DNA of 64,000 bases from Phycisphaerae bacterium (GTDB taxonomy: Bacteria; Planctomycetota; Phycisphaerae; UBA1845; Fen-1342), in contig JAJVHV010000016.1 in NCBI GenBank assembly GCA_022072445.1, positions 248,001 through 312,000 on the forward strand. Direction: 5' to 3'. Under the pieces are notes generated by a model that saw only the letters and a list, made by a program, of their open reading frames with translations, was not told the DNA's origin and did not search any database. Position 1 is the first letter of the stretch; every line of letters begins with the position of its first letter. Below are positions 1-64,000 of this stretch, one piece after another. Made by a program: the position numbers and the translations under genes.

Positions 1-243
1 TTCATCGGGAATCTGCTCGTCGCGATCGGCGCGCTTTGTGCGGCGCGGGCGCATCTGAGCTTCTACGAGTCAGCGGTCTTGCGGTTGTCGCTCGATCTCA
101 CGGCGAACGAGTTGTGGTTCTGGGTCAACGGCGGTACCGCCGCCAACCCACTCGCCGCTGCAACTGTGACGCATATCGTTGCATCGCAGGCGGGGACAGC
201 AGCGGCTTCCCTGAAGGTCGGAGCGCTCTACACCAGCGCGTAA
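1..243 (+). CDS. Phage structural protein, C-terminal fragment (cut by window edge)
   Basis: The frame is open from base 1 and ends at TAA 241-243, giving 80 residues; the start lies outside the window. The visible part ends in alternating hydrophobic/polar stretches such as LSLDLTANELWFWVNGG, which suggest a beta-rich virion or lectin-like domain. I do not recognise a family. It sits 28 bp upstream of a tail-chaperone-like gene on the same strand, so a tail or virion role (this is where the major tail protein often lies) is inferred from context only. Confidence 0.55.
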   Translation, partial: FIGNLLVAIGALCAARAHLSFYESAVLRLSLDLTANELWFWVNGGTAANPLAAATVTHIVASQAGTAAASLKVGALYTSA

Positions 244-271
244 CGAAGCACGAACGAGCCAAGGAGGGCTC

Positions 272-754
272 ATGAAGACGTTCAACGACAACGCCGGTCG
301 CACCTGGACGCTGGCCGTCAACGTCGACGCCATCAAGCGCGTCGAAGGGCTGATCGAGGGGGTGAACCTGGCCAATCTGACGCACGGCGACCCGCCGCTT
401 CTCACGCGGTTGGAGACGGACATCGTGCTGCTCTGCGACGTGATCTTCGCCCTGGTCAAGCCGCAGGCCGACCAGCTGGGCGTCTCGGATGAGGAATTCG
501 GGAAGGCGATGGGCGGCGACGCAATCATCGCAGCGCACGACGCTTTATGGGAGGAGCTCAACGGTTTTTTCCGCCAGCTGCGCCGGACCGACACGGCGCG
601 GGCGATCGAAAAGCAGGCGACGCTGGTCAAGGCGACAGTGGCGGCGATCGAGCAGCAGGTGGAGACGCTGGACGTCGACGAGGTGATCGCGAAAGCCCTT
701 GGCAGCTTTGTTGGGAACTCGCGGGAATCGCCGGCGTCGATCCCGGACCCCTGA
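272..754 (+). CDS. Phage tail assembly chaperone, gpG-like
   Basis: This 160-aa protein is mostly helical and acidic. Starting MKTFNDNAGRTWTLAVNVDA, it resembles the small tail chaperones of siphophages that coat the tape measure before tail assembly. The ATG follows AAGGAGGGCTC. Support comes mainly from position: a structural gene precedes it, a second chaperone-like frame overlaps its 3' end in the -1 frame, and the tape measure lies 1.1 kb downstream. The last 20 or so residues look like non-homologous read-out while the -1 frame looks conserved there, as expected for a G/G-T pair. The exact family is uncertain. Confidence 0.6.
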   Translation: MKTFNDNAGRTWTLAVNVDAIKRVEGLIEGVNLANLTHGDPPLLTRLETDIVLLCDVIFALVKPQADQLGVSDEEFGKAMGGDAIIAAHDALWEELNGFFRQLRRTDTARAIEKQATLVKATVAAIEQQVETLDVDEVIAKALGSFVGNSRESPASIPDP

Positions 755-774
755 CGCTGCGCGAACTGGTGCTT

Positions 775-999
775 ATGGCCGAAGGGCGCGTGCGCGACGA
801 GTGGCGGCGCACGTCGGTACTGCTGGCACTGACTGCCAATTGCCACCGCGATCCTAAGAAGACGAAGGCGCTCCGGCCGGCGGACTTTGATCCGTTCCGC
901 GAGCCGGAGAAACCGATTCGGGTTGACATCACCGTCCTCAAGGACGTGTTCATCGATCGACAGATGCCCGGGTATGGAGGCCCGGGTGAGTTCGAGTGA
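775..999 (+). CDS. Tail chaperone T-like segment (-1 frame relative to the G-like gene)
   Basis: The open frame is -1 relative to the preceding gene and is uninterrupted from before 600 to TGA at 997-999. Protein-like sequence begins near 697 (LCWELAGIAG, then LTLRELVLMAEG and an NCHRDPKK motif). The only plausible starts inside it are GTG 769 and ATG 775, and neither has a Shine-Dalgarno site. The conserved-looking part begins well upstream of both, so expression as a frameshift fusion with the G-like protein is likely, as for gpG-gpGT of phage lambda. The listed start is simply the first ATG. A role as T domain, linking the chaperone to tail tube protein, is inferred from layout. Confidence 0.5.
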   Translation: MAEGRVRDEWRRTSVLLALTANCHRDPKKTKALRPADFDPFREPEKPIRVDITVLKDVFIDRQMPGYGGPGEFE

Positions 1000-1021
1000 G
1001 GCAAGCACAAGGAGAAAGCGT

Positions 1022-1375
1022 ATGCCTCTTCCGGAAGAAGTCGTGCAGAGCGTGGCGTCCACCAACTTCAAGTCGCTGGGCGACGGTCCGTCGTTCTACC
1101 ACAACCTGGCGATGAGCAACGCGACCAACCAGCAGAACCTGGCCGCGCAGAACGCGATCGCGCAGCAGCAGGCGCTCGGCACCGTGCTGACCGCCGCCGT
1201 CGGCAAGATCGTCAAGGCGCTGACCGAGGCCGACGCTGAGGAAGCCGCGTCGCTGAACAAGGTCTTCAGCGGCGACGACGTGGCCAGCAAGATCGCGTCG
1301 CTCCTGAGTGCTCTCGGCAGCGGCCAAGTCGCGGCCAAGACGGCCCAGACCACGCCGCCGCCGACCGGCGGGTAA
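1022..1375 (+). CDS. Small RebB-like protein (R-body family resemblance)
   Basis: This 117-aa protein has ATG preceded by AAGGAGAAAGCGT. The first 65 residues carry the spacing seen in RebB/R-body subunits: VVQSVASTN-x-KSLGDGP, then a helix rich in N/Q/A with NAIAQQQALG, then an alanine-rich amphipathic segment. R bodies are coiled protein ribbons found in some bacteria, often on phage-like elements. The similarity is by eye only. The alternative is an unrelated small helical phage protein. A strong hairpin with T-rich tail follows, so it may be produced in excess of downstream genes. Confidence 0.4.
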   Translation: MPLPEEVVQSVASTNFKSLGDGPSFYHNLAMSNATNQQNLAAQNAIAQQQALGTVLTAAVGKIVKALTEADAEEAASLNKVFSGDDVASKIASLLSALGSGQVAAKTAQTTPPPTGG

Positions 1376-1388
1376 TCGCTGACGTCAT

Positions 1389-1440
1389 GCGCCCGCGGAG
1401 TCGCCGATCCGGCGCGCTCCGCGGGCGCCTCCTTTGTTTG
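1389..1440 (+). terminator. Rho-independent-like terminator/attenuator hairpin
   Basis: A perfect 12-bp inverted repeat, GCGCCCGCGGAG (1389-1400) and CTCCGCGGGCGC (1417-1428) with a 16-nt loop, is followed by CTCCTTTGTTTG. It lies inside the tail operon, between the RebB-like gene and the tail-completion gene, so it would attenuate rather than end transcription. Confidence 0.6.
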
Positions 1441-1455
1441 CGCGAGGATGCGGCG

Positions 1456-1893
1456 GTGATTACGTTCGACATCAAAGACCTGTTCTTCGATCGCAGCACG
1501 GTGAAGCGGGCCGTGGACAAGGCGAAGCGCGCCGTTCTGTCGAAGGCAGGCGCGTTCATCCGCACCACCGCCAAACACAGCATCCGCACGCGCAAGGGTT
1601 CCGCGCCGCCGGGCAAACCGCCGTACTCGCACAAGGGCACGCTGCGCCGGCTGATCTTCTTCGGCTACGACCGCAGCAGCGACAGTGTCGTGGTAGGGCC
1701 AGTCGGATTCACCCGGAGCACTGCCCCCAACGTGCTGGAGTTCGGCGGCAAGGCAACGCTGGTTCGCCGCCGACGCGGCAAGCTCGTGCGGGAGCGCGCT
1801 GCATACGACTCGCGGCCGTTCATGGGGCCGGCGCTCGCGAAGGAACGCCCCAAGTTACCGAGCCGTTGGGCCAACTCGCTGCGGGGAGGATGA
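1456..1893 (+). CDS. HK97 gp10-like tail completion / virion morphogenesis protein
   Basis: This 145-aa basic protein uses GTG 1456, preceded by GCGAGGATGCGG. An upstream ATG at 1387 is rejected because the intervening codons fall in the terminator hairpin. Features of the HK97-gp10-like family are visible: a basic N-terminal helix (KRAVDKAKRAVLSKAGAFIR), an SAPPGKPPYSHKG segment, a central beta section and the C-terminal signature RPFMGPALAKE. Such proteins cap or complete the tail at the head-tail interface. It ends 3 bp before the tape measure start. Confidence 0.72.
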   Translation: MITFDIKDLFFDRSTVKRAVDKAKRAVLSKAGAFIRTTAKHSIRTRKGSAPPGKPPYSHKGTLRRLIFFGYDRSSDSVVVGPVGFTRSTAPNVLEFGGKATLVRRRRGKLVRERAAYDSRPFMGPALAKERPKLPSRWANSLRGG

Positions 1894-1896
1894 GCG

Positions 1897-3897
1897 ATGG
1901 CGGACACGAAAGGAATCCGCGCCGGCCGGGCATTCGTCGAGTTGGGCGTTTACGACAAGCTGACGAAGGGACTCCAAGCCGCCGAGAAGCGATTGAAGGC
2001 ATTCGGCGAGGGTCTGCGCTCGGTCGGCACGAAGCTGGCCGCGATCGGCGGAACCGCACTCACGGCGCTGTTCGGTACGGCGAAGACGTTCGCCGACATG
2101 GGCGATTCGTTGGACGAGATGTCCGCGCGCACCGGCGTCAGTGTCGAGACGCTTTCGGAGTTGGGCTTCGCTGCCGAACTCGCCGGCGCCGACATGGAAA
2201 CGCTGGAGACCGGCATCCGCAAGATGCAGAAGACTGTCTCGGAGGCGATCGGCGGATCGAAAAGCGCCGCGGATGCGCTCGCGCAGCTCGGCCTCTCCGT
2301 CGCCGACCTGAAGGGCCTATCGCCCGAGCAGCAATTCAAACTGCTGGCCGACCGGATCAGCCAGATCGAAGACCCGACGGCACGGGCGGCGGCGGCGATG
2401 GAGGTCTTCGGCAAGTCCGGCACGCGCCTGCTGCCACTGATCGCCGACGGCGCGAAAGGACTGGCGAAGTTTCAGGAGCAGGCGCGGGCGCTGGGGCTGA
2501 CGATCTCCACGCAGGCCGCCAAAGACGCTTCAGTCTTGGCCGACGCACTGGACACGCTCTGGAAGGTGATCAAGCAGGCCGTTTTCTCGATCGGCTCGGC
2601 GCTCGCGCCCACCATCACCGAGTTGGCGGGCAAGGTCACGCGGGCTGTCGTCGCGTTCAGCGAGTGGATCAAGCAGAACAAGGCCATCGTCGTCACGGTG
2701 TTTCAGGTCGCGGCCGGCGTTGCCGCCACGGGCGTGGCGCTGGTCGCACTTGGATTCCTCGTGTCGAGTCTGGGCGCGGCCCTCGGCGGGCTGGCGACGA
2801 TTGTGACGGGCATCGGGACCGCGTTCGGCGTGATCGGCGGCGCGATCGCCGCACTGGTTTCGCCGATCGGATTGGCCATCGCTGCCGTCGCGGCGCTGGG
2901 GACGGCCATTCTCGTTTACACGGGCGCTGGCGCGGACGCGCTGACGTGGCTGGGTGAGCAGTTCGCCTGGCTGCGGGACAGCATATCTAAGGTAATAGGT
3001 GGAATCACCGACGCCCTGGCCGCCGGCGACATCACGCTCGCGGCGCAGATCCTCTGGCTGGCGCTGAAGTTAGCGTGGCAGGAAGGCGTCGCGGCGCTGA
3101 ACCGGGCCTGGCTCGAAGCCAAACGCTTCTTCATCGGAACCGCGCAGGCCATGTGGTTCGGCGCGCTGGCCGCCGCGCAGCAGGTTTTCCACGCCCTCGA
3201 AGTCGCTTGGATCGAGACCACTGCGTTCCTCTCCAAGACGTGGACCAACTTCACCAGCGACGTGCAGGAGGCGTGGCATCTCGTGCAGAACTGGCTGACG
3301 AAGCGCTGGATCGACGTGATGAATCTTTTCGGCGACCTCACCGACGAGCAGGCGGCGGCCGCCAAGCAGATGGCCGATCAGGACTTTGCCGACACCGCAG
3401 CGGGAATCGAGCAGCGCCGTAGCGGCGCGCTGACGGAGCGCGAGCAGCGCCGGCAGACCGAGCGCAACCAGTCCGCTGCCGTCAACGAGGCGACGCTCGC
3501 CGAGATCGGCAAGCAGTTCGACGAGGCCCAGGCGGCGCTCGACAGCGCGACCGATTCCCGCGTAGCCGAAACGAAGCGCGCCCTGGCCGAAGCCCGCAAG
3601 CAGCTCGACGAGGCAATCGCCGCCGCGCGCGCCAAGCGTGAAGCCGCGGACGCCGGCGGCGGCCCACCGCGCCGCAAGATCAAAGACCCGCTCGACGGGC
3701 TCGAGGATCGTCTCGCGGGATTGGGCGACCTCGTGGCCAAGAAGATCTCGGTCACCGGCACATTCAACCCGCTCGCCGCGCAGGGACTCGGCGCTGGTGA
3801 TGCGGACGAACGAACGGCCCGCGCGACAGAGCAGACGGCGAAGCACACAAAGCGCCTGGCCGATGCGGCGGTCACGGGTGGCCTCACGTTCGCATAG
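1897..3897 (+). CDS. Phage tail tape measure protein
   Basis: This 666-aa protein has the tape-measure architecture. The N-terminal region contains TG-V-S-x-E-TL-SELGFAAELAG and AAAAMEVFGKSGTRLLPLI motifs typical of the tape-measure N domain. It is followed by a long hydrophobic stretch (about residues 270-350), then aromatic-rich helices (ALNRAWLEAKRFF and similar) and a charged coiled-coil C-terminal third with an ALAEARKQLDEAIAAARAKRE helix. The protein sets tail length and is ejected into the host membrane. The ATG follows GGGAGGATGAGCG and lies 3 bp after the preceding gene. At roughly 1.5 angstrom per residue the tail would be near 100 nm (inference). Confidence 0.9.
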   Translation: MADTKGIRAGRAFVELGVYDKLTKGLQAAEKRLKAFGEGLRSVGTKLAAIGGTALTALFGTAKTFADMGDSLDEMSARTGVSVETLSELGFAAELAGADMETLETGIRKMQKTVSEAIGGSKSAADALAQLGLSVADLKGLSPEQQFKLLADRISQIEDPTARAAAAMEVFGKSGTRLLPLIADGAKGLAKFQEQARALGLTISTQAAKDASVLADALDTLWKVIKQAVFSIGSALAPTITELAGKVTRAVVAFSEWIKQNKAIVVTVFQVAAGVAATGVALVALGFLVSSLGAALGGLATIVTGIGTAFGVIGGAIAALVSPIGLAIAAVAALGTAILVYTGAGADALTWLGEQFAWLRDSISKVIGGITDALAAGDITLAAQILWLALKLAWQEGVAALNRAWLEAKRFFIGTAQAMWFGALAAAQQVFHALEVAWIETTAFLSKTWTNFTSDVQEAWHLVQNWLTKRWIDVMNLFGDLTDEQAAAAKQMADQDFADTAAGIEQRRSGALTEREQRRQTERNQSAAVNEATLAEIGKQFDEAQAALDSATDSRVAETKRALAEARKQLDEAIAAARAKREAADAGGGPPRRKIKDPLDGLEDRLAGLGDLVAKKISVTGTFNPLAAQGLGAGDADERTARATEQTAKHTKRLADAAVTGGLTFA

Positions 3898-3906
3898 GAG
3901 GTCTGC

Positions 3907-4713
3907 TTGCCCGTCGAAGTCGTCGAAAAGTTCGAGAGCCGGCTGGTCACGACGGGCGCGAACCCGTCGGTCGAGCTGCGCTACGCCATTCGTGGCACGA
4001 ACGACGACGTCGAAGCCCGCGGCGCGCTCGTCACCGGTTCGCCCACGCTGTACGACCCGTGGGGCTCGGGCCTGCTTTTCCTGCCGCGCGACACCGTCAG
4101 CATTCAGCCGGTCGGCGATCTGCTATGGGAAGGCATCGTCCGCTACGGCACGGTCCCGCAGACCAACGAGAGCGTCTTCTCGTTCGACACCGGCGGCGGC
4201 GCGCAGCACATCACGCAGAGCCTCGCCAACGTCGCCCGCTACGCGCCGCCGGGTCAGACCGCGCCAAACTTTAAGGGCGCGATCGGCGTCACGGCCGACA
4301 GTGTCGAGGGCGTGGACATCACCGTCCCGGTGTACCACTTCGCCGAAACGCATTACCTGGCCGACGCCGTCGTCACGCTGGCGTACAAGTTGACGCTGTT
4401 TGCACTGACCGGCCGCGTGAACAACTCGGCATTCAAGGGGTTTTCCGCGGGTGAGTGTCTCTTCCTCGGCGCAGCCGGCACGAAACGCGGCAGCGGCGAT
4501 TGGGAGATCGGCTACCGCTTCGCTTCCAGCCCGAACGTGACCGGCCTGACCGTCGGCGACATCACCGGCATCAACAAGAAGGGCTGGGAATACCTGTGGG
4601 TTCGCTACGCCGACGCGGAGGATGCCGCCGCCAAGGCGCTGGTGAAGAAACCGATTGCAGCCTACGTCGAGCAGGTCTATCCGTACGGCGATCTCAACGC
4701 GCTGGGGATTTGA
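3907..4713 (+). CDS. Uncharacterised phage tail-tip/baseplate-region protein
   Basis: This 268-aa protein uses a TTG start directly behind a perfect AGGAGG (spacing 5). Composition is beta-rich, with few lysines and no cysteine cluster, and contains ATRG-less regular strands such as SVELRYAIRGT and KKGWEYLWVRYAD. I do not recognise a family. It is the first gene after the tape measure, where distal-tail or baseplate-hub proteins are encoded in siphophages, so a role at the tail tip is inferred from position only. It is followed after 3 bp by the next structural gene. Confidence 0.6.
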   Translation: MPVEVVEKFESRLVTTGANPSVELRYAIRGTNDDVEARGALVTGSPTLYDPWGSGLLFLPRDTVSIQPVGDLLWEGIVRYGTVPQTNESVFSFDTGGGAQHITQSLANVARYAPPGQTAPNFKGAIGVTADSVEGVDITVPVYHFAETHYLADAVVTLAYKLTLFALTGRVNNSAFKGFSAGECLFLGAAGTKRGSGDWEIGYRFASSPNVTGLTVGDITGINKKGWEYLWVRYADAEDAAAKALVKKPIAAYVEQVYPYGDLNALGI

Positions 4714-4716
4714 GCG

Positions 4717-5553
4717 ATGGCGAGCACGCTCCAGAAAGTGAAGCGCGGCGACCCGCTGGTTATTCCGGCGGGCACGTTCAACACGTTTGTCGATGCCGCC
4801 CGCGACTTCCAGCAGCGGCAGCGCAGCGCCCAGCGCACCACGCAGCGCGACCAGCTCGATACCGGCATCATCCTGGTCCGCAACGAGAGCGGCGCGGATC
4901 GCGGCCGTTTCGATGTGCTGGGAATCAGCGGGCCGATCATCGAGCCGGTGGATAACGTCGACGAGTTCAAGCAGCGCGTCGCCTTGAAGGGCGTAGTGCC
5001 GTCCAGCCCGCACGCCGGCAAGTTTGCGATCCTGCTGGAACCGGCGACGAATCAGACCATCGTGCGGGCTTGCCTCGACGGCGTCTGTCCCGCGCGCGTG
5101 CGCATGGATGCCGAAGCGCACGAGTTCGCGGATATCGAAGTCGGGCAGGCAGCGCAGCTTAAGAGCGCAGAGAGTGGCACGGCACGGCTGCTGTGGGTCG
5201 AGCCCGTCGAAGATCGCGCCGATCCCGACATCGCGTGGACGGTCGTGCGCATCGGCGGCGGTGGCGCGGGCGGAACGGCGTCGGCGTCGTTTGCGATGAT
5301 CACGTCGAAGTCCGGCGTCGCGCCGCCATTCCGGTACGCGGCCGCCGAAGCCACGATGAACGAGGACGGCGCGTGGTCCCAGGTCGGCGGCGGCGCGGCC
5401 TACAACAACGTCTTCAACCTCGAGGAGCAGGGCGCGGGCGGGCAGTGGGTCAACCCGCTGGTAGTGGGCGACGTTGTCATCATCTTCCCTGCGCCGGATT
5501 CCGAGGTGGACGCCTTCGTCTGCACGCGGTCGCACTACCGGGGGACGTATTAA
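4717..5553 (+). CDS. Uncharacterised phage structural protein
   Basis: This 278-aa protein begins with KRGDPLVIPAGTFNTFVDAA and includes LVRNESGADRGRFDVLGI. The predicted fold is beta-rich, with a glycine-rich hinge (GGGGAGGTAS) near residue 185 separating two halves. It resembles nothing I can name. It lies between tail-tip-region genes in an unbroken co-directional run, and its TAA overlaps the next ATG (TAATG), indicating translational coupling. A virion or tail-tip component is the simplest reading. Confidence 0.55.
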   Translation: MASTLQKVKRGDPLVIPAGTFNTFVDAARDFQQRQRSAQRTTQRDQLDTGIILVRNESGADRGRFDVLGISGPIIEPVDNVDEFKQRVALKGVVPSSPHAGKFAILLEPATNQTIVRACLDGVCPARVRMDAEAHEFADIEVGQAAQLKSAESGTARLLWVEPVEDRADPDIAWTVVRIGGGGAGGTASASFAMITSKSGVAPPFRYAAAEATMNEDGAWSQVGGGAAYNNVFNLEEQGAGGQWVNPLVVGDVVIIFPAPDSEVDAFVCTRSHYRGTY

Positions 5554-6746
5554 TGGGCGCGTTCGTCGTGCGACAGGTCGATCGCGAGTCCGGCGCGGAG
5601 CTGGCGCGCTTCGTCGCGCCGAACTTCCTCGCCAACGAGGGCGCTCGCTACGTGCTGCGCCAGATCTTCCCGCCCTACGACACGGCGATGACGTTCCAAC
5701 TCGGTGTGTGCGGCGCGAGTGCGGGCTCTCCGTTCAACCGGCCGAATTCCGGCGGCGGTGCCGGCTTCGGCCCGGACCTGACGTTCGTGCAATGCACGGA
5801 CGCCAACGCCAACGAGGGCGGGTGCTACACGCAGGGCATGCGGAATTCGTTCGGCTACGCGCGACAGGCGGTCGCGTTTACGGCGTCGCTGGAGGCCGAC
5901 GGCGGCGCACTGGCCGCGCCGGAGAAGGAGTTTCCGAACGAACACGAATGGACCCCGCAGGCGGCGTCCGCGTGGAACCTGCCCTGGACGCCGGACATCA
6001 TCGAGCAAGCGCCGCCGGAGTGGAACAATCGTCATGACTGGGAGCCCGAGGTCGGCTACCCGTGGCAGTGGCCGCGCAAGCGCTGCTACGAGGAATGCGA
6101 CCCGTTCGACCCGCTGGCCTGCATCCATTCCTACATGCACCAGTGGGACGCAACCGGCGAGCTGGATTGGCTGTGCGATTTCCGCAAGATGGGCGGCTTC
6201 CCGATCACGCTGGCGTTCCTGATCGACACTGCGCATAGCAAGCTGATCGCCGCCGCGACGTTCGCCGCGCCGGTGCTGCTGCGGCCGGGCACGACGCTGC
6301 ACGTCGAGTACAAGGCCCGCATCTTCGGCACGCGGGTTACGCGGGACTTCGCGCTGCGCTTCGCCAAGTACGCCTTCCAGAAGACTGGCAGCCGCTACGA
6401 CACGATCTACTGCCGGCCGCTGCTGTCCGGCGCACCCAAGCCGACGCGCCGCACGACCTACGACGACATCGACGACCACTTCCATGCGCAGTTCGCAGCG
6501 GCCGCGCTCAGTTCATGGACCTACGTCGCCGGCCCACCGCCGCGGGTGGAGTCGAGCAACACGCCCCAGTGGACCAATTCGACGGGCGGCGCGGTCGGTC
6601 CGTTCGCCTGGCTTGCGACCTACGGCAGCATCGGCGGCTCGAACGAGTTGATGTGGCTCACGAAGATCGATCCGCCCGCCAGCGTGCCGAACGGCGACAC
6701 GTTGCGCGTACCGGGCAAGGTCAAGTTCCAACTGGACGGGGTGTAA
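5553..6746 (+). CDS. Uncharacterised phage structural protein, aromatic-rich
   Basis: This 397-aa protein starts at ATG 5553 within the TAATG junction, with a GGGGGA stretch upstream; longer upstream starts are rejected because they lie inside the previous gene. The middle contains WTPQAASAWNLPWTPD, then a tryptophan/cysteine-rich section (CYEECDPFDPLACIHSYMHQ). The C-terminal third is beta-rich and contains KVKFQLDGV at the very end. No family is recognised. Its composition matches the following giant Cys/Trp-rich protein, so the two may be partners at the tail tip or fibre. Confidence 0.55.
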   Translation: MGAFVVRQVDRESGAELARFVAPNFLANEGARYVLRQIFPPYDTAMTFQLGVCGASAGSPFNRPNSGGGAGFGPDLTFVQCTDANANEGGCYTQGMRNSFGYARQAVAFTASLEADGGALAAPEKEFPNEHEWTPQAASAWNLPWTPDIIEQAPPEWNNRHDWEPEVGYPWQWPRKRCYEECDPFDPLACIHSYMHQWDATGELDWLCDFRKMGGFPITLAFLIDTAHSKLIAAATFAAPVLLRPGTTLHVEYKARIFGTRVTRDFALRFAKYAFQKTGSRYDTIYCRPLLSGAPKPTRRTTYDDIDDHFHAQFAAAALSSWTYVAGPPPRVESSNTPQWTNSTGGAVGPFAWLATYGSIGGSNELMWLTKIDPPASVPNGDTLRVPGKVKFQLDGV

Positions 6747-6749
6747 GCG

Positions 6750-9668
6750 ATGGCGTTCGTCGACATCACCAGCGACCAGCATGCCATCTACGGCACGCAT
6801 TCGCATGCCGAGGAAGGCTTCGCCACGCGCGGCGGCACGTACCCGGCACAGCTCAAATGGTCCGACCTGCACCCGCCCGGCGTGAAAGTGCTGCCGAAGG
6901 GATCGCCGCCTGCCGGGCCGGGCGAGATCAACTGGGAGGACACGCTCGGCGGCAAGTTCGCCCTGGCCGTCGAGAAGCTCGAAGGCCTGCTTTATGCCGT
7001 GTTCGGCTCACGCCCCAACGGCAATCCGAAGCGCCAGTGGTACGACCGCCAGCATCCGCGCTGCCTGTGGGGACCGGAGATGTGGGAGCGGCGCCTGCTC
7101 ATGGGTCCGCTCGGCTGCCACGAGCAGGGTCAGTGCTGGGACTACCAGGAGGACGGCAAGGAATACGCGGCGCTCGGCGACGACCCGCCGTGCTGCGCAA
7201 TGCCGCGCCCCGAGGTTCCGATTCGCTCACGTTCGGGCGATCCCAACGGAGCATTCGGCACGGGCACGCACGACCGCACATATTTCCCCATCGGCAGCGT
7301 CAGCCGCGACTTCTCCAGTGAGCAGTTCGACCCTGAGGGCTATGGTTGGTTTGGTGCGACGCAGCCGGGCCGCACGGACGGCGTCGGGTACGAGGAAAAG
7401 GACGGCCAGTCGGTCACGTTCCGCTGGACCAAGCCCGCGGGCGTGCCCACGCCGACGACGATTCAGCTCTGGTGGAAGCGCCGCCTGCCGGGCAGTTCAT
7501 GGTCGGGCTGGGACGCGGTGACGATGACGCCCGCCGGCGACACGTACAGCGCGACGTGGGAGGCGCAGCCGCACGGGACCGAATTCCGCTGGTACATCAA
7601 ATACTTCTACAACGACCCCGATCCCGGCGATCCCGACATCACGAAGTTCGATCCGGGCGACGATGCCGCGCCGACGGATGAGCAGGCGTACTACCTGCAA
7701 TGGTTCACGCACTTCAACCCGTACATCTACGGCCTGCCCGAAATGCTGGAGAACTACGGCGGCGTGAACGTGCGACACGGGACCGACTTCTATCAGTTCG
7801 ACGGCGGCGAGACGATTCAGCCCGAGTTGATCAACATGTGCCGCTGGATTCTGTCGTGGTTCGGCGGCGATTGCTGCGGCGGCGAGTTCGACACCTGCGC
7901 CGAGACGGACGACCGCAGCGACGTGTTTCATCACAATCCGCGCTTCCGCGGCGGCGACGAAGGGCTGTGCTGCATCCCGATGCCGATCCGTTTCCGCTGG
8001 AGCGGATCGAACGTCCACCCGCACTACATGACCGGCGGCAAGGGGCTGGTCGGCGGATCGACGCCGGACCCGCGCCCGCTGCACAACCACCCGAGTCACA
8101 AGCCGCCGATGGGCGATGCGTGGGGCAGCGCCGCAGCGCGCAAGACGTGGCGCGGCATCAACATGCTCTACACCGACGACACCCACTTCGATAACCCGTT
8201 CTACGGCGGCGGCTATTCGTGGGGCACCGCGCCCGGCACGTTCATCCTGATGTACAAGCCGAACCACGACGAGCTGGCGCAGGTCTGGTCGAAATACCCG
8301 TCATGGGGCCTGCGCGCGGGCGACGTGATCGAGGCGGTTCACATCAAGGAAATCGTCGATGCCGTCGATTACCTGATCGACTACGGCGTCTGGTCCACGA
8401 TCCCGATCTGCACCCGCAAGCGCACGCCCGGTCAGTTCATGGGCCGGGACTGCGGCTACCACTACGCCCTCAACTACGCGGACTGCTACGGCACGTCCGG
8501 CGCGGAGTGGCGCGTCGGCTGCCAGAAGTGCTGCGCTAACTCCGAGGCGTGCTGGCCCTACGACCATGTCCTCGGCTTCTGGTATCACGAGTGGGGACCG
8601 GACTACGAGAACTCGTACACCGAATATCCCGACACCTGCGAGCCGTGGGGCACGCCGACCTGGGAGGAATGCACTCAGAATTGCGGCTCGGCCAAGTGCC
8701 ACATGATGGCCCGCAAGAGCGGCTACTCGCAGTATTCGCCCGAGAGCAATCCCGACTGCCCGTGCGACCGGCAGTACTGGGAGGACACGGTTTGCGATGG
8801 CTACGACCCGTTCGGCCTGTTTGGAAACGAGGGCGCGCCGGGCTGTGGCTACCACCGCACCGAGCAGGGTTGCCGCTCGTTCAACTGGGAGACACAGCAG
8901 TGCGAGGATGATCCACACGCCGGCTACAACTGCGTGCGGCGCGTCGAGGGGCTGAGCTATTTCGCCTGCACGCCGGATCAGTGCAACGCCGGATGGGATG
9001 CCAACCACGGCGGCCTGTTCAAGAAGAACCGTCTCGACCACGAATGGTGTCACGACGGAAACTGCGGTGGGTTGTTCTTCAAGGCGACGGGGCCGCCGGG
9101 GAACGAGTTCTCAGGCAACTGCCTGGGCGACATGTTCGGCTGCGGCACGCTGTATCCGCTCGGCGAAGATGACGGCCTCTGGTTCCACGAGGTCACCGGC
9201 ATTTACTGGCGCGGGCTCGTGCCAAGCTGGTACTCGGGCTGCGACGGCATGCCGGGCTGCAGTTCGGACTGTTCGTTCGGCGACACGCTGGTGCTGCCAC
9301 CGGAGATTCCCGGTTACGGCTACCACGGCACGAACGGCGAGCCGCTGTGCGCGCAGTACGTGGATGCGGTGAGCGGCTGCTTCTCCGCGTGGGCGGGTTC
9401 GGCCTGCTGCACCGGCCACATCTGCCACTGCTCACTCGGGAACTTCCCGGCGTGTAAGGGTGAGGCCGCATGGGTCGCCGTCGACTTGAACCTGGACGGA
9501 TCGAGCAAGCCGTACCGCAATTTCCCAGGCCGAAATGGCGACCTGCCGCCGTACACCGGGCGCGGCGTCCCGCGCCTGCGTGATTACGACCTGACGAAAG
9601 ACCCGGCGACGTGGATGCACGATTGCCCGTGCGAGACCTGGACAGGAGCGGGCCAATGCGTGATCTGA
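6750..9668 (+). CDS. Giant cysteine- and tryptophan-rich phage tail/fibre protein
   Basis: This 972-aa protein has nearly 50 cysteines, many as CC, CxC or CxxC pairs concentrated after residue 390, and a very high Trp/Tyr/Gly content. Around residues 215-300 there is a beta-sandwich-like section (VTFRWTKPAGVPTPTTIQLW) that could be a fibronectin-III/E-set domain. There is no signal peptide or membrane segment. Location at the distal end of the tail operon suggests a tail fibre or receptor-binding protein. The abundance of cysteine would imply disulphide or metal-stabilised modules, unusual for a cytoplasmically assembled virion. The family is not recognised. Confidence 0.55.
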   Translation: MAFVDITSDQHAIYGTHSHAEEGFATRGGTYPAQLKWSDLHPPGVKVLPKGSPPAGPGEINWEDTLGGKFALAVEKLEGLLYAVFGSRPNGNPKRQWYDRQHPRCLWGPEMWERRLLMGPLGCHEQGQCWDYQEDGKEYAALGDDPPCCAMPRPEVPIRSRSGDPNGAFGTGTHDRTYFPIGSVSRDFSSEQFDPEGYGWFGATQPGRTDGVGYEEKDGQSVTFRWTKPAGVPTPTTIQLWWKRRLPGSSWSGWDAVTMTPAGDTYSATWEAQPHGTEFRWYIKYFYNDPDPGDPDITKFDPGDDAAPTDEQAYYLQWFTHFNPYIYGLPEMLENYGGVNVRHGTDFYQFDGGETIQPELINMCRWILSWFGGDCCGGEFDTCAETDDRSDVFHHNPRFRGGDEGLCCIPMPIRFRWSGSNVHPHYMTGGKGLVGGSTPDPRPLHNHPSHKPPMGDAWGSAAARKTWRGINMLYTDDTHFDNPFYGGGYSWGTAPGTFILMYKPNHDELAQVWSKYPSWGLRAGDVIEAVHIKEIVDAVDYLIDYGVWSTIPICTRKRTPGQFMGRDCGYHYALNYADCYGTSGAEWRVGCQKCCANSEACWPYDHVLGFWYHEWGPDYENSYTEYPDTCEPWGTPTWEECTQNCGSAKCHMMARKSGYSQYSPESNPDCPCDRQYWEDTVCDGYDPFGLFGNEGAPGCGYHRTEQGCRSFNWETQQCEDDPHAGYNCVRRVEGLSYFACTPDQCNAGWDANHGGLFKKNRLDHEWCHDGNCGGLFFKATGPPGNEFSGNCLGDMFGCGTLYPLGEDDGLWFHEVTGIYWRGLVPSWYSGCDGMPGCSSDCSFGDTLVLPPEIPGYGYHGTNGEPLCAQYVDAVSGCFSAWAGSACCTGHICHCSLGNFPACKGEAAWVAVDLNLDGSSKPYRNFPGRNGDLPPYTGRGVPRLRDYDLTKDPATWMHDCPCETWTGAGQCVI

Positions 9669-10354
9669 ACCAGCTCGTCTCGCTCGAACCGACTGGCGTC
9701 GCCGCGCCCGGCTACGAGTACCTGCTCGTTCGCGGCGTACCCGCGGCCCGGCTGGATGCGCTGATCCCGCTGTTCGACCTGCGATTCGATGACGACGAGC
9801 GCCGCGTCGTGTTCCCGGTGCGCGAGACCGGCAAGGATCTCGGCTACACGGCCCGCGCGATCGATTCGAACGAACGGAAGCGCTGGCTGAGTCACCCGGT
9901 CGAGGGCGGGCACAAGACCGTCATCTACGAGCCGGACCGCGTCCTGGCCGGCGGCGACACGCTGTTCATCGTCGAGGGGCCGTTCGACGCGGTGATGGTC
10001 ACGGCGGCGATGCAGCCGGGCAACGACTCGGTCGCGACGGCGTTTTTCGGGTCGCTGCCGACGGTTGAGCAGCTCGCGTACATCACCGCCGCGATCCCGC
10101 TGTTTCGCATGGTTTACGTGATGCTCGACGCGAACGTGTACGGCCGATGCCGGCGCCTCGCGCAGGAGCTCGCGCTGGTGACCGGCGCGCCCAACCTCGG
10201 CTCGATCAACATCGGCATCGAGAACCGCGACCCCGGCGCGACGCGTTTCGAGGAGCTGGAGGCGCTGGTCGAGTTCGCGTCGGCGTCGTGGCAGACGGAG
10301 ATCCGCTGGATGTGGGAACGCCGGCTCGTGTTCACGGGCGGCGGGAAGGAGTGA
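9656..10354 (+). CDS. TOPRIM-domain protein (primase-like)
   Basis: The 232-aa protein starts at ATG 9656 with CAGGAGC upstream, overlapping the giant protein by 13 bp. The core shows a TOPRIM fold: LFIVEGPFDAVMVTAAM supplies the catalytic Glu (E-G-x-x-DA), and YVMLDANVYG occupies the position of the acidic second motif. The N-terminal part (GYEYLLVRGVPAARLDALIP) resembles the region before TOPRIM in phage primase-like proteins. No zinc finger or helicase is present, so it is at most a stand-alone primase/nuclease catalytic domain. Its location in a tail operon is odd. Confidence 0.6.
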   Translation: MRDLNQLVSLEPTGVAAPGYEYLLVRGVPAARLDALIPLFDLRFDDDERRVVFPVRETGKDLGYTARAIDSNERKRWLSHPVEGGHKTVIYEPDRVLAGGDTLFIVEGPFDAVMVTAAMQPGNDSVATAFFGSLPTVEQLAYITAAIPLFRMVYVMLDANVYGRCRRLAQELALVTGAPNLGSINIGIENRDPGATRFEELEALVEFASASWQTEIRWMWERRLVFTGGGKE

Positions 10355-10359
10355 CGGCG

Positions 10360-10686
10360 ATGCCGGTCGTATCGATCAACGTCGGCCCGAAACGAGTCCA
10401 CCTGACGGCGTACTGTCCCGACGACGAGCTGGGCCTGCTCGCCTGCGATTTCGTCCTGGCCCGCGCCGCCGAGCTGCTCGATGGCACGAGCGAGGAAGAG
10501 ATGCGGCGCTGGCTGATCGAACGCGACCCCGAGATCGCCGAGCTGTTCGGCAAGCTCGACGCCGGCTGGAAGCTGCCGAAGAACAGCGAGTTCACCGTGG
10601 ACCCGAGCAACGCCCCGGCGGAGGCGCGGATCGTCCGCCATCTGCTGCGGGAGCGACTTGAACAGTGCCAAAGGCACGGAGGCTGA
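10360..10686 (+). CDS. Uncharacterised small phage protein
   Basis: This 108-aa protein starts at ATG 10360 preceded by GGAAGGAGTGACGGCG. It is acidic and probably alpha/beta, with SEEEMRRWLIERDPEIAELFGKLD in the middle. It lies 5 bp after the TOPRIM gene and 3 bp before the next gene, so it is part of the same transcript. I recognise no family. Confidence 0.55.
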   Translation: MPVVSINVGPKRVHLTAYCPDDELGLLACDFVLARAAELLDGTSEEEMRRWLIERDPEIAELFGKLDAGWKLPKNSEFTVDPSNAPAEARIVRHLLRERLEQCQRHGG

Positions 10687-10689
10687 AAC

Positions 10690-11223
10690 GTGATAAGCAT
10701 CTACGAGATTCACGGCTGGTCCGACATGGCGGCGTTCCTCGCGTGGACGCTGGCGGTGTGTGCGATCGCCAAGGCGCTCTTCGGCTCGATGCCGGCGGCG
10801 GAACTGCAGTACCGCTTCTCCCTGCGCGATGCGCCGCGACGGCAGCGCATGAACAGGCTGAATTGGGAGATCAGCAATCGAATCAAGTGGGACGAGGACG
10901 TCGCCCGCCGCTCGGCGCACGCGGCCAAGCAGCCGCTATCCGATGCGGAGATCGAGTCGCGGCATGTCGAATTGCAGCAGCTCGCGAGGTCGTCGCTGGC
11001 GTGGCGAGCGTTCACCTACTTCATGGGCTGCTTCGCCTGCCAGGCGTTCTGGACGGCGCTGGTGGTGTTTGCCTTTACACGCGGTCTGTCCGATCCCGCT
11101 GCCGGTCTGCTCACAGCGGCGGCTTTCTCTGGCGCTGCGGTGCCGTTATTGAACCGAATCGGCAGCGCGCCATCGGCAACCAAGACCCCCTCAAGGCAGG
11201 GCTGTAAGAACTGCAACGCGTGA
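10690..11223 (+). CDS. Membrane protein with CxxC, last gene of the tail operon
   Basis: This 177-aa protein uses GTG 10690. An N-terminal hydrophobic segment (FLAWTLAVCAIAKALFG) is followed by a charged helical middle. A second hydrophobic region contains GCFACQAFWTALVVFAF and then an alanine-rich segment, so two or three membrane spans are likely. The C terminus carries CKNCNA. The membrane-edge cysteine pair followed by an aromatic span recalls DUF1360-type small membrane proteins, but that is weak. A holin-like role is conceivable; nothing in the sequence proves it. Confidence 0.5.
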   Translation: MISIYEIHGWSDMAAFLAWTLAVCAIAKALFGSMPAAELQYRFSLRDAPRRQRMNRLNWEISNRIKWDEDVARRSAHAAKQPLSDAEIESRHVELQQLARSSLAWRAFTYFMGCFACQAFWTALVVFAFTRGLSDPAAGLLTAAAFSGAAVPLLNRIGSAPSATKTPSRQGCKNCNA

Positions 11224-11242
11224 GCGACCCGCGGGCCGCACG

Positions 11243-11248
11243 TATAAT
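11243..11248 (+). promoter_or_regulatory. Candidate -10 hexamer of the histidine-kinase operon
   Basis: A perfect TATAAT lies in the 75-bp gap between the tail operon and the kinase gene, 51 bp before the kinase ATG. No convincing -35 TTGACA lies 16-18 bp upstream, so this is a candidate only. Confidence 0.4.
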
Positions 11249-11298
11249 CGCGACACGTGTCGAGCTAGAGAGCCGGGCTGCTTCCGAGGCCAGGGTCC

Positions 11299-12435
11299 AT
11301 GAAGCGCGAACAGCCTACAAAGCCCGATGAGCCAGCGTCCAGGCTCCGGGAGCGAGTGAAGGAACTAGGTTGCCTCTACGACGTATCTCAAATCATGGTG
11401 GACGCCGGGCTTACACGCGATGAGCGGCTCCGGAGGATCGTGGCCGTGCTGCCGCGCGCGTGGCGTTTCCCCGATACAGCCGTCGCTCGCATAACGCTGG
11501 ATGGCGAACGATTCGAAAGTCCGAGCTATGAACAGGTGGGCGCCGCTCAGCAGGCCGACTTGGTCGTGGAAGGCGTTCGGAGAGGCTCGGTCGAAGTCGG
11601 CTACCTATCAACCCCGCCTGCCGATCCGAGCGCCCCGTTCCTGCCGGAGGAAGACCAGCTTCTCGCGAACGTCGCCCGGCAAGTCTCGCTGTTCCTAACC
11701 CGAGAAGAGGGCGCCGCGCGTCGCGCGATGCTTGAGGAGCAATTGCGTCATGCCGATCGTTTGGCGACCATCGGGCAGCTCGCGGCGGGCGTCGCGCATG
11801 AGATGAACGAACCGCTGAGCAGCGTGCTGGGACTCGCGCAGTTGGCGCTCAAGGCGCCGGAACTGCCGCAAACCGTGATCGACGACTTGCGTGGAATCGT
11901 CGCGGCGTCGTTACGTGCTCGCGAAATCGTGAAGAAGCTGCTGCTCTTCGCGCGACAGACGCCGCCCCGCAAGTCGCGAGTGACGCTGAACGAGATCGTC
12001 GAAGACGCCCTGTTTCTGCTGGAGGCGGGGTGCGAGAAGCAGGGAATCCGATTGCTTCGAGAGCTCGCCGCCGGGCTTCCGACCGTTGAAGCCGACCCGC
12101 TCCAGATTCGGCAGGTGATCGTGAACCTAACCGTCAACGCGATGCAGGCGATCGACGCAGAAGGGACTGTCTCGGTTGAGACGCGTTCAGACGGACGCCA
12201 CGTCGTGCTCTCCGTCGCCGACACGGGCCACGGCATGAGCCCGGAAACACTCAGTAGGATCTTCAATCCGTTTTTCACGACCAAGGATGTCGGCGTGGGA
12301 ACGGGGCTGGGACTGGCGGTCGTGCATGGGATCGTCACCGCGCACGGTGGTACGATTGAAGTGGAGAGCGTTCAGGGAAAGGGAAGCCGGTTCATCGTTC
12401 GGTTGCCGGTCGAAACTGCCGCAGCGACCACGTGA
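11299..12435 (+). CDS. Soluble sensor histidine kinase (NtrB-type)
   Basis: The 378-aa protein has no membrane segment. Residues 15-140 form a GAF-like sensor domain (beginning KELGCLYDVSQIMVDAG), followed by a coiled-coil linker, an HisKA dimerisation helix with phospho-acceptor H167 in AAGVAHEMNEPLSSVLG, and an HATPase domain. The N box is VNLTVNAMQAI, the G1 box ADTGHGMS and the G2 box GTGLGLAVV. HEMNEPL deviates slightly from the common HEINNPL. It lies 11 bp upstream of a sigma-54 response regulator, its evident partner. It senses a cytoplasmic signal, identity unknown. Confidence 0.9.
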   Translation: MKREQPTKPDEPASRLRERVKELGCLYDVSQIMVDAGLTRDERLRRIVAVLPRAWRFPDTAVARITLDGERFESPSYEQVGAAQQADLVVEGVRRGSVEVGYLSTPPADPSAPFLPEEDQLLANVARQVSLFLTREEGAARRAMLEEQLRHADRLATIGQLAAGVAHEMNEPLSSVLGLAQLALKAPELPQTVIDDLRGIVAASLRAREIVKKLLLFARQTPPRKSRVTLNEIVEDALFLLEAGCEKQGIRLLRELAAGLPTVEADPLQIRQVIVNLTVNAMQAIDAEGTVSVETRSDGRHVVLSVADTGHGMSPETLSRIFNPFFTTKDVGVGTGLGLAVVHGIVTAHGGTIEVESVQGKGSRFIVRLPVETAAATT

Positions 12436-12446
12436 GAGGTCGTTCG

Positions 12447-13799
<1,353 letters not shown>

Positions 13800-13809
13800 A
13801 TTAGGCCAG

Positions 13810-13828
13810 GCGGTACAAGAAGTACCGC
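13810..13828 (+). terminator. Hairpin after the two-component operon
   Basis: A 7-bp perfect inverted repeat, GCGGTAC (13810-13816) and GTACCGC (13822-13828) with a 5-nt loop, begins 10 bp after the regulator stop. There is no T-tract, so its role in termination is uncertain. Confidence 0.3.
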
Positions 13829-13981
13829 TGGTTCAGATCGCCCCGCGCCGCAACATGCTCCCTGCGCCGCGGCGCAACCGATCTGTGACCCCGCGCATTC
13901 GCTGCAAGTTGCGCCTATCTCACGTGTTATGGCACGCCGACGAGAATACCCATGTCGAGTCGCAACCGAGCCCATCGCGCC

Positions 13982-13997
13982 TGGCACGCTGAATGTA
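13982..13997 (+). promoter_or_regulatory. Candidate sigma-54 promoter of the gdhA operon
   Basis: The -24 element TGGCACG is exact, followed by N4 and ATGTA at the -12 position. GG and the -12 dinucleotide are separated by exactly 10 bp, but that dinucleotide is GT instead of GC. It lies 52 bp before the first gene of the stress island and directly downstream of an NtrC-type activator gene. A 14-bp palindrome TGCGCCGCGGCGCA at 13863-13876, about 110 bp upstream, is a possible activator site. Confidence 0.5.
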
Positions 13998-14006
13998 ATG
14001 CAGTCA

Positions 14007-14037
14007 CTCGTCACCGCCGTAGATCGGTGATGACGAG
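14007..14037 (+). promoter_or_regulatory. Leader hairpin in the gdhA operon 5' UTR
   Basis: CTCGTCACCG pairs with CGGT...GACGAG (14025-14037), interrupted by a GAT bulge, with an 8-nt loop. It lies between the candidate sigma-54 promoter and the first ATG and ends just before the Shine-Dalgarno region (GAGGAGAAACTGCA), so it could influence translation or mRNA stability. Confidence 0.4.
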
Positions 14038-14048
14038 GAGAAACTGCA

Positions 14049-14261
14049 ATGCCGCGCCGCGATACCTGCGAAGTTTCAGAGCCCAGTCATGAACTGCGGG
14101 CATGGCGCCCGGACGCGTCGGATTGGAACCCACGCGCCGCGATCGCACTGATCGAAGAGGCACGGCGCGTCGGGCTCTGTGTCACGTGCGACCACGCGCC
14201 AACCTGTTCCTATCGCCAGCGTCAGCCCGGGCCGGTGCTGCACTGTGAAGAGTTCGCTTAG
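14049..14261 (+). CDS. Small four-cysteine protein, probable metal/Fe-S binder
   Basis: This 70-aa protein starts at ATG with GAGGAG upstream. The C-terminal half has GLCVTCDHAPTCSY and LHCEEF, a CxxC-x5-C...C arrangement ending CEEF. That pattern recurs in small bacterial proteins of unknown function, probably binding zinc or an Fe-S cluster. It is the first gene of the operon with glutamate dehydrogenase and lies just behind the candidate sigma-54 promoter. Function unknown. Confidence 0.65.
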   Translation: MPRRDTCEVSEPSHELRAWRPDASDWNPRAAIALIEEARRVGLCVTCDHAPTCSYRQRQPGPVLHCEEFA

Positions 14262-14302
14262 TGGCTGAGCGACCGAGGCCTTCGCTCTTAGAGGAAACAG
14301 CA

Positions 14303-15679
14303 ATGATAACGCAAACGACGTACGCCCCATCAAACGCGGATTCGCACTCGGCATCGACCGAGGCTGCGACGCGGACGCCCCCGTTGATGCGTCTTGAGCA
14401 AGAGCAGGCGCGGCCGCACCAGGATGAACAGGGGCTGTTCGACACCGTCCTGGCGCAGTTCAACCAGGCGGCCGACATACTCGGCTTGGACCCCGGCGTT
14501 CGAGAGATTCTCGAACGACCGAAGAATGAGATCGTTGTCAATTTTCCGGTGCGCCTGGACGACGGACGCATCGAGACGTTCGCCGGCTATCGCGTTCAGC
14601 ACAACGACGTCCTGGGTCCGTTCAAAGGCGGCCTGCGCTACCACCCCCAGGTGAATGCGGACGAGGCGCGCGCGCTCGCGGCCTGGATGACGTGGAAGTG
14701 CGCCGTCGCCGGCGTTCCATTCGGCGGAGCCAAGGGCGGGATTCAGATCGATCCCAGCGCCTACTCCCCGGGTGAGATTGAACGGATCACGCGCCGCTTC
14801 GTGTACGCGCTGGGCGACAACATCGGGCCGGACTACGACATTCCGGCGCCGGACGTGAACACGAACGCGCAGATCATGGCGTGGATTCTCGATACGTATC
14901 TCTCGACGCGCCCGGCGCACGAGCGTCAGCGCAACCTCCACGTTGTCACCGGCAAGCCGGTCGCGGCTGGCGGGAGCGCCGGTCGCGAGAAGGCCACGGG
15001 CCAGGGCGTCGCGTTCGTCGTCGAGGAGTGGGCCACGGAGAACAATGTCGCGTTGGACGGCCTGACGTTCATGGTGCAGGGATTCGGCAACGTCGGTTCG
15101 TGGGCTGCGAGGCTGCTGGCGCGGCGTGGCGCGCGGCTGGTGGCCGTGCAGGACGTTACCGGCGCGGTCCGAAACGATCGCGGGATCGACCCCGAGGAAC
15201 TGCTCGCGCACGTCCGACGATTCGGCGGCGTGGAAGGCTACTCACAGGCCGAAGCGATCACGCACCGTGACTTCTTCGAGACCGCGGCTGACGTGTTCAT
15301 TCCCGCGGCGCTGGAGAACCAGATCACGGCGAGGACGGCTCCGTGGCTCAAGGTGCGGCTCGTCGTCGAGGCTGCCAACGGCCCGACGGACGTCGCCGGC
15401 GACATGGTACTGAGTCGCAATGGTGTCGAATTGCTGCCGGACATTCTGTGCAACACCGGCGGCGTCATCGTGAGCTACTTCGAGTGGCTCCAGAACAAGC
15501 GACACGAGGCCTGGGACCTTGAGGATGTCGACGCGCGCCTGAAAAAAATGATCACCGGCGCCTACCAGATGGTGCGACGCACGGAGAGGGAGTCGGTCGT
15601 CGATGCACGTACAGCGGCCTACATCCTGGCGCTCCAACGGTTGGAGCATGCGTACAAGCAGCGAGGCATTTTCCCCTAG
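14303..15679 (+). CDS. gdhA: Glutamate dehydrogenase (Glu/Leu/Phe/Val dehydrogenase family)
   Basis: The 458-aa cytoplasmic enzyme interconverts glutamate and 2-oxoglutarate plus ammonium. The dimerisation/catalytic domain shows GPFKGGLRYHP, the Lys-bearing KCAVAGVPFGGAKGG and the D-x-PAPDVNTN loop. The Rossmann domain shows VQGFGNVGSWAA. ATG 14303 follows AGGAAACAGCA and is preferred to GTG 14261, which overlaps the previous stop. The first 45 residues are a low-complexity extension. It belongs with a nitrogen-type two-component system and stress genes, so nitrogen assimilation or catabolism under that regulator is likely. Cofactor preference is not assigned. Confidence 0.93.
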   Translation: MITQTTYAPSNADSHSASTEAATRTPPLMRLEQEQARPHQDEQGLFDTVLAQFNQAADILGLDPGVREILERPKNEIVVNFPVRLDDGRIETFAGYRVQHNDVLGPFKGGLRYHPQVNADEARALAAWMTWKCAVAGVPFGGAKGGIQIDPSAYSPGEIERITRRFVYALGDNIGPDYDIPAPDVNTNAQIMAWILDTYLSTRPAHERQRNLHVVTGKPVAAGGSAGREKATGQGVAFVVEEWATENNVALDGLTFMVQGFGNVGSWAARLLARRGARLVAVQDVTGAVRNDRGIDPEELLAHVRRFGGVEGYSQAEAITHRDFFETAADVFIPAALENQITARTAPWLKVRLVVEAANGPTDVAGDMVLSRNGVELLPDILCNTGGVIVSYFEWLQNKRHEAWDLEDVDARLKKMITGAYQMVRRTERESVVDARTAAYILALQRLEHAYKQRGIFP

Positions 15680-15692
15680 TGAGGGTGATGAA

Positions 15693-16109
15693 ATGAGCAA
15701 GCGCAAGATCCTCATCACCGACCGGGATATGCAGCGCCTGCGCGAGCTGCTGCGCGTCACGAGCGACCCATACGGCAAGGACCGGCCGTACCTCGAAGTT
15801 CTGCGTACGGAGCTGGATCGCGCCAAGGTCGTGGCCGCTGACAACATCGATGCCGACGTGGTCACGATGAACTCCACGGTGCGCGTGCGCGATCCTGAGA
15901 ATGGCCGCAGCACGGCGCTGACGCTCGTGTTCCCCGAGAACGCCGACCCGCAGGCGGACCGTATCTCGGTGATCGCGCCCTTGGGCGCTGCGCTGCTGGG
16001 ATATCGCGTGGGTGATCGAGTCTCGTTCCGGGTGCCCACGGGATTGCGAACGTGTGAGATTCTGGAAGTGCTGTACCAGCCTGAGGCCGCGGGCGACCTA
16101 CATCTGTAG
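15693..16109 (+). CDS. Rnk/GreA-C-terminal-fold protein, copy 1
   Basis: This 138-aa protein starts at ATG 15693, preceded by GTGAGGGTGATGAA. The N-terminal half is a short coiled coil (RDMQRLRELLRV, then LRTELDRAKVV). The C-terminal half is the FKBP-like GreA/GreB C-terminal domain: VVTMNSTVRVRD, LVFPENAD, ISVIAPLGAALLGYRVGD. This is the layout of Rnk, regulator of nucleoside diphosphate kinase, which binds RNA polymerase. A second copy lies at 24076; both end in VLYQPEAAGD-x-HL. Confidence 0.85.
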   Translation: MSKRKILITDRDMQRLRELLRVTSDPYGKDRPYLEVLRTELDRAKVVAADNIDADVVTMNSTVRVRDPENGRSTALTLVFPENADPQADRISVIAPLGAALLGYRVGDRVSFRVPTGLRTCEILEVLYQPEAAGDLHL

Positions 16110-16169
16110 GCGGGCCAGCAGGTCGTTGACTTTCGACGGAGAAATCAGACGTCACGAAGGAGATTTGAA

Positions 16170-16433
16170 ATGGCGAGAAGAGGTATGACACGACGCGAAC
16201 TGGAACCAATCAGCTGTGCGACCGAAGCGGCGGAGTTCAGTGTGAATCCGCATGGTACAGACCGGGTGCGCTACCGGGCGTACGAGCTCTACTTGGAGCG
16301 CTGTCGCAGCGGCGAGACCGGCGATGCGCTGTCTGACTGGGTTACGGCTGAGCACCAGCTGAGAGAAGCCGAGGGCCAGGGCGAGCAGGAGGCGACTGCT
16401 AGTGCCGACGAGTTCGGAGGAACCGGGATATGA
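16170..16433 (+). CDS. DUF2934 family protein
   Basis: This 87-aa protein has ATG after CGAAGGAGATTTGAA. The conserved core RVRYRAYELYLERCRSGETG followed by ALSDWVTAEHQL matches the short DUF2934 helix pair found in many Proteobacteria and Planctomycetes; its function is unknown. The stop overlaps the next ATG by 4 bp, so the two are translationally coupled. Confidence 0.75.
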   Translation: MARRGMTRRELEPISCATEAAEFSVNPHGTDRVRYRAYELYLERCRSGETGDALSDWVTAEHQLREAEGQGEQEATASADEFGGTGI

Positions 16434-16816
16434 CAAGCGACGCCCACCCCGGCGTGACGGCCGAGCTGGCACAGAAGCGCCGCCAGCTCGCGCCAAACGT
16501 CTTCCGAGCGTTTCGCGAATTCAGCGCTCAGGTCTTCGGGCCGGGCGTTCTTCCGGCCAAGGTGAAGGAGCTGGTCGCGGTCGGTGTCGCCCACGTTACG
16601 CAGTGCCCGTACTGCATCGAGGCACACGCGCGGCGCGCGCGGGCGGAGGGCGCCAGTGAGGAGGAGCTGATGGAGACGATTTGGATCGCCGCAGAAATGC
16701 GGGCCGGCGCGGCGTTCGCGCACTCGTGGATCGCACTTCGCACCGGCCAAACAGACAAAGGAGCGGGCTCAGGTCACGGCCCGAACGGAGAGGTCGATGA
16801 ATCGCGTCCCGACTAA
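16430..16816 (+). CDS. AhpD-like / carboxymuconolactone decarboxylase family protein
   Basis: The 128-aa helical protein contains the catalytic CxxC and His of AhpD-type peroxidase partners in TQCPYCIEAHARRARAEGAS, preceded by LPAKVKELVAVGVAHV. Such proteins reduce peroxides or act in alkylhydroperoxide metabolism. It overlaps the preceding and following genes, fitting the redox-stress theme of the operon. The C-terminal tail beyond residue 110 is low complexity. Confidence 0.85.
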   Translation: MTSDAHPGVTAELAQKRRQLAPNVFRAFREFSAQVFGPGVLPAKVKELVAVGVAHVTQCPYCIEAHARRARAEGASEEELMETIWIAAEMRAGAAFAHSWIALRTGQTDKGAGSGHGPNGEVDESRPD

Positions 16817-17333
16817 GGCGATCCGAGCCCAGAGTCACACCCGAAGCGATGCACTGCCCAGAACGCGCATACCACGCGCTCAAGGAAGAGCATTGGTTCA
16901 CGGCGGGGCCAGGACGGAGCGTCGCATTCGAATCAAACGTGCCTACGAGCCGGCGAGCGCGCAGGACGGGCAGCGTGTGCTGGTGGACCGCCTGTGGCCG
17001 CGTGGCGTCTCGCGGGAGAACCTCCAGCTTCGCCTGTGGTTGAAGGAGATCGCCCCAAGCCCGCGGCTTCGGAAGTGGTTCGGGCACGATTCGGCGAGGT
17101 GGAAGGAATTCCGCGAGCGTTACGCCCGGGAGCTTCGCGAGAAACGAGATGAACTCGCGGTGCTTGAGCGCCTGGCGCGCGATGGCGTGGTGACGCTCGT
17201 GTACGCAGCCCACGACACGCAACACAACCACGCGATCGTACTGGCGGAGCGGTTGGACAACGCGTTGAAAGGAAACTCGAAACCCAACGTAGCAACCTAT
17301 CGCTACGGGGATTCCGTAGCTTCAAGGAGATAA
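16797..17333 (+). CDS. DUF488 family protein
   Basis: The frame gives 178 aa from ATG 16797 (GAGAGG just upstream). The recognisable DUF488 domain begins near residue 43 with RIRIKRAYEPASAQDG, then RVLVDRLWPRGVSRE, WFGHD, W-x-EFRERY and a C-terminal TLVYAAHDTQHNHA. TTG 16893 with AAGGAAG seven bases upstream is a credible alternative start that would match the usual family length. Function is unknown; the conserved arginines and DRLWPRG are family hallmarks. Co-transcribed with redox genes. Confidence 0.85.
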   Translation: MNRVPTKAIRAQSHTRSDALPRTRIPRAQGRALVHGGARTERRIRIKRAYEPASAQDGQRVLVDRLWPRGVSRENLQLRLWLKEIAPSPRLRKWFGHDSARWKEFRERYARELREKRDELAVLERLARDGVVTLVYAAHDTQHNHAIVLAERLDNALKGNSKPNVATYRYGDSVASRR

Positions 17334-17337
17334 CACC

Positions 17338-17769
17338 ATGCACGAGAAGACACTCAACTCGATCTACCTGCCGCTGAAGATCACCTTCGGCCTGGTCCCG
17401 ATCGTCGCCGGCCTCGACAAGTTCTTCGGGTTCCTGACGGACTGGAAGGCCTACCTGAGCCCGCAGATCGCGAGTGCTCTGCCTGTCAGCCCGGAAGTGA
17501 TGATGGGTGTGGTCGGCATCATCGAGATCGTCGTCGGACTTGCGATCCTCACGCGGTTCACAAGGCTCGGCGCCTACGTCGCCAGCGTGTGGCTGGTGCT
17601 CATCGCCGCGAACCTGATCCTGGCGGGTGCCCTGGATGTCGCCGTGAGGGACGTCGTGATGGCCATCGCCGCATTCACGCTCGGGCAGACGGCGGCGCTG
17701 CGCGGTGAGCCACTGATTCCAGAAACCCTGCGGCGTGAAGCAGAAGTGGGTCATGCAGTGCATGGCTAA
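17338..17769 (+). CDS. Four-span inner-membrane protein, DoxX-like
   Basis: This 143-aa protein starts at ATG after AAGGAGATAACACC. Four hydrophobic spans are visible: LPLKITFGLVPIVAGLDKFF, MMGVVGIIEIVVGLAILT, YVASVWLVLIAANLILA and VMAIAAFTLGQTAAL. The G-L-D-K-F motif at the end of the first span and overall size fit DoxX/DoxD-like quinone-associated membrane proteins. An electron-transfer or redox-homeostasis role is inferred from family and neighbours. Confidence 0.75.
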   Translation: MHEKTLNSIYLPLKITFGLVPIVAGLDKFFGFLTDWKAYLSPQIASALPVSPEVMMGVVGIIEIVVGLAILTRFTRLGAYVASVWLVLIAANLILAGALDVAVRDVVMAIAAFTLGQTAALRGEPLIPETLRREAEVGHAVHG

Positions 17770-17863
17770 CGTCAGCAACGCCGGCGTTCGATTAGCCCGG
17801 TCGACGACTAGACCAACGCAGAATGCGCTTCCTGACGAGGAAGTCGTCGACAGGAGAATAAGC

Positions 17864-18073
17864 ATGAAACGGACGCGCCGACGCAAACAAAAGTCGGCCC
17901 TGCAACCGCAACGCAGCCAGGCGCCATCCGATTCCAGCGCTGCCACTGCCGACCGCCAACGCGAGGAGAAGCTGGTGATCGAGCGAATGGTGGACGAGGG
18001 CTGCCCAAACGTGCAGCCGATCGCGCCGGGAGAAAGTACAGGCAAGGACGCGATCAACGGTGCAGCTGGATGA
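17864..18073 (+). CDS. Small basic protein with EGCPNVQP motif, copy 1
   Basis: This 69-aa protein starts at ATG after CAGGAGAATAAGC. It opens with a strongly basic stretch (MKRTRRRKQK), then has a helix leading into ERMVDEGCPNVQP. The same arrangement recurs at 23282 (ERMLNEGCPNVQP), so the two form a family I do not recognise. The basic arm suggests nucleic-acid or ribosome contact; the single Cys is conserved between copies. It lies just upstream of a candidate sigma-54 promoter. Confidence 0.6.
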   Translation: MKRTRRRKQKSALQPQRSQAPSDSSAATADRQREEKLVIERMVDEGCPNVQPIAPGESTGKDAINGAAG

Positions 18074-18091
18074 CGAGCAACGACCGTTAAC

Positions 18092-18107
18092 TGGCACGCC
18101 CGCGGCC
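18092..18107 (+). promoter_or_regulatory. Candidate sigma-54 promoter upstream of the glutaredoxin-like gene
   Basis: The -24 element TGGCACG is exact, with GC spaced 10 bp from GG (18093-18094 and 18105-18106). The rest of the -12 element (CGGCC) matches the consensus poorly. It lies 44 bp before the ATG at 18152. The shared 9-mer CTGGCACGC is also present at the two other candidate promoters. Confidence 0.4.
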
Positions 18108-18151
18108 ATGAAATGCGGGATGTTCTGTGGTTTCGTACAAGGAGACCTGTC

Positions 18152-18388
18152 ATGCGTAACAAGGCCGTTTTCTATCACGTTGGGTGCCCTGTGTGTGCCG
18201 CTGCTGAGCGCGGCGTCGTCACGGCCATCGATCGGAGCCGCTTCGACGTCGAGGCGGTGAATCTCGCTGAGCACAAGGCGCGCATCCCCGAAGCGCAGAA
18301 GAGCGGCATCAAGAGTGTGCCGGCGCTCCTCCTCGACGGGCAGCCGTACCACATCAACTTCGGAGCCGACTTGAGCACCATCAAGTAG
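18152..18388 (+). CDS. Small glutaredoxin/thioredoxin-fold protein with CPVC
   Basis: This 78-aa protein starts at ATG 18152 after AAGGAGACCTGTC; an upstream ATG at 18113 lacks a ribosome site. It shows the first beta strand and active site AVFYHVGCPVCAAAE, the cis-Pro region KSVPALLLDGQ and a short C terminus. Such proteins reduce disulphides or carry glutathione-type chemistry in the cytoplasm. It is followed by a strong hairpin terminator, so it may be transcribed as a single gene from 18092. Confidence 0.75.
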   Translation: MRNKAVFYHVGCPVCAAAERGVVTAIDRSRFDVEAVNLAEHKARIPEAQKSGIKSVPALLLDGQPYHINFGADLSTIK

Positions 18389-18402
18389 CGCCGCGTGTTC
18401 GT

Positions 18403-18429
18403 GTCGCCGGGGCGTGTGGCCCCGGCGAC
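18403..18429 (+). terminator. Rho-independent terminator after the glutaredoxin-like gene
   Basis: A perfect 11-bp stem, GTCGCCGGGGC (18403-18413) and GCCCCGGCGAC (18419-18429), has a 5-nt loop. A short T-run (ATTTTCT) follows about 15 bp later. It separates the upstream operon from the universal-stress gene. Confidence 0.65.
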
Positions 18430-18516
18430 CTGCGCGCGTGCGGATTTTCTGATGTAACTATCCGGCTCAGTCCGTTCAACCCGAAATGTTCGCGCGGTCA
18501 GTATGGGAGGCCTGAT

Positions 18517-19029
18517 GTGAGCATTGAAGCTAAGCGAATTCTGTGGCCGACCGACTTTTCCGCCTTGTCCATCAAAGGCGCGCACTACGCGCTTCACTTC
18601 GCCGAGGCGTTCGGCGCGGAACTGCACGTTCTCCACGTATGCCAACCGCTGATCGGGTCGAGCGCGGACCTACCGCTCACGCCAGGCATGCTTCTGGGCG
18701 TCACCCAGAGTGAGGTGCTCGCCGCTGCGAATGCGCGGCTCAAAGAGCTGGCGTCCCAGGAGTTTGGCGCGCTCAAGAACGTCAGACACGAGGTCCGCAT
18801 CGGTGTTCCGTGGCAGGAGATCTGTCGTTTCGCGGAAGCCGAGCGGATCGATTTGATCGTCATCTGCACGCACGGCTACACGGGCCTGCGGCATGTCCTC
18901 ATCGGCAGCATCGCGGAACGCGTGGTGCAACATGCGCCGTGTCCGGTGCTGACCGTCAAGGCGACTGAGCGTGATTTCATTCGGGATCGCGCCGATGGAC
19001 CGCCCACGGGCGACGGTGGCAAGGTGTGA
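18517..19029 (+). CDS. Universal stress protein (UspA family)
   Basis: The 170-aa protein starts at GTG with GGGAGG upstream. It has the Usp fold: N-terminal strand RILWPTDFSALS, VLHVCQP, RIDLIVICTHG and the ATP-binding signature G-x2-G-x9-G-S seen in GYTGLRHVLIGSIAERVV, closed by PVLTVK. Nucleotide binding is therefore expected. In stress islands such proteins accompany dormancy and redox factors. Confidence 0.92.
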   Translation: MSIEAKRILWPTDFSALSIKGAHYALHFAEAFGAELHVLHVCQPLIGSSADLPLTPGMLLGVTQSEVLAAANARLKELASQEFGALKNVRHEVRIGVPWQEICRFAEAERIDLIVICTHGYTGLRHVLIGSIAERVVQHAPCPVLTVKATERDFIRDRADGPPTGDGGKV

Positions 19030-19116
19030 GCGGATTCGGCATGATGGTGTGGCGGCGGGCGCAGTCGTTCGAAGTGCGTCACGCGGCGGCCGCGTACAGT
19101 CCCGGCGAGGTAATTC

Positions 19117-19680
19117 ATGTTGCAACTCGGTCAATTCCCCGACCATGATTTCGACGCGCCGCTCGGTCTGCTCTCGGACTGCCATCGCAGGATCGAGCGT
19201 TTCCTCGACGTGATGATCCAGGTTTGCGTGGCGCGTGCGGGGGACGAGCCGCATGCCGACGAACGCGAAGCGCTAAGGCGCGCAACGGAGTACTTTCGCG
19301 TCGCCGCCCCGCGTCACACTCAGGATGAAGAGGAGTCGCTGTTTCCGCGGCTGCGCGCCGCCGGCGACCCGCGTGTCGCGGACGTGCTGGCCGAGATTGA
19401 ACGGCTCGAAGCTGACCATGAGGCGGCGGCCCAGAAGCACGCGGAAGTGGAGTGCCTGGTTACGCACTGGCTCGACAACGGCCGACTGGCGAGCGGCGAG
19501 GTCGCCCATCTGAGCCGCGCGCTCCAAGATCTTAGCAGCCTGTATCAGGCGCACATCGCGGTCGAGGATGAGCGGGTTTTTCCGCTGGCCGCCGATGTGC
19601 TCAGCCGCGAAGAGATCCGCTCGCTCGGGCACGAGATGGCTCGGCGCCGCGGCCTAATGCGAAATCTCTGGGGTGAATGA
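19117..19680 (+). CDS. Hemerythrin-domain protein
   Basis: The 187-aa all-helical protein has hemerythrin-type iron ligands. They are LLSDCHRRIERFLD (H on helix 1), APRHTQDEEESLFPRL (H...E on helix 2), LEADHEAAAQKH (helix 3) and LYQAHIAVEDERVFPLA (helix 4, H-x4-E). Non-haem di-iron hemerythrins bind oxygen or sense and detoxify oxygen/NO. It fits the low-oxygen/redox character of the island. No promoter motif stands out in the 87-bp gap before it. Confidence 0.9.
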   Translation: MLQLGQFPDHDFDAPLGLLSDCHRRIERFLDVMIQVCVARAGDEPHADEREALRRATEYFRVAAPRHTQDEEESLFPRLRAAGDPRVADVLAEIERLEADHEAAAQKHAEVECLVTHWLDNGRLASGEVAHLSRALQDLSSLYQAHIAVEDERVFPLAADVLSREEIRSLGHEMARRRGLMRNLWGE

Positions 19681-19871
19681 ATCGTCTGCGCGGGCGTCCG
19701 AAGTCGAAAGGAAATCAGGGCACAACTACTGCTTGGAACCGAAGCAGCACACGCGGCGAACCTGCTCCAACTCGATCCGGTCGCGAGTCGGGCACGGTCA
19801 GCAAGATGCTGCTCAATCAGCCGGCGCGGCGAATGCGCGCCTCAGGATCGATCTTGTCGCCCAAAGTATGA
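19677..19871 (+). CDS. Possible small basic protein overlapping the hemerythrin stop
   Basis: The 64-residue frame begins in an ATGA overlap with the hemerythrin stop. It is Arg/Ser/Thr-rich (MNRLRGRPKSKGNQGTTT) with no hydrophobic core and no recognisable motif. Overlapping start and co-directionality argue for it; the composition is also that of random high-GC sequence. Treat as doubtful. Confidence 0.2.
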   Translation: MNRLRGRPKSKGNQGTTTAWNRSSTRGEPAPTRSGRESGTVSKMLLNQPARRMRASGSILSPKV

Positions 19872-19946
19872 GGTTCGCGTGAGGTCCGACACTCGGGCCG
19901 AGGGACGCCGGGCGGCTCGAAAACGAAGTTGATCAGGAGAACCGGA

Positions 19947-20486
19947 ATGAGCTTCGAAGTCCTCGGAATGGCAGCATTAATCTTCGCGGCACGAGTTGCG
20001 GACGTATCGCTCGGTACGCTTCGGACAGCCTTCATCGTTCGCGGAAAGCGCGCGTTCGCCTTCGCTTTCGGTTTCATCGAAGTGCTCGTCTGGGTTGTGG
20101 TGGTCGCGCAGGTCATCGCGAATCTAGGCCACCCGATCTACCTCTTCGCGTTCGCGCTCGGCTTTGCGAGCGGCACCGTGGTCGGCATCACATTCGAAGA
20201 CTGGTTTGCCATTGGCGAGCAGGTCGTTCGCGTCTTCACCGCGCGGGGCGAGTCCTTGGCCTCGGCCCTGCGTGCGCGTGGTTTCACCGTTACCGCCTTC
20301 TCCGGCAGTGGCCGCGATGGGGCGGTCTACCTGCTCTTCATTCAGGTGCGGCGACGGCAGGCACACGCGGTCATCGCGACGGCGCGCGAGCTGGACCCAT
20401 CCTGCTTCTACACGGTTGACGACGTGCGGCTGGCTTCGTCCGCCCTGGCGGCCCGACGGCATGCGTCACATGAGCACCTTACTTAG
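19947..20486 (+). CDS. UPF0316 / DUF2179-DUF5698 membrane protein
   Basis: The 179-aa protein starts at ATG 19947 after AGGAGAACCGGA. Three N-terminal membrane spans carry RVADVSLGTLRTAFIVRGKR, then GFIEVLVWVVVVAQVIANLG and LFAFALGFASGTVVGI-x-FED. The cytoplasmic C-terminal DUF2179 domain contains LRARGFTVTAFSGSGRDG and ends with DPSCFYTVDDVR. This matches the UPF0316 family closely. Molecular function is unknown; DUF2179 domains are thought to bind small ligands. Confidence 0.9.
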   Translation: MSFEVLGMAALIFAARVADVSLGTLRTAFIVRGKRAFAFAFGFIEVLVWVVVVAQVIANLGHPIYLFAFALGFASGTVVGITFEDWFAIGEQVVRVFTARGESLASALRARGFTVTAFSGSGRDGAVYLLFIQVRRRQAHAVIATARELDPSCFYTVDDVRLASSALAARRHASHEHLT

Positions 20487-20507
20487 CGAGCCTACCTGCG
20501 CTCGCGC
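20484..20507 (+). repeat. Hairpin repeat sharing a 14-mer with 39925
   Basis: The 14-mer TAGCGAGCCTACCT (20484-20497) overlaps the UPF0316 stop and forms a GCGAGC...GCTCGC hairpin with the following bases. The identical 14-mer occurs at 39925-39938, again in a GCGAGC hairpin context, within an otherwise gene-free gap. It is likely a dispersed palindromic repeat. Confidence 0.4.
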
Positions 20508-20634
20508 GATCCGCCAGCCTCCGCGGCCGCTTCTATTAATAAACGAGCTGACTCGGTGAGCCTCGACTCGTCGGGAAGCACGGCGAAGAGCATTTGTGTT
20601 GCGCGATCACTGAGAGGACACAGGAGCTTCACGA

Positions 20635-21954
20635 ATGACCGACACGACACCCGTGGACCTTGCATCGCTGCGCACTCAATGGCCAGCGCTCACCCATCAG
20701 GAGCGCGTGGACGGCCTTCGCCTCCTGCCAGCCGCTGAGGCCCACGACCTGTTCCACACCCTCTCAGCCGCCGATCAAGCCGCGCTCATTGGCGGCCTGT
20801 CACAACCTGAAGCGGCGATTTGGATGCGTCTCCTGCCCCCGGACGATGCAGCCGACGTGCTTCAGGCAGTCACGCCGCGCGAACGTCTGCGACTCGAGGG
20901 AATGCTCGACCGAAACACCCTTCGCGAGACAACGGCCTTGCTGGCCTATGCGGAAGATGAGGCCGGCGGGCTGATGAACCCTCGTTTCCCTCGCCTGCGA
21001 CCGGAAGTCTCGGTCGATGTCGCCATTCGCTACCTGCGCCGACAGACTCACAAACCCCTCGCCACTTTGTATTACGCATACGTGCTCGATAGTGATCAGC
21101 GGCTGTTGGGGGTTGTCTCCTTTGCGGAGCTATTGGCGGCACCTGGCGAGAAGCGCATCGACCAGATTATGCAACGCGATGCAATCTCTGTGTCGGAACA
21201 TGCCGACCAGGAGGCCGTCGCGCGAGTCTTCGCAACCAATGACCTAACCGCTGTGCCGGTCCTGGATGAGAAGGGGTGCATGCGCGGCGTCATTACGGTG
21301 GACGACATCGTAGATGTCGTGCAGGAAGAGGCGACCGAAGACATCCAAAAACTAGGCGGTGTCGAGGCACTCGGCGCGCCGTATCTAGCGGTGAGCTTCG
21401 GAAAGATGCTGCAGAAGCGCGGAGGCTGGCTCTCGGCGTTGTTTCTGGGGGAGATGCTGACCGCAACAGCCATGGGCTACTTCGAGAACGAAATCGAGAA
21501 AGCTGTTGTGCTCGCGCTGTTCGTGCCGTTGATCATAAGCAGCGGCGGAAACTCGGGCTCGCAGGCAGCAACGCTCATCGTTCGCTCCTTGGCCATTGGC
21601 GAGCTGCGGCTGCGCGATTGGTTTCGTGTTTTGTGGCGTGAAGTGCGATCGGGATTGGCCCTCGGAGCATGGCTGGGCTTCATCGGATTCCTGCGCGTGA
21701 TTCTGTGGCAGTATAGCGGGTTCTATGAGTATGGCCCGCACTATCTGCTTCTGGCTGTGACCGTATGGGCCAGCCTCGTTGGCGTCGTTGGCTTCGGAAC
21801 GCTCGTGGGCGGCATGCTCCCGTTCCTGTTGCGGCGACTCGGGTTCGACCCCGCTACGAGTTCCGCACCGTTTGTCGCAACGCTCGTGGATGTGATGGGC
21901 CTTGTGATCTACTTTGGTGCTGCGATACTCATTCTTGAAGGAACGCTCCTGTAA
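20635..21954 (+). CDS. mgtE: Magnesium transporter MgtE
   Basis: The 439-aa protein has the full MgtE layout. The cytoplasmic N domain has repeated acidic helices (LSQPEAAIWMRLLPPDDAAD), followed by two CBS domains (ending CMRGVITVDDIVDVVQEEAT) and five membrane spans including the pore signature SSGGNSGSQAATLIVRSLA and a final helix near the C terminus. It imports Mg2+ (sometimes Co2+), gated by the N/CBS domains. The ATG follows GAGAGGACACAGGAGCTTCACGA. Confidence 0.95.
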   Translation: MTDTTPVDLASLRTQWPALTHQERVDGLRLLPAAEAHDLFHTLSAADQAALIGGLSQPEAAIWMRLLPPDDAADVLQAVTPRERLRLEGMLDRNTLRETTALLAYAEDEAGGLMNPRFPRLRPEVSVDVAIRYLRRQTHKPLATLYYAYVLDSDQRLLGVVSFAELLAAPGEKRIDQIMQRDAISVSEHADQEAVARVFATNDLTAVPVLDEKGCMRGVITVDDIVDVVQEEATEDIQKLGGVEALGAPYLAVSFGKMLQKRGGWLSALFLGEMLTATAMGYFENEIEKAVVLALFVPLIISSGGNSGSQAATLIVRSLAIGELRLRDWFRVLWREVRSGLALGAWLGFIGFLRVILWQYSGFYEYGPHYLLLAVTVWASLVGVVGFGTLVGGMLPFLLRRLGFDPATSSAPFVATLVDVMGLVIYFGAAILILEGTLL

Positions 21955-22029
21955 TTCCGTTGCGAGCGTGGCCACTGTCCCAAGGTAAGAGTGACACCGA
22001 GCTTCGTAGAACGAAGGATGCCGAGCCCA

Positions 22030-22725
22030 ATGGCGAATAACGCAGACCAGCAGCGCAGCCCAGAACGCCGTGAGCGCAGCATTCATCGGAAGATTACCCT
22101 TGCGCTTCTGCTCATCATGCTGAGCGGCCTGGCGCTGTCGATCTACGAGCAGCAGTGGTTGAACGCCGCCATAATCGGCGGGATTCTGCTGCTCACGGCG
22201 TTGCCGATCGTGATCTTTCGGCGGCTGGAGATCTTCATCCCGCCGGAATTCGAAGTGCTCACGATCGCATTCATTTTCGCCTCGATCTTTCTGGGCGAGA
22301 CACGAGACTACTACGGGCGGTTCTGGTGGTGGGACCTCGCTCTGCACACCACTTCCGGGATACTGCTAGGTATCCTCGGATTCCTTTTGGTCTACGTTCT
22401 CAACGAAACGCCGCGCTTGGACTTGCACCTGCGGCCAGGGTTTGTCGCGTTTTTCTCTTTCTGTTTCGCTGTCGCGGTCGGCGCACTGTGGGAGGTCTTC
22501 GAATTTGCGATGGACGAGTTGGCGGGCATGAACATGCAGACACCGTTCCTGGGTGACCCCTCCGGCTTGACCGATACGATGTGGGACCTGATCGTGGATG
22601 CCCTGGGCGCACTCACAATCGCGTTGGTCGGCTACCTGCACATGAAGCGCGGTATGAAGTCCTTCATCGAACACTCGATTCAACGGTTCATCGCGGGCAA
22701 CCCACGGCTGTTTGACCGCGGGTAA
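22030..22725 (+). CDS. Multi-span membrane protein, DUF2238-like
   Basis: From ATG 22030 the protein is 231 aa; ATG 22018 and GTG 21991 are possible earlier starts. Five or six hydrophobic spans occur. Signature pieces are RLEIFIPPEFEVLTIAFIF, YYGRFWWWDLALHTTSGILLG and the polar helix AVAVGALWEVFEFAMDEL, followed by DTMWDLIVDALGAL. The WWWDLALHT...LWEVFEFA pattern is typical of the DUF2238 (YjdF-like) family of unknown function. It lies 75 bp after mgtE, possibly co-transcribed. Confidence 0.75.
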   Translation: MANNADQQRSPERRERSIHRKITLALLLIMLSGLALSIYEQQWLNAAIIGGILLLTALPIVIFRRLEIFIPPEFEVLTIAFIFASIFLGETRDYYGRFWWWDLALHTTSGILLGILGFLLVYVLNETPRLDLHLRPGFVAFFSFCFAVAVGALWEVFEFAMDELAGMNMQTPFLGDPSGLTDTMWDLIVDALGALTIALVGYLHMKRGMKSFIEHSIQRFIAGNPRLFDRG

Positions 22726-23000
22726 CTGCGGCCGTCACGTGGCATACGTACGCTGCCAAAGCACCCATTCCCGCGCTGTCCGCATGCGTTCAGCAGGGCG
22801 CTACGCGTGCTTGCATCGCATCAGAGAACGATCGGTACAAAACGTCCCGGCGGCTCGTTTCACCCCGCGCCGACCGCTCCGAACCGATCGCGCGTCCCAG
22901 CTCGGCGTTTAAGGAAGCAGCGCTGTAAGTCACTATGTCAACAGGGGTTACACAACAGAAGGAGTTTGCTGCTACAGATCGGTGACTCAGCCGCTCGGTC
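22726..23000. other. Gene-free stretch before the second stress cluster
   Basis: This 275-bp interval lies between the DUF2238-like gene and the sigma-54 promoter. I see no convincing coding frame, tRNA or terminator in it. The element ACAGATCGGT at 22975-22984 is the reverse complement of ACCGATCTGT at 13877-13886 near the other candidate sigma-54 promoter, and might be a shared regulator site. Confidence 0.3.
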
Positions 23001-23016
23001 TGGCACGCGATATGCA
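23001..23016 (+). promoter_or_regulatory. Sigma-54 promoter (strong match)
   Basis: TGGCACG, N4, ATGCA: the -24 element is perfect, the -12 element matches 4 of 5, and GG to GC spacing is exactly 10 bp. It lies 49 bp upstream of the ATG at 23065, which has an AAGGAGG ribosome site. This is the best sigma-54 match in the window. Confidence 0.75.
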
Positions 23017-23064
23017 AATAGCACTTCGGCAGCAGCGTGCAGCGCGAACGACAAGGAGGCAACC

Positions 23065-23325
23065 ATGCGTGACACGGCGACGACCACGCGACTGACTGTC
23101 CTGATCATCCTGGCGACCGGGGCTTCTGTGTGGCTGCTTTCGACTGGCTCGCAGGGACTGCTCGCAGGCTTCGCGGCCTGGCTCCTGTTCGCGACACTGG
23201 GGGTCCTTATGACGTGGTGCTCCATCCGGACCCGGTGGTACATCCGCGGACTTATGCAGCGTGCACGATGGGAGGATGCGTGTGAAACGGCGCCACTATC
23301 GAAGCCGAAAGAAGACCGTGCTTGA
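23065..23325 (+). CDS. Small two-span membrane protein
   Basis: The 86-aa protein starts at ATG 23065 behind AAGGAGGCAACC. Two adjacent hydrophobic spans (TVLIILATGASVWLLST and LAGFAAWLLFATLGVLMTW) are followed by a basic cytoplasmic tail. No family is recognised. It is the first gene after the strong sigma-54 promoter, so it is probably induced by the upstream two-component system. Its 3' end overlaps the next small gene by about 44 bp. Confidence 0.65.
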   Translation: MRDTATTTRLTVLIILATGASVWLLSTGSQGLLAGFAAWLLFATLGVLMTWCSIRTRWYIRGLMQRARWEDACETAPLSKPKEDRA

Positions 23326-23662
23326 CCGGCGCGGTTGGAAACAGACCGGTTTACGCGCTCCTTTCGCCGGCGGCGCGACCGAGGAAAGGCTTGCGGTGGA
23401 GCGGATGCTTAACGAGGGCTGCCCGAATGTCCAGCCCCATCCGAGGGCTGCCGGCGCCGCGGGTGCGATGCGCGCGCGGGTTACTGCGGAACCCGACGTG
23501 AAAGGAGGTCGCCATGAACGTTGCCGTGTATCGCCACAACGGTCGAGTGCCAAGCGGAATCGAGCAACTGGTCGGCCGCCAAGTGAATGTCGCGTTTGGT
23601 CGATTGGCCCGCCGCGTCGCCCGTGTAGAGGTCCGTCTAAGTCGGATCGGTGGCGACCGTGA
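23282..23662 (+). CDS. Small basic protein with EGCPNVQP motif, copy 2
   Basis: A GTG at 23282 with GGGAGG upstream gives 126 aa. It begins with a basic arm (MKRRHYRSRKK) and contains TEERLAVERMLNEGCPNVQP, paralogous to the protein at 17864. The frame has no stop where the shorter paralog ends. It instead runs 149 bp into the next gene, where its sequence turns Arg/Ser/Pro-rich and looks non-coding, so the true C terminus may have been lost by mutation of the stop. Function unknown. Confidence 0.5.
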   Translation: MKRRHYRSRKKTVLDRRGWKQTGLRAPFAGGATEERLAVERMLNEGCPNVQPHPRAAGAAGAMRARVTAEPDVKGGRHERCRVSPQRSSAKRNRATGRPPSECRVWSIGPPRRPCRGPSKSDRWRP

Positions 23663-23852
23663 AGGCCAGAGGCGAAGCTGCCGCATCCACGTCGAGCTGC
23701 GACCGCGAGGCAGCGTCATCGCCGAAGCGACCGAGCGCTACTTCGTCTCCGCAATCAGCTGCGCTGCCGAGCGTGCCGCACGACAGGTACGCAAGCTGAT
23801 CACGCGCCGGCGCCGGTTGAATCGGTACGTCCGGCGGCGAACGGCCGCATAG
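23514..23852 (+). CDS. Ribosome hibernation factor HPF/RaiA-like protein
   Basis: This 112-aa basic protein starts at ATG behind a near-perfect AAAGGAGGTCGCC. Although divergent at the N terminus, it shows the S30AE pattern: a helix-strand section ending VARVEVRLSRIGG, then SCRIHVELRPRGSVIAEA, then a basic helix SCAAERAARQVRKLITRRR. HPF/RaiA proteins dimerise or silence ribosomes in stationary phase. Association with sigma-54 is classical (rpoN-linked hpf). It supports a dormancy role for this cluster. Confidence 0.7.
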   Translation: MNVAVYRHNGRVPSGIEQLVGRQVNVAFGRLARRVARVEVRLSRIGGDREGQRRSCRIHVELRPRGSVIAEATERYFVSAISCAAERAARQVRKLITRRRRLNRYVRRRTAA

Positions 23853-23903
23853 CGAGCTCGGACAAAGCGACCACTTCGGAGTTCGTCGTGCAGCGCGGCG
23901 GCG

Positions 23904-23979
23904 CCGGGCGTCGCGGTCGGCGGTGAAGTCGGAAGTTCCCCTGTTCACCCACCGCCCCAGGGGACACCGCGACGCCCGG
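23904..23979. repeat. Long inverted repeat between HPF-like and second Rnk-like genes
   Basis: Perfect 14-bp arms CCGGGCGTCGCGGT (23904-23917) and ACCGCGACGCCCGG (23966-23979) enclose 48 nt. An additional inner pair GGCGGTG (23919-23925) and CACCGCC (23950-23956) extends the helix. It could be a terminator without T-tract, an mRNA-stability element or a leader structure for the Rnk-like gene. Confidence 0.55.
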
Positions 23980-24075
23980 TCGGGTGGCCTGCGCCGAAGA
24001 CTGCCGCGCAGGGTCGATGTGTTGAATCGGACGGGCGAGGCGCGCATTGCCCTACGGCAGAAAGGAGATCGTGTG

Positions 24076-24489
24076 ATGGCCCGCAATCCGATGATCACGA
24101 ATCAGGACATGCATCGACTCCGTGCATGGATCGCCTACCGCCCTGAGAACGCGCGGCCTGACGCGACCGGGCTCGCTGCGCTCACGACGAAACTCCAGGG
24201 CGCCCGTGTTGTGCCCGCTACAACCATCGATTCGGGAATCGTGACCATGCACTCGCGCATACAGTTGCGCGACCCCCGATCGCCGGACCCAATAATCTGC
24301 ACGCTCGTGTTCCCCGAAGATGGGCGATGGGAGCATCGCCGATTGTCTGTCCTGGCGCCGAAGGGATGTGCGATCCTCGGGCGCCGCGTCGGCGATATGG
24401 TTCGATTCGACACGCTGGACGGCACGCGCTGGGTGACGATTGATGAAGTCCTCTACCAGCCCGAAGCCGCGGGCGATTTTCATCTTTGA
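24076..24489 (+). CDS. Rnk/GreA-C-terminal-fold protein, copy 2
   Basis: This 137-aa protein starts at ATG 24076 behind AAAGGAGATCGTGTG. It is homologous to the protein at 15693 over its whole length (NQDMHRLRAWI, IVTMHSRIQLRD, LVFPEDGR, VGD, and the shared C-terminal VLYQPEAAGD-x-HL). RNA-polymerase binding as for Rnk is expected. Its last 272 bp are overlapped antisense by the recombinase frame, which marks the edge of an inserted element. Confidence 0.82.
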   Translation: MARNPMITNQDMHRLRAWIAYRPENARPDATGLAALTTKLQGARVVPATTIDSGIVTMHSRIQLRDPRSPDPIICTLVFPEDGRWEHRRLSVLAPKGCAILGRRVGDMVRFDTLDGTRWVTIDEVLYQPEAAGDFHL

Positions 24490-26593
24490 CCCGTGGTGCC
24501 TCCGCGGCGTGCGAGAGGCGAACACAGGGAACGATGTGGCTCGTGAGTCGAACCTTCATGGTTCGTTTCGCTCGTGCGGTCCGAGATTTGATGGTTCGGT
24601 TCGAACGAGCGAAGCGGAATCGAAAAAGTCTCTCCGACCGGCAGAGACTTTTTTTCGAGGAGAGTGCGGTTCCCTCTATACCAGATGCCCACGACCGGCC
24701 TTCGGGCCGGTCGTTCGCGTTTCTGGGCCACGCATTCCCGCCCCGTTGCCGCCCGTTCGCGTTCTGAGGCCGCCCGTTGGACCGTGCGGGCCGGAGGGCG
24801 GGGTCGTCTACGCCGATCCGCCCCGCCGCCACCAGCGCCGCCAAGCCCGCGTTGACGCGCATGACGCCCGTCTTGGTGGTTGGGTTGATCACAATCTCGT
24901 CGATGTATGTCCCGAGGACGCGCCGGACGTGCTCGTTGCGCCGGCCGGCCATCGCGTCCGCGAGGCCGCCGATGCGCTCCCGCGCCCACCGCCGCAGGCC
25001 CTTCTCGTCGAGGTCGCGCGACGACGCCTTCGCTGAGCGCAGGTCGGCCTGGAGATGCTCTTTCCGCCGCCGGAGCTGCGTGAGGCGCTCGTTGAGCAGC
25101 GGCAGGTTGGCGGGATCGATGTTGGCCATGATCGCGGTGACGGTCGCGTCCACCTGGGCGAGCTCGCGCTCGATCACATTCGTATCGGGACCGGCGTCAG
25201 TTTGCCCCCGCGCCAACTCGACGAACCGTTCAACGGCGTCGTCAACGCCAGCGCGATCGGCGAACATGAGTTGCTGGAGTTTCCGCAGCGCCCACGCTTC
25301 GAGGTCGGTCGCTTTCACGTGCGACGGCGTGCGGCAGATGTCCTTCCCGTACTGCCGGCGGCCGGCGCAGGTGTAGTAATGCGAAATGACCGGGCGGCGG
25401 CCGGGAATGTGGCCTTTCGCCTTCCGCTCTCCCCAGTACGCATGCCCGCAGTCACCGCAGCGCAGCACGCCTGAGAGTAACCACCGGCTCGTCTGTTTGC
25501 CGTGCCCACCCTTCGCTTCGGCCCGTTGGCGGACCATCACCTGCGCCCGGTCCCAGGTCTCGCGGTCGACGATTGCGGGGACGGCGTTTTCGATGACGAT
25601 CCAGTCGTCCTTCGGCATGTTTTCGACGCGGCCGGACTGCGCCATCGGCTTCATCTTGTCGACGCGGCGCTCGCGGCAGGCACAGAACTTCGATTCGGTC
25701 CGGCGGTTCCAGACGATGTCGCCGCGATAGGCCGGGTTTTCCAGCAGCGACTTGATGCTCGTGAAGCACCAGAGCTGGCCCCTGGGGCTGATCACGCCAC
25801 GCCGGTTGAGCTCGTCGGCGATGCCCTTGAAGCCCGCGCCTTCGATGCACAGGCGGAAGATGTCGCGCACCACCGCCACGCGTTCCGCAGCACTCAGCAC
25901 GAGGCGGGCGCGACATTCCTTTCCGGGCTTCGCCAGCGCCTGGCCCTTCGTGTATGTCGCCTGAAGGTTTCCATTGCGGTCGAAGACCTGTCGTTCGCCG
26001 CAAGCGGTAAACCGGACGCGATATATGACGGACCCGTCTGGCGCGATCACCTCGCGGTCGTAACCGAACGGCGTCGGGCGACCGGGGTCTGACGCCGCCA
26101 GCACCGACGTGATCTGCCCACGCAGCGTGGTCTGCGACAGGCCGATCGAAAACTGGCGGTTCTGAAACTGCTTCACGGTCCGCAGCACATCGCCATCGAT
26201 GCCGTCGCGGGCCAGGTAGTCTTCCGTGACGCTCACGAGCGTGACGCCGGCCTTCCGCAGCAAGTAGCGGTAGTGCTCCGTCTCGGTGACATCACCGCGC
26301 GAGAACCGGTCGCTGTTCCAGACGATAACGGCTCGGAACTCGCGGCGCTGGGCGTCCGCGATCATCTGCTGGAAGCCCGGCCGCTTGTCGGCCGACGTTC
26401 CGCTGATCGCATCGTCCACGTACTTGCGAACAACGTCGTACCCGTGCTCGCCCGCCCAGCGCGCGATCTCGCGGCGCTGATCGCCGAGACTCTGCTCCTG
26501 GCGATCGGTGGAGCGCCGCAGGTACGCGACCGCGGGCGTCCGCATCGCGACGGCGTGCATGTTTCCGTTTCCGTTGCCGTTCACGGTCGCCAC
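24218..26593 (-). CDS. Large serine recombinase
   Basis: The frame gives 791 aa (GTG start; GTG 26584 with GGGAAGG is an alternative). Domains: resolvase catalytic domain with nucleophile S28 in AYLRRSTDRQEQS, IVWNSDRFSRGD and the YRYLLRKAGV helix; a recombinase DNA-binding domain (PTPFGYDRE to AYRGDIVWNRR); a zinc ribbon (LRCGDCGHAYW...YYTCAGRR...C); and a coiled coil. After about residue 610 the sequence is low-complexity. It runs through a perfect bidirectional terminator and into the antisense of the Rnk-like gene, so the true C terminus is probably earlier or the original stop was lost at integration. Confidence 0.88.
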   Translation of the reverse strand: MATVNGNGNGNMHAVAMRTPAVAYLRRSTDRQEQSLGDQRREIARWAGEHGYDVVRKYVDDAISGTSADKRPGFQQMIADAQRREFRAVIVWNSDRFSRGDVTETEHYRYLLRKAGVTLVSVTEDYLARDGIDGDVLRTVKQFQNRQFSIGLSQTTLRGQITSVLAASDPGRPTPFGYDREVIAPDGSVIYRVRFTACGERQVFDRNGNLQATYTKGQALAKPGKECRARLVLSAAERVAVVRDIFRLCIEGAGFKGIADELNRRGVISPRGQLWCFTSIKSLLENPAYRGDIVWNRRTESKFCACRERRVDKMKPMAQSGRVENMPKDDWIVIENAVPAIVDRETWDRAQVMVRQRAEAKGGHGKQTSRWLLSGVLRCGDCGHAYWGERKAKGHIPGRRPVISHYYTCAGRRQYGKDICRTPSHVKATDLEAWALRKLQQLMFADRAGVDDAVERFVELARGQTDAGPDTNVIERELAQVDATVTAIMANIDPANLPLLNERLTQLRRRKEHLQADLRSAKASSRDLDEKGLRRWARERIGGLADAMAGRRNEHVRRVLGTYIDEIVINPTTKTGVMRVNAGLAALVAAGRIGVDDPALRPARSNGRPQNANGRQRGGNAWPRNANDRPEGRSWASGIEGTALSSKKSLCRSERLFRFRFARSNRTIKSRTARAKRTMKVRLTSHIVPCVRLSHAAEAPRVKDENRPRLRAGRGLHQSSPSACRPACRIEPYRRRGARGSHIPSAPGQTIGDAPIAHLRGTRACRLLGPAIGGRATVCASAWSRFPNRWL
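24567..24613. repeat. Short inverted repeat at the element edge
   Basis: TTCGCTCGT (24567-24575) and ACGAGCGAA (24605-24613) form 9-bp inverted arms around a segment containing two GATGGTTCG/CATGGTTCG-like repeats. It lies between the host Rnk-like gene and the recombinase core and is a plausible part of the attachment region. Confidence 0.35.
24623..24655. terminator. Bidirectional terminator at the host/element boundary
   Basis: Perfect arms AAAAAGTCTCT (24623-24633) and AGAGACTTTTT (24643-24653) have a 9-nt loop and are flanked by A-run and T-run on either side, so it can terminate both the host stress operon and the recombinase transcript. The recombinase reading frame nevertheless passes through it. 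Confidence 0.75.
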
Positions 26594-26769
26594 CCTTCCC
26601 TCAAACCGCCGTCGGCATCAAGGCCCGGCCGCCCACATTTTTCCCGGCGGAATGTCGAGATTCTCGCTTGCTTTGCCCGCCCGTCGAGGTAACTGACTGC
26701 CCCGCTCGCATGGCGAGCCGCCCGGGCGCGTGCCTGGGCGAACGCGGAAACGCATGTTGGAGAACAGCG

Positions 26770-27078
26770 ATGAGCAAGAAGACGACGAAGAAGGCGACGA
26801 AGCCCGCCAAGATCCCGAAGGCGGCGAAGGCGACGAAGCCGGCGACGGACAAGCCGCTCAGCGGGCTGGACGCGGCCGCGAAGATTCTGGCCGACACGGG
26901 TAAGCCCATGCGGGCACGCGAGCTGGTCAACACGATGATCGAGCGCGGGCTGTGGAAGAGCGGCGGCAAGACGCCGCACGCGACCATCTACGCCGCGATG
27001 ATCCGCGAGATCGCCGCGAAGCAGAACGCGGCGCGATTCCGCAAGACCGACCGCGGGTTGTTCGCGTTCAACGGGTAG
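26770..27078 (+). CDS. HARE-HTH (winged-helix) protein
   Basis: This 102-aa protein starts at ATG 26770. A lysine/alanine-rich tail (about 35 residues of KKATKPAK-type repeats) precedes a HARE-HTH domain: LSGLDAAAKILADTGKPMR, ARELVNTMIERGLW, TPHATIYAAMIREIA and FRKTDRGLFAFNG. HARE-HTH domains occur in chromatin- and restriction-linked proteins and are thought to recognise DNA or modified DNA. Divergent from the recombinase; probably an accessory DNA-binding gene of the element. Confidence 0.78.
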   Translation: MSKKTTKKATKPAKIPKAAKATKPATDKPLSGLDAAAKILADTGKPMRARELVNTMIERGLWKSGGKTPHATIYAAMIREIAAKQNAARFRKTDRGLFAFNG

Positions 27079-27104
27079 CGCGTTCATCAACATCTCGCCC
27101 TTCC

Positions 27105-27335
27105 TCACGCACCCTGGCCGCCCGGCTGGGGTGTCTCTTCGGCCGTCGCCATCTCGGCTTCCAACCGCACGAGCCGCCGCCACTCGGCTAGCGGCACGAT
27201 CACGACGTCCATCGCGCGGTAGCGCCGGATGCCCATTGGCCGCCCCGTGCGCGCGACCTCGCGGCACACGAAGCCCAGGACGGCCCGTACATGGCTGATT
27301 TGCATACCGAAGATGTCGCATTCTTCGTCCATCAC
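27105..27335 (-). CDS. Phd/YefM-antitoxin-like small protein, no toxin partner seen
   Basis: The 76-aa frame contains ISHVRAVLGFVCREVARTGR, then MDVVIVPLAEWRRLVRLEAE. That layout (helix, loop with R-R, strand VIVPLAEWRRL) resembles Phd/YefM antitoxins, which bind a toxin and autoregulate. No adjacent toxin gene is visible on either strand. It could equally be an orphan DNA-binding protein. Its 3' end faces the HARE-HTH gene. Confidence 0.4.
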   Translation of the reverse strand: MMDEECDIFGMQISHVRAVLGFVCREVARTGRPMGIRRYRAMDVVIVPLAEWRRLVRLEAEMATAEETPQPGGQGA

Positions 27336-27585
27336 GCATCATGTACAAGAAACAAACTCAGAGCCGGCTGGTTCGCGTTCCGACGGGCATCTTCGGAAAG
27401 CCGGTTTTTCCAAGTACCTAACCGAGCAGCCTGACCACCGCGGGCGCTCGCAGAATCGCGAGCGACAACGCTCTTCCGCGCCGCGTGCGTCGTTGTCCGA
27501 GCTGCGTGCAACCCTCAGCATCGCTCTAACCCTCGCCGTCGCCAGTAGATGAGCCAATCTGCTCGCCGACGCATTGATCGGCCGC
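27336..27585. other. Gene-free stretch upstream of the Phd-like gene and downstream of the primase
   Basis: About 250 bp without a convincing frame. A short GAAAGCCGGTTTTTCC stretch might act as a weak terminator. Nothing else is recognised. Confidence 0.3.
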
Positions 27586-27686
27586 GGACATATTGGACGA
27601 ATTGGACATCACTTCCCCGTTGAACGGCTCGCGAGGGATAAGCTCGGATCAATGGGAAACTCATGTCCAATAGGTCCAATATGTCC
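27586..27686. repeat. 24-bp near-perfect inverted repeat built of ATTGGAC motifs
   Basis: The left arm 27586-27609 and right arm 27663-27686 are reverse complements with two mismatches over 24 bp, separated by 53 nt. Each arm holds two directly repeated ATTGGAC/GTCCAAT units about 10 bp apart. It lies across the 3' end of the primase gene (stop at 27609-27611). Candidate roles are terminator, replication-initiation site of the element, or resolution site. Confidence 0.6.
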
Positions 27687-29957
27687 AGACGGGCTCCGGT
27701 CGAGATCGATGTTGACCCAGTGCCAGGCCCCATCGAATTTCTGCGGAATGCAGCCCTTGGCCCGTAGGGCCTCCGCCAGCGCCTTGCGGCGCAGCGGCGT
27801 ACGCCGGTTCGGAGCACACCACTCGCTGTAGGCATCGATCAGTTCCGATGTTGCGCAAACAAGCCCGGGCGAGAGGCAGCAGCATTCGCGCAGAAACGCG
27901 TCCAGGCTATTCGCCGTGCCACAGTACATTTCTGTGGCCAGCAGCACAGCGTCCGGCTCGGTGAGCCCCTCGCGCAACCAGTCCACGCAGCCGCGCACCA
28001 TCCACGCCAGGATGCCGGGCCACTCGCCGCGCAGCTTGCGCAGCAGGTCGGGGTCGCGCTCGTGCTTCGGGATGATCACATTGAACGGCACAAGACGCAG
28101 TCGCCGCCAGACGGCCTCGGTGTCCTCCCGAAGCGTCGGCTTGTTGTTCGTCACCAGGATGAGCTTGTGCGTGCGCGTGAACTCGAAGTAGTCCTCGCGC
28201 ATGCGGCGGGCTTTCAGCCGGGCGTTACCGGTCAGCCGTTTGATGAGCTGAAGCCGCAATTCGGCGTCGCGTTCAGTCTCGCTGGCGACGACCATGCGCT
28301 TGCCCAGCAGGTCGGCGATCTCGGTTGGGTGCTCGGGATGCTTGCGCACGGTCACGAGGTCCGGCGGGGCCTCGCCGGCGTAATCCCCCATGATCGCGCT
28401 AATGGTGTCGAGGAGCACGCCCTTGCCGTTGTTGCCCTCGCCGTGGTAGATGGGCAGGTACTGCTCGCGCACGTCGCCGGTGAGGCAATGGCCATGCCAG
28501 CGCTGCACGAAGCGGATCAGATCCTCGTCGCCGAAAACCTGCTTGAGGAACAGATCGAAGCGCGGGCACGGCGCGGCCGCGTCGTGCTCGACCGTCGCCA
28601 GCTTGGTGATCAGGTCGTCCTGGCGATGCGGGCGAAGATCGCCGGTGCTCAGGTCGATTGTGCCGTTGAGACAGTTCAACGCCCACGGATCGGCATCGAG
28701 GTCATCCGCGCCGACAGCGACCTCGGGTTGCGCGAGCGCCGCCATCGCGGTGAGACGATCACGCTTCTGGCTGGCCATCGCCCACTCGATGAGCTCCCTC
28801 TGGGCATCTCCGCTGAGCCCTTTCGCTTCGTCGAGGATTCCCAGCGCCGTCTGCTTGCAGAGTTTGACGATCAGGCCGCGATCATCGAACTTCCAGCGCC
28901 GGCCGTCCCAGATGAGCCACTGCCCGGGGCCGTAGCAGAAGCGAATCTTGTGGCCGAAGCGCTGCACCAGCCGGGCGGCGTTGCCGATGTCGGTCATGAG
29001 CGCAGCGATCGCACGGCTATCCATCTCGGACGCATCCGCCCGCAGATCTACCAGGCGCACGCCGACCTCGCCGGACTGCTCGACCTTCTTGCGGGCCGAG
29101 TCGAGCTTGTGCGCCAGCTCCTTGTCGGTCCAGCGCTCGCCGCCGGTCTTGTGGTCGTTGAACCACTGCATCACGAGCCAGGCTGCGGCCTCGTCCAGGC
29201 CGAAGCGGTAGCATTCACAGGCGGCGCGCAGCGTGGCGTTGTGCCCACCCTGACCGCTGATTGCATCGGGACACTTCTCGATGTAGGCCCGGCAGCGCCG
29301 CTCGCGCTCAGCCATGTCGGTGCGCGGCGCGACCTCGGGCATGGACCGCGCTGGCTCGTCATTGGGTTGCGTGAGCGGTGCGCCGTTGGTCTTCGCCTTG
29401 GGCGGCCACAACTGAATGCAGAACTCGTCGAGCTGTTCCTGTCGAACCTCGACCGCCAGAGGTGTTCCGTTGACATGCCTGCCAGTGATCGTGAAGAAGC
29501 GCTTGGTATCGTAGACTTCTACGTGATCGAAGCCATCCACGTGGTCCTTGCGGCAACCTGCTCCGGCCGGCTTGCGGCCGCGCAGGAAGAGCTTCACGCC
29601 GCGCCCGCTGGGTGAGATCTCCGTGTAGGTGTTGAACCGGTTGATGATCGCCCGCGCCTCGGGCACAACCTGGCCGTCGATGACCGCGCCATCCAGGTCA
29701 ATGCCGCAGAACGAGTCATCCTTCGTGAACACGAACCCGACGCCCTCCGCCGTGGCGACGTTCTGAAACGCGGCAATAGCCTGCTCGAAACTGCCCCACG
29801 TGCCGGCGTCGGTCGAGCTGGCCGGCTGACCGGTCCGTGGGCTGATCGGCACTTTGGTCGGCTTGCCGTTCCGCGTGAGGTACTTCCAGCCTACCCACTG
29901 CGCCAACTCGAGCAGGCATGCCGGGATGACGGCGCGCAGGCGATCGACATCGATCAT
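27609..29957 (-). CDS. P4-family primase/helicase of a mobile element
   Basis: This 782-aa protein starts at ATG 29957, inside a TGATG overlap with the preceding gene. The N-terminal part resembles a primase-polymerase domain (WVGWKYLTRNGKPTKVPISP, SFCGIDLDGAVID, SGRGVKLFLRG). The middle has a D5/P4 region (FCYGPGQWLIWDGRRWKFDD). The C-terminal part is a superfamily-3 helicase with Walker A GEGNNGKGVLLDTI, Walker B-region KRMVVASETERDAEL and sensor LILVTNNKP. It is the replication initiator of phage satellites and integrative elements. The gene closes a long co-directional run that includes the restriction genes. Confidence 0.88.
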   Translation of the reverse strand: MIDVDRLRAVIPACLLELAQWVGWKYLTRNGKPTKVPISPRTGQPASSTDAGTWGSFEQAIAAFQNVATAEGVGFVFTKDDSFCGIDLDGAVIDGQVVPEARAIINRFNTYTEISPSGRGVKLFLRGRKPAGAGCRKDHVDGFDHVEVYDTKRFFTITGRHVNGTPLAVEVRQEQLDEFCIQLWPPKAKTNGAPLTQPNDEPARSMPEVAPRTDMAERERRCRAYIEKCPDAISGQGGHNATLRAACECYRFGLDEAAAWLVMQWFNDHKTGGERWTDKELAHKLDSARKKVEQSGEVGVRLVDLRADASEMDSRAIAALMTDIGNAARLVQRFGHKIRFCYGPGQWLIWDGRRWKFDDRGLIVKLCKQTALGILDEAKGLSGDAQRELIEWAMASQKRDRLTAMAALAQPEVAVGADDLDADPWALNCLNGTIDLSTGDLRPHRQDDLITKLATVEHDAAAPCPRFDLFLKQVFGDEDLIRFVQRWHGHCLTGDVREQYLPIYHGEGNNGKGVLLDTISAIMGDYAGEAPPDLVTVRKHPEHPTEIADLLGKRMVVASETERDAELRLQLIKRLTGNARLKARRMREDYFEFTRTHKLILVTNNKPTLREDTEAVWRRLRLVPFNVIIPKHERDPDLLRKLRGEWPGILAWMVRGCVDWLREGLTEPDAVLLATEMYCGTANSLDAFLRECCCLSPGLVCATSELIDAYSEWCAPNRRTPLRRKALAEALRAKGCIPQKFDGAWHWVNIDLDRSPSGHIGPIGHEFPIDPSLSLASRSTGK

Positions 29958-30130
29958 CACGCCGCCTCCTTGCGCTCGCGCTGCCATTCGGCGAGTAGCC
30001 AGGCCGCCAAGGCATCGACGCGCTGCTCCCAGCTCCGCTCGGATGCAGCCGTCGGTTCGGCGACCTCGACCAGCATCTCGAACGCGCCGACCCGTTCCGT
30101 CGCGCTCGGCTCATCCCTGATCGTCTGCAT
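29957..30130 (-). CDS. Small acidic protein coupled to the primase
   Basis: This 57-aa frame, MQTIRDEPSATERVGAFEML onwards, ends EWQRERKEAA. The stop overlaps the primase ATG (TGATG) and the start lies within the 3' end of the excisionase-like gene, so translation is coupled on both sides. It is helical and unrecognised. Below usual annotation size but supported by the overlaps. Confidence 0.5.
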   Translation of the reverse strand: MQTIRDEPSATERVGAFEMLVEVAEPTAASERSWEQRVDALAAWLLAEWQRERKEAA

Positions 30131-30353
30131 GGGCGATTCCTTTCGCCTTCTGGCTGGCGCGGTGCAGCAGCGCCTCTTCGACGGCCGCCGGGTTGAACAG
30201 CAATCGCCGTCCGACGCGCAGGTGCGGAACCCGCCCGGCGAGCGCCTCTGTGCGCAGCCAGGTTGCCGGCACGCCGAGACGACTCGCCGCACGATGCAAC
30301 GGCAGAAACACTTCCGATGTCTGCACTGGCTCCATACCGGTTACATACGTCAC
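30111..30353 (-). CDS. Excisionase-like / MerR-type HTH protein
   Basis: The 80-aa protein contains the helix-turn-helix LHRAASRLGVPATWLRTEAL, followed by the wing HLRVGRRLLFNPAAVEEALL. This is the layout of helix-turn-helix excisionase-type proteins that recognise DNA in mobile elements. ATG 30335 (MEPVQT) is an alternative start. Adjacent to the primase, it probably controls element excision or operon expression. Confidence 0.7.
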   Translation of the reverse strand: MTYVTGMEPVQTSEVFLPLHRAASRLGVPATWLRTEALAGRVPHLRVGRRLLFNPAAVEEALLHRASQKAKGIAHADDQG

Positions 30354-30411
30354 GTACCCATGGGAGGGGAAGGCCGTACGAACTCGGCGGGATATAGACG
30401 TGATTGTGAGA

Positions 30412-31137
30412 TTACTTCGTGATTTCCAGCCGCGAGAGCGCAGCCTGGCAGCGCGTCAGAACGCGCTTTTCCGTTGTCCCTTCGATGATGACTCTCAGAA
30501 TCTTCCGCACATCGGCCGCGCTGTACCGGAAGTTCTTCTGGCCCCGCCCGGGTGTAGCGACTCCAGCCTTCTTCGCATACTCGTTCAGGGCCGTGTTGCC
30601 CAACGTGGTCATCTCGCGAAGTGCGGCGACGGTGTAGGTGGGTGAAGTCGGCGAGGATTCGCTTGCCTCGGTCGTTCGCGGCTCATCCGGCTTCCGGGAA
30701 ACCTGATTGGCGACGCGCTCTTTCAATTGCTGGCGATCGATCCAGGCGAGCGCCATGGTGTACACGTCGCTGAAGGTGTAATTGCCCGAGCGGATCGTCT
30801 CGAACGGCATTTCCACGATGCGCGCCAGGTGCTCCCATTCTTCGAGCGTTTCCGGGGCTTTGAATCCGCGCGCGGTGAGCTCGTCGCCTGTCGCGCGTAT
30901 CGACTGGCGAATCTGCTCGGCCAGCTTCTCGATCGCTTCTTGGTGCTCGCGCCGGTCGCGCTCAAGATCACGACGAAACTCGGCGGACTGAAAGTACGTC
31001 GCGGCCGCGCGCACGTGCTCCTGATAGCGCCGCAGGGCCTCGCGAGCCGCCGGATCGCGCTCTGCCAGGCGCATAAACGCATCGCCGGCCCTTATTCGGC
31101 GCGATGGCTCGCCCTTCGATGAATCGCCTTTCGCCAT
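30412..31137 (-). CDS. Accessory protein with coiled coil and C-terminal HTH
   Basis: The 241-aa protein has a charged helical N-terminal two thirds (RDLERDRREHQEAIEKLAEQ) and a C-terminal region that looks like a helix-turn-helix (TVAALREMTTLGNTALNEYA then YSAADVRKILRVI). No enzyme motif is visible. It starts 7 bp after the restriction-subunit stop, so it is co-transcribed with the restriction operon, as a regulator or DNA-targeting accessory (inference). Confidence 0.6.
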   Translation of the reverse strand: MAKGDSSKGEPSRRIRAGDAFMRLAERDPAAREALRRYQEHVRAAATYFQSAEFRRDLERDRREHQEAIEKLAEQIRQSIRATGDELTARGFKAPETLEEWEHLARIVEMPFETIRSGNYTFSDVYTMALAWIDRQQLKERVANQVSRKPDEPRTTEASESSPTSPTYTVAALREMTTLGNTALNEYAKKAGVATPGRGQKNFRYSAADVRKILRVIIEGTTEKRVLTRCQAALSRLEITK

Positions 31138-31144
31138 CGCGTCG

Positions 31145-34100
31145 TCACTCTTTTGCCAGCGCCGTTAGCGTTGGACCGATCTCACCCAACGACTTCATCA
31201 TCTTGTACGTCCACCGCCCGTGCGTGGTGTCGGCATTCACAGCCGCGACCCAGCGCTCCGCCGCCTGCTGCTTGACCTCCTTCAGGGGATCGAAGCCCTT
31301 CGTCTCCAGGATGACATGAAGTCGTTCAGGTTCGGCGCGCCCGTTCATCCGCACGATGAAATCCGGAACGTAGTCGTGCGGTTGCCCGTTGTGCAGGTAC
31401 GGGATCGTGAAACCAAGATGATCGTTCTTGACGAACGCATCGACCGCGCTGTGACGATCGATCACGTACGCGGCGCTCTGCTCCCACTTCTTCGTGTCCG
31501 CGACGACGTAATTGAGATGGCTTTTGACGATCTCCCGCACCTCGCGGCTCGTCCAGAACTCGACGTCCGCGGTGGTGCCAGCGTCGCGATTGCGTTCGTA
31601 CTGCGGTACTTCCGGCGACTCACCACCCGCGGCGTCAGGTTTGATCGCGCTGAGGAGGCGCTCATGCACCCAGCCGTAGTACGGTGAGCAGAACACGTCG
31701 AGAATGTTCGCGGGCGCGATCGGCTGAACCTTGTCAGTCAAATACCGCATGACGATCTCGGCGACCTGCGGGAAGAGCGCGTGCGGCGGCACGGTGCAAT
31801 TCGGCTGCTCGCAATACCCGCGCACGAGGTCCTTCGCCATGTCGAACGCCAGTTCCTGCAACCGTCGGCCCTGGCGGAACGGATTCAGCGTGACATCCAC
31901 GAGCGCGCCCGGCCCGCTCAGTGTCGGTCGCCCGTGATTGCTCGGCAGTAGCCCCTTCATCTGCACTTCGGGCGGAATGCTGAAGGGATCAAGCCGAAGC
32001 GTAGCGACGGTGGTCCAGTCAACGGTGACGCGATTTCGGATTGCCTGGTTGTATCCCTCGACACGCGGGAAGTGAATCTCGTATTGCGCCTTCTGCGGAA
32101 TGGCATGCACATGATGGCGCTTTTCCCGCGGCTTCGGGCTGCCGCCCTTGTTCTCCTTGAACGGGATCACCTCAAACGGCACGCCGAGAACCTTGGCAAC
32201 CTCCTCAGTCAGCAGCCCGTCGTCACCGATCTCGTAGGAAGCGCGACGCAGTCCGCGCCCCACCACCTGCTCGCAGAGCAATTGCGACATGAACGGCCGT
32301 AGACCGATGATGTGCGTCACCGAGTTGCAATCCCATCCCTCGGTGAGCATGCCGACGCTGACGATGCAGCGAACGTCGCGCCCGGGCGGCGAAAGTGGGC
32401 GGTCAAGTTTCTGAGCCAGCGCCTCGAAGCCTTCGGGGTAGATCGGCCGTCCCAGGCGATCCTTCGGCCAGTCGAGCTTGCCGACGGTATCCAACGTGAA
32501 GCGTATCCATTGAAACTCGTCGCTCTTCGCGTTGTCACTGTCGGTCTCATGCACGACCTTCGTGTCCACACGAATCGTGTTGGCCTGACCGTTATTGAGA
32601 AAGCCCTTGATGCCGGCGGAAGGAATGCCGGACGGCGGGTTGTTCTCGGCAAGCCACTCGTACACGACCTTCGCGATCTTTGTGTTCTTGCAGACGAGGA
32701 TGAAAACGGGCGATCGGCCGCGCTTCTCCTCATCCTTGGCCCACTCAGCGGCCTCCTGCTCCCACAAGCCGCCGAGCATGGCGATCGGGGTGTGCGCCCA
32801 CTTGAGAATCGCCTCGGGTTTCGGATTGCCGCGCCGCCCGCCGCGTTCCGCCGCTGTGAGCCGCGGGAGAATCCACCGCCAGATGTTGAAATACCCGGGA
32901 ATATAAGCGCCGGTCGTATCGCGCACGGCGAGCTGGGGAATCTTCACCAAGCCGCTTTCGATCGCATCCGTCAGCCCAAAATCGCTGACGACCCATGGGA
33001 ACGTCCGATTCGTGTCCTGGCCCACGCGTCCGAGGTAGTACGGCGTCGCCGACAGGTCCACGCAAAAGTTGACGCCGCGCAGTTTGTGAATCTTGTCGAG
33101 GCCGTCGATCCAGACGGTCGCTTCCTTGAAGAATTCCTCGATCTCCTCGTCCTCACCGAAGAGATCTTCCTCGTCGTCGTCCGGCTCCTCCTTGCGGATG
33201 CGATATGCGTGATGCGCCTCGTCATTGAATACGAGGATGTTCTGTTTTCCACCAACTTCGCGGCCGAGCACTCGATTCACTAGGGCGGTGTCGCTCTCGA
33301 CGTACTCATGAGAACGAATCTTCACTTTCACCAGATGGCCGGCCTCGTCTGTCTCCTCTTGCAGCACTTCGACATCGCCGCGAGCCACGGCGCCGGCGAT
33401 GGCCTCGGGCGTCATGTAGCGGTTGCCTCGCGCCGTCGTCGTCTTCGACCCGATGATGACCGTCTCGACCCTATCCACCCGCTTGCCCGCCCGGCTCACG
33501 CGGGCACTGACGCCGCCCACCTGAACGGTCTGTGGCTCGAACACGTGCCAATTGCTGACGAGCACGCGCCCCTTGCAGAGATCAGGCATCATGTGCGGCG
33601 GCACGAGGTCGCGCGTGCGGTACAAGCTCGCATCGCCATGTTCTGGTTGGAGCTCGGCAAGCCGGTTGCGGATCGTCACGTTCGGGCAAACGACCAGCAC
33701 CGTGTCGCTGAAGCGGGCGTCGCCGCGGTCGTTCACCTTGTTCAGAATGCTCCACGCAGCGAGCATTCCCATGACCGTCGTCTTGCCGCTGCCGGTCGCC
33801 ATCTTGCACGCATACCGGCGAAAACCGGCGAAGCCATTCGCTTTCTGCTTGTCGCTGGGCTCGTCGAGCGGAATCTCGACGCCCTGGCGAAAGTCCGACC
33901 GCCCCTCCGTCAGAAAGATGATCGTTTCGACGGCCTCCAGTTGCGCGAAGAACAGCCGGTGCTGCCGGCCATCGCGCCGCCAGTAGTTCATCAACTCGCA
34001 CGTCGTGCGCGTGACGCCGCCCCCGCCAGCAAGCGCTTCGTTGCGCCATGCCTTTACGCGCTCGCGGATCAGGTTGACGAGTTTCAGCTCGATGAGCGTG

Positions 34101-34285
34101 CCAGGCCGCTCGCGCGCGCCCTCCTCGTCGTGTTCCTCCTGGCGGGTGGGCGGTTTGAACCAGTACATCGCCGGCCGCCGCCCGGGGCGCTTATCCGGCG
34201 GCTCGCCTTCGATCAGCCACCAATGCGATGTGGGCTCGTCGTACGGGCCGTTGAGAATTGGTGCGGGAACCTCGAAGGCGTTCAT
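31145..34285 (-). CDS. res: Type III restriction enzyme Res subunit (helicase-nuclease)
   Basis: This 1046-aa protein starts at ATG 34285, in an ATGA overlap with the OLD-like gene; longer frames upstream are rejected. It has the SF2 helicase core: Walker A MATGSGKTT at 162-170, ILVFNDEAHHAY (DEAH), CVDLSATPYYLG (motif III), and SVGMLTEGWDCNSVTHIIGL with EQVVGRGLRR (motifs V/VI). The C terminus has a PD-(D/E)xK-type nuclease (DYVPDFIVRM...VILETKG). It cleaves DNA together with the methyltransferase 2.4 kb upstream. Its length and motif set fit the BPTD_3080-like type III R family. Confidence 0.92.
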   Translation of the reverse strand: MNAFEVPAPILNGPYDEPTSHWWLIEGEPPDKRPGRRPAMYWFKPPTRQEEHDEEGARERPGTLIELKLVNLIRERVKAWRNEALAGGGGVTRTTCELMNYWRRDGRQHRLFFAQLEAVETIIFLTEGRSDFRQGVEIPLDEPSDKQKANGFAGFRRYACKMATGSGKTTVMGMLAAWSILNKVNDRGDARFSDTVLVVCPNVTIRNRLAELQPEHGDASLYRTRDLVPPHMMPDLCKGRVLVSNWHVFEPQTVQVGGVSARVSRAGKRVDRVETVIIGSKTTTARGNRYMTPEAIAGAVARGDVEVLQEETDEAGHLVKVKIRSHEYVESDTALVNRVLGREVGGKQNILVFNDEAHHAYRIRKEEPDDDEEDLFGEDEEIEEFFKEATVWIDGLDKIHKLRGVNFCVDLSATPYYLGRVGQDTNRTFPWVVSDFGLTDAIESGLVKIPQLAVRDTTGAYIPGYFNIWRWILPRLTAAERGGRRGNPKPEAILKWAHTPIAMLGGLWEQEAAEWAKDEEKRGRSPVFILVCKNTKIAKVVYEWLAENNPPSGIPSAGIKGFLNNGQANTIRVDTKVVHETDSDNAKSDEFQWIRFTLDTVGKLDWPKDRLGRPIYPEGFEALAQKLDRPLSPPGRDVRCIVSVGMLTEGWDCNSVTHIIGLRPFMSQLLCEQVVGRGLRRASYEIGDDGLLTEEVAKVLGVPFEVIPFKENKGGSPKPREKRHHVHAIPQKAQYEIHFPRVEGYNQAIRNRVTVDWTTVATLRLDPFSIPPEVQMKGLLPSNHGRPTLSGPGALVDVTLNPFRQGRRLQELAFDMAKDLVRGYCEQPNCTVPPHALFPQVAEIVMRYLTDKVQPIAPANILDVFCSPYYGWVHERLLSAIKPDAAGGESPEVPQYERNRDAGTTADVEFWTSREVREIVKSHLNYVVADTKKWEQSAAYVIDRHSAVDAFVKNDHLGFTIPYLHNGQPHDYVPDFIVRMNGRAEPERLHVILETKGFDPLKEVKQQAAERWVAAVNADTTHGRWTYKMMKSLGEIGPTLTALAKE

Positions 34286-36012
34286 GGGCCGGCCCCCGGA
34301 TCGGGAGTGCCCGCATCGGCAGCCGGTGGCGCGGCCAATGTGTTTGTCCGTGCGACGCCAAAAGCGTCGCAAATAGCGTCGAGCTTCTGGACCACCTCTG
34401 GAGGAATCTCCGCCGGTTGCATCACCGCGGCAATCTCGTGGTATCGCGTGTATGGGAAACCCTGCAGCCCGCCTTCGCTCAGCAGCGGTGGTATGAGTCG
34501 CTCGCGGGCTTTGTACTCGCGAAACACTGCTTCGGCGGGAAGATGCTCTCGCATTGGATTGTCGACAAAGGCTTGAGTCAGCATCTCCGCACACTTGGCA
34601 CGCACGGATGCACGCTGCTCCGCGGTAAACGCCGCCGTTCCGACCTGGGACTCAATGAATCGTTCGATCGCCGCCGGATGCACAAGGTAGCTCTCGATTT
34701 CGTATCGGCCCCAGCGAACGAGCTGGAGTCCATCACCATTCACCGCTGTTTCGGGAAGATGCGGATTCCCGTCGCGATCCTGGATTTCCAGCCCCTTCAT
34801 CGCCGGATGAACGAGACGCAGCGCGTTGAAGTGGTCCGCTGATGGAAAGCCCTCAGCACCCGGACGCGTCTGCTCGCTGTACTTGTGCCAGAACAGCCTG
34901 GTCGTTAGCAGGTCGGTCGCAGGATGATTCAGGACTTTCGCCCAGGCGCGCAGAATCTCGATGTCCGTGTAGCCCTCGACGTACAGGATGCCGGGCGCGC
35001 TGGACGCCAGCATCACGTCGGTGTTGCTCAGAATCTTCAGCCCACGAATCAGTTGCTGTCGCTCGCGCGAGTCCGCCATGACGCGCGGTTGGCCATACAT
35101 GACCATCAGTTCGCTCGGGTCGACCGAGTTGATGATCACCTCGGAGTGCGTCGCCAGAATGAGCTGCGAGTGCTGCTCCGCGGCGACGGCGCGCAGCTCA
35201 CTGTAGATCGCATCCTGAAGCAGGACATGCAGGTGGGCATCCGGCTCGTCCAGCAGCAGCACCGACCCCGGCCGCGTGACTAGGAACGTCAGCAGCATCA
35301 GCACCTGCTGGAATCCACTGCCGGCGCTGGCGATATCGAAACGAGTCCCACCTTCGCCGACCTCGTATTCGGCGATGATCGAGCGGCCCTTCTCGTTCGG
35401 CGGGAGAATTCGGTATCCGAAGAGGCGGTCGATCGATGCTTCAAGCTTGCGCCAAGCCGTTTCGGATCGCCCGGCGCGAACAAGCAGATTCCGCAGGACT
35501 TCACCGGGACGCCCCTCCGCGAGGCGTGCGTCGATCGTTTCATCCCGCCCGAGCAGGGGCTCGTCCGGCACCAAGCCGGTCATCGGAGGGACATAAATGG
35601 CGTTCAGTTTCGTTTTGGACGCGTGCCAGTCGTGCGTTGACGCCGACGGCCGCACGCGAATCTGCTCCTTGTCGAACCGAAACTCCATCGTGACGGAGCG
35701 CCCGTCGTCCATGTGGACGCCGATGCTCATCTCCGAACCGGTGCGGCGCTCATACCAAATCAGGTCGAGCGAACGTACGGGCACGGCGAGAAAGTCCGGC
35801 CTGGCGATCTCCTTGAACGGGAACGTGCCCTGCGGCTTCGCGGTCGTGTTCAATTCCTGCCAGCGCGTGAGCGCCAACTCCCACGCGGCCAATGCCTGTA
35901 GCAGCGTCGTTTTGCCCGTGTTATTCGGCCCCGCGAGCACGACGTGGCCCGGCAGCGTGATGTCCACGTTGCCGAAGCGCTTGAAGTTGCGGAGTGTGAC
36001 CTTACGGATCAT
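34282..36012 (-). CDS. OLD-family ATPase with TOPRIM domain
   Basis: The 576-aa protein begins with an ABC/AAA ATPase head (RNFKRFGNVD, Walker A LAGPNNTGKTTLLQALAA). It continues with a signature/Walker B region (SAGSGFQQVLMLLTFLV, then VLLLDEPDAHLH, H-loop LILATHSEVII). After this is a TOPRIM-like segment (GILYVEGYTDIEILRAWA), the arrangement of OLD-family nucleases. OLD proteins act in phage defence (P2 OLD, Gabija GajA). Here the gene is wedged between DUF4145 and res, 3 bp after one and overlapping the other, so it appears integral to the restriction operon. Confidence 0.82.
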   Translation of the reverse strand: MIRKVTLRNFKRFGNVDITLPGHVVLAGPNNTGKTTLLQALAAWELALTRWQELNTTAKPQGTFPFKEIARPDFLAVPVRSLDLIWYERRTGSEMSIGVHMDDGRSVTMEFRFDKEQIRVRPSASTHDWHASKTKLNAIYVPPMTGLVPDEPLLGRDETIDARLAEGRPGEVLRNLLVRAGRSETAWRKLEASIDRLFGYRILPPNEKGRSIIAEYEVGEGGTRFDIASAGSGFQQVLMLLTFLVTRPGSVLLLDEPDAHLHVLLQDAIYSELRAVAAEQHSQLILATHSEVIINSVDPSELMVMYGQPRVMADSRERQQLIRGLKILSNTDVMLASSAPGILYVEGYTDIEILRAWAKVLNHPATDLLTTRLFWHKYSEQTRPGAEGFPSADHFNALRLVHPAMKGLEIQDRDGNPHLPETAVNGDGLQLVRWGRYEIESYLVHPAAIERFIESQVGTAAFTAEQRASVRAKCAEMLTQAFVDNPMREHLPAEAVFREYKARERLIPPLLSEGGLQGFPYTRYHEIAAVMQPAEIPPEVVQKLDAICDAFGVARTNTLAAPPAADAGTPDPGAGP

Positions 36013-36015
36013 GCA

Positions 36016-36708
36016 CTACTTTCCAATCTGCGCCTTCATCGCCGCGATCTGCGTCGGCAGCTCGTACAGGTCGTGAAATACCAGCTCAAGCACCTGGATC
36101 GTGTAGCGGGCCTGTTCCGCCGTCACATCAAGCAGCGTCTCGGCCGGGTCCGACTTGTCCTTCAGCGGATGAGCGCCCCAATTGCCGAACTCGCGAATGT
36201 GACCGATCGCTTCGCGCGTGGGGCGCGACAAATCCGGCAGCTTGACTGCTTCCTCGATCTCCTCAAACAGTGTCCGCTTCTCGATCTTCAGCTTCTCACG
36301 GATCACGCGCTGCAGCGCACGCCGAGCGAGTATCGCCGCGGCGCGTGACGACAGCGAGAAGACCGCGCGTGCCTCGTCGTAGGCTCTCTTCGCGTCGGGG
36401 TCCACGCCGGCCGGCGCTTTGTCCGGCAGCACGCCCAACGGCCAGAGATAGTGCCACTTCGGTCGCTGATCACTCGGATTGTCAATGGTGGCAACGCCAA
36501 TCGCAAATTGCTGGCATGACGGGCAGCGCCCGATGCCGATGTTCTGCACCAGTCGCCCCGCATGCTGCATTTGCTTGTCGTGCAGCCCGCCCGTCCACAG
36601 CGGCGCATGATACTGCACCGCGATCCCGCAATGCGGGCAGTAGGCCGGGTAGTGCTCGAACTTGCCCGTGCCCTCGAAGGCCTCCTTCAGCGTCAGCACA
36701 TTCGCCAT
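36016..36708 (-). CDS. DUF4145 protein with zinc-ribbon-like N terminus
   Basis: The 230-aa protein has an N-terminal CPHC...CPSC pair (YCPHCGIAVQY and GRCPSCQQFA) likely to bind zinc. A helical DUF4145 domain follows (SSRAAAILARRALQRVIREK, then IREFGNWGAHPLKDKSD). DUF4145 is related to HEPN-type helical domains often encoded with restriction and abortive-infection genes. It starts one base after the methyltransferase stop and ends 3 bp before the OLD-like gene, which implies a shared function. Confidence 0.8.
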   Translation of the reverse strand: MANVLTLKEAFEGTGKFEHYPAYCPHCGIAVQYHAPLWTGGLHDKQMQHAGRLVQNIGIGRCPSCQQFAIGVATIDNPSDQRPKWHYLWPLGVLPDKAPAGVDPDAKRAYDEARAVFSLSSRAAAILARRALQRVIREKLKIEKRTLFEEIEEAVKLPDLSRPTREAIGHIREFGNWGAHPLKDKSDPAETLLDVTAEQARYTIQVLELVFHDLYELPTQIAAMKAQIGK

Positions 36709-39687
36709 CTACGACGCCTCCGACGCCTTCTTCACCACCAGCAGTTCATTCCCCCGATCATCAATCACCTTCACCGCCACCTGCCCGTTCTCGCCGATCT
36801 GGAACGGCGCGCTGGTCGTGCCGGCCAGGTGGTCCCAGACGCTTTCGGCGTACTCGGCCTTCAGCGCCCGCTTCAGGTCGTCCCACGCCGCCGTGCGCGG
36901 GAAGAACACCTGCGACGCCTTGAAGCACAGCGCGTTGTAGTCGCTGTCCAGCAGCCAGCAGGGCACGTCGCTGCCCGGCCGGTGATCGACCTCCATCGTC
37001 GCCGGGTCGAACACGTCCAGTCCCAGCAGCTCGGCCTGATACCAGCCGTTGCGGGCGGCCTCCTTCGGGTCCAGGCCTATCCGCTTCAGTTCGTCCGCGT
37101 CGGCCTTGCGCAGCTTCACCTCCGGCAGGCCGCAGACACTGAAGATCTGGCTGCTGCGCATGTTCTTGAGCAGGTCGCCCATCATCAGGTCCGGCGTCGC
37201 CTGCACATACGTCGCCGGCACGCCGACCGCCTGCTCGCAGTCGTCGATCAGCTTGCGGGCGTTGGGCTGGATGGCGAAGCCGATCACGTACAGGTGGGAG
37301 TAGCTCTTGGCATGCGCCTCGCGGGCCGCCTCGTACACGGCCTTTTCCGACACCGCCCCGTTCTCCGGCCCGAACAGAATCGCGACGGGTTTGCCGCGAT
37401 CGGCGTCCTTGCCTTGATCCGAGCCGCGCGAATCAGAGCCGCGCGCGTCAGCAAGCGGTTTCTTGGCGCTCGCAACGGGCGCGGCCGAACCCGCTCCCTC
37501 ACGGTCGCGGCTCTGATTGCCGTTCCCGTTGACCACCAGCGCTTCGGCGCTGAGCGACAGCGTTTTCGCCGGTGGGCGGATGTTCTTCAATGAAACCGTC
37601 TTGTTCCCGCCGACATGCAGCACGGGAGAGCGGCGCAGCACTTCGATCATGCGATCAACGAACGTGCCGTAGTCCTGGCTTGCGGCCACGCCGGTATCCG
37701 ACTCGCCATCGTTGTCCCAGTCGATCGGCGTCGGAATCGTCGCCTCGACCACGAACGGTCCGGTCACGCGCGTGATGTTCCCGCCGGCCTTCTCCGGCCG
37801 ATCGACCAGCACTTCCTCATCCGGCGGCTCGTTGTTCGCGATGCTCCCGAGCGTGACGTGCGGCACGATGCCGCCGACCTCTTCGCCCTTGCTGTTCTGC
37901 TTGCGCTGGTAGACGAACCCGCCGGCCGGGCCGCGGGCCTCGTCCTTTAATTCGTAATAGTCGTACGTCGCCGTCAGCAGCCGCTGCCGGGCCAGTGCCA
38001 GCGGCACGCGGCTGGTGTCGCACGTGATCCAGCGCCGGCCCCACTGTTCGCCGACGTACGCCGTCGTGCCCGAGCCGCACGTCGGGTCGAGCACGAGGTC
38101 GCCGGGGTCGGTCGTCATCAGCATGCAGCGCAGAACCGCGAGGGGATTGGTTTGCACGACGTAGAGTTTCTTGTCGGCGAAACCCGAAGTGACAGTGTCA
38201 TCCCAGACGTTAGTTACGGGAAAGTACGCAAAGTCATCAAGAAACCGCACAAACCGAAGGCTGTTACCGAGGGCCAATAGTCGCTTCGCAGCCGCGAGCC
38301 CGTCGAGCCCCGGCTTGTCCGTCTTGAATGTGCCTTTACCGGGTGTAAACCTCTGACCCTCGAAGACGAACTCTCGAACATCCGTTCCCTGCGAGGGTCG
38401 CTGGCTTGTGAGATTGTCGTGCGCGAAGAGTTTCGCGCCCGGTGGAAGATCGCGCAGGGCGTCAGGAGAGCCGAGATTGCGACGCGTGCCGTCCGGCAAC
38501 TCGACCCAGGTGTATTGGCTCGCTCCGGCGTCACCGGCGACCTTCTCCCGAAACAACTGCCGGTACTTCAGTCGCTCTGCGTCCCTCGCATACCAAAGCA
38601 AGTAGTCGGCAACAGCTGGCAGAACGGTGCTCGACGCGCCAGTCGTCTTCTTGATCGCGATGACGTTGACGAAGTGCTCTGCGCCGAATACTTCATCGAG
38701 GAGCTCTCGAACATGGTGCAGATTCTCGTCGCTAATCTGGACGAAGATGCTTCCGGTCGGATGCAACAAGTCGCGGGCCAGCAGCAGCCGATCGCGCAAG
38801 TACGTCAGATACGAATGCAGTCCCAACTCCCACGTATCCCGGTACGCCTTCACCATCTCTGGTTCGCGCGTCAGATCGTCGTCATCGTTGTGCTTCACGT
38901 CGCGTTTGCGAACGAACGGCTGGAAGTTGCTGCCGTACTTGATGCCGTACGGCGGGTCCATGTAGATCATCTGGACCTGCGCGCCCAGCCCCTCGTAGCG
39001 CAGGAGCGAGTTCATCACCACCAGCGAATCGCCCAGGATCAGCCGGTTCTGCCACTTGTCGGGGAATTCGTAGGCTTTCAGCACCTGGTCGGCCACGGGG
39101 TGCTGCGGGTCGCCGAAGAGGTCGAACATGGTCATCTGCTTGTCGCGGCGGTGGCCCTTGAGCGTTTCGAGGATCGCCTTGGTGCTCAGCCGCTCGTGCA
39201 CGAACAGCGGCAGCGTCGGCACGTCGAAGCTCAGCCGCTCGGCCTTACCGGCCCAGTTCAGGAAGGGCTTCTCCAGCCGCTTGAGCTGCTCAACGGCGTC
39301 CGCCAGCGAGCGGACGGTCGCGACGACCTCGCCGCGGGCGTTCTTGAGCTGGTGCGGTTCTGGAAATGTGTGCAGTGGTCGAGATTCGCCCGGCGCGGGC
39401 AGCGGTAGGCGCGAAGCTTCTTCGATGCACCGGATCAGCCACGCCCCCAGCTCGCGTGCGGCGTTCTGGCCGTCCCACTCCAGCGCCGGCGACAGCGACG
39501 AATCGTAGCGGTACGTGGCCGGCGGCTTCTTCTTGCGGAACTGCGACTGCGTGCCGACCTCCGGCCGCAGGAGGGAGGTGGCCTCAGGGTGCTTGTAGGA
39601 CGCGGTCTCGACAGGCTTGCTGTTGCCGCCCTTGCGGCCGCCCGCGGCGCTGGCCCTGGTCGTTGTTGATGCTCTGCGCTTCGCCAT
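36709..39687 (-). CDS. mod: Type III DNA adenine/cytosine methyltransferase Mod subunit
   Basis: This 992-aa protein has catalytic DPPY at residues 244-247 (MIYMDPPYGIKYG), with the AdoMet-binding motif following it (LVLDPTCGSGTTAYVGEQW near 530). That is the beta-class order typical of type III Mod. The region between the two carries the target-recognition segment. The C-terminal third is unusually long and contains an in-frame palindromic repeat (37434-37515). It pairs with the Res subunit encoded downstream on the same transcript. The specificity cannot be read from sequence. Confidence 0.92.
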   Translation of the reverse strand: MAKRRASTTTRASAAGGRKGGNSKPVETASYKHPEATSLLRPEVGTQSQFRKKKPPATYRYDSSLSPALEWDGQNAARELGAWLIRCIEEASRLPLPAPGESRPLHTFPEPHQLKNARGEVVATVRSLADAVEQLKRLEKPFLNWAGKAERLSFDVPTLPLFVHERLSTKAILETLKGHRRDKQMTMFDLFGDPQHPVADQVLKAYEFPDKWQNRLILGDSLVVMNSLLRYEGLGAQVQMIYMDPPYGIKYGSNFQPFVRKRDVKHNDDDDLTREPEMVKAYRDTWELGLHSYLTYLRDRLLLARDLLHPTGSIFVQISDENLHHVRELLDEVFGAEHFVNVIAIKKTTGASSTVLPAVADYLLWYARDAERLKYRQLFREKVAGDAGASQYTWVELPDGTRRNLGSPDALRDLPPGAKLFAHDNLTSQRPSQGTDVREFVFEGQRFTPGKGTFKTDKPGLDGLAAAKRLLALGNSLRFVRFLDDFAYFPVTNVWDDTVTSGFADKKLYVVQTNPLAVLRCMLMTTDPGDLVLDPTCGSGTTAYVGEQWGRRWITCDTSRVPLALARQRLLTATYDYYELKDEARGPAGGFVYQRKQNSKGEEVGGIVPHVTLGSIANNEPPDEEVLVDRPEKAGGNITRVTGPFVVEATIPTPIDWDNDGESDTGVAASQDYGTFVDRMIEVLRRSPVLHVGGNKTVSLKNIRPPAKTLSLSAEALVVNGNGNQSRDREGAGSAAPVASAKKPLADARGSDSRGSDQGKDADRGKPVAILFGPENGAVSEKAVYEAAREAHAKSYSHLYVIGFAIQPNARKLIDDCEQAVGVPATYVQATPDLMMGDLLKNMRSSQIFSVCGLPEVKLRKADADELKRIGLDPKEAARNGWYQAELLGLDVFDPATMEVDHRPGSDVPCWLLDSDYNALCFKASQVFFPRTAAWDDLKRALKAEYAESVWDHLAGTTSAPFQIGENGQVAVKVIDDRGNELLVVKKASEAS
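37434..37515. repeat. Planctomycete-type palindromic repeat inserted in frame in mod
   Basis: Arms CAGAGCCGCGCGCGTCAGC (from 37434) and CACGGTCGCGGCTCTG (to 37515) contain the exact 9-bp inverted pair AGAGCCGCG/CGCGGCTCT. In the mod frame it encodes SRDREGAGSAAPV and PLADARGSDSRGSD, low-complexity text unlike the flanks. I recall this repeat as common in planctomycete intergenic regions. A further partial copy (GAGCCGCGCGAATC) abuts it. Confidence 0.65.
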
Positions 39688-40024
39688 GCACGCTCTCTGT
39701 GGCCGCCGAGGGGCGACATGCTCGGATGATCGCAGACCGCTCGGCTGGAGAGCCGATCATAAATCCATGCCGGCCCAGCGGCCAGCGAAGGGCCGGGGAT
39801 GCGTGCGGCGGGAAGCACCGCCGGGGAGCGGTCGACACAGCGTGACCCCGGCCGTGAAACGGCAAGCAGCCGACGATCATGTGCAGCTTCGATCCGCCGG
39901 CCCCGCAGACAAACGGTCGTTTCCTAGCGAGCCTACCTTGGAAACGCTCGCTTCGTAGCGAGGCCAGCCGGCGCACAGAACTTTGACGCGCCTGTGCGCC
40001 GGCGGTCCCGATCGACCCGCCATC
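39688..40024. other. Gap between mod and the broken coiled-coil gene, with hairpin repeat
   Basis: No supportable gene is present in these 337 bp. At 39925-39938 the 14-mer TAGCGAGCCTACCT recurs from 20484, followed by CGCTCGCT to form a hairpin. A CCGGCC-rich region upstream may carry the promoter of the mod operon, but no clear -10/-35 pair is visible. Confidence 0.4.
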
Positions 40025-40753
40025 CTACGGCGTCGTCATCCGCTCGTAGATGGCGGCCTCCTCCTTCTCCAGCCGGGCGACCTCCTTCTCGGCTTGCGGA
40101 AGTTCCGCCTTCGCCGTATCGGCGGCGCGCTGGTTCCGTTCAGCACGCTCACGCCATTCGGCGATGTGGCGCGGGTGGCTGCCGGGCGTTACGCCCTCAG
40201 CGTGACGGCGAGCTTCGGCCAGGTCGTCCTCGGCGTCCTCCGCGCGGCCGGCCTCCCGTTTCAGCGCCGCGACGCGGTTGCGCTGTTCGTTCAGGCGCTC
40301 CTGGGTCGCCGCGAGCTCGGCCTAAACGTCGGCGTACGGGCAGGTCTCCATCAAGCGCCGCCGCGCGTCGGATGCGTCGCTCACGCGCGCCTTGACGAAG
40401 TCGAGCCGGGCGTACATGGGGCCGGTCGCGTCGGCGTGCGACTGCTCGGCCGTCGCGAGCTTGCGATCCTCTGCCGCGATGCGGTCCTTGATCGCCGCGC
40501 GCTCCTTCTCCAGCGCCGGCTCGCCGGAGATGATCGCGTGCCACTGGCGGCGCTGTTGGATGATCTCCACAGCCTTCTTCAACTCGGCCGGGGTCTTGCC
40601 GCTTTCGGCCAGCAGCCGTTCGACGGCCGACGCCGCGACCTTCTCGCCGGCGGCGAGCTTCTGTGCGATGGTCCAGAACTCGGCCTCACGGTTGGTGCGG
40701 CGCGATTCCAACTCAGTCAACAGTTCAGTAAGCATGACATCCCTTTCACGCAC
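40025..40753 (-). pseudogene. Coiled-coil protein interrupted by an in-frame amber codon
   Basis: From ATG 40753 the frame encodes 143 aa, then meets TAG at 40322-40324 after ETCPYADV. The same frame continues beyond it for 98 codons of convincing coiled coil (AELAATQERLNEQRNRVAAL, AEKEVARLEKEEAAIYERM) to a second TAG at 40025-40027. A single base change (for example CAG to TAG) explains the break. The intact protein would be about 242 aa, helical, of unknown function. Truncated 143-aa expression is possible. The start overlaps the upstream metallopeptidase-like gene by 8 bp. Confidence 0.65.
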
Positions 40754-41564
40754 GTGGTGAGGAAACTTGACGCATGCACGCTGCGAGCGTCATCGGAATC
40801 TCGTTCGTCATCTCGGCCTGAGAAACCCAGCGCTCGACATCGGCCCACCACAACTCGGTGAACGCTGTCGGCGGCGTGGCGCGACGGATCGCCTCGAAGT
40901 CGCATCCGGCCATGCGCGCGGGTTCGTCGCCGAGCGCCAGGGCGTACTGAAATGTGGAGGAGAGGCCGTACTCGCCCAGGTCGATCACGTCGCGGGGCGA
41001 CACGCTTATGCCGGCGGCGCTGGCTCGTTCCGCCAGGTGCATGGCGATGCGAATGAACGGCCACTCGTGCATTCGCCAGGGCACGGGCGCGCCGGGTCCG
41101 TTGGTCGGTCGGTTATCGGGCGCGGCCGGCTCGCTGAACAATCGCCGACCCGCGCGGACCCACCAGTCGTCGGGTTCACGCTTCGGGACGAATTCCATGT
41201 CGATCACGTGCGCGAGCTCGTGCAGCACGATGCTGAGCAACGCGGGTAGGAACACACGTTTTCGCGCTGTTCGCGGGCGGTACCGAGCCGCCGCCGCGAT
41301 GGCGGCCGCGTCGATCAAGATGGCGGGACCGCGCCCACGCCAGCGCCGTTTCCTCTCAAGCGTCGACCGCAGGATCAGGTCGAGGTGGGCGATCGTGCAG
41401 CTGGCGTAATCCTCGCCGCCAGCCCAGTCACGCGGCAGGTCGGACCGCAGCACGATGTACACGGGCCGGCCGGCGAGCTCAGGCGCAACGGCGTGGCACA
41501 GCATCTCGGCGCTGGCGGCGAGGCTCCGCGCCCGAATCTCCGGCTTCCGTTCTAATGCTCGCAT
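40746..41564 (-). CDS. Zincin-like protein with HELAH motif
   Basis: This 272-aa protein starts at ATG 41564 behind GGAGGTCAGAACG; longer frames upstream are rejected for lack of a ribosome site. It carries LSIVLHELAHVIDMEF, an HExxH-type zinc site with a nearby acidic residue, and a C-terminal region with WWADVERWVSQAEMTNEIP. There is no signal peptide, so it would be cytoplasmic. Similar HELAH proteins (IrrE/ImmA-like or SprT-like) occur on mobile elements, but the assignment to either is not secure. Co-directional with the mod-res operon. Confidence 0.65.
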   Translation of the reverse strand: MRALERKPEIRARSLAASAEMLCHAVAPELAGRPVYIVLRSDLPRDWAGGEDYASCTIAHLDLILRSTLERKRRWRGRGPAILIDAAAIAAAARYRPRTARKRVFLPALLSIVLHELAHVIDMEFVPKREPDDWWVRAGRRLFSEPAAPDNRPTNGPGAPVPWRMHEWPFIRIAMHLAERASAAGISVSPRDVIDLGEYGLSSTFQYALALGDEPARMAGCDFEAIRRATPPTAFTELWWADVERWVSQAEMTNEIPMTLAACMRQVSSPRA

Positions 41565-41800
41565 CGTTCTGACCTCCATGTCACGCCGCAGTTCTCGTGC
41601 CCATGAGTTACGTTGCGTCGGCGCGCAGCTCACGCCGCGTCTTCGACGCCGTTCGGTCCCCATCGAAAGTGGAAAAGCAGCGCCGCCGCGGGTGGCGCGG
41701 CGGGTTCCGGGCGATCACCCGGCGGTCGCGGGTTGATAGAGAGGCGTTCCCCCGCTAGTTGACCGGCCGTATCGAAATCGGCCGACCGAGTGGTTAACGC
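41565..41800. other. Upstream region of the metallopeptidase-like gene
   Basis: This is the first part of a 612-bp gene-free interval between the divergently transcribed HELAH and CHAT genes. No convincing frame or tRNA is seen. The decamer GGTTAACGCG at 41793-41802 recurs at 41991-42000. Confidence 0.3.
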
Positions 41801-41802
41801 GA

Positions 41803-41840
41803 AACGCCGTCCGAGAGACCGGGCGGCGTTTTCGTTTCTA
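41803..41840. terminator. Strong hairpin with T-rich tail
   Basis: AACGCCGTCCG (41803-41813) pairs with CGGGCGGCGTT (41820-41830) through one wobble, with a 6-nt loop, followed by TTTTCGTTTCT and preceded by GCGAAAC. It looks like a bidirectional factor-independent terminator, although no gene clearly ends here; an untranslated RNA reading into it from 41565-41800 is possible. Confidence 0.5.
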
Positions 41841-42024
41841 TCGCCAGTTTCCGCAAGGGTTTAGCGCTACTCCAATCCCGGCCGAGTCTCTCGGAGCCTG
41901 GGTCTCGCGCGCCTGCATGGACCAGTTGCCACGCGACGGCTCCGCCCTCCCGCCGGAAGTCTCTGAGTCTCTGCGCGACACCGATCGCGGGGTTAACGCG
42001 CTTCTCCGCCGGATATCTCGCGCT

Positions 42025-42122
42025 GCCATAACCCGTCGCAAAGTCGCGAAAGAAAAGTCTCGGGTTATGGCGGTTTCGACATAACCCGGCGCGGAGCATC
42101 GAAATTGCGACCGGCGGGTTAT
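42025..42122. repeat. Tandem hairpins of an ATAACCCG repeat before the CHAT gene
   Basis: The first hairpin has perfect 11-bp arms GCCATAACCCG (42025-42035) and CGGGTTATGGC (42061-42071). The second has ATAACCCG (42081-42088) and CGGGTTAT (42115-42122). The same octamer thus appears four times in alternating orientation in 98 bp, ending 55 bp before the CHAT start. Candidate operator array, structured leader or recombination site. Confidence 0.65.
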
Positions 42123-42176
42123 CCTGCCTGCGCTCCAGCCTGGAGCTGCACGAGACGTTCGGGAGCGACCTAACGC

Positions 42177-44345
42177 ATGGGATCGAGCGAAACCCCCGAG
42201 ATTTTCAACCGGTGGCCGACCTACGTGGTCGTTTTTGACTCCGAGGCGCCGATCGACAGGCCCGCACCCGCCATCGTTCCAGTTCGACGCAACGAGCCAA
42301 ATGCTCTGGGGACTGTTCCCCACCAGCTGGACAAGAGCCTCACATCGACACTTCACCCTCTCTGGTTCTTCATGCACCTGCCGCGCGTCTTTCGCGATAT
42401 GCGGGACAGCAACGCCAAGCCGCTAAAGGAAATGCAGCAGTTCGATCTATCTCATTCTGTGGTTCTATGGCCGTCGAGATTCGTAACGGAGCGCGGGGAA
42501 TTACCTTCCAAACCCGATCACGAGATCTGCATCATCGTGGCGACAGCACGCACGGTCGATGCCGTACGTCGGCTCGTCGCTCAGAACGCTTTGCAGGCGA
42601 CGGTCTACGAGAATTCGGAGTTGTCCGCTGAGGTGCTCGCTGATGAGTGGAACAAGATGGCCGACCGGGTCGGGCGGGCAAACGTAACGTTGGCGCGGCC
42701 GCTACCTCTCACGGAGTACGTCAACAATGCGAGCTCCTTACTGCCCTTACGTTGGAGCCAGCGCCAGTTCCTGAATTGGGAGCTGCCTGAGCGAACTGGG
42801 CCCGATGACCTAGGTCGCCGGCTTCGATGGGTTCTAGAGATACAGGCTCACATCGACGCCATCGCGCGAATGGAAAGAGATGATCGTTCTCGCGACGAGG
42901 CCTCATCGCTGATGGAAAAAGAGGTGGAAGCGTCGAGGAGGAGTGTGAGGTTCCCGGTCGCGGTTGGGCTGCCCGGCGTTCCGCCAGTTTTTGCAAAACG
43001 AATCCTGCCAAAGCCGAATCATGAACGAGCTTCGGAGCCGGAGAATCTAGAGCTCTTGCGACTGGAGCAACTGAAGTCTGATACGCTTGCCGACGTCAGT
43101 ATTGAACGAGCCGCACTTGAGGCAGTCGTATCGCACCGGGCGACTGCACGCGGCGGTGCCGGCCTCTACCTAAATCCCGCGCCCACTAAGGCATTCCGTC
43201 TACTTGATGGACTGGAGTCTCACTGCCAATCGGGCAAGCCGGATGCAAAATTCGTTTGGAAGCAGCTCGCACAAATCGGTGCCTCGTTCGAAAAGCACTT
43301 CACCGAAGCGGAGCACGATGTAATTCGACACGCATCTATGTTGACGCTCTTTTCGAACTACCCGTTGGGCCTGATCACTCTTCCCGGAGACAGCGCTCCC
43401 TTGGTCTGCAGACTACCCATCGCGATGCGACCGCTACTTCCTCTGACTCGAACGCTTCAGACCGAACTGAGCCAGCCGCCGCTGTTCTACCTGGCGGATG
43501 ATCTGCGAGTGTCGATCATTGAGTGTATTCCAGACAGCGATCCCGTCGGACGTGCGTCGCGTGCCGGGTGGTCCATCGGACTAAAGATGCTCGAAGCCAC
43601 GCCGAGAACGAGAGCTGGCCGATTCGACGCCAAGAGCGCAGAGGAAGTGTCACGGATTATCGCGGGGGAGCGCCCGCACATCCTCTTCTTGAGTGCTCAC
43701 GGACACTACGATCGATCCACCAACACCGCCGGCATCGTGGTCGGCGATAGAACATGCTTCGGGGATGAATTCGGAGCCATGCCGCCGTGCGTGATCATGA
43801 GTTCCTGCCACACGGCACCGAGGGGCATTGGTGCCGCGGTCTTTGGTGATGTTCTGATTCGGCATGGTGCGGTGTGCATGCTGAATACGCTGATTCCTGT
43901 AAGCGTGTCTCACAATGCAACGCTCATGTTGCGTTTCATTTCATATCTGTCGGATTGTTTAGAGGGGAATACGACGCTTCGCGACATCGGAGAAATCTGG
44001 CATCATGTGGCCGCATCAAATGCTGTACATGATGTGTTGGGTTGCTGCACAGCTGCAGAAGAATGGGGCAGTAGCTCTCTGAACGGGAAGCCGGTCATTG
44101 CCTTGTTCAAATTGGAACGCTCCCAGGGTCGCATTCGATTGAATCACGTCTACCAGGACACGATCGCCGTCCTTGACGAGTTGGCGGCGGAATCGGGCAT
44201 CCTGGAAAAGTTCCGCCAGTGGATGCGGACTCTCAGCTACTTCCCAGAGAGTCTCTTCTACGTGATGCATGGATGGCCTGAACGCATCGTTTTGACAGAC
44301 CCCACCATCGCGCGCATGCAGGCCGCTGGCTACGGCAAAGGATGA
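42177..44345 (+). CDS. CHAT-domain caspase-like protease
   Basis: This 722-aa protein has a C-terminal CHAT peptidase domain with catalytic His508 (HILFLSAHGHYDR) and Cys544 (CVIMSSCHTAP). The typical downstream helix region FGDVLIRHGAVCMLNTLIPV and LRFISYLSDCLEGNTTL follows. The N-terminal 450 residues are helical with no recognisable TPRs, though VVLWPSRFVTERGE and other strands suggest a sensor domain. CHAT proteases act as regulated effectors, including in phage defence (TPR-CHAT with type III-E CRISPR). Its AT-richer codon use differs from its neighbours, consistent with transfer. Confidence 0.82.
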   Translation: MGSSETPEIFNRWPTYVVVFDSEAPIDRPAPAIVPVRRNEPNALGTVPHQLDKSLTSTLHPLWFFMHLPRVFRDMRDSNAKPLKEMQQFDLSHSVVLWPSRFVTERGELPSKPDHEICIIVATARTVDAVRRLVAQNALQATVYENSELSAEVLADEWNKMADRVGRANVTLARPLPLTEYVNNASSLLPLRWSQRQFLNWELPERTGPDDLGRRLRWVLEIQAHIDAIARMERDDRSRDEASSLMEKEVEASRRSVRFPVAVGLPGVPPVFAKRILPKPNHERASEPENLELLRLEQLKSDTLADVSIERAALEAVVSHRATARGGAGLYLNPAPTKAFRLLDGLESHCQSGKPDAKFVWKQLAQIGASFEKHFTEAEHDVIRHASMLTLFSNYPLGLITLPGDSAPLVCRLPIAMRPLLPLTRTLQTELSQPPLFYLADDLRVSIIECIPDSDPVGRASRAGWSIGLKMLEATPRTRAGRFDAKSAEEVSRIIAGERPHILFLSAHGHYDRSTNTAGIVVGDRTCFGDEFGAMPPCVIMSSCHTAPRGIGAAVFGDVLIRHGAVCMLNTLIPVSVSHNATLMLRFISYLSDCLEGNTTLRDIGEIWHHVAASNAVHDVLGCCTAAEEWGSSSLNGKPVIALFKLERSQGRIRLNHVYQDTIAVLDELAAESGILEKFRQWMRTLSYFPESLFYVMHGWPERIVLTDPTIARMQAAGYGKG

Positions 44346-44501
44346 CATTGCAGCGCCGTAGATTCGGCCGGACACCCGCCTCGATTCCTCCTTCCTGCAC
44401 TCGATCCATCGCAGCGCGGACATGGAATGCGCACGGTGGCGTACGTATTGCGTAGCCGAGCCGACTGAGCAGTTATGGCTCGTTCTACGAGGAGGTCGCC
44501 A

Positions 44502-44753
44502 ATGTCGTCGCGCACGGATGCGCCGCTTTCCCCCGTTGAACGCCGCCGACAGGTCGCATCGATTCTTGCACGGGGCGTCGCTCGCTGGCGCCGGCACGTT
44601 CGCGCGACCACGGTCAGCGATGCTCAGGAATCTGGACCCGCGGTTGAAAATCGCCTTGAGCTTTCCCGCGAAACGAGGCTCAGTGTGTCCGACGCCAGTC
44701 ACGGGTTGACGGGCTGGAAGCCCATCCCCCCCCGGAGCCGACGGAGACGATGC
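44502..44753 (+). pseudogene. Recombinase-cassette small protein, stop lost through repeat insertion
   Basis: ATG 44502 follows a perfect GAGGAGGTCGCCA. The first 65 residues (LSPVERRRQVASILARGVAR onwards, ending LELSRETRLSVS) look like the short protein that precedes DUF2924 and a serine recombinase in planctomycete cassettes. Its expected stop is replaced by a palindromic repeat (GWKPIPP), so the frame runs on without interruption into the DUF2924 gene, giving a 185-aa fusion ending at 45059. Family assignment is from memory of the cassette layout. Confidence 0.5.
44699..44735. repeat. Planctomycete-type palindromic repeat (GWKPIP / GMGFQPV)
   Basis: ACGGGTTGACGGGCTGGAAG continues into CCCATCCCCCCCC. 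Read on the plus strand it encodes TGWKPIPP and on the minus strand GGMGFQPVNP, both text strings I associate with a dispersed planctomycete repeat. It lies exactly between the cassette small protein and the DUF2924 start. Confidence 0.55.
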
Positions 44754-45059
44754 ATGAAACTCAACCTCGCCAAGGAGCTGGCGGCGCTCGAGCGGATGTC
44801 GGTCGGGCAGCTCCAGGGGCGGTACGCCGAAGTTTTCGGCGAGACCGTTCGCAGCCGCCACAAGCAGTATCTGATCCGGCGCATCGCCTGGCCGCTCCAA
44901 GCCAATGTCGAGGGCGGGCTTTCGGAACGGGCGCTTCGACGCGCCGAGGAACTCGCCGACGTGGCTGACGTTCGTGTCACGCCGCCACGGGGCGGGGTTT
45001 CTGCCAACCCGGCGGCGACCGCGACGCGTTCGGACGGTAGCCCGCCCCACCCTGATTGA
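44754..45059 (+). CDS. DUF2924 family protein, orphan of its recombinase
   Basis: This 101-aa protein starts at ATG 44754 with CGGAGACG upstream. Signature: LAALERMSVGQLQGRYAEVF, GETVRSRHKQYLIRRIAWPL, then GGLSERALRRAEELA. DUF2924 proteins typically lie directly upstream of a large serine recombinase on the same strand. Here the next gene is a convergent efflux gene 27 bp away, so the recombinase is missing. The C-terminal 25 residues are low-complexity. Function unknown, presumed recombination accessory. Confidence 0.78.
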   Translation: MKLNLAKELAALERMSVGQLQGRYAEVFGETVRSRHKQYLIRRIAWPLQANVEGGLSERALRRAEELADVADVRVTPPRGGVSANPAATATRSDGSPPHPD

Positions 45060-45086
45060 GTGTCGCGTGGTTTCAGAGGCACTACA

Positions 45087-48000
45087 TTAGTTCGTATGGT
45101 GGAAGATCGTTCGTGTGCGCCCAAAACGCAGGTACAACACGGGAACAAGCAGCAGGTTCAACACCGTCGACGTGAAAAGCCCGCCAAGGATCACCACGGC
45201 AAGCGGATACTCAATCTCGTGCCCCGGACGATTTCCGGCGAGAACGAGCGGAAGCAGTCCTAGTCCAGCGCAAAGAGCTGTCATGAGAATCGGCGACAGA
45301 CGTTCCTCCGCGCCGCGCAGCACGAGTCCGGCGCCGAACGGCTCGCCTTCTTCCGTCTCCAGATGACGGAAATGGCTGACCAACATGATGCCGTTACGCG
45401 CGGCGATACCCAGCACTGTCACGAAACCCACCAGCGAACCCAGCGAGAGCACTCCGCCGCCGAAGAAGGCCCCGATCACTCCACCGATGAGAGCAAATGG
45501 TAGCGTCAGAAAGACAATACAGGCCAACCGCCACGACCCGAAGTCAGCCTGCAGGAGCAGCAGGATTCCGAGCACGCAGACGCCGGCCAGCGCGAACAGA
45601 CGATTGCGGGATTGGATGCGGGCGGCGTTTTCGCCGAGGAACTCTGGGTGATAGCCGCGGTCGAACGGCATGGCCCTCACGCGCGCCTCGATTTCCCGGG
45701 CAATGGAACCCAGGTCGGCCCCGGCTTTCACGTTGCAGGTTACGTCGATGCGGCGCGAGGTCGATTCGCGTTTAATTTCGTTGGGTGATGGGGCGACGCA
45801 GACTTCGGCGACATCTTTGAGCGGAACGCGCGCGCCGCCCGGTGTGTCGATCAGGAGCCGCTGAAGTGCGTGGATGTCGCGTCGCACGTCTTCTTCGCCC
45901 CAGACGACCACGTCGAATATCTTCTGCGCGTCGTAGAGCTCGCCGACCTTCGCGCTTCGCACGAGCGTGACCGCGGCGCGACGAACGTCGGCGGCAGTCA
46001 ATCCGAAATCGGCAGCGGCGTTGGCACGGAGGCGAACCTGGATTTGAGGAATCAGGGTCTGCTGTTCGACCTTCAGGTCGGCGACGCCTGGCACGTCTGA
46101 GAGGTTTTTGTAGATCTCAGCGGCCTTGCTCCGCAATACGGCGAGATCTTCGCCGAACAGCCGAACGACGATCGTCGCGCTCGCGCCGGACAGGACCTCT
46201 TTGATGCGTTCGCGAAGGTACGTGAGCAAGTCGCGGCGCAGGCCCGGATACCCGTCCACGACTTTCTGAATTCTGTCCACCGTCGGGCCGTAGGGAGCGT
46301 CGGGATCGATACTGATCCACAATTCGGTGAACTCGACGCCATAGACCTCATCGGCGACTTCGGCACGGCCCAGGTGCGATCCGAAATTGCGGACGCCGGG
46401 AATCGCACGTAGCTCGCGGCTGGCCTGAACGGTGATGCGGCGCATCGCGTCGAGCGAGGTTCCACCCTTTTCCACCCAGTGCATCAGGAAGTCGGTTTCC
46501 TGGAAATGCGGCAGGAACTCCTGTCCCAGCCGCATCGCCGCAAACCCCGACGCACCCAGCGCAATGCACAGTGCAGTGATTACAGCGATCGGACGTCGCA
46601 GCAGCGGCGGGAGTGCTGAGCGGTAGATCGGCTTAAGCACGCGAAGCAGTGGCGGGTCACGGCGGGCAGCGCTTCCTTGGCGCAGCATCATCAATGACAT
46701 GGCGGGCGTCACGGTCAACGCCGTCAGCAGCGAAGCGCCGATCGCAAGCACATAGGACAGCGCGAGCGGGCGAAAGAAGGAGCCAGCCAGTCCCTCCAGA
46801 AAAAACACCGGCAAGAAGACGAGTATGACAATCAGGCTGGCATAGACAATTGCACTGCGAACCTCGAGCGACGCTTCGAGTACAACTCGGAACGCGCTGC
46901 GAGGGGAGCCCGCGGCGCGATTCAGCCGCAGGCGTCGCGCAATGTTCTCGACGTCGATGATCGCGTCGTCCACGACCTCGCCGAGCGCGATCACAAGGCC
47001 CGCGATGGTCATGACATTAAGCGTGCCGCCGCGCCAGTAGAGGATGATCGCCGCGGCCAGCAGTGACAGCGGGATGGCGACGATGCTGATCACCGCCGTG
47101 CGCCAGTCGAAAAGGAACAGAATGAGGACGATCGCAACCAGCACGCAACCGAGAATCAGCGCTTGCGAGAGATTATCAAGTGAGCGCTCGATGAAGGTGG
47201 CGGGGCGGAAGATGGTCGAATCGATCTCAATTCCCGTGAGGCCGGGGCGCAGGCCTTCCAGGGCCGCCTCCACTTCGCGCGTGACAGTAAGCGTGTTGCC
47301 CCAGGGCTGTTTTTCAACGATGAGCAGAAGCCCCGGCACGTCGTTGATGATTGCGTCACCGATCGGGGCGTGGAAACCCTCCACCACGCGGGCTACGTCG
47401 CCCAGGCGTATCGGTACGTCGCCGCGAAAGGTGAGAATGCTGCGGGCCAAATCGTCCGGCGTTTCGATCGGCGACAGGTGCCGCACCGCGAGCCGCTGGT
47501 TGGGTGTTTCCACGAAGCCGCCGGCGCCCACGACAACGGCATCGCCGGCGGCCTGCACCACCTGATCGAGCGTCACATCGTGCAGTCGCAGCAGCTCGGG
47601 GTCTACGAGAACTTGAATTTGTCGATCGCGTTGCCCCCAGATGGCGACGTTGGCGACGCCCTGCACAGCCATCAGCCGTGGCCGGATCGTCCAGCGTGCC
47701 AGCAAGGTCATGTCCATTTGCGAAAGCGTCTGGGAGGTCATGCCGATCTTCAGCACGCGACTGAGCGACGAAAGCGGCGAGAGCATGACGGGGCGATTTG
47801 CGACGGCCGGCAAGCGGGCAGCCTCTACCGCCAGCCGCTCCTGCACCAATTGGCGGGCCTGCATCAGGTCGGCGTCTTCCTGGAAGATCAGCACCACCGA
47901 CGACAGTCCGAGCACTGATTTCGAGCGAATGGTCTTTAGCCAGGGTGTGCCGTTCAGCGCGTTTTCGATCGGGACCGTGACGAGGCTTTCGACTTCATCG

Positions 48001-48173
48001 GTGGAAAGCCCGGGTGCTTCCGTTTGAATCTCGACGAGCGGCGGCGCGAATTCCGGGAACACGTCGAGCGGCGCGTGACGCGCGGTCTGCGTGCCGATCA
48101 CCAGAAACGCCGCCGCCAGGGCGATCACCAGGACGCGAAGGTTGAGCGAGGTTTCGACGATCCACTTTAGCAT
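45087..48173 (-). CDS. Heavy-metal RND efflux pump subunit (HME family)
   Basis: This 1028-aa inner-membrane pump has 12 predicted spans and two large periplasmic loops. HME/CzcA-type signatures: N-terminal [20 protein letters not shown], the TM4 acidic run [18 protein letters not shown], and the C-terminal [20 protein letters not shown]. It exports metal cations through the adaptor and outer-membrane factor encoded upstream on the same transcript. The TM4 motif differs from the DFG-x3-DGA-x3-VEN of CzcA in the second operon, so ion specificity probably differs. The gap to the adaptor gene is 44 bp. Confidence 0.92.
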
Positions 48174-48217
48174 AATCGTTTAGGAGCAGCGGCGAGTGGC
48201 GAGTTACCCGCCACGGG

Positions 48218-49477
48218 TCACTTACCTATCCCAAATTCCGTTCCGAACAACTCAGCAGCGCCGGCTGTGACAACTTTCGCGCCCGGCGCGAGACCGCGGG
48301 TCAGCGCAGCTGAATCGCCCACCACGTTGCGGACCTCCACTCGTCTGCGCGCGTACGCCTGCGGGCTGACGCTCTCGTACACCCATGTGCCGCCATAGAT
48401 GTCGAACAGTATTGCCGCGTGAGGAACAACAAGGCTGTCACCGGTTGTCCGGGTCGGCAGCTCGACAGAGACGCGCTGGCCGGGGCGCAATTCAGCGTCA
48501 GGGTTGGCGAGCTCGAAGTGCAAGTCGACCGTTGCCGCGCGCGGGTCGGCCGATCCGGGTACGAGCACGCGTTTGGCGTCCCGAGCCGGCGAGTGCGGAC
48601 CATCGGTCAGACCGCGGATTCGCGCACTGCCGCCCGCTTCGATGTCGCCGAGATCACCGACGTAAACCGGCACGCGCACCCAGACCGGATCAATCGCGAC
48701 TACTTCCAAGAGAGGCGCCCCGCTCGGCACGACCTGACCAGGGGCCGCATACACCGTGCGAACGTAGCCATCCAAGGGCGCGTCAATCAAGACGACCGCC
48801 TGGTCGCCCGATTCGAGCGACTCCAGCACTCTCGATAACGTGCTGACCCGTTCCTGACTCGCATCCCGCTGCGAGAGCGACAGATGAACCTCGGCCTGGG
48901 CTTCGTCGAACGCCCGCTGGGCGCCGGCGCCCTCTTGCCGCAGTTGGTCCGCGCGCTTGAGCTTGATCTCGGCCGCCCCAAGGCGAACGCGGGCCTGTTC
49001 GAGTTGTCCCTCGGCTTCGCTTCGGGCAGCGGTCAGGTCCGCCTTGGCTCGCGCGAGACTGATTCGGTCGGCGGGTGCAAAGTTCTGCCCGTCCCGCGAC
49101 TCACCCGGTTGCAGTCTGAGCAACGCGGCGCCGCGCTCAACACGCTGGCCGCCGGACGGGAGCGGCGCGGCGGACGACGGCAGTGTGACCAGGCCGGCGA
49201 CCGGCGCGGACACCACAATCGTGCGGCCCGGCGGTATCAGAATCTCGCCTGGCAGCCGACGTGATTGGGCGATCGTCTTTCGCTCGGCCGCGACCAATTC
49301 AATGCCCAGGCGGCGCTCTGCCTCGGGCGTCAACTTGATCGTCGTCAGTTCCGTTTCCTTCACGCGGTTTTCGACCGTTGCGGGACCAGCTGCCGGCTTC
49401 CCCTTCTCGTCGGCGCTGGCCCGCAGCCCGTACAGCAGGCAGAGGCACATCAGCGCAATCGACCGTCGCGTTCGCAT
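48218..49477 (-). CDS. RND efflux periplasmic adaptor (membrane fusion protein)
   Basis: This 419-aa protein starts at ATG behind GGAGGTCTGCG. A signal peptide (SIALMCLCLLYGLRASA) is followed by a barrel/lipoyl half (VVSAPVAGLVTLPSSAAPLP), then a long hairpin coiled coil (SLARAKADLTAARSEAEGQL to LSRVLESLE). The second lipoyl half (VVLIDAPLDGYVRTVYAAPG) and beta-barrel domain close with ELRPGQRVSVELP. It bridges the pump at 45087 and the outer-membrane factor at 49668. It lacks the His-rich N-terminal stretch seen in the other operon's adaptor. Confidence 0.9.
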   Translation of the reverse strand: MRTRRSIALMCLCLLYGLRASADEKGKPAAGPATVENRVKETELTTIKLTPEAERRLGIELVAAERKTIAQSRRLPGEILIPPGRTIVVSAPVAGLVTLPSSAAPLPSGGQRVERGAALLRLQPGESRDGQNFAPADRISLARAKADLTAARSEAEGQLEQARVRLGAAEIKLKRADQLRQEGAGAQRAFDEAQAEVHLSLSQRDASQERVSTLSRVLESLESGDQAVVLIDAPLDGYVRTVYAAPGQVVPSGAPLLEVVAIDPVWVRVPVYVGDLGDIEAGGSARIRGLTDGPHSPARDAKRVLVPGSADPRAATVDLHFELANPDAELRPGQRVSVELPTRTTGDSLVVPHAAILFDIYGGTWVYESVSPQAYARRRVEVRNVVGDSAALTRGLAPGAKVVTAGAAELFGTEFGIGK

Positions 49478-49499
49478 CGCAGACCTCCATCATTCAGCG

Positions 49500-49664
49500 C
49501 TACAACAGGAACGCCGCAAGAACCTGCCGAAGAAAATCGGTCGCGAACGCTGCCAATGGCGCGCCGGCCGTGCCCCCGGTGGTTCCGTCCGTGCTTGCAC
49601 ATCCAACGACGGCTGCGGTCAGCGACGCCGCGAGCAGTCGCACCGCAGAAGTTCGGCGTCGCAT
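49500..49664 (-). CDS. 54-aa efflux-associated lipoprotein, copy 1
   Basis: ATG 49664 lies 3 bp after the outer-membrane factor stop, with AAAGGAGCC as ribosome site; TAG is at 49500-49502, 22 bp before the adaptor ATG. It has a signal peptide with lipobox VVGC (Cys22), a Gly/Thr-rich spacer (STDGTTGGTAGAPL), and a short C-terminal amphipathic helix FATDFLRQVLAAFLL. The protein at 56746 has the same position, size, lipobox and C-terminal pattern TDF-x-R-x2-LAAFLL, so this is a real, previously easily missed gene. A small subunit or docking lipoprotein of the pump is inferred. Confidence 0.72.
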   Translation of the reverse strand: MRRRTSAVRLLAASLTAAVVGCASTDGTTGGTAGAPLAAFATDFLRQVLAAFLL

Positions 49665-49667
49665 TTT

Positions 49668-51263
49668 TCACGGCTCCTTTCGAGTTTGCGATGAGGGCGG
49701 CGACGACACGCGCGACAAAATCGCCCGCCCGCCAACGGCCCCCTCCAATTGGGCGAGCGAAATCGCGTACTCACGCAGTGCATTGACATAGGCCCGCCGC
49801 CGTTTCACGAGCGCATCCTGCGCCTCGATCAAGACCAACACACCCTCCTCGCCGGCCTGATAGCGTCTCTCCGCCCCTCTAACGGTGTCTTGCGCCTGCG
49901 TGAGTGCCTGAGTCTGCTGGAAGCTGAGCATCTCGGTCGCGGCGCGGGCAGCCGCCGCGGCTCGCTGAATGTCGCCTGCGACCTGCTCGATTCTTGCCTC
50001 GTAGTCCTTGCGGGCTTGGAGCACGCGGATGCGCGCTTTGGCGATCTGGGCCTGGTTGTGGTCGAAAACCGGAAGCGTGAGCGCAAGCGTCGGGCCGAGC
50101 TTGGCATCGATAATCTGCGACTTCTCGATGTTGCGCTCTCCGCGCGACTGAATCGTCGGCGCCGTGAGTTGGCCTGCCGCAATCGAAGCGCGGGCCGTGT
50201 CGGCAAGAATGTTCCGTCCAGGAAGTGCCCGTCGCTCGCCGCGTTCGAACGCGAATCCGAGCTGTACGTCCGGCAAGAACCGCCTGCACTCCAGGCGGAG
50301 CGCCGCTTCGGCCCGCTGCGCGGCGAACCACGCGACGCGGACGTCAAAACGCTGCTCGAGCGCTGAGTCCAGGAGCGCGTCGGATGCCGGCCAGGATTGC
50401 GCCGCGGCAGGCAGCGAATCCTGGAGTCGGATTTCGTCCGCCCGCGCGCTGAGCCCCAGTGCCTGCGCCAGGTCGGCGCGGGCTTGTTCCAGCAGCCCGC
50501 GCGTCACAATCAGCTCCTCCTGCACATCCAGTGCGCCCGTGCGCGCCAGATTCACGTCGAATTCGCTGACTTCGCCGGCCCGAAACTGCGCCTCGGACAA
50601 CGCGACCGCTCGTTGCACCAGCCGCAGATTCTCTTCGGTGTACGACACTCCTTGTTCCAGGGCGAGCACGCGATAGCACTTCGCCCGGACGTCGGTCACG
50701 AGCTCCACGGCGCGCTGGCCGACGGAGTAGACGGTCCGCTCCAGGTCCGCTTCGGCGAGACGCGTGCGAATCGGAAGCTGCCAGAGATCAGCCAACTGCG
50801 CGGCGAACCCGACGCTCAGGTCGGTCAATCCACCGCCTTCAGGGAATTGCAGACCCAGCGACAGCGTAGGGTTTGTGAACAGCGAAGACTGCACTACGTC
50901 GGCACGTGATGCACCGATCTCGGCGACGAGCGCTTGAAATTCAGGGTTGTTCAGCAACGCGACTTGTGCGGCTTCGTCGACCGTCAGCCCCGCATCAAGC
51001 AACTGGGCGAGCTTCTGTGCGGGCTGCCCATCCGCATCGGGAACATAGACGTCCGGGACGCCAGTACGTTCAGCGACCATGTCGCGAGCGCGGGCGTAGT
51101 CAGCGTTCCGTTGAGTGCTGGCGCAGCCGGAAAAACAGGCCAGGGCCGCGATTGCAAGCCCGGCCAGACTGAACGCGCGCGGCGCGTGATTTGCCGCTAC
51201 CACTCGATCGACCAGAGAGTCTGGGCGCCAAGGTTCGGTGTTTCGGTCGGAAGAATGAGCCAA
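49668..51263 (-). CDS. Outer-membrane factor of the first RND pump (TolC/CusC-like lipoprotein)
   Basis: This 531-aa protein carries a lipobox FSGC (Cys47); GTG near 51203 would give a more usual 27-residue signal peptide. It shows the outer-membrane-efflux repeats: AALLNNPEFQALVAEIGASR, then SLFTNPTLSLGLQFPEGG in the first, and LALTLPVFDHNQAQIAKARI in the second, with long alpha-helical barrels and C-terminal YQAGEEGVLVLIEAQDALV. It forms the outer-membrane exit duct for the adaptor/pump encoded downstream. A CusR-box-like site lies 150 bp upstream. Confidence 0.9.
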   Translation of the reverse strand: MAHSSDRNTEPWRPDSLVDRVVAANHAPRAFSLAGLAIAALACFSGCASTQRNADYARARDMVAERTGVPDVYVPDADGQPAQKLAQLLDAGLTVDEAAQVALLNNPEFQALVAEIGASRADVVQSSLFTNPTLSLGLQFPEGGGLTDLSVGFAAQLADLWQLPIRTRLAEADLERTVYSVGQRAVELVTDVRAKCYRVLALEQGVSYTEENLRLVQRAVALSEAQFRAGEVSEFDVNLARTGALDVQEELIVTRGLLEQARADLAQALGLSARADEIRLQDSLPAAAQSWPASDALLDSALEQRFDVRVAWFAAQRAEAALRLECRRFLPDVQLGFAFERGERRALPGRNILADTARASIAAGQLTAPTIQSRGERNIEKSQIIDAKLGPTLALTLPVFDHNQAQIAKARIRVLQARKDYEARIEQVAGDIQRAAAAARAATEMLSFQQTQALTQAQDTVRGAERRYQAGEEGVLVLIEAQDALVKRRRAYVNALREYAISLAQLEGAVGGRAILSRVSSPPSSQTRKEP

Positions 51264-51558
51264 GTCGGTTTCGCGCTCGCCATGTGCCGCACTTCTTCGT
51301 CGCGGTGAGTGAGTGTGCGCCAGCTCCGCCGCGCCTGCCGGAGCCGGTTACGATCCGTACAATCGGTGACCGAGGTTGATCGACGGGAGCTTTCCGCAGT
51401 GTGACACCCCAATGACAGTTCGTTCATGTTGGAAGAATCCGACGCGATGCGTGGTTTATCGGCTCATCAAGGGAGTGAGCCGGTTGGCATGCGCTAGGCC
51501 GGCGGGCGGTCGCCTCTAACGGGCTCGGTTGAATGGCCGCGTCGGCATCGTCAAACGG
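51264..51558. other. Intergenic region upstream of the first efflux operon
   Basis: This 295-bp stretch between the outer-membrane-factor start and the 3' end of the methyltransferase-like gene holds one dyad operator (51412-51427). I see no other gene or structure. Confidence 0.4.
51412..51427. promoter_or_regulatory. CusR-box-like operator before the first efflux operon
   Basis: ATGACAGTTCGTTCAT forms an ATGA-N8-TCAT dyad. It matches the site at 52239 in 14 of 16 positions and resembles the left half of the E. coli CusR box (ATGACAA-N2-TTGTCAT). It lies 149 bp upstream of the outer-membrane-factor start. Confidence 0.5.
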
Positions 51559-52173
51559 TCACGGCAAATGGAATGGCGTAGGCCACCAAGGTTGCGTGCG
51601 GCAGTAAGCGAGCAGATCGATCGCGGCTCCGAGCGCAATCAGTCCGAACGTCCGGGCATATTCGCGCAGGAACGCACCGACTTTGGTTTCGATCACGCCG
51701 GGCGGCGCGATGCGCAGTGTCTTGGGGATGAACCTCGGCGTCGCCGCCGTGTATCCGCGGTATTCGTCTCCGAAGCAATTCAGCGCATGACGTTCCTCTG
51801 AGGGCACAACGACGAAGGCGTACACGGTCGCGAGCAGGCCAGCCGCGGCCAGAACCGTCGCACTGAGAAGAAAGATCGCGAGCGACACGAGGATGAGAAG
51901 CGAGGCGACGTACAGCGGGTGTCGGCATAGCGCGTATGGGCCAGTCGTCACCAGCTCAACGCTCTTTCGCCCGCCGACATAGAGGGTGGCCCACAGTCGC
52001 AGGAAGACTCCCGCGCCCAGTACAATCCAGGCCACGAAGTCGCCGAGCACGTCGTACCACGTGCCCTCACCTACCCAAGGCGGGCTGAAGACCGCCAGGG
52101 TGCAGACCGGTAAGAGCACCAGCGCGCTGACGACTCCGCGCCAACGAAATGCGCCGCGACCGCTTCTAGTCAA
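51559..52173 (-). CDS. Isoprenylcysteine carboxyl methyltransferase-like membrane protein
   Basis: This 204-aa protein has four or five membrane spans with the ICMT/phospholipid-methyltransferase core: ELVTTGPYALCRHPLYVASL, then PSEERHALNCFGDEYRGYTA and PRFIPK. The RHPLY and E-E-R...FGDEY motifs bind AdoMet. Family members methylate lipids or small substrates; they recur next to metal-resistance operons, but the substrate is unknown. It is transcribed divergently from the CusR-like gene, sharing the intergenic operator at 52239. Confidence 0.82.
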   Translation of the reverse strand: MTRSGRGAFRWRGVVSALVLLPVCTLAVFSPPWVGEGTWYDVLGDFVAWIVLGAGVFLRLWATLYVGGRKSVELVTTGPYALCRHPLYVASLLILVSLAIFLLSATVLAAAGLLATVYAFVVVPSEERHALNCFGDEYRGYTAATPRFIPKTLRIAPPGVIETKVGAFLREYARTFGLIALGAAIDLLAYCRTQPWWPTPFHLP

Positions 52174-52238
52174 CGCACACCTCCCGCAGCGCTGCGCGCA
52201 TCATCCGGGCGAGACCGTTGCAGCACCGTTTCGAACGT

Positions 52239-52254
52239 ATGACAAATCGTTCAT
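52239..52254. promoter_or_regulatory. CusR-box-like operator before the CusR-like gene
   Basis: ATGACAAATCGTTCAT forms an ATGA-N8-TCAT dyad. The left half ATGACAA matches the E. coli CusR box exactly; the right half CGTTCAT matches TTGTCAT in 4 of 7. It lies 61 bp before the regulator start, between two divergent genes, suggesting autoregulation. Confidence 0.55.
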
Positions 52255-52314
52255 CGAGCCGGCCGTGGTTGACGCTGCCAGATCGCGGCGCGATGCTGTT
52301 GCTGGAGGCGATCC

Positions 52315-52992
52315 GTGAGAGCGCTGGTCGTCGAGGACGATGGTCGTATTTCGCGTTTCATCGAAAAGGGGCTGCGCGAAGCGTCTTACGTCGTGGAACT
52401 GGCCGACAACGGCGAAACCGGACTGCGCCTCGCGCTCGGCGGCGGATACGATGCGATCGTGCTGGACCTGATGCTGCCTGGGCGCGACGGCTTCAGCGTA
52501 TTGCGCAGCATCCGGCAAGCGGGCGTCGCCACACCTGTCATTTGCCTCACGGCCCGCGACGGCGTGGACGACCGCGTGCGCGGCCTGGACCTGGGCGCCG
52601 ACGACTACCTCGCCAAGCCCTTCAGCTTCGCTGAGCTCCTGGCCCGCCTGCGCGCCCTGCTGCGCCGGGGTACGGCGCTGGCGAGCAACACAATCGTCGT
52701 CGCCGACCTTACCATCGACGTCGCCAGCCGCCGTGTCGAGCGCGGCGGACGGCGGATCGACCTCTCGGCGCGCGAGTTCGCTTTGCTGGAGTGCCTGGGC
52801 CGGGGCGCCGGACAGGTGCTCTCCCGCACCATGCTGCTGGAGCGCGTCTGGGACATGAATCAGGATCCTATGACCAACGTGATCGACGTTCACATCAACC
52901 GCCTGCGCCGCAAAGTGGACCACGGCTTCGGTCGACCGCTCATTCACACCATTCGCGGCGTGGGCTACGTGCTGCGTGAGGAAAGCGAGTGA
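52315..52992 (+). CDS. OmpR-family response regulator (CusR/CopR-like)
   Basis: This 225-aa protein starts at GTG. The receiver carries acidic residues at 7-9, phospho-acceptor D51 (AIVLDLMLPGRDGF), Thr/Lys switch residues (VICLTARDGVDDRVRGLDLG) and the DDYLAKPF loop. The C-terminal winged helix has RRIDLSAREFALLECLGRG and NVIDVHINRLRRKVD. It lies 3 bp upstream of its kinase. Sequence type and neighbours indicate control of the flanking metal-efflux operons. Confidence 0.92.
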   Translation: MRALVVEDDGRISRFIEKGLREASYVVELADNGETGLRLALGGGYDAIVLDLMLPGRDGFSVLRSIRQAGVATPVICLTARDGVDDRVRGLDLGADDYLAKPFSFAELLARLRALLRRGTALASNTIVVADLTIDVASRRVERGGRRIDLSAREFALLECLGRGAGQVLSRTMLLERVWDMNQDPMTNVIDVHINRLRRKVDHGFGRPLIHTIRGVGYVLREESE

Positions 52993-52995
52993 CCG

Positions 52996-54399
52996 GTGTT
53001 TCGCACGCTCGGCGGTCGACTGACAGCGCTCGCAACGGGAATCACGCTCGCCGTCTCGCTGTTGGTTTGCGCTACGCTCTATCTCGGCATTCGCTACTCG
53101 CTCTACCGCGAAGTCGACGCGTTCCTGGCCGGTGAGGTGATGGAGTTCCGGGCCATTCTGTCCGCCGCGCGCGGCGACGTCGCCGACGTGCAGCGCCGCG
53201 TTCGCGCCGAACTTGGCAGCCGCCAGCGCGGCGATCTCACGTTCCGCCTCCTCGACGCCGGCGGACGCGTATTGCTGACGAGCGACGCTTCGAACGGTTT
53301 GCCCGACCCGTGGCCGGCACCAGCACACCCATCGACCGAGATGCTGATTCGCACGGAGTCCGGATCGCATCTGGCCGCGCATACGCGAACAGGGAGCCAG
53401 TGGATCGAATGGCCCGATGGCTCCACTCGTATCGTCCAGGCCACCTACCTGCTCGATCAGGTCGACGCGTCGCTCGACCGGTTCCTTCAAATCTGCGCGG
53501 CGGCGCTCGGCGCTGCCGCCGTGCTCGCCGTAATCGGCGGCCGAATCCTGGCGGCGCGAGGCTTCCGACCGGTGGCCCAGATGGCGTCGGCGGCTCGCAA
53601 GATCGGCGTGGAGAACCTGCGGAACCGCTTGGACCGGACTCAAACCGGCGACGAGTTGGACGTTCTGGCCGCGACGTTTAACGAGATGTTCGCGCGGCTT
53701 GAGAAGCAGGTCGCTCAGATTCGTCAGTTCACGGCCGATGCCGCGCACGAACTCCGCACGCCGTTGGCCGCACTGCGTGGCAATGCAGAAGTGGCGTTAT
53801 CGAGCGAGCGCTCCTCGGAAGAACTGCGTACCACCATTGCTGAAAGCATTGATGAATACGATCGGCTTTCGCGCATCGCCGATGACTTGCTTCTCCTGGC
53901 GCGCGCTGACGCCGGCCAGGAGTTCATCCGTCGAGAGCTGATGCGATTTGACGTCGCCGTGGGCGATGTCGTGGATCTGTTCGCACCACTCGCGGCGGAG
54001 CGCGGAGTCCTCCTTCAGTCCACCGCCGGCAACGCGGTGTGGATCGAAGGCGACGACGGCCGGCTGCGGCAGATGGTCGGGAATCTCCTGGATAACGCCA
54101 TCAAGCACACGCCAACCGGCGGCCGGGTGGACGTGGAACTCTCCGCGCCAAACGGAAGCGCCGAGCTGACGGTACGCGACACGGGCGCCGGCATCGCGCC
54201 GGAACACCTGCCTCACGTATTTGATCGCTTCTATCGGGCTGATCGCGCCCGCACCCGCGAGGGCGGCGCCGGTCTGGGGTTGGCCATATCGCGCACGATC
54301 GCCGAAGCCCATTGTGGCACGATCACGCTCAGGAGTACGGTGGGAGAAGGAACCAGTGTCTGCGTCAAGCTGCGAGCAGTCGCCGGAGCGCGCGAATAG
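52996..54399 (+). CDS. Membrane sensor histidine kinase (CusS-like)
   Basis: This 467-aa protein starts at GTG. TM1 is LTALATGITLAVSLLVCATLY, and a periplasmic sensor loop of about 130 residues precedes TM2 (AAALGAAAVLAVIGGRILA). A HAMP linker follows, then HisKA with H251 in DAAHELRTPLAALRG, and an HATPase domain (N box LLDNAIKHTPTGG, G1 DTGAGIAP, F box FDRFYRAD, G2 GGAGLGLAIS). It is expected to sense periplasmic metal and phosphorylate the adjacent regulator. Confidence 0.92.
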   Translation: MFRTLGGRLTALATGITLAVSLLVCATLYLGIRYSLYREVDAFLAGEVMEFRAILSAARGDVADVQRRVRAELGSRQRGDLTFRLLDAGGRVLLTSDASNGLPDPWPAPAHPSTEMLIRTESGSHLAAHTRTGSQWIEWPDGSTRIVQATYLLDQVDASLDRFLQICAAALGAAAVLAVIGGRILAARGFRPVAQMASAARKIGVENLRNRLDRTQTGDELDVLAATFNEMFARLEKQVAQIRQFTADAAHELRTPLAALRGNAEVALSSERSSEELRTTIAESIDEYDRLSRIADDLLLLARADAGQEFIRRELMRFDVAVGDVVDLFAPLAAERGVLLQSTAGNAVWIEGDDGRLRQMVGNLLDNAIKHTPTGGRVDVELSAPNGSAELTVRDTGAGIAPEHLPHVFDRFYRADRARTREGGAGLGLAISRTIAEAHCGTITLRSTVGEGTSVCVKLRAVAGARE

Positions 54400-54730
54400 T
54401 CCGGCGACGCTGCTGCAACGTCCGGCGGCGCGGCATTTGAAACGGGAGATTCGAAGCCGCGGCGGCACACCGTGACCTCAGCTCGTCCACAGCGGCCGCG
54501 CGAGCGCGAGCGGTAGTTCCGCCGCCGCGGATGATCGCGCTGCGCGACAGCGGCGATGTAGCGTCGGGCCGCGAAGTTCTCGCAGCCGCCTGCCGCTCTC
54601 TCTCGAGGATGTTGTCCGCATCGGTCCGGCGGAGCTCGGGGTTCCTCCAAACCGAGCCTTCCCGTGCAGGTCGACCAGGGTGTCAACGAGGTGTAGACAC
54701 GCGATCAAACGGTCGATAGGATTCCTGCGG
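54400..54730. other. Gap between the sensor kinase and the second efflux operon
   Basis: 331 bp without a supportable gene. No copy of the ATGACA-N2-TCGTTCAT operator is visible here, unlike the other operon. The promoter of the second efflux operon is presumably in this gap, but I cannot point to it. Confidence 0.35.
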
Positions 54731-55072
54731 ATGCTCGGGAAGGTCTTTTCATCGCTGGTCGTTGCGCTCGTGCTGTGCTGCCCCCTGATCTGCGGCAGCG
54801 CTTCGCTCTTGCATCACCACGGCGACTCGGTGCCGAGCGACAACACGCCGCACACCCCGCACGATTCCTGCACGTTCGACGAGTGCTTCTGCAACGGCCC
54901 ATCCGTACCGACCCACGGTCCCGCCGTGGATCTTTCGACCAGCCCTCTGGCCGTATGGGCATCGCCCTGCGATGGCGCCGACGAGCTCGCGCCGTGCCCC
55001 GGCTACCTTTCTCGCCTGTGCCGCCCACCCCGCTCGGTGGCCGCCGATCACTCGCTGCCGCTTCTGATCTAG
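54731..55072 (+). CDS. Secreted His/Cys-rich protein, probable periplasmic metal binder
   Basis: This 113-aa protein starts at ATG 54731 with GATAGG upstream. The signal peptide (VFSSLVVALVLCCPLICGSA) is followed by a metal-ligand-rich segment: LLHHHGDSVPSDN, TPHTPHDSCTFDECFCNG. The remainder is cysteine/proline-rich. It is the first gene of the second efflux operon, 105 bp before the outer-membrane factor, so a periplasmic metal chaperone or sensor is likely. I do not recognise a named family. Confidence 0.65.
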   Translation: MLGKVFSSLVVALVLCCPLICGSASLLHHHGDSVPSDNTPHTPHDSCTFDECFCNGPSVPTHGPAVDLSTSPLAVWASPCDGADELAPCPGYLSRLCRPPRSVAADHSLPLLI

Positions 55073-55177
55073 AGCACGCCTTGAAGCGCCCGACGTAACG
55101 CGCGCCGATTCTTCGCTGCGCTGCGTTGGTCCGGTCCTTGGCCGCTCCGTTCTGGCGGTCGTTCTGAGGCAATCACG

Positions 55178-56749
55178 ATGCGGACACTCCGACAGAATGA
55201 ACTCACGCTGTTGCTCGCCGCGCATGGGCTGCTTGTGGCCGGCTGCGCGTCAGTCGACCCAAAGCCCGACTACGACCGTGTGGATCGCCAGGTCGAAACC
55301 GCCGTCGGCCAGCGCGTTGGGTATCGCCCAGGCGACGAGCCGGCGGTGCAATCCGCGTCCGCGGCGCTACTCGCGGATGGGCTGACCGCGGAAGAGGCGG
55401 TGCGGCTCGCCCTGCTCAACAACCCCAGGGTGTGGGCCGGCCTTCTGCGGACGGGGATGGCCCGCACGGACGTTGTGCAGGCCGGACTCTTCACCAATCC
55501 GACCGTCGGCATCCTGCTGCGTTTTCCCGAGGCGGGCGGTTTGGCTGACCTGGAAGCAAGCCTCGCGCAGAATATCGCCGATCTGTGGATCATCCCGGCC
55601 CGAACGAAGGCGGCACAGCGCGACCTCGATCGCACCATCCTGGAGACGGCACGCGAGGCGGCGGGTATCGCGAATGACACGAAGGTCGCGTACTACAACG
55701 CCGTCGGCGCACGGCGCGCGCTGGAAATCTCGCGCGAGAACGTCGCGCTTGTCGAACAGCTCTTGAAGATCACCGCGGCCCGGCTGGAAGCCGGCGCCGT
55801 CGGCTCGCTCGACGTAAACCTCGTGCGCGGTCAATTGCTTCGCGCTCAGGCAGAGGAGCGTAACGCCCGCCTGGCGGCGGCCTCGGCCCGGCGCACGCTG
55901 GCGACGTTGCTCGGACTTGACGTACCAGCCGATGAGTTGCGGCTGGTCGACTCGCTGCCGGCTCCCGCGGAAATAACGACGGACGTTGAACGGCTCGTCG
56001 AGCTTGCTCGCGACGCACGGCTGGACCTGCGCGCGGCGCGCGACGCCGTCGCGGCGGCCGAAGCGCGGGTTGAGCTGGAATACGCCAAAGTAATTCAGAA
56101 CGTCGAGTTCGGGTTTGATCTCGAACGCAACGCCCGCCGCGCGCTCCCCGGCCGAAACATAGCCGCGGATACTGCCCGCGCGTCGATCGCCAATGGCGCG
56201 CTCGCCGCGCCCGATATTGAGTCCCGCGGACAGCGGCGACTAGCGCGCAGCGAAGAGATTGAGGCGATTCTCGGTCCCGGGTTGAGCGTCACGCTGCCGC
56301 TGTTCGATCAGAACCAGGCACAGATCGCGAAAGCCAAACTCGCGATGCAGGAAGCCGACGCGCTGCTCGAATCGCTGCAACGCACGGTGACGCAGGAAAC
56401 ACGCGAGGCGGCGGACCGCGTCACAACCGCCTGGGGCGTGGCGCGGCTCTACGACCAGGAAGTGTTGCCGCAGGCGCGTACGACGCTCGACCTCTCCGAG
56501 TCCGCCTACCAGGCCGGTCAGACGCCCATCCTCAATGTGATCGACGCCCAGCGTTCGCTGCTGGAAACGCGCCAGGCGTATGTCGCCGCGCTTCAGAACG
56601 CGGCCAGCGCCCTGGTTGACCTGGAGCGGGCCACGGCACGGCCTGCCACGGTCGTGCTTCAGGCCGCCGCAACAACGCGACCCGTGTCGTCGCAGCCTGA
56701 AGAGTCGGGCGGCCCTGGAGGCGCACGTCCACAGGAGACGGAACGATGA
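55178..56749 (+). CDS. Outer-membrane factor of the second RND pump (CzcC/CusC-like lipoprotein)
   Basis: This 523-aa protein has lipobox LVAGC (Cys23). It shows the two outer-membrane-efflux repeats: LALLNNPRVWAGLLRTGMAR with GLFTNPTVGILLRFPEAGG, and LSVTLPLFDQNQAQIAKAKL with SAYQAGQTPILNVIDAQRSLL. It is clearly homologous to the factor at 49668, including the AASVDPKPDY/ASTQRNADYARA-type N-terminal region. Its TGA overlaps the ATG of the following small lipoprotein gene. Confidence 0.9.
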   Translation: MRTLRQNELTLLLAAHGLLVAGCASVDPKPDYDRVDRQVETAVGQRVGYRPGDEPAVQSASAALLADGLTAEEAVRLALLNNPRVWAGLLRTGMARTDVVQAGLFTNPTVGILLRFPEAGGLADLEASLAQNIADLWIIPARTKAAQRDLDRTILETAREAAGIANDTKVAYYNAVGARRALEISRENVALVEQLLKITAARLEAGAVGSLDVNLVRGQLLRAQAEERNARLAAASARRTLATLLGLDVPADELRLVDSLPAPAEITTDVERLVELARDARLDLRAARDAVAAAEARVELEYAKVIQNVEFGFDLERNARRALPGRNIAADTARASIANGALAAPDIESRGQRRLARSEEIEAILGPGLSVTLPLFDQNQAQIAKAKLAMQEADALLESLQRTVTQETREAADRVTTAWGVARLYDQEVLPQARTTLDLSESAYQAGQTPILNVIDAQRSLLETRQAYVAALQNAASALVDLERATARPATVVLQAAATTRPVSSQPEESGGPGGARPQETER

Positions 56750-56913
56750 GGAACTTGCGCAAACTCCGGATTCGCCGCCCCTACGGCTCTGCTTTGGCAG
56801 TGATCGTCATCGGCACGCTCACTGGATGTGACGGCCAGACCGACTTCGCCGCGACGCTTCGCGAATTCGTGACGGACTTTGTCCGAAGCGCGCTTGCGGC
56901 CTTTCTGCTGTGA
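56746..56913 (+). CDS. 55-aa efflux-associated lipoprotein, copy 2
   Basis: ATG 56746 overlaps the outer-membrane-factor stop (ATGA) with CAGGAGACGGAACG upstream; TGA is at 56911-56913, 3 bp before the adaptor ATG. It has a basic N terminus, hydrophobic core and lipobox LTGC (Cys28), a short spacer, then FVTDFVRSALAAFLL. Size, operon slot and C-terminal helix match the gene at 49500. This indicates a conserved small component of these metal pumps, anchored in a membrane with its amphipathic helix periplasmic. Confidence 0.72.
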   Translation: MRNLRKLRIRRPYGSALAVIVIGTLTGCDGQTDFAATLREFVTDFVRSALAAFLL

Positions 56914-56916
56914 GAA

Positions 56917-58248
56917 ATGATGATGAACTCCGATTGCGACTTCGCAGACCAGACTCGCGTGACGCACGGCGCTCTCCGGATTGCCCTCGGTCTCCTCGCC
57001 GCGTTCGTTCTCGTGCTTCCCGCGTGCCGGGACAATGATGGGAAAGGCGCGCCGCAGAATGGCGAGGCAGCGCACGCTGAGGACGAGCATGCCGGCCACG
57101 ACCACGGCGGCGAGGAGCACAGCGATGAAGTGACGCTCGTGCCAGATGCGATCGAGCGCTACGGCATCAAGGTCGAACAGGCGTCGCGCTGCAAGCTCAG
57201 GCCGACATTTCTGGCGCCGGCGCGCGTTTCCTTCAACGCGGAGGCGATGGCGCACGTCGGCTCGCCGCTCCCTGGCCGGGTCGTGGAACTGCGCGCCAAA
57301 CTGGGCGACATTGTCAGCAAGGGCGACGCGCTGCTCATCGTCGAGAGTCCTGAGTTGGGCGAGGCACAGAGCGAATTTCTTCAAAAACGTATCATCGCAC
57401 AAACGACAGTGGCGGCCGTCGAACTGGCGAAGAATGCATTGGAGCGGGCCTCGCGGCTGTTCGATGAGAATCGCGGCATCGCGCTCGACGAAGTCCAGAA
57501 GCGCGAGGTCGAGTACAAGTCTGCACAGGCAATTCTCCAAACGGCGCAGTCCGCAGCCGTCGCCGCCGAAAACAAGCTGCACCTGCTCGGCATCGATCAG
57601 GCTTCAGTCGAAAAGCTGGCCGAGACAGGCGAAGTGAACCCGCGCTTCACGATCGTGGCGCCGCTTCCCGGCCGCGTGGTGGAGCGCGAGGTCACCTTGG
57701 GCGAACTTGTCAGCCCCGAGAAAGAGTCGTTGATCGTGCTGGCGGACACGACCACGCTCTGGGTGCTGGCCGACGTTCCCGAGGCGCGGCTGCCCGAGGT
57801 CGTCATCGGCGCTGCGGCCTGGCTCAAATCGGGCAGCGCGAACGGCCACAAGCACGAAGGCCAGGTCTCGTACATTTCGCCGATGGTCGATCCGCGCACG
57901 CGATCGGCCGAGGTACGCATCGCCGTCCAGTGTGAGCACGGCACGCTCTGGCCGGGAATGTTCGTCCAGGTCGAGATTACTGCTACGGATCAGGCCAACC
58001 CCGATCCACCGCCCGTCGTGGCAATTCCAGAAGACGCGATTCAGACCGTCGAAGCGGCGGCGTCCGTTTTCGTGCCGGTTGCCAACGAGCCGAACACGTT
58101 CGCGCGGCGCGCGATCACTATCGGAAAACCGGTGGCCGGGCTCGTGCCGGTCTATTCCGGCTTGGTCGAGGGCGAATCGTTCGTCGCCGCGGGGAGCTTC
58201 ATCCTGAAGGCCGAGCTGGGCAAGGCGGCGGCTGAGCACAGTCACTGA
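56917..58248 (+). CDS. Heavy-metal RND adaptor protein (CusB/CzcB-like) with His-rich N terminus
   Basis: This 443-aa lipoprotein (lipobox LPAC, Cys37) has a His/Asp/Glu-rich metal-binding stretch (AEDEHAGHDHGGEEHSDE). The adaptor fold follows: VGSPLPGRVVELRAKLGDIV, a helical hairpin (ALERASRLFDENRGIALDEV), RFTIVAPLPGRVVEREVTLG, and a barrel with TRSAEVRIAVQCEHGTLWPG. It connects the CzcA-type pump 20 bp downstream with the outer-membrane factor upstream. The His-rich arm implies divalent metals such as Zn, Co or Cd. Confidence 0.92.
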   Translation: MMMNSDCDFADQTRVTHGALRIALGLLAAFVLVLPACRDNDGKGAPQNGEAAHAEDEHAGHDHGGEEHSDEVTLVPDAIERYGIKVEQASRCKLRPTFLAPARVSFNAEAMAHVGSPLPGRVVELRAKLGDIVSKGDALLIVESPELGEAQSEFLQKRIIAQTTVAAVELAKNALERASRLFDENRGIALDEVQKREVEYKSAQAILQTAQSAAVAAENKLHLLGIDQASVEKLAETGEVNPRFTIVAPLPGRVVEREVTLGELVSPEKESLIVLADTTTLWVLADVPEARLPEVVIGAAAWLKSGSANGHKHEGQVSYISPMVDPRTRSAEVRIAVQCEHGTLWPGMFVQVEITATDQANPDPPPVVAIPEDAIQTVEAAASVFVPVANEPNTFARRAITIGKPVAGLVPVYSGLVEGESFVAAGSFILKAELGKAAAEHSH

Positions 58249-58268
58249 TTCGGCTGGGAGCAGGTCCA

Positions 58269-61200
58269 ATGCTCGAAGTGGTTTTGCACTTTTCGATCCG
58301 CAACGGGTGGGTAATCGTGCTTTTCACCGCGATCGTCGCCGGCGTCGGTGCGTACTCGTTTCAGCGCCTCCCCATCGACGCGGTGCCGGACATCACCAAC
58401 AACCAGGTGCAGATCAACGTGATGTATCCGTCGCTCTCGCCGATCGAAATCGAGAAGCAGGTCACGTTCCCGATCGAGACGGCGCTGGCCGGCATTCCGG
58501 GCCTGCAATCGACGCGCTCGCTGTCGCGTAACGGGTTCTCGCAGACGACGGCCGTGTTCGAGGACGACGTCAACATCTACTTCGCGCGTCAGCAGGTCTC
58601 CGAACGGCTGGGGGAAGCCAAGGAGAGCCTGCCGCCCGGTGCGGAACCCATCATGGGGCCGATCGCGACCGGCCTGGGCGAAATCTACATGTACACCGTC
58701 GAGTACGAGCACCCGTCTGGCAAGGGTGCGCCGCTCGCGGCTGGCAAGCCCGGCTGGCAACGCGACGGCTCGTATCTGACGGTTGAAGCCCAGCGATTGA
58801 CGACCGATTTGGAGCGGGCCGCGTATCTGCGCGAAGTGCAGGACTGGATCATCCGGCCGCAGCTCAAGGGCGTGAAAGACGTCGCCGGCGTCGAGGCGAT
58901 CGGCGGCTACGTGAAGCAGTACCACGTCCAGCCCGATCCGATGAAGCTCGTCAGCTATGGCCTCACGTTCCACGACGTGATCGAAGCGCTGGAGCGCAAC
59001 AACGTCAGCACCGGCGCCGGCTACATTGAGCACAAGGGCGAAGCCTACGTCGTCCGGGCCACGGGCCGCATCGAGCGGGTCGAACAGATCGAGTCGATCG
59101 TAGTTGGGACGCGCAACGGCGTGCCGATCTACGTGCGCGACATCGTCGCGCCGGGCGGCGTCGGCGTGGGGCGCGAGCTACGGACCGGTTCGGCCAGCGA
59201 AGACGGCGAAGAAGTCGTCGTTGCGACCGCCATCATGCTGCTGGGTGCAAATAGTCGGACCGTCGCAGCCGCCGTGGACGAGAAAATGGCCGAAATCCAG
59301 CGCACGTTGCCGCCGGGCGTGCGGGCCAAGACCGTGCTGAACCGCACGAAACTGGTCGACGCCACGATCATGACGGTGCGGAAGAACCTGCTGGAAGGCG
59401 CCGTGCTGGTGATTGCGGTGCTCTTCCTGCTGCTTGGCAACATCCGGGCGGCACTCATTTGCGCTTCGGCGATCCCGCTCTCCATGCTCATGACGGCCAC
59501 CGGCATGGTGCAGAGCAAGGTCAGCGGCAACCTCATGTCGCTGGGCGCGATCGACTTCGGTCTGATCGTGGACGGCGCGGTCATCATCGTCGAAAACTGC
59601 CTGCGCCGACTGGCTCACAAGCAGCATGAGGTTGGCCGCGTGCTGTCGCTCCAGGAGCGGCTGCACGAGGTGATGATCGCGGCCAAGGAGATGATCCAGC
59701 CGTCGGTGTTCGGCCAGGCGATCATCATTACGGTGTACGTGCCGATCCTGGCATTGACCGGCGTCGAGGGGAAGATGTTCCACCCGATGGCAATGACGGT
59801 CATTTTCGCCCTCATCGGCGCGTTCATCCTGTCGCTTACGTTTGTTCCCGCGCTGGTCGCCATCCTGATCCGCGGCAAGGTCAAGGAGAACGAGGTCTTC
59901 GCCATACGCTGGGCCAAGGCGCTGTATGAGCCGACCGTCCGCTGGGCGCTGCGGTTGCGCTGGGCGGTCACGCTGCTGGCGATCGCCGCGTTCGGCGGGT
60001 CGGTTCTGCTGTTCACACGGCTCGGACAAGAGTTCGTTCCGACGCTGGACGAGAAGGACATCGCCATGCATGCCATGCGAATTCCCAGCACCGCCCTCAC
60101 ACAGTCCGGCCTGATGCAGTTCGACGTCGAGCGCGTGGTCGCCTCCTTCCCGGAGGTCGCGTTCGTCTACTCCAAGACCGGCACGGCCGAGATGGCGACC
60201 GACCCCATGCCGCCCAACGTCTCGGACACCTTCATCATCTTCAAGCCGCGCGAGGAGTGGCGCAGCGAAGCGGAACTGGACCGGCTCATTGCCGAGAAGA
60301 CCGCGGAAGTGCAGAAGCTCGGCGGCGGCCATGGGGAATCCGGGCACGGACATGGTGACGAGCACGGCGACCTGAAGCTGGAAGGACATAAAGGCAAGCT
60401 TCAGAAGTTGATCGAGCTGACCGTTAGGACGGTCCCGGGCAACAACTACGAGTTCACGCAGCCGATTCAAATGCGTTTCAACGAACTGATTGCCGGTGTG
60501 CGCGGCGACGTGGCCGTCAAGGTCTACGGCGATGACTTCGCCAAAATGCAGAAGACTGCCCAGCAGGTCCTCGGCGTGCTTCAGAGCATTCCGGGGGCCG
60601 CCGATGCGAAGACCGAGCAGACGACCGGCCTGCCGGTGATGACGATTGACATCGACCGGTCTGCGATCGCACGCTACGGCTTGAACATCGCCGACGTGCA
60701 GGACGTCGTCGCCGCTGCGATGGGTGGCCGCGAAGCCGGCCTGGTCTTCGAAGGCGACCGCCGCTTCGATCTTGTCGTACGCCTGCCCGACGCGCTTCGC
60801 GGCCGGCCCGAGACGCTGGAAAACCTGCCCATCCCACTGCCGCGCGGCGAGGAAGCGGTAGCAAGCGGCGTGCGTCTGGCCGCGTTCGGCGGATCGCACG
60901 GGGATTTGATTCCGAAGCACGACGTGGGCTTCGTGCCGCTGGGTCAGATCGCGCGCCTCGACGTCGCTGAAGGCGCCAACCAGATCAGCCGCGAGAACGG
61001 CAAGCGCCGCATCGTCGTGCAGTGCAACGTGCGCGGCCGCGATCTCGGCTCATTCGTTGCCGAGGCGCAGGAGAAGATGAGGGCGGTTGCGCTGCCGCCC
61101 GGCGGCTGGCTGGTCTGGGGCGGCCAATACGAGAATCTGGTTGCGGCCAAGGAGCGGCTGACGATCGTCGTGCCGATCTGCTTTCTGCTGATCTTCATTC

Positions 61201-61784
61201 TCCTCTTCAGCACGTTCAAGAGCGTGAAGTACTCGCTGCTGGTCTTTAGCGCTGTGCCGCTCGGATTGACGGGCGGCATTGTCACGCTCTGGTTGCGTGA
61301 CATGCCGTTTTCGATCTCCGCGGCCGTTGGGTTCATCGCCCTTTCGGGTGTCGCGGTCTTGAACGGTCTCGTGATGGTCAGCTTTATCAACCAGCTTCGC
61401 CGCGAGGGCATGCCGCGCGATGACGCGATCATCCACGGAAGTCTGACGCGCTTGCGGCCGGTGCTGATGACGGCGCTCGTGGCTTCGCTGGGTTTCGTGC
61501 CAATGGCGATCGCGACCGGCACGGGTGCTGAAGTCCAGCGGCCGCTTGCCACCGTCGTCATCGGCGGCCTGATCACGAGCACGCTGCTGACGCTCGTCGT
61601 ACTACCAGCGCTCTATCGCATCTTTACCGGATGGGACAAGGCCGGCCGCCCGCTGCCGGTCGAGCAGGAGTGGGAAGCGCCGGAGACCGGACCGCTCGAA
61701 GTCGCGCCGGCTACCAACGCTGTTACGCCGGGCGTTCCTTCTCCGCCTGCCGGCGGGGCGCTGCCGCCCGCGTCGAAAACTTGA
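58269..61784 (+). CDS. czcA: CzcA-type heavy-metal RND efflux pump
   Basis: The 1171-aa inner-membrane proton/metal antiporter starts with TM1 and the DAVPDITNNQVQINVMYPSL motif of HME pumps. TM4 carries DFGLIVDGAVIIVEN, the DFG-x3-DGA-x3-VEN signature of CzcA (Co/Zn/Cd) transporters. A periplasmic insert near residues 685-700 is His-rich (GGGHGESGHGHGDEHGD). The C-terminal half ends with SAAVGFIALSGVAVLNGLVM. It is the last gene of the operon with lipoprotein, outer-membrane factor, small lipoprotein and adaptor. Confidence 0.95.
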   Translation: MLEVVLHFSIRNGWVIVLFTAIVAGVGAYSFQRLPIDAVPDITNNQVQINVMYPSLSPIEIEKQVTFPIETALAGIPGLQSTRSLSRNGFSQTTAVFEDDVNIYFARQQVSERLGEAKESLPPGAEPIMGPIATGLGEIYMYTVEYEHPSGKGAPLAAGKPGWQRDGSYLTVEAQRLTTDLERAAYLREVQDWIIRPQLKGVKDVAGVEAIGGYVKQYHVQPDPMKLVSYGLTFHDVIEALERNNVSTGAGYIEHKGEAYVVRATGRIERVEQIESIVVGTRNGVPIYVRDIVAPGGVGVGRELRTGSASEDGEEVVVATAIMLLGANSRTVAAAVDEKMAEIQRTLPPGVRAKTVLNRTKLVDATIMTVRKNLLEGAVLVIAVLFLLLGNIRAALICASAIPLSMLMTATGMVQSKVSGNLMSLGAIDFGLIVDGAVIIVENCLRRLAHKQHEVGRVLSLQERLHEVMIAAKEMIQPSVFGQAIIITVYVPILALTGVEGKMFHPMAMTVIFALIGAFILSLTFVPALVAILIRGKVKENEVFAIRWAKALYEPTVRWALRLRWAVTLLAIAAFGGSVLLFTRLGQEFVPTLDEKDIAMHAMRIPSTALTQSGLMQFDVERVVASFPEVAFVYSKTGTAEMATDPMPPNVSDTFIIFKPREEWRSEAELDRLIAEKTAEVQKLGGGHGESGHGHGDEHGDLKLEGHKGKLQKLIELTVRTVPGNNYEFTQPIQMRFNELIAGVRGDVAVKVYGDDFAKMQKTAQQVLGVLQSIPGAADAKTEQTTGLPVMTIDIDRSAIARYGLNIADVQDVVAAAMGGREAGLVFEGDRRFDLVVRLPDALRGRPETLENLPIPLPRGEEAVASGVRLAAFGGSHGDLIPKHDVGFVPLGQIARLDVAEGANQISRENGKRRIVVQCNVRGRDLGSFVAEAQEKMRAVALPPGGWLVWGGQYENLVAAKERLTIVVPICFLLIFILLFSTFKSVKYSLLVFSAVPLGLTGGIVTLWLRDMPFSISAAVGFIALSGVAVLNGLVMVSFINQLRREGMPRDDAIIHGSLTRLRPVLMTALVASLGFVPMAIATGTGAEVQRPLATVVIGGLITSTLLTLVVLPALYRIFTGWDKAGRPLPVEQEWEAPETGPLEVAPATNAVTPGVPSPPAGGALPPASKT

Positions 61785-61860
61785 TCCATTGTGCGCCGTG
61801 CTCTGTCGCGCGTGCGGCGCAGGTCGGCACCCGCAACTGTTGTGTGCGAAGGAGAGAACC

Positions 61861-61920
61861 ATGAACGGTTCGAATCGCAAGGGCATCGCGCCGCTGCCGC
61901 AGGCTTCGTCGGCACGCTGA
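61861..61920 (+). CDS. 19-codon ORF with strong ribosome site
   Basis: A near-consensus GAAGGAGAGAACC precedes ATG 61861 and a short frame MNGSNRKGIAPLPQASSAR ending at TGA 61918-61920, 76 bp after czcA. It could be a leader peptide, or the 5' remnant of a gene deleted downstream, since the adjacent kinase gene is convergent 45 bp away. Confidence 0.25.
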   Translation: MNGSNRKGIAPLPQASSAR

Positions 61921-61964
61921 CGGCGCAGTAAACTTCCACAGCCCGTCGGCCGCGCCGAAGTACC

Positions 61965-64000
61965 TCATTCCTTCCCCATCGCCGCCTTGCACTTGGCCAG
62001 CGTCTCGCGGTACTCCGTGAGCTGCGGGTGGTCGGGAGGTAAGACCTTCTCGGCCATCGACACCGCCTCCTCCAGTTCGGGCAGAGCCGTTGCGGCATCA
62101 TTGTTCTCAAGGCGGGCGCTGCCTGAACTCCACAATGTGCGGGCGAGCGTCGGCGAGCCGTCCGGCGATCGCTTTCGCAGAATCGCCAGGGACTGGTCGA
62201 GGCCGTGTCGTGCTTCGGCGGTCTTGCCCATCGCGTGTTGGATGCGGGCGAGATTGGCCAATACCAGTGCGACATTGGGATGATCCGGTCCCAAGCCCCT
62301 GCGATAAATCGCCACCGCGCGCTGCGAGAGAGGCTCGGCCTGCGCAAACTGCCGCTGGGTTCGATAGAGCATCGCGAAGTTGTTCAGGGTGGCTCCCACC
62401 AAGGTGTGGTCGGGGCCCAGCGCCTTCTCACGGATGGCCAGCGCACGCTTGTACAAATCTTCTGCCTTGGCGTACTGATCCTGGGCCTCGTAGAACGCGG
62501 CCAGGTTGTGCAAGTCCGCGCCGACTTCCGCGTGCTCGGGACCGAGCAGCTTTTCGTCGATCGCCAATGTGCGGAGGTACAGCGGTTCGGCCTCTGCATA
62601 CCGGCGCTGTGCTTTGTAGAGCAAGGCCAGGTTGTTCAGCACGACTGCGACGTCCGCATGTTCGGGCCCGAAAGCCTTCTCGCGGATCGCCAGCGCGCGG
62701 ACGTACAACGGCTCGGCTCTCGCGTACTGCTCCCGAGCGCGATAGCTCTCGGCCAGATTGTGCAGACCGGCGGCCACCAGAGGGTGATCGGGGCCGAGTG
62801 CCTTTTCGCAGATCGCCAGCGCGCGGACGTAGAGCGGCTCCGCCATCGCGTAATGCGCCTGCTCGTCATACATCGTCGCGAGACTGTTGAGGCTGGCGGC
62901 GACGTCTGGATGGTCCGGGCCCAGAGTCTGCTCATAGATTGCCAGCGACCGCTTCATGAGCGGCTCGGCCTCGGCGTACTTGCCCTGCGTGCTGTACAGC
63001 AGCGCCAGGTCGTTCAGCGTGAGGGCCAGGTCGCGGTGGGTTGGGCTGAGGATCTTCTCGCGGATCGCCAGTGCGCGTTTGAAGAGCGGCTCGGCCTGGT
63101 CAAGCTGGCCTTGCAAGTAATGTAGGACGGCCAGGCTGTTCAGGCCCGCCGCGACGTCGCCGTGCTCCGGGCCACGGGTCTTCTCAAACATCGCCAATGC
63201 GCGCACATAGAGCGGCTCGGCCTTGTCGTAATGGCCCAGGGCACGATGGAGGGAGCCCAGGTTGTTGAGGCTTAGCGCGACGTCGGGATGGTCGCCCTTG
63301 AACACCCGCGCGCGCGTCGCGAGGGCATCCTCCAGCAGCGGCTGCGCCTGGACGTACTTGCCGTTGTTCTTCAGAATGCAGCCGATCGTGTCCTTCAGAC
63401 CCGCCTCGGTCTCGAGGTCATCCTTGAACGCGCCCGACTCGATCTTGGCAGTGGCCTTGCCCATCGCCTGCGCGATGGTTGTCTCCTGCTTGCCGCTCTG
63501 CATCGGGTCGCTGGACTCGAGTGCGGCGATCACGAACGCGTTGATCGCCTCGGCACGGGAGCGGGCCCTGGCCTCGGCGGCTGCTGTGGTCTCGGCGAGG
63601 TCGCGCAGCCTGACCGCCTCCGCGCGCTGGCGGGCCTCGCTGATGCCGAACGAGACCGATACCCCCGTGGCGAGCAGGAGAACCGCCGCCACCGCACTGC
63701 CCGCCGACACCATCACGCGATTCCGGCGGACGAATTTCTGGACCCGATAAATGGCACTTGGCGGGGCGGCGACGACCGCGTCGCCTCTCAGGTAGCGCTC
63801 GATGTCCATCGCCAGACCGTTGGCGGTCTCGTAACGCCGGGCGCGGTCCTTCTCGAGCGCTTTCATGATGATCCAGTCCAGATCGCCGCGCAGCAGCGTC
63901 CCCAGCTTCTTCGGCTCGATCGAGCGCTGCCGCGCGACGGCGTGCATCTCCGCGCCCAGGCTGCTCAGACGCGTGCTGGGGCGCGGCGGCTCCTCCTCGC
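61965..64000 (-). CDS. Membrane-anchored Ser/Thr protein kinase with TPR array (5' part outside window)
   Basis: The frame is open to the window edge; at least 677 residues are visible. It begins in the kinase C-lobe (GDLDWIIMKALEKDRARRYE, NGLAMDIERYLRGD), then a transmembrane helix (VMVSAGSAVAAVLLLATGVS). About nine 42-residue tetratricopeptide repeats of the kinesin-light-chain type follow (A-EPLYVRALAI-EKALGPDHP-VA--L-NLA). Such Hanks-type kinases are abundant in Planctomycetes. Substrate unknown. It faces the efflux operon convergently. Confidence 0.92.
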   Translation of the reverse strand, partial: EEEPPRPSTRLSSLGAEMHAVARQRSIEPKKLGTLLRGDLDWIIMKALEKDRARRYETANGLAMDIERYLRGDAVVAAPPSAIYRVQKFVRRNRVMVSAGSAVAAVLLLATGVSVSFGISEARQRAEAVRLRDLAETTAAAEARARSRAEAINAFVIAALESSDPMQSGKQETTIAQAMGKATAKIESGAFKDDLETEAGLKDTIGCILKNNGKYVQAQPLLEDALATRARVFKGDHPDVALSLNNLGSLHRALGHYDKAEPLYVRALAMFEKTRGPEHGDVAAGLNSLAVLHYLQGQLDQAEPLFKRALAIREKILSPTHRDLALTLNDLALLYSTQGKYAEAEPLMKRSLAIYEQTLGPDHPDVAASLNSLATMYDEQAHYAMAEPLYVRALAICEKALGPDHPLVAAGLHNLAESYRAREQYARAEPLYVRALAIREKAFGPEHADVAVVLNNLALLYKAQRRYAEAEPLYLRTLAIDEKLLGPEHAEVGADLHNLAAFYEAQDQYAKAEDLYKRALAIREKALGPDHTLVGATLNNFAMLYRTQRQFAQAEPLSQRAVAIYRRGLGPDHPNVALVLANLARIQHAMGKTAEARHGLDQSLAILRKRSPDGSPTLARTLWSSGSARLENNDAATALPELEEAVSMAEKVLPPDHPQLTEYRETLAKCKAAMGKE

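Follow-up and report, generated by a model that had tools for sequence, protein, structure and literature searches.

The window analysed here, a stretch of 64,000 nt from a Phycisphaerae bacterium (Planctomycetota; GCA_022072445.1, JAJVHV010000016.1 positions 248,001-312,000, forward strand), carries four genes that all lie on the minus strand in the order mod (39687-36709), a DUF4145 gene (36708-36016), an OLD-like gene (36012-34282) and res (34285-31145). The stop codon of mod directly abuts the start codon of the DUF4145 gene (TAG|ATG, 0 bp), 3 bp separate the latter from the OLD gene (TAG-TGC-ATG), and the OLD stop and the res start overlap by 4 bp in an ATGA at 34282-34285 (minus strand), as in translational coupling. 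The start of res was placed at ATG 34285, within the shared ATGA, while the mechanical ORF begins upstream at GTG 34594. The first-pass annotation had described four same-strand genes spaced by 0, 3 and -4 bp, and both the ORF coordinates and the junction sequences agree with it. Since the four long open frames come with intact motifs and coupled junctions, the arrangement is not a product of chance, and the four-gene operon is real. A plain two-gene type III restriction-modification (RM) system with random neighbours was ruled out by the exact junctions and by the recurrence in other genomes given below.

The gene mod (36709-39687, minus strand) encodes a type III DNA methyltransferase of 992 aa with the motifs DPPY (244-247) and DPTCGSGTT (534-542), which matches Pfam N6_N4_Mtase (7.8e-26) and the PADLOC profile MTase_III (1.3e-153) and, among solved structures, the Mod proteins 6k0w and 4zcf (EcoP15I). 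The gene res (31145-34285, minus strand) encodes a BPTD_3080-family restriction helicase-nuclease of 1046 aa, which matches NF046055 (BPTD_3080) over residues 8-1041 with 1016.6 bits, above the curated cut-off of 800, and carries Walker A GSGKT at 165, DEAH at 355, and PDFI at 974 and ETKG at 994 as a PD...ExK motif. Hallmarks of type III RM are the cleavage at two unmodified head-to-head sites and the methylation of only one strand. Judging from their motifs, namely DPPY and GSGTT in Mod and GSGKT, DEAH and PDFI...ETKG in Res, the two proteins would make up a type III RM pair. As in other BPTD_3080 RM systems (NF046055 with Mod), Res lies above the cut-off, Mod is type III-like, and mod and res are tightly paired; however, most members of the family have an empty interval or other genes between the two, whereas the OLD and DUF4145 genes lie inside it here. 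No relatives of Res or OLD were found in an annotated phage collection.

The OLD-like gene (34282-36012, minus strand) encodes a protein of 576 aa, which was assigned as an ABC-ATPase with a TOPRIM nuclease domain from its family, motifs and predicted fold. It matches AAA_21 (4e-22) and AAA_15 (1e-18) as well as many OLD-type defence ATPases, and possesses Walker A GPNNTGKT (28-35), Walker B LLLDEPD (252-258) and an H-loop (H289). The TOPRIM stretches LYVEGYTD (343), IQDRD (410) and EIESY (438) follow, and in the alignment E346, D350, D412, D414, E440 and K501 are invariant in the RM-embedded OLDs. According to a previous study, the catalytic residues of Ts OLD are E377/D381, D431xD433, S478xE480 and R487 (PMC7049728); in the window protein, E346/D350, D412xD414 and E440 correspond to the acidic ones. 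The S/T preceding the final TOPRIM E in OLDs is E438 in the window protein, the counterpart of R487 is, from the alignment, probably K501, and the DxD is down to a single D in a second OLD clade.

The first-pass annotation had counted the lack of an ATPase/TOPRIM fold in the OLD-like protein as a refutation; both folds are present in the predicted models. A full-length AlphaFold2 model (pLDDT 77, pTM 0.71, 11 sequences) gave the T. scotoductus OLD (TsOLD 6p74) as the top Foldseek match (E 1.7e-11), and its N-terminal part aligns to PtuA, AriA and SMC/Rad50 heads (VIA Z about 18-21). The C-terminal 237 residues, which were modelled separately, have the OLD TOPRIM regions 6nk8/6njv (B. pseudomallei, X. 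campestris) as top matches with a Foldseek probability of 1.00; in VIA these score Z 8.6-8.9, followed by PARIS AriB (8.6) and GajA (6.3). According to the models, the protein is thus predicted to combine an ABC-ATPase with a TOPRIM fold, as OLD-family proteins do, and it is presumably an active nuclease. It shares the two domains and the E/D...DxD...E...K pattern with OLD Class 1 (P2 Old, T. scotoductus OLD) and Class 2 (GajA of Gabija). Class 1 OLDs, however, are isolated single genes, whereas the window OLD is embedded in a four-gene operon, and Class 2 OLDs have a UvrD-like GajB partner, whereas the gene following the window OLD is the BPTD_3080 Res. Membership in Gabija or PARIS was rejected because of the wrong partners; in PARIS, moreover, the ATPase AriA and the TOPRIM protein AriB are encoded by two genes, while a single fused protein of 576 aa is found here. 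The same genome carries a second OLD (L075; G000:C28:5590-7305), which is 36% identical, stands alone and has no adjoining RM genes. No close OLD relative was found in a plasmid search, where the widest matches reached 24-27% identity and none covered 80%.

The remaining gene (36016-36708, minus strand) encodes a DUF4145 (HEPN-clan) protein of 230 aa, which matches PF13643 with 9e-15 and 54.9 bits (gathering cut-off 23.1) and PADLOC PD-T7-4 with 9e-12. Its N-terminus contains two zinc-ribbon-like CPxC pairs, at 24 and 62. R172 and N176 are invariant in seven relatives, and H180 is kept in six of the seven. HEPN RNases were defined by an Rx4-6H motif (PMC3710099); the spacing here is R172-x7-H180, with G175 occupying the Rx4 position, so RNase activity cannot be claimed for this protein. 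DUF4145 domains beside RM genes are already known from HEPN/DUF4145 genes near RM (PMC3710099), from PD-T7-4 and from BxaP, but the present case is a small zinc-ribbon plus DUF4145 protein that occurs once in such an operon and departs from the strict Rx4-6H motif. No DUF4145 gene was found in any of 49 mod/res loci from genomes, also by profile, or in any of 22 mod/res loci from viral or plasmid-like contigs, and no relatives were found on the viral contigs or plasmids searched. In 392 genomes of the phylum, the closest relative is that of L056, which is about 41-44% identical and belongs to another defence island, with genes resembling type I RM hsdM/hsdS nearby. On this distribution, the DUF4145 gene is best described as a local one-off addition to the operon, and a conserved four-gene system was rejected, as the gene was found only once.

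The operon lies inside an integrative element of about 21 kb (window 24218-45059). Its genes include a large serine integrase (Resolvase, Recombinase and Zn ribbon; 24218-26593, minus strand), a P4-type phage/plasmid primase (27609-29987, minus strand), an excisionase-like protein (30111-30353), two backbone genes (40322-40753 and 40746-41663, minus strand) and a DUF2924 gene (44475-45059). A HARE-HTH protein is also present, no virion genes were recognised, and a search for direct repeats as attachment sites gave nothing convincing. Starting 7 bp after res, an ORF of 241 aa (30412-31137, minus strand) has no family match; it probably belongs to the element backbone or is a regulator, and it is possibly co-transcribed with the operon, i.e., a fifth operon gene. 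On the opposite strand near the operon, a CHAT-domain protein (42177-44345) matches PADLOC BovA (9e-20) and is possibly another defence gene of the element.

A related element in genome G010 (locus L062) is identical to the present one by 60% in the integrase, 67% and 49% in the genes at 40322 and 40746, and about 60% in the DUF2924 gene. The two backbone genes flank the same slot there, and the cargo in it is res-OLD-mod, only 33% (res) and 30% (OLD) identical to the window genes, so that the same element slot has received two different RM-OLD sets. Such exchange of cargo within a serine-integrase element, together with a truncated OLD at L161 and a broken RM at L228, would suit the idea that a mobile element carries the two middle genes along as hitch-hiking or decaying cargo, with no selected joint function. 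We consider this improbable, since neither OLD nor DUF4145 is truncated, their motifs are intact and their junctions exact, and OLD has been recruited recurrently and in conserved order.

To place the operon among its relatives, the BPTD_3080 Res was searched in 392 genomes of the phylum, which added 49 loci where mod and res are both present; the sampling is almost wholly from a single phylum, with many draft metagenome assemblies and ORF-based gene calls. The two genes abut or overlap in 12 of these loci, while in the other 37 they leave an interval of 372-5494 bp, nearly always with co-directional ORFs. The order mod-OLD-res is present in three of the 49, namely L141 (G380), L142 (G063) and L151 (G083), from three other taxonomic families. 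All three have a 4-bp overlap between mod and OLD, and OLD and res overlap in L141 and L142. None of the 22 mod/res loci on viral or plasmid-like contigs carries OLD. Between the window and L141, identity is 53% for OLD and 67% for Res, OLD being the more divergent of the two between the same loci. OLD relatives occur in 31 of 397 genomes of the class and most of them stand alone. The first-pass annotation had proposed that both middle genes were built into one composite system, and had suggested looking for the four-gene order in other genomes: OLD bears the proposal out, as the three-gene core mod-OLD-res recurs in three other families with an OLD clade of its own, whereas the proposal is not supported for DUF4145, which is absent from every other mod/res locus examined. 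Under a uniform-placement null, the adjacencies have probabilities of about 2e-9 and 4e-9, values that exaggerate the significance because defence genes cluster, and therefore more weight was put on order and ancestry.

In an IQ-TREE phylogeny of OLD, the window protein and those of L141, L142 and L151 form one clade with support of 100/99, and their next relatives, L227-L229, fall outside it. The reversed order res-OLD-mod is found at L062, L242 and L246, whose OLDs are placed elsewhere in the tree, with L062 apart from L242 plus L246, indicating at least two, and probably three, entries of OLD into this RM family. Some OLD-carrying BPTD_3080 RM loci (L242:6675-8433, L246:7248-9010, L228:6201-8115) also share a gene pair made up of DUF5131 (phage Gp37/Gp68-like) and what we take to be a TcmP-like gene. 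At L228, OLD adjoins broken mod and res pieces, and the pair lies within a split res. In the Res tree, the OLD carriers are found among close systems that have an empty slot, a REP-type transposase, ORF6N or an unknown protein, and the window Res groups with those of L161 and L142 at 98/98. The Res-only query of genome contigs returned a single locus, L161, a Phycisphaera mikurensis MAG contig (SBAX01000300) whose res is 91% identical to that of the window. Here (L161:1-6044) OLD is reduced to its last ~44 codons upstream of res, with the same 4-bp overlap with res, which reflects either a rearrangement or an assembly artefact. Serine recombinase and ParB-like genes lie upstream of the remnant.

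The mod/res interval of the BPTD_3080 family (L106-L160, L222-L226, L261-L284) contains SLFN_AlbA_2 (five proteins), GmrSD_N (three) and PIN (three), as well as DUF3800, nucleotidyltransferases, HNH, DUF5131, ORF6N, KilA-N, an IS200-type transposase and others, and with such varied contents it is a general accessory site. Two loci (L144:3902-7804 and L145:4575-8417) have a mod of ~1300 aa, in which DPTCGSGTT is split after DPTC by an insertion of ~350 aa; the insertion resembles an intein in its Hint-type residues, also contains a DUF559-like stretch, and possibly represents an intein in the methyltransferase active site. Because the slot takes many unrelated genes, position alone is no proof of joint action. 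OLD may accordingly be an embedded but independent module, i.e., a stand-alone complementary defence (with or without DUF4145) that sits in an insertion-tolerant, co-expressed slot. The many unrelated defence-type genes hosted by the slot and the occurrence of related OLDs alone in most genomes speak for it, as does a known precedent: TgvAB of V. cholerae VPI-2, whose genes lie within an operon for a type I RM, protects its host in the absence of HsdR (PMC11411939). Genes embedded in Hma offer a similar case (Payne et al. 2024, as cited in PMC11411939). These systems are alike in having extra defence genes embedded in an RM operon, although the embedded enzyme is OLD in a type III-like RM here, and in the case of TgvAB a GmrSD-like enzyme of type IV in a type I RM. 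The mod-OLD-res OLDs, however, form a separate clade that has travelled with this RM type across four families, and the coupled overlaps at the OLD junctions have been kept; hence we regard independent action as possible but rather unlikely.

It is highly improbable, on the other hand, that OLD and DUF4145 belong to the restriction machine itself as working or regulatory components, for example ones needed in Res cleavage or in keeping Res off self DNA. Despite the shared operon and translational coupling, closely related mod-res pairs (Res 58-70% identical) at L145, L222, L261 and L140 have no gene or only a transposase between them, which indicates that the pair is complete without the middle genes. 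Most relatives of the RM family also have no OLD (it is present in 3/49 and 0/22 loci), so OLD is dispensable for core restriction.

The recurrence of the three-gene core in distant relatives of the phylum makes mod-OLD-res look like a single two-layer defence system, and the explanation that we put forward, with about an even chance of being right, is a complete BPTD_3080 Mod-Res RM to which an OLD effector is dedicated as a second layer and a HEPN-like DUF4145 was added once. According to the functions of the respective families, Mod would mark host sites, and Mod-Res would translocate on and cut unmarked DNA. OLD, from an RM-dedicated lineage and presumably co-expressed through translational coupling, would most likely serve as a second nuclease layer directed at phages able to evade or block restriction, with their DNA or nucleic acid as the substrate. 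By analogy with OLD, Gabija and PARIS, its ATPase may keep the TOPRIM site inactive as long as no signal has come from a phage or from damage. DUF4145 was probably recruited once, as an effector acting on RNA or as a helper of HEPN type. From the sequences compared, the dedicated OLD clade and the preserved overlaps favour coupling between OLD and RM, while the greater divergence of OLD than of Res is compatible with a sensor in an arms race as well as with loose coupling.

For HEPN and OLD genes in the vicinity of RM or BREX systems, a back-up or abortive action has already been hypothesised in the literature (PMC3506569, PMC3710099, PMC12839542). The coupling of immunity and suicide was argued for RM systems generally (PMC3506569), and PARIS and the OLD/HEPN back-up effectors in BREX were argued to act upon failure or inhibition of restriction (PMC12839542). 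PARIS and, in BREX systems, the OLD/TOPRIM back-up effectors (PMC12839542) resemble the present case in that an OLD-type ATPase with a TOPRIM nuclease sits beside a DNA-restriction system; however, the partner here is a type III-like RM instead of BREX. PARIS is activated by a phage restriction inhibitor (Ocr), and a comparable back-up or abortive trigger may be supposed for the window OLD by analogy. The operon proteins might also form a physical complex. A bolder proposal is that the window represents a new OLD class for type III-like RM, in which Mod-OLD-Res would be one machine, OLD would respond to restriction that has stalled or been inhibited, or to over-active translocation, by releasing the TOPRIM nuclease, and DUF4145 would be an added RNA-cutting arm; this seems to us decidedly unlikely.

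Among the openly accessible papers searched, no description was found of BPTD_3080, of a type III RM with OLD, or of mod-DUF4145-OLD-res. The mod-OLD-res unit, read as an RM with a dedicated second-layer OLD, offers a compact test case for the old idea that restriction systems have a built-in second or suicidal layer, as a stable unit with one OLD clade can be set beside the independent OLD recruitments by other RM operons. Moreover, the BPTD_3080 mod/res interval is suggested as a searchable slot for further defence genes.
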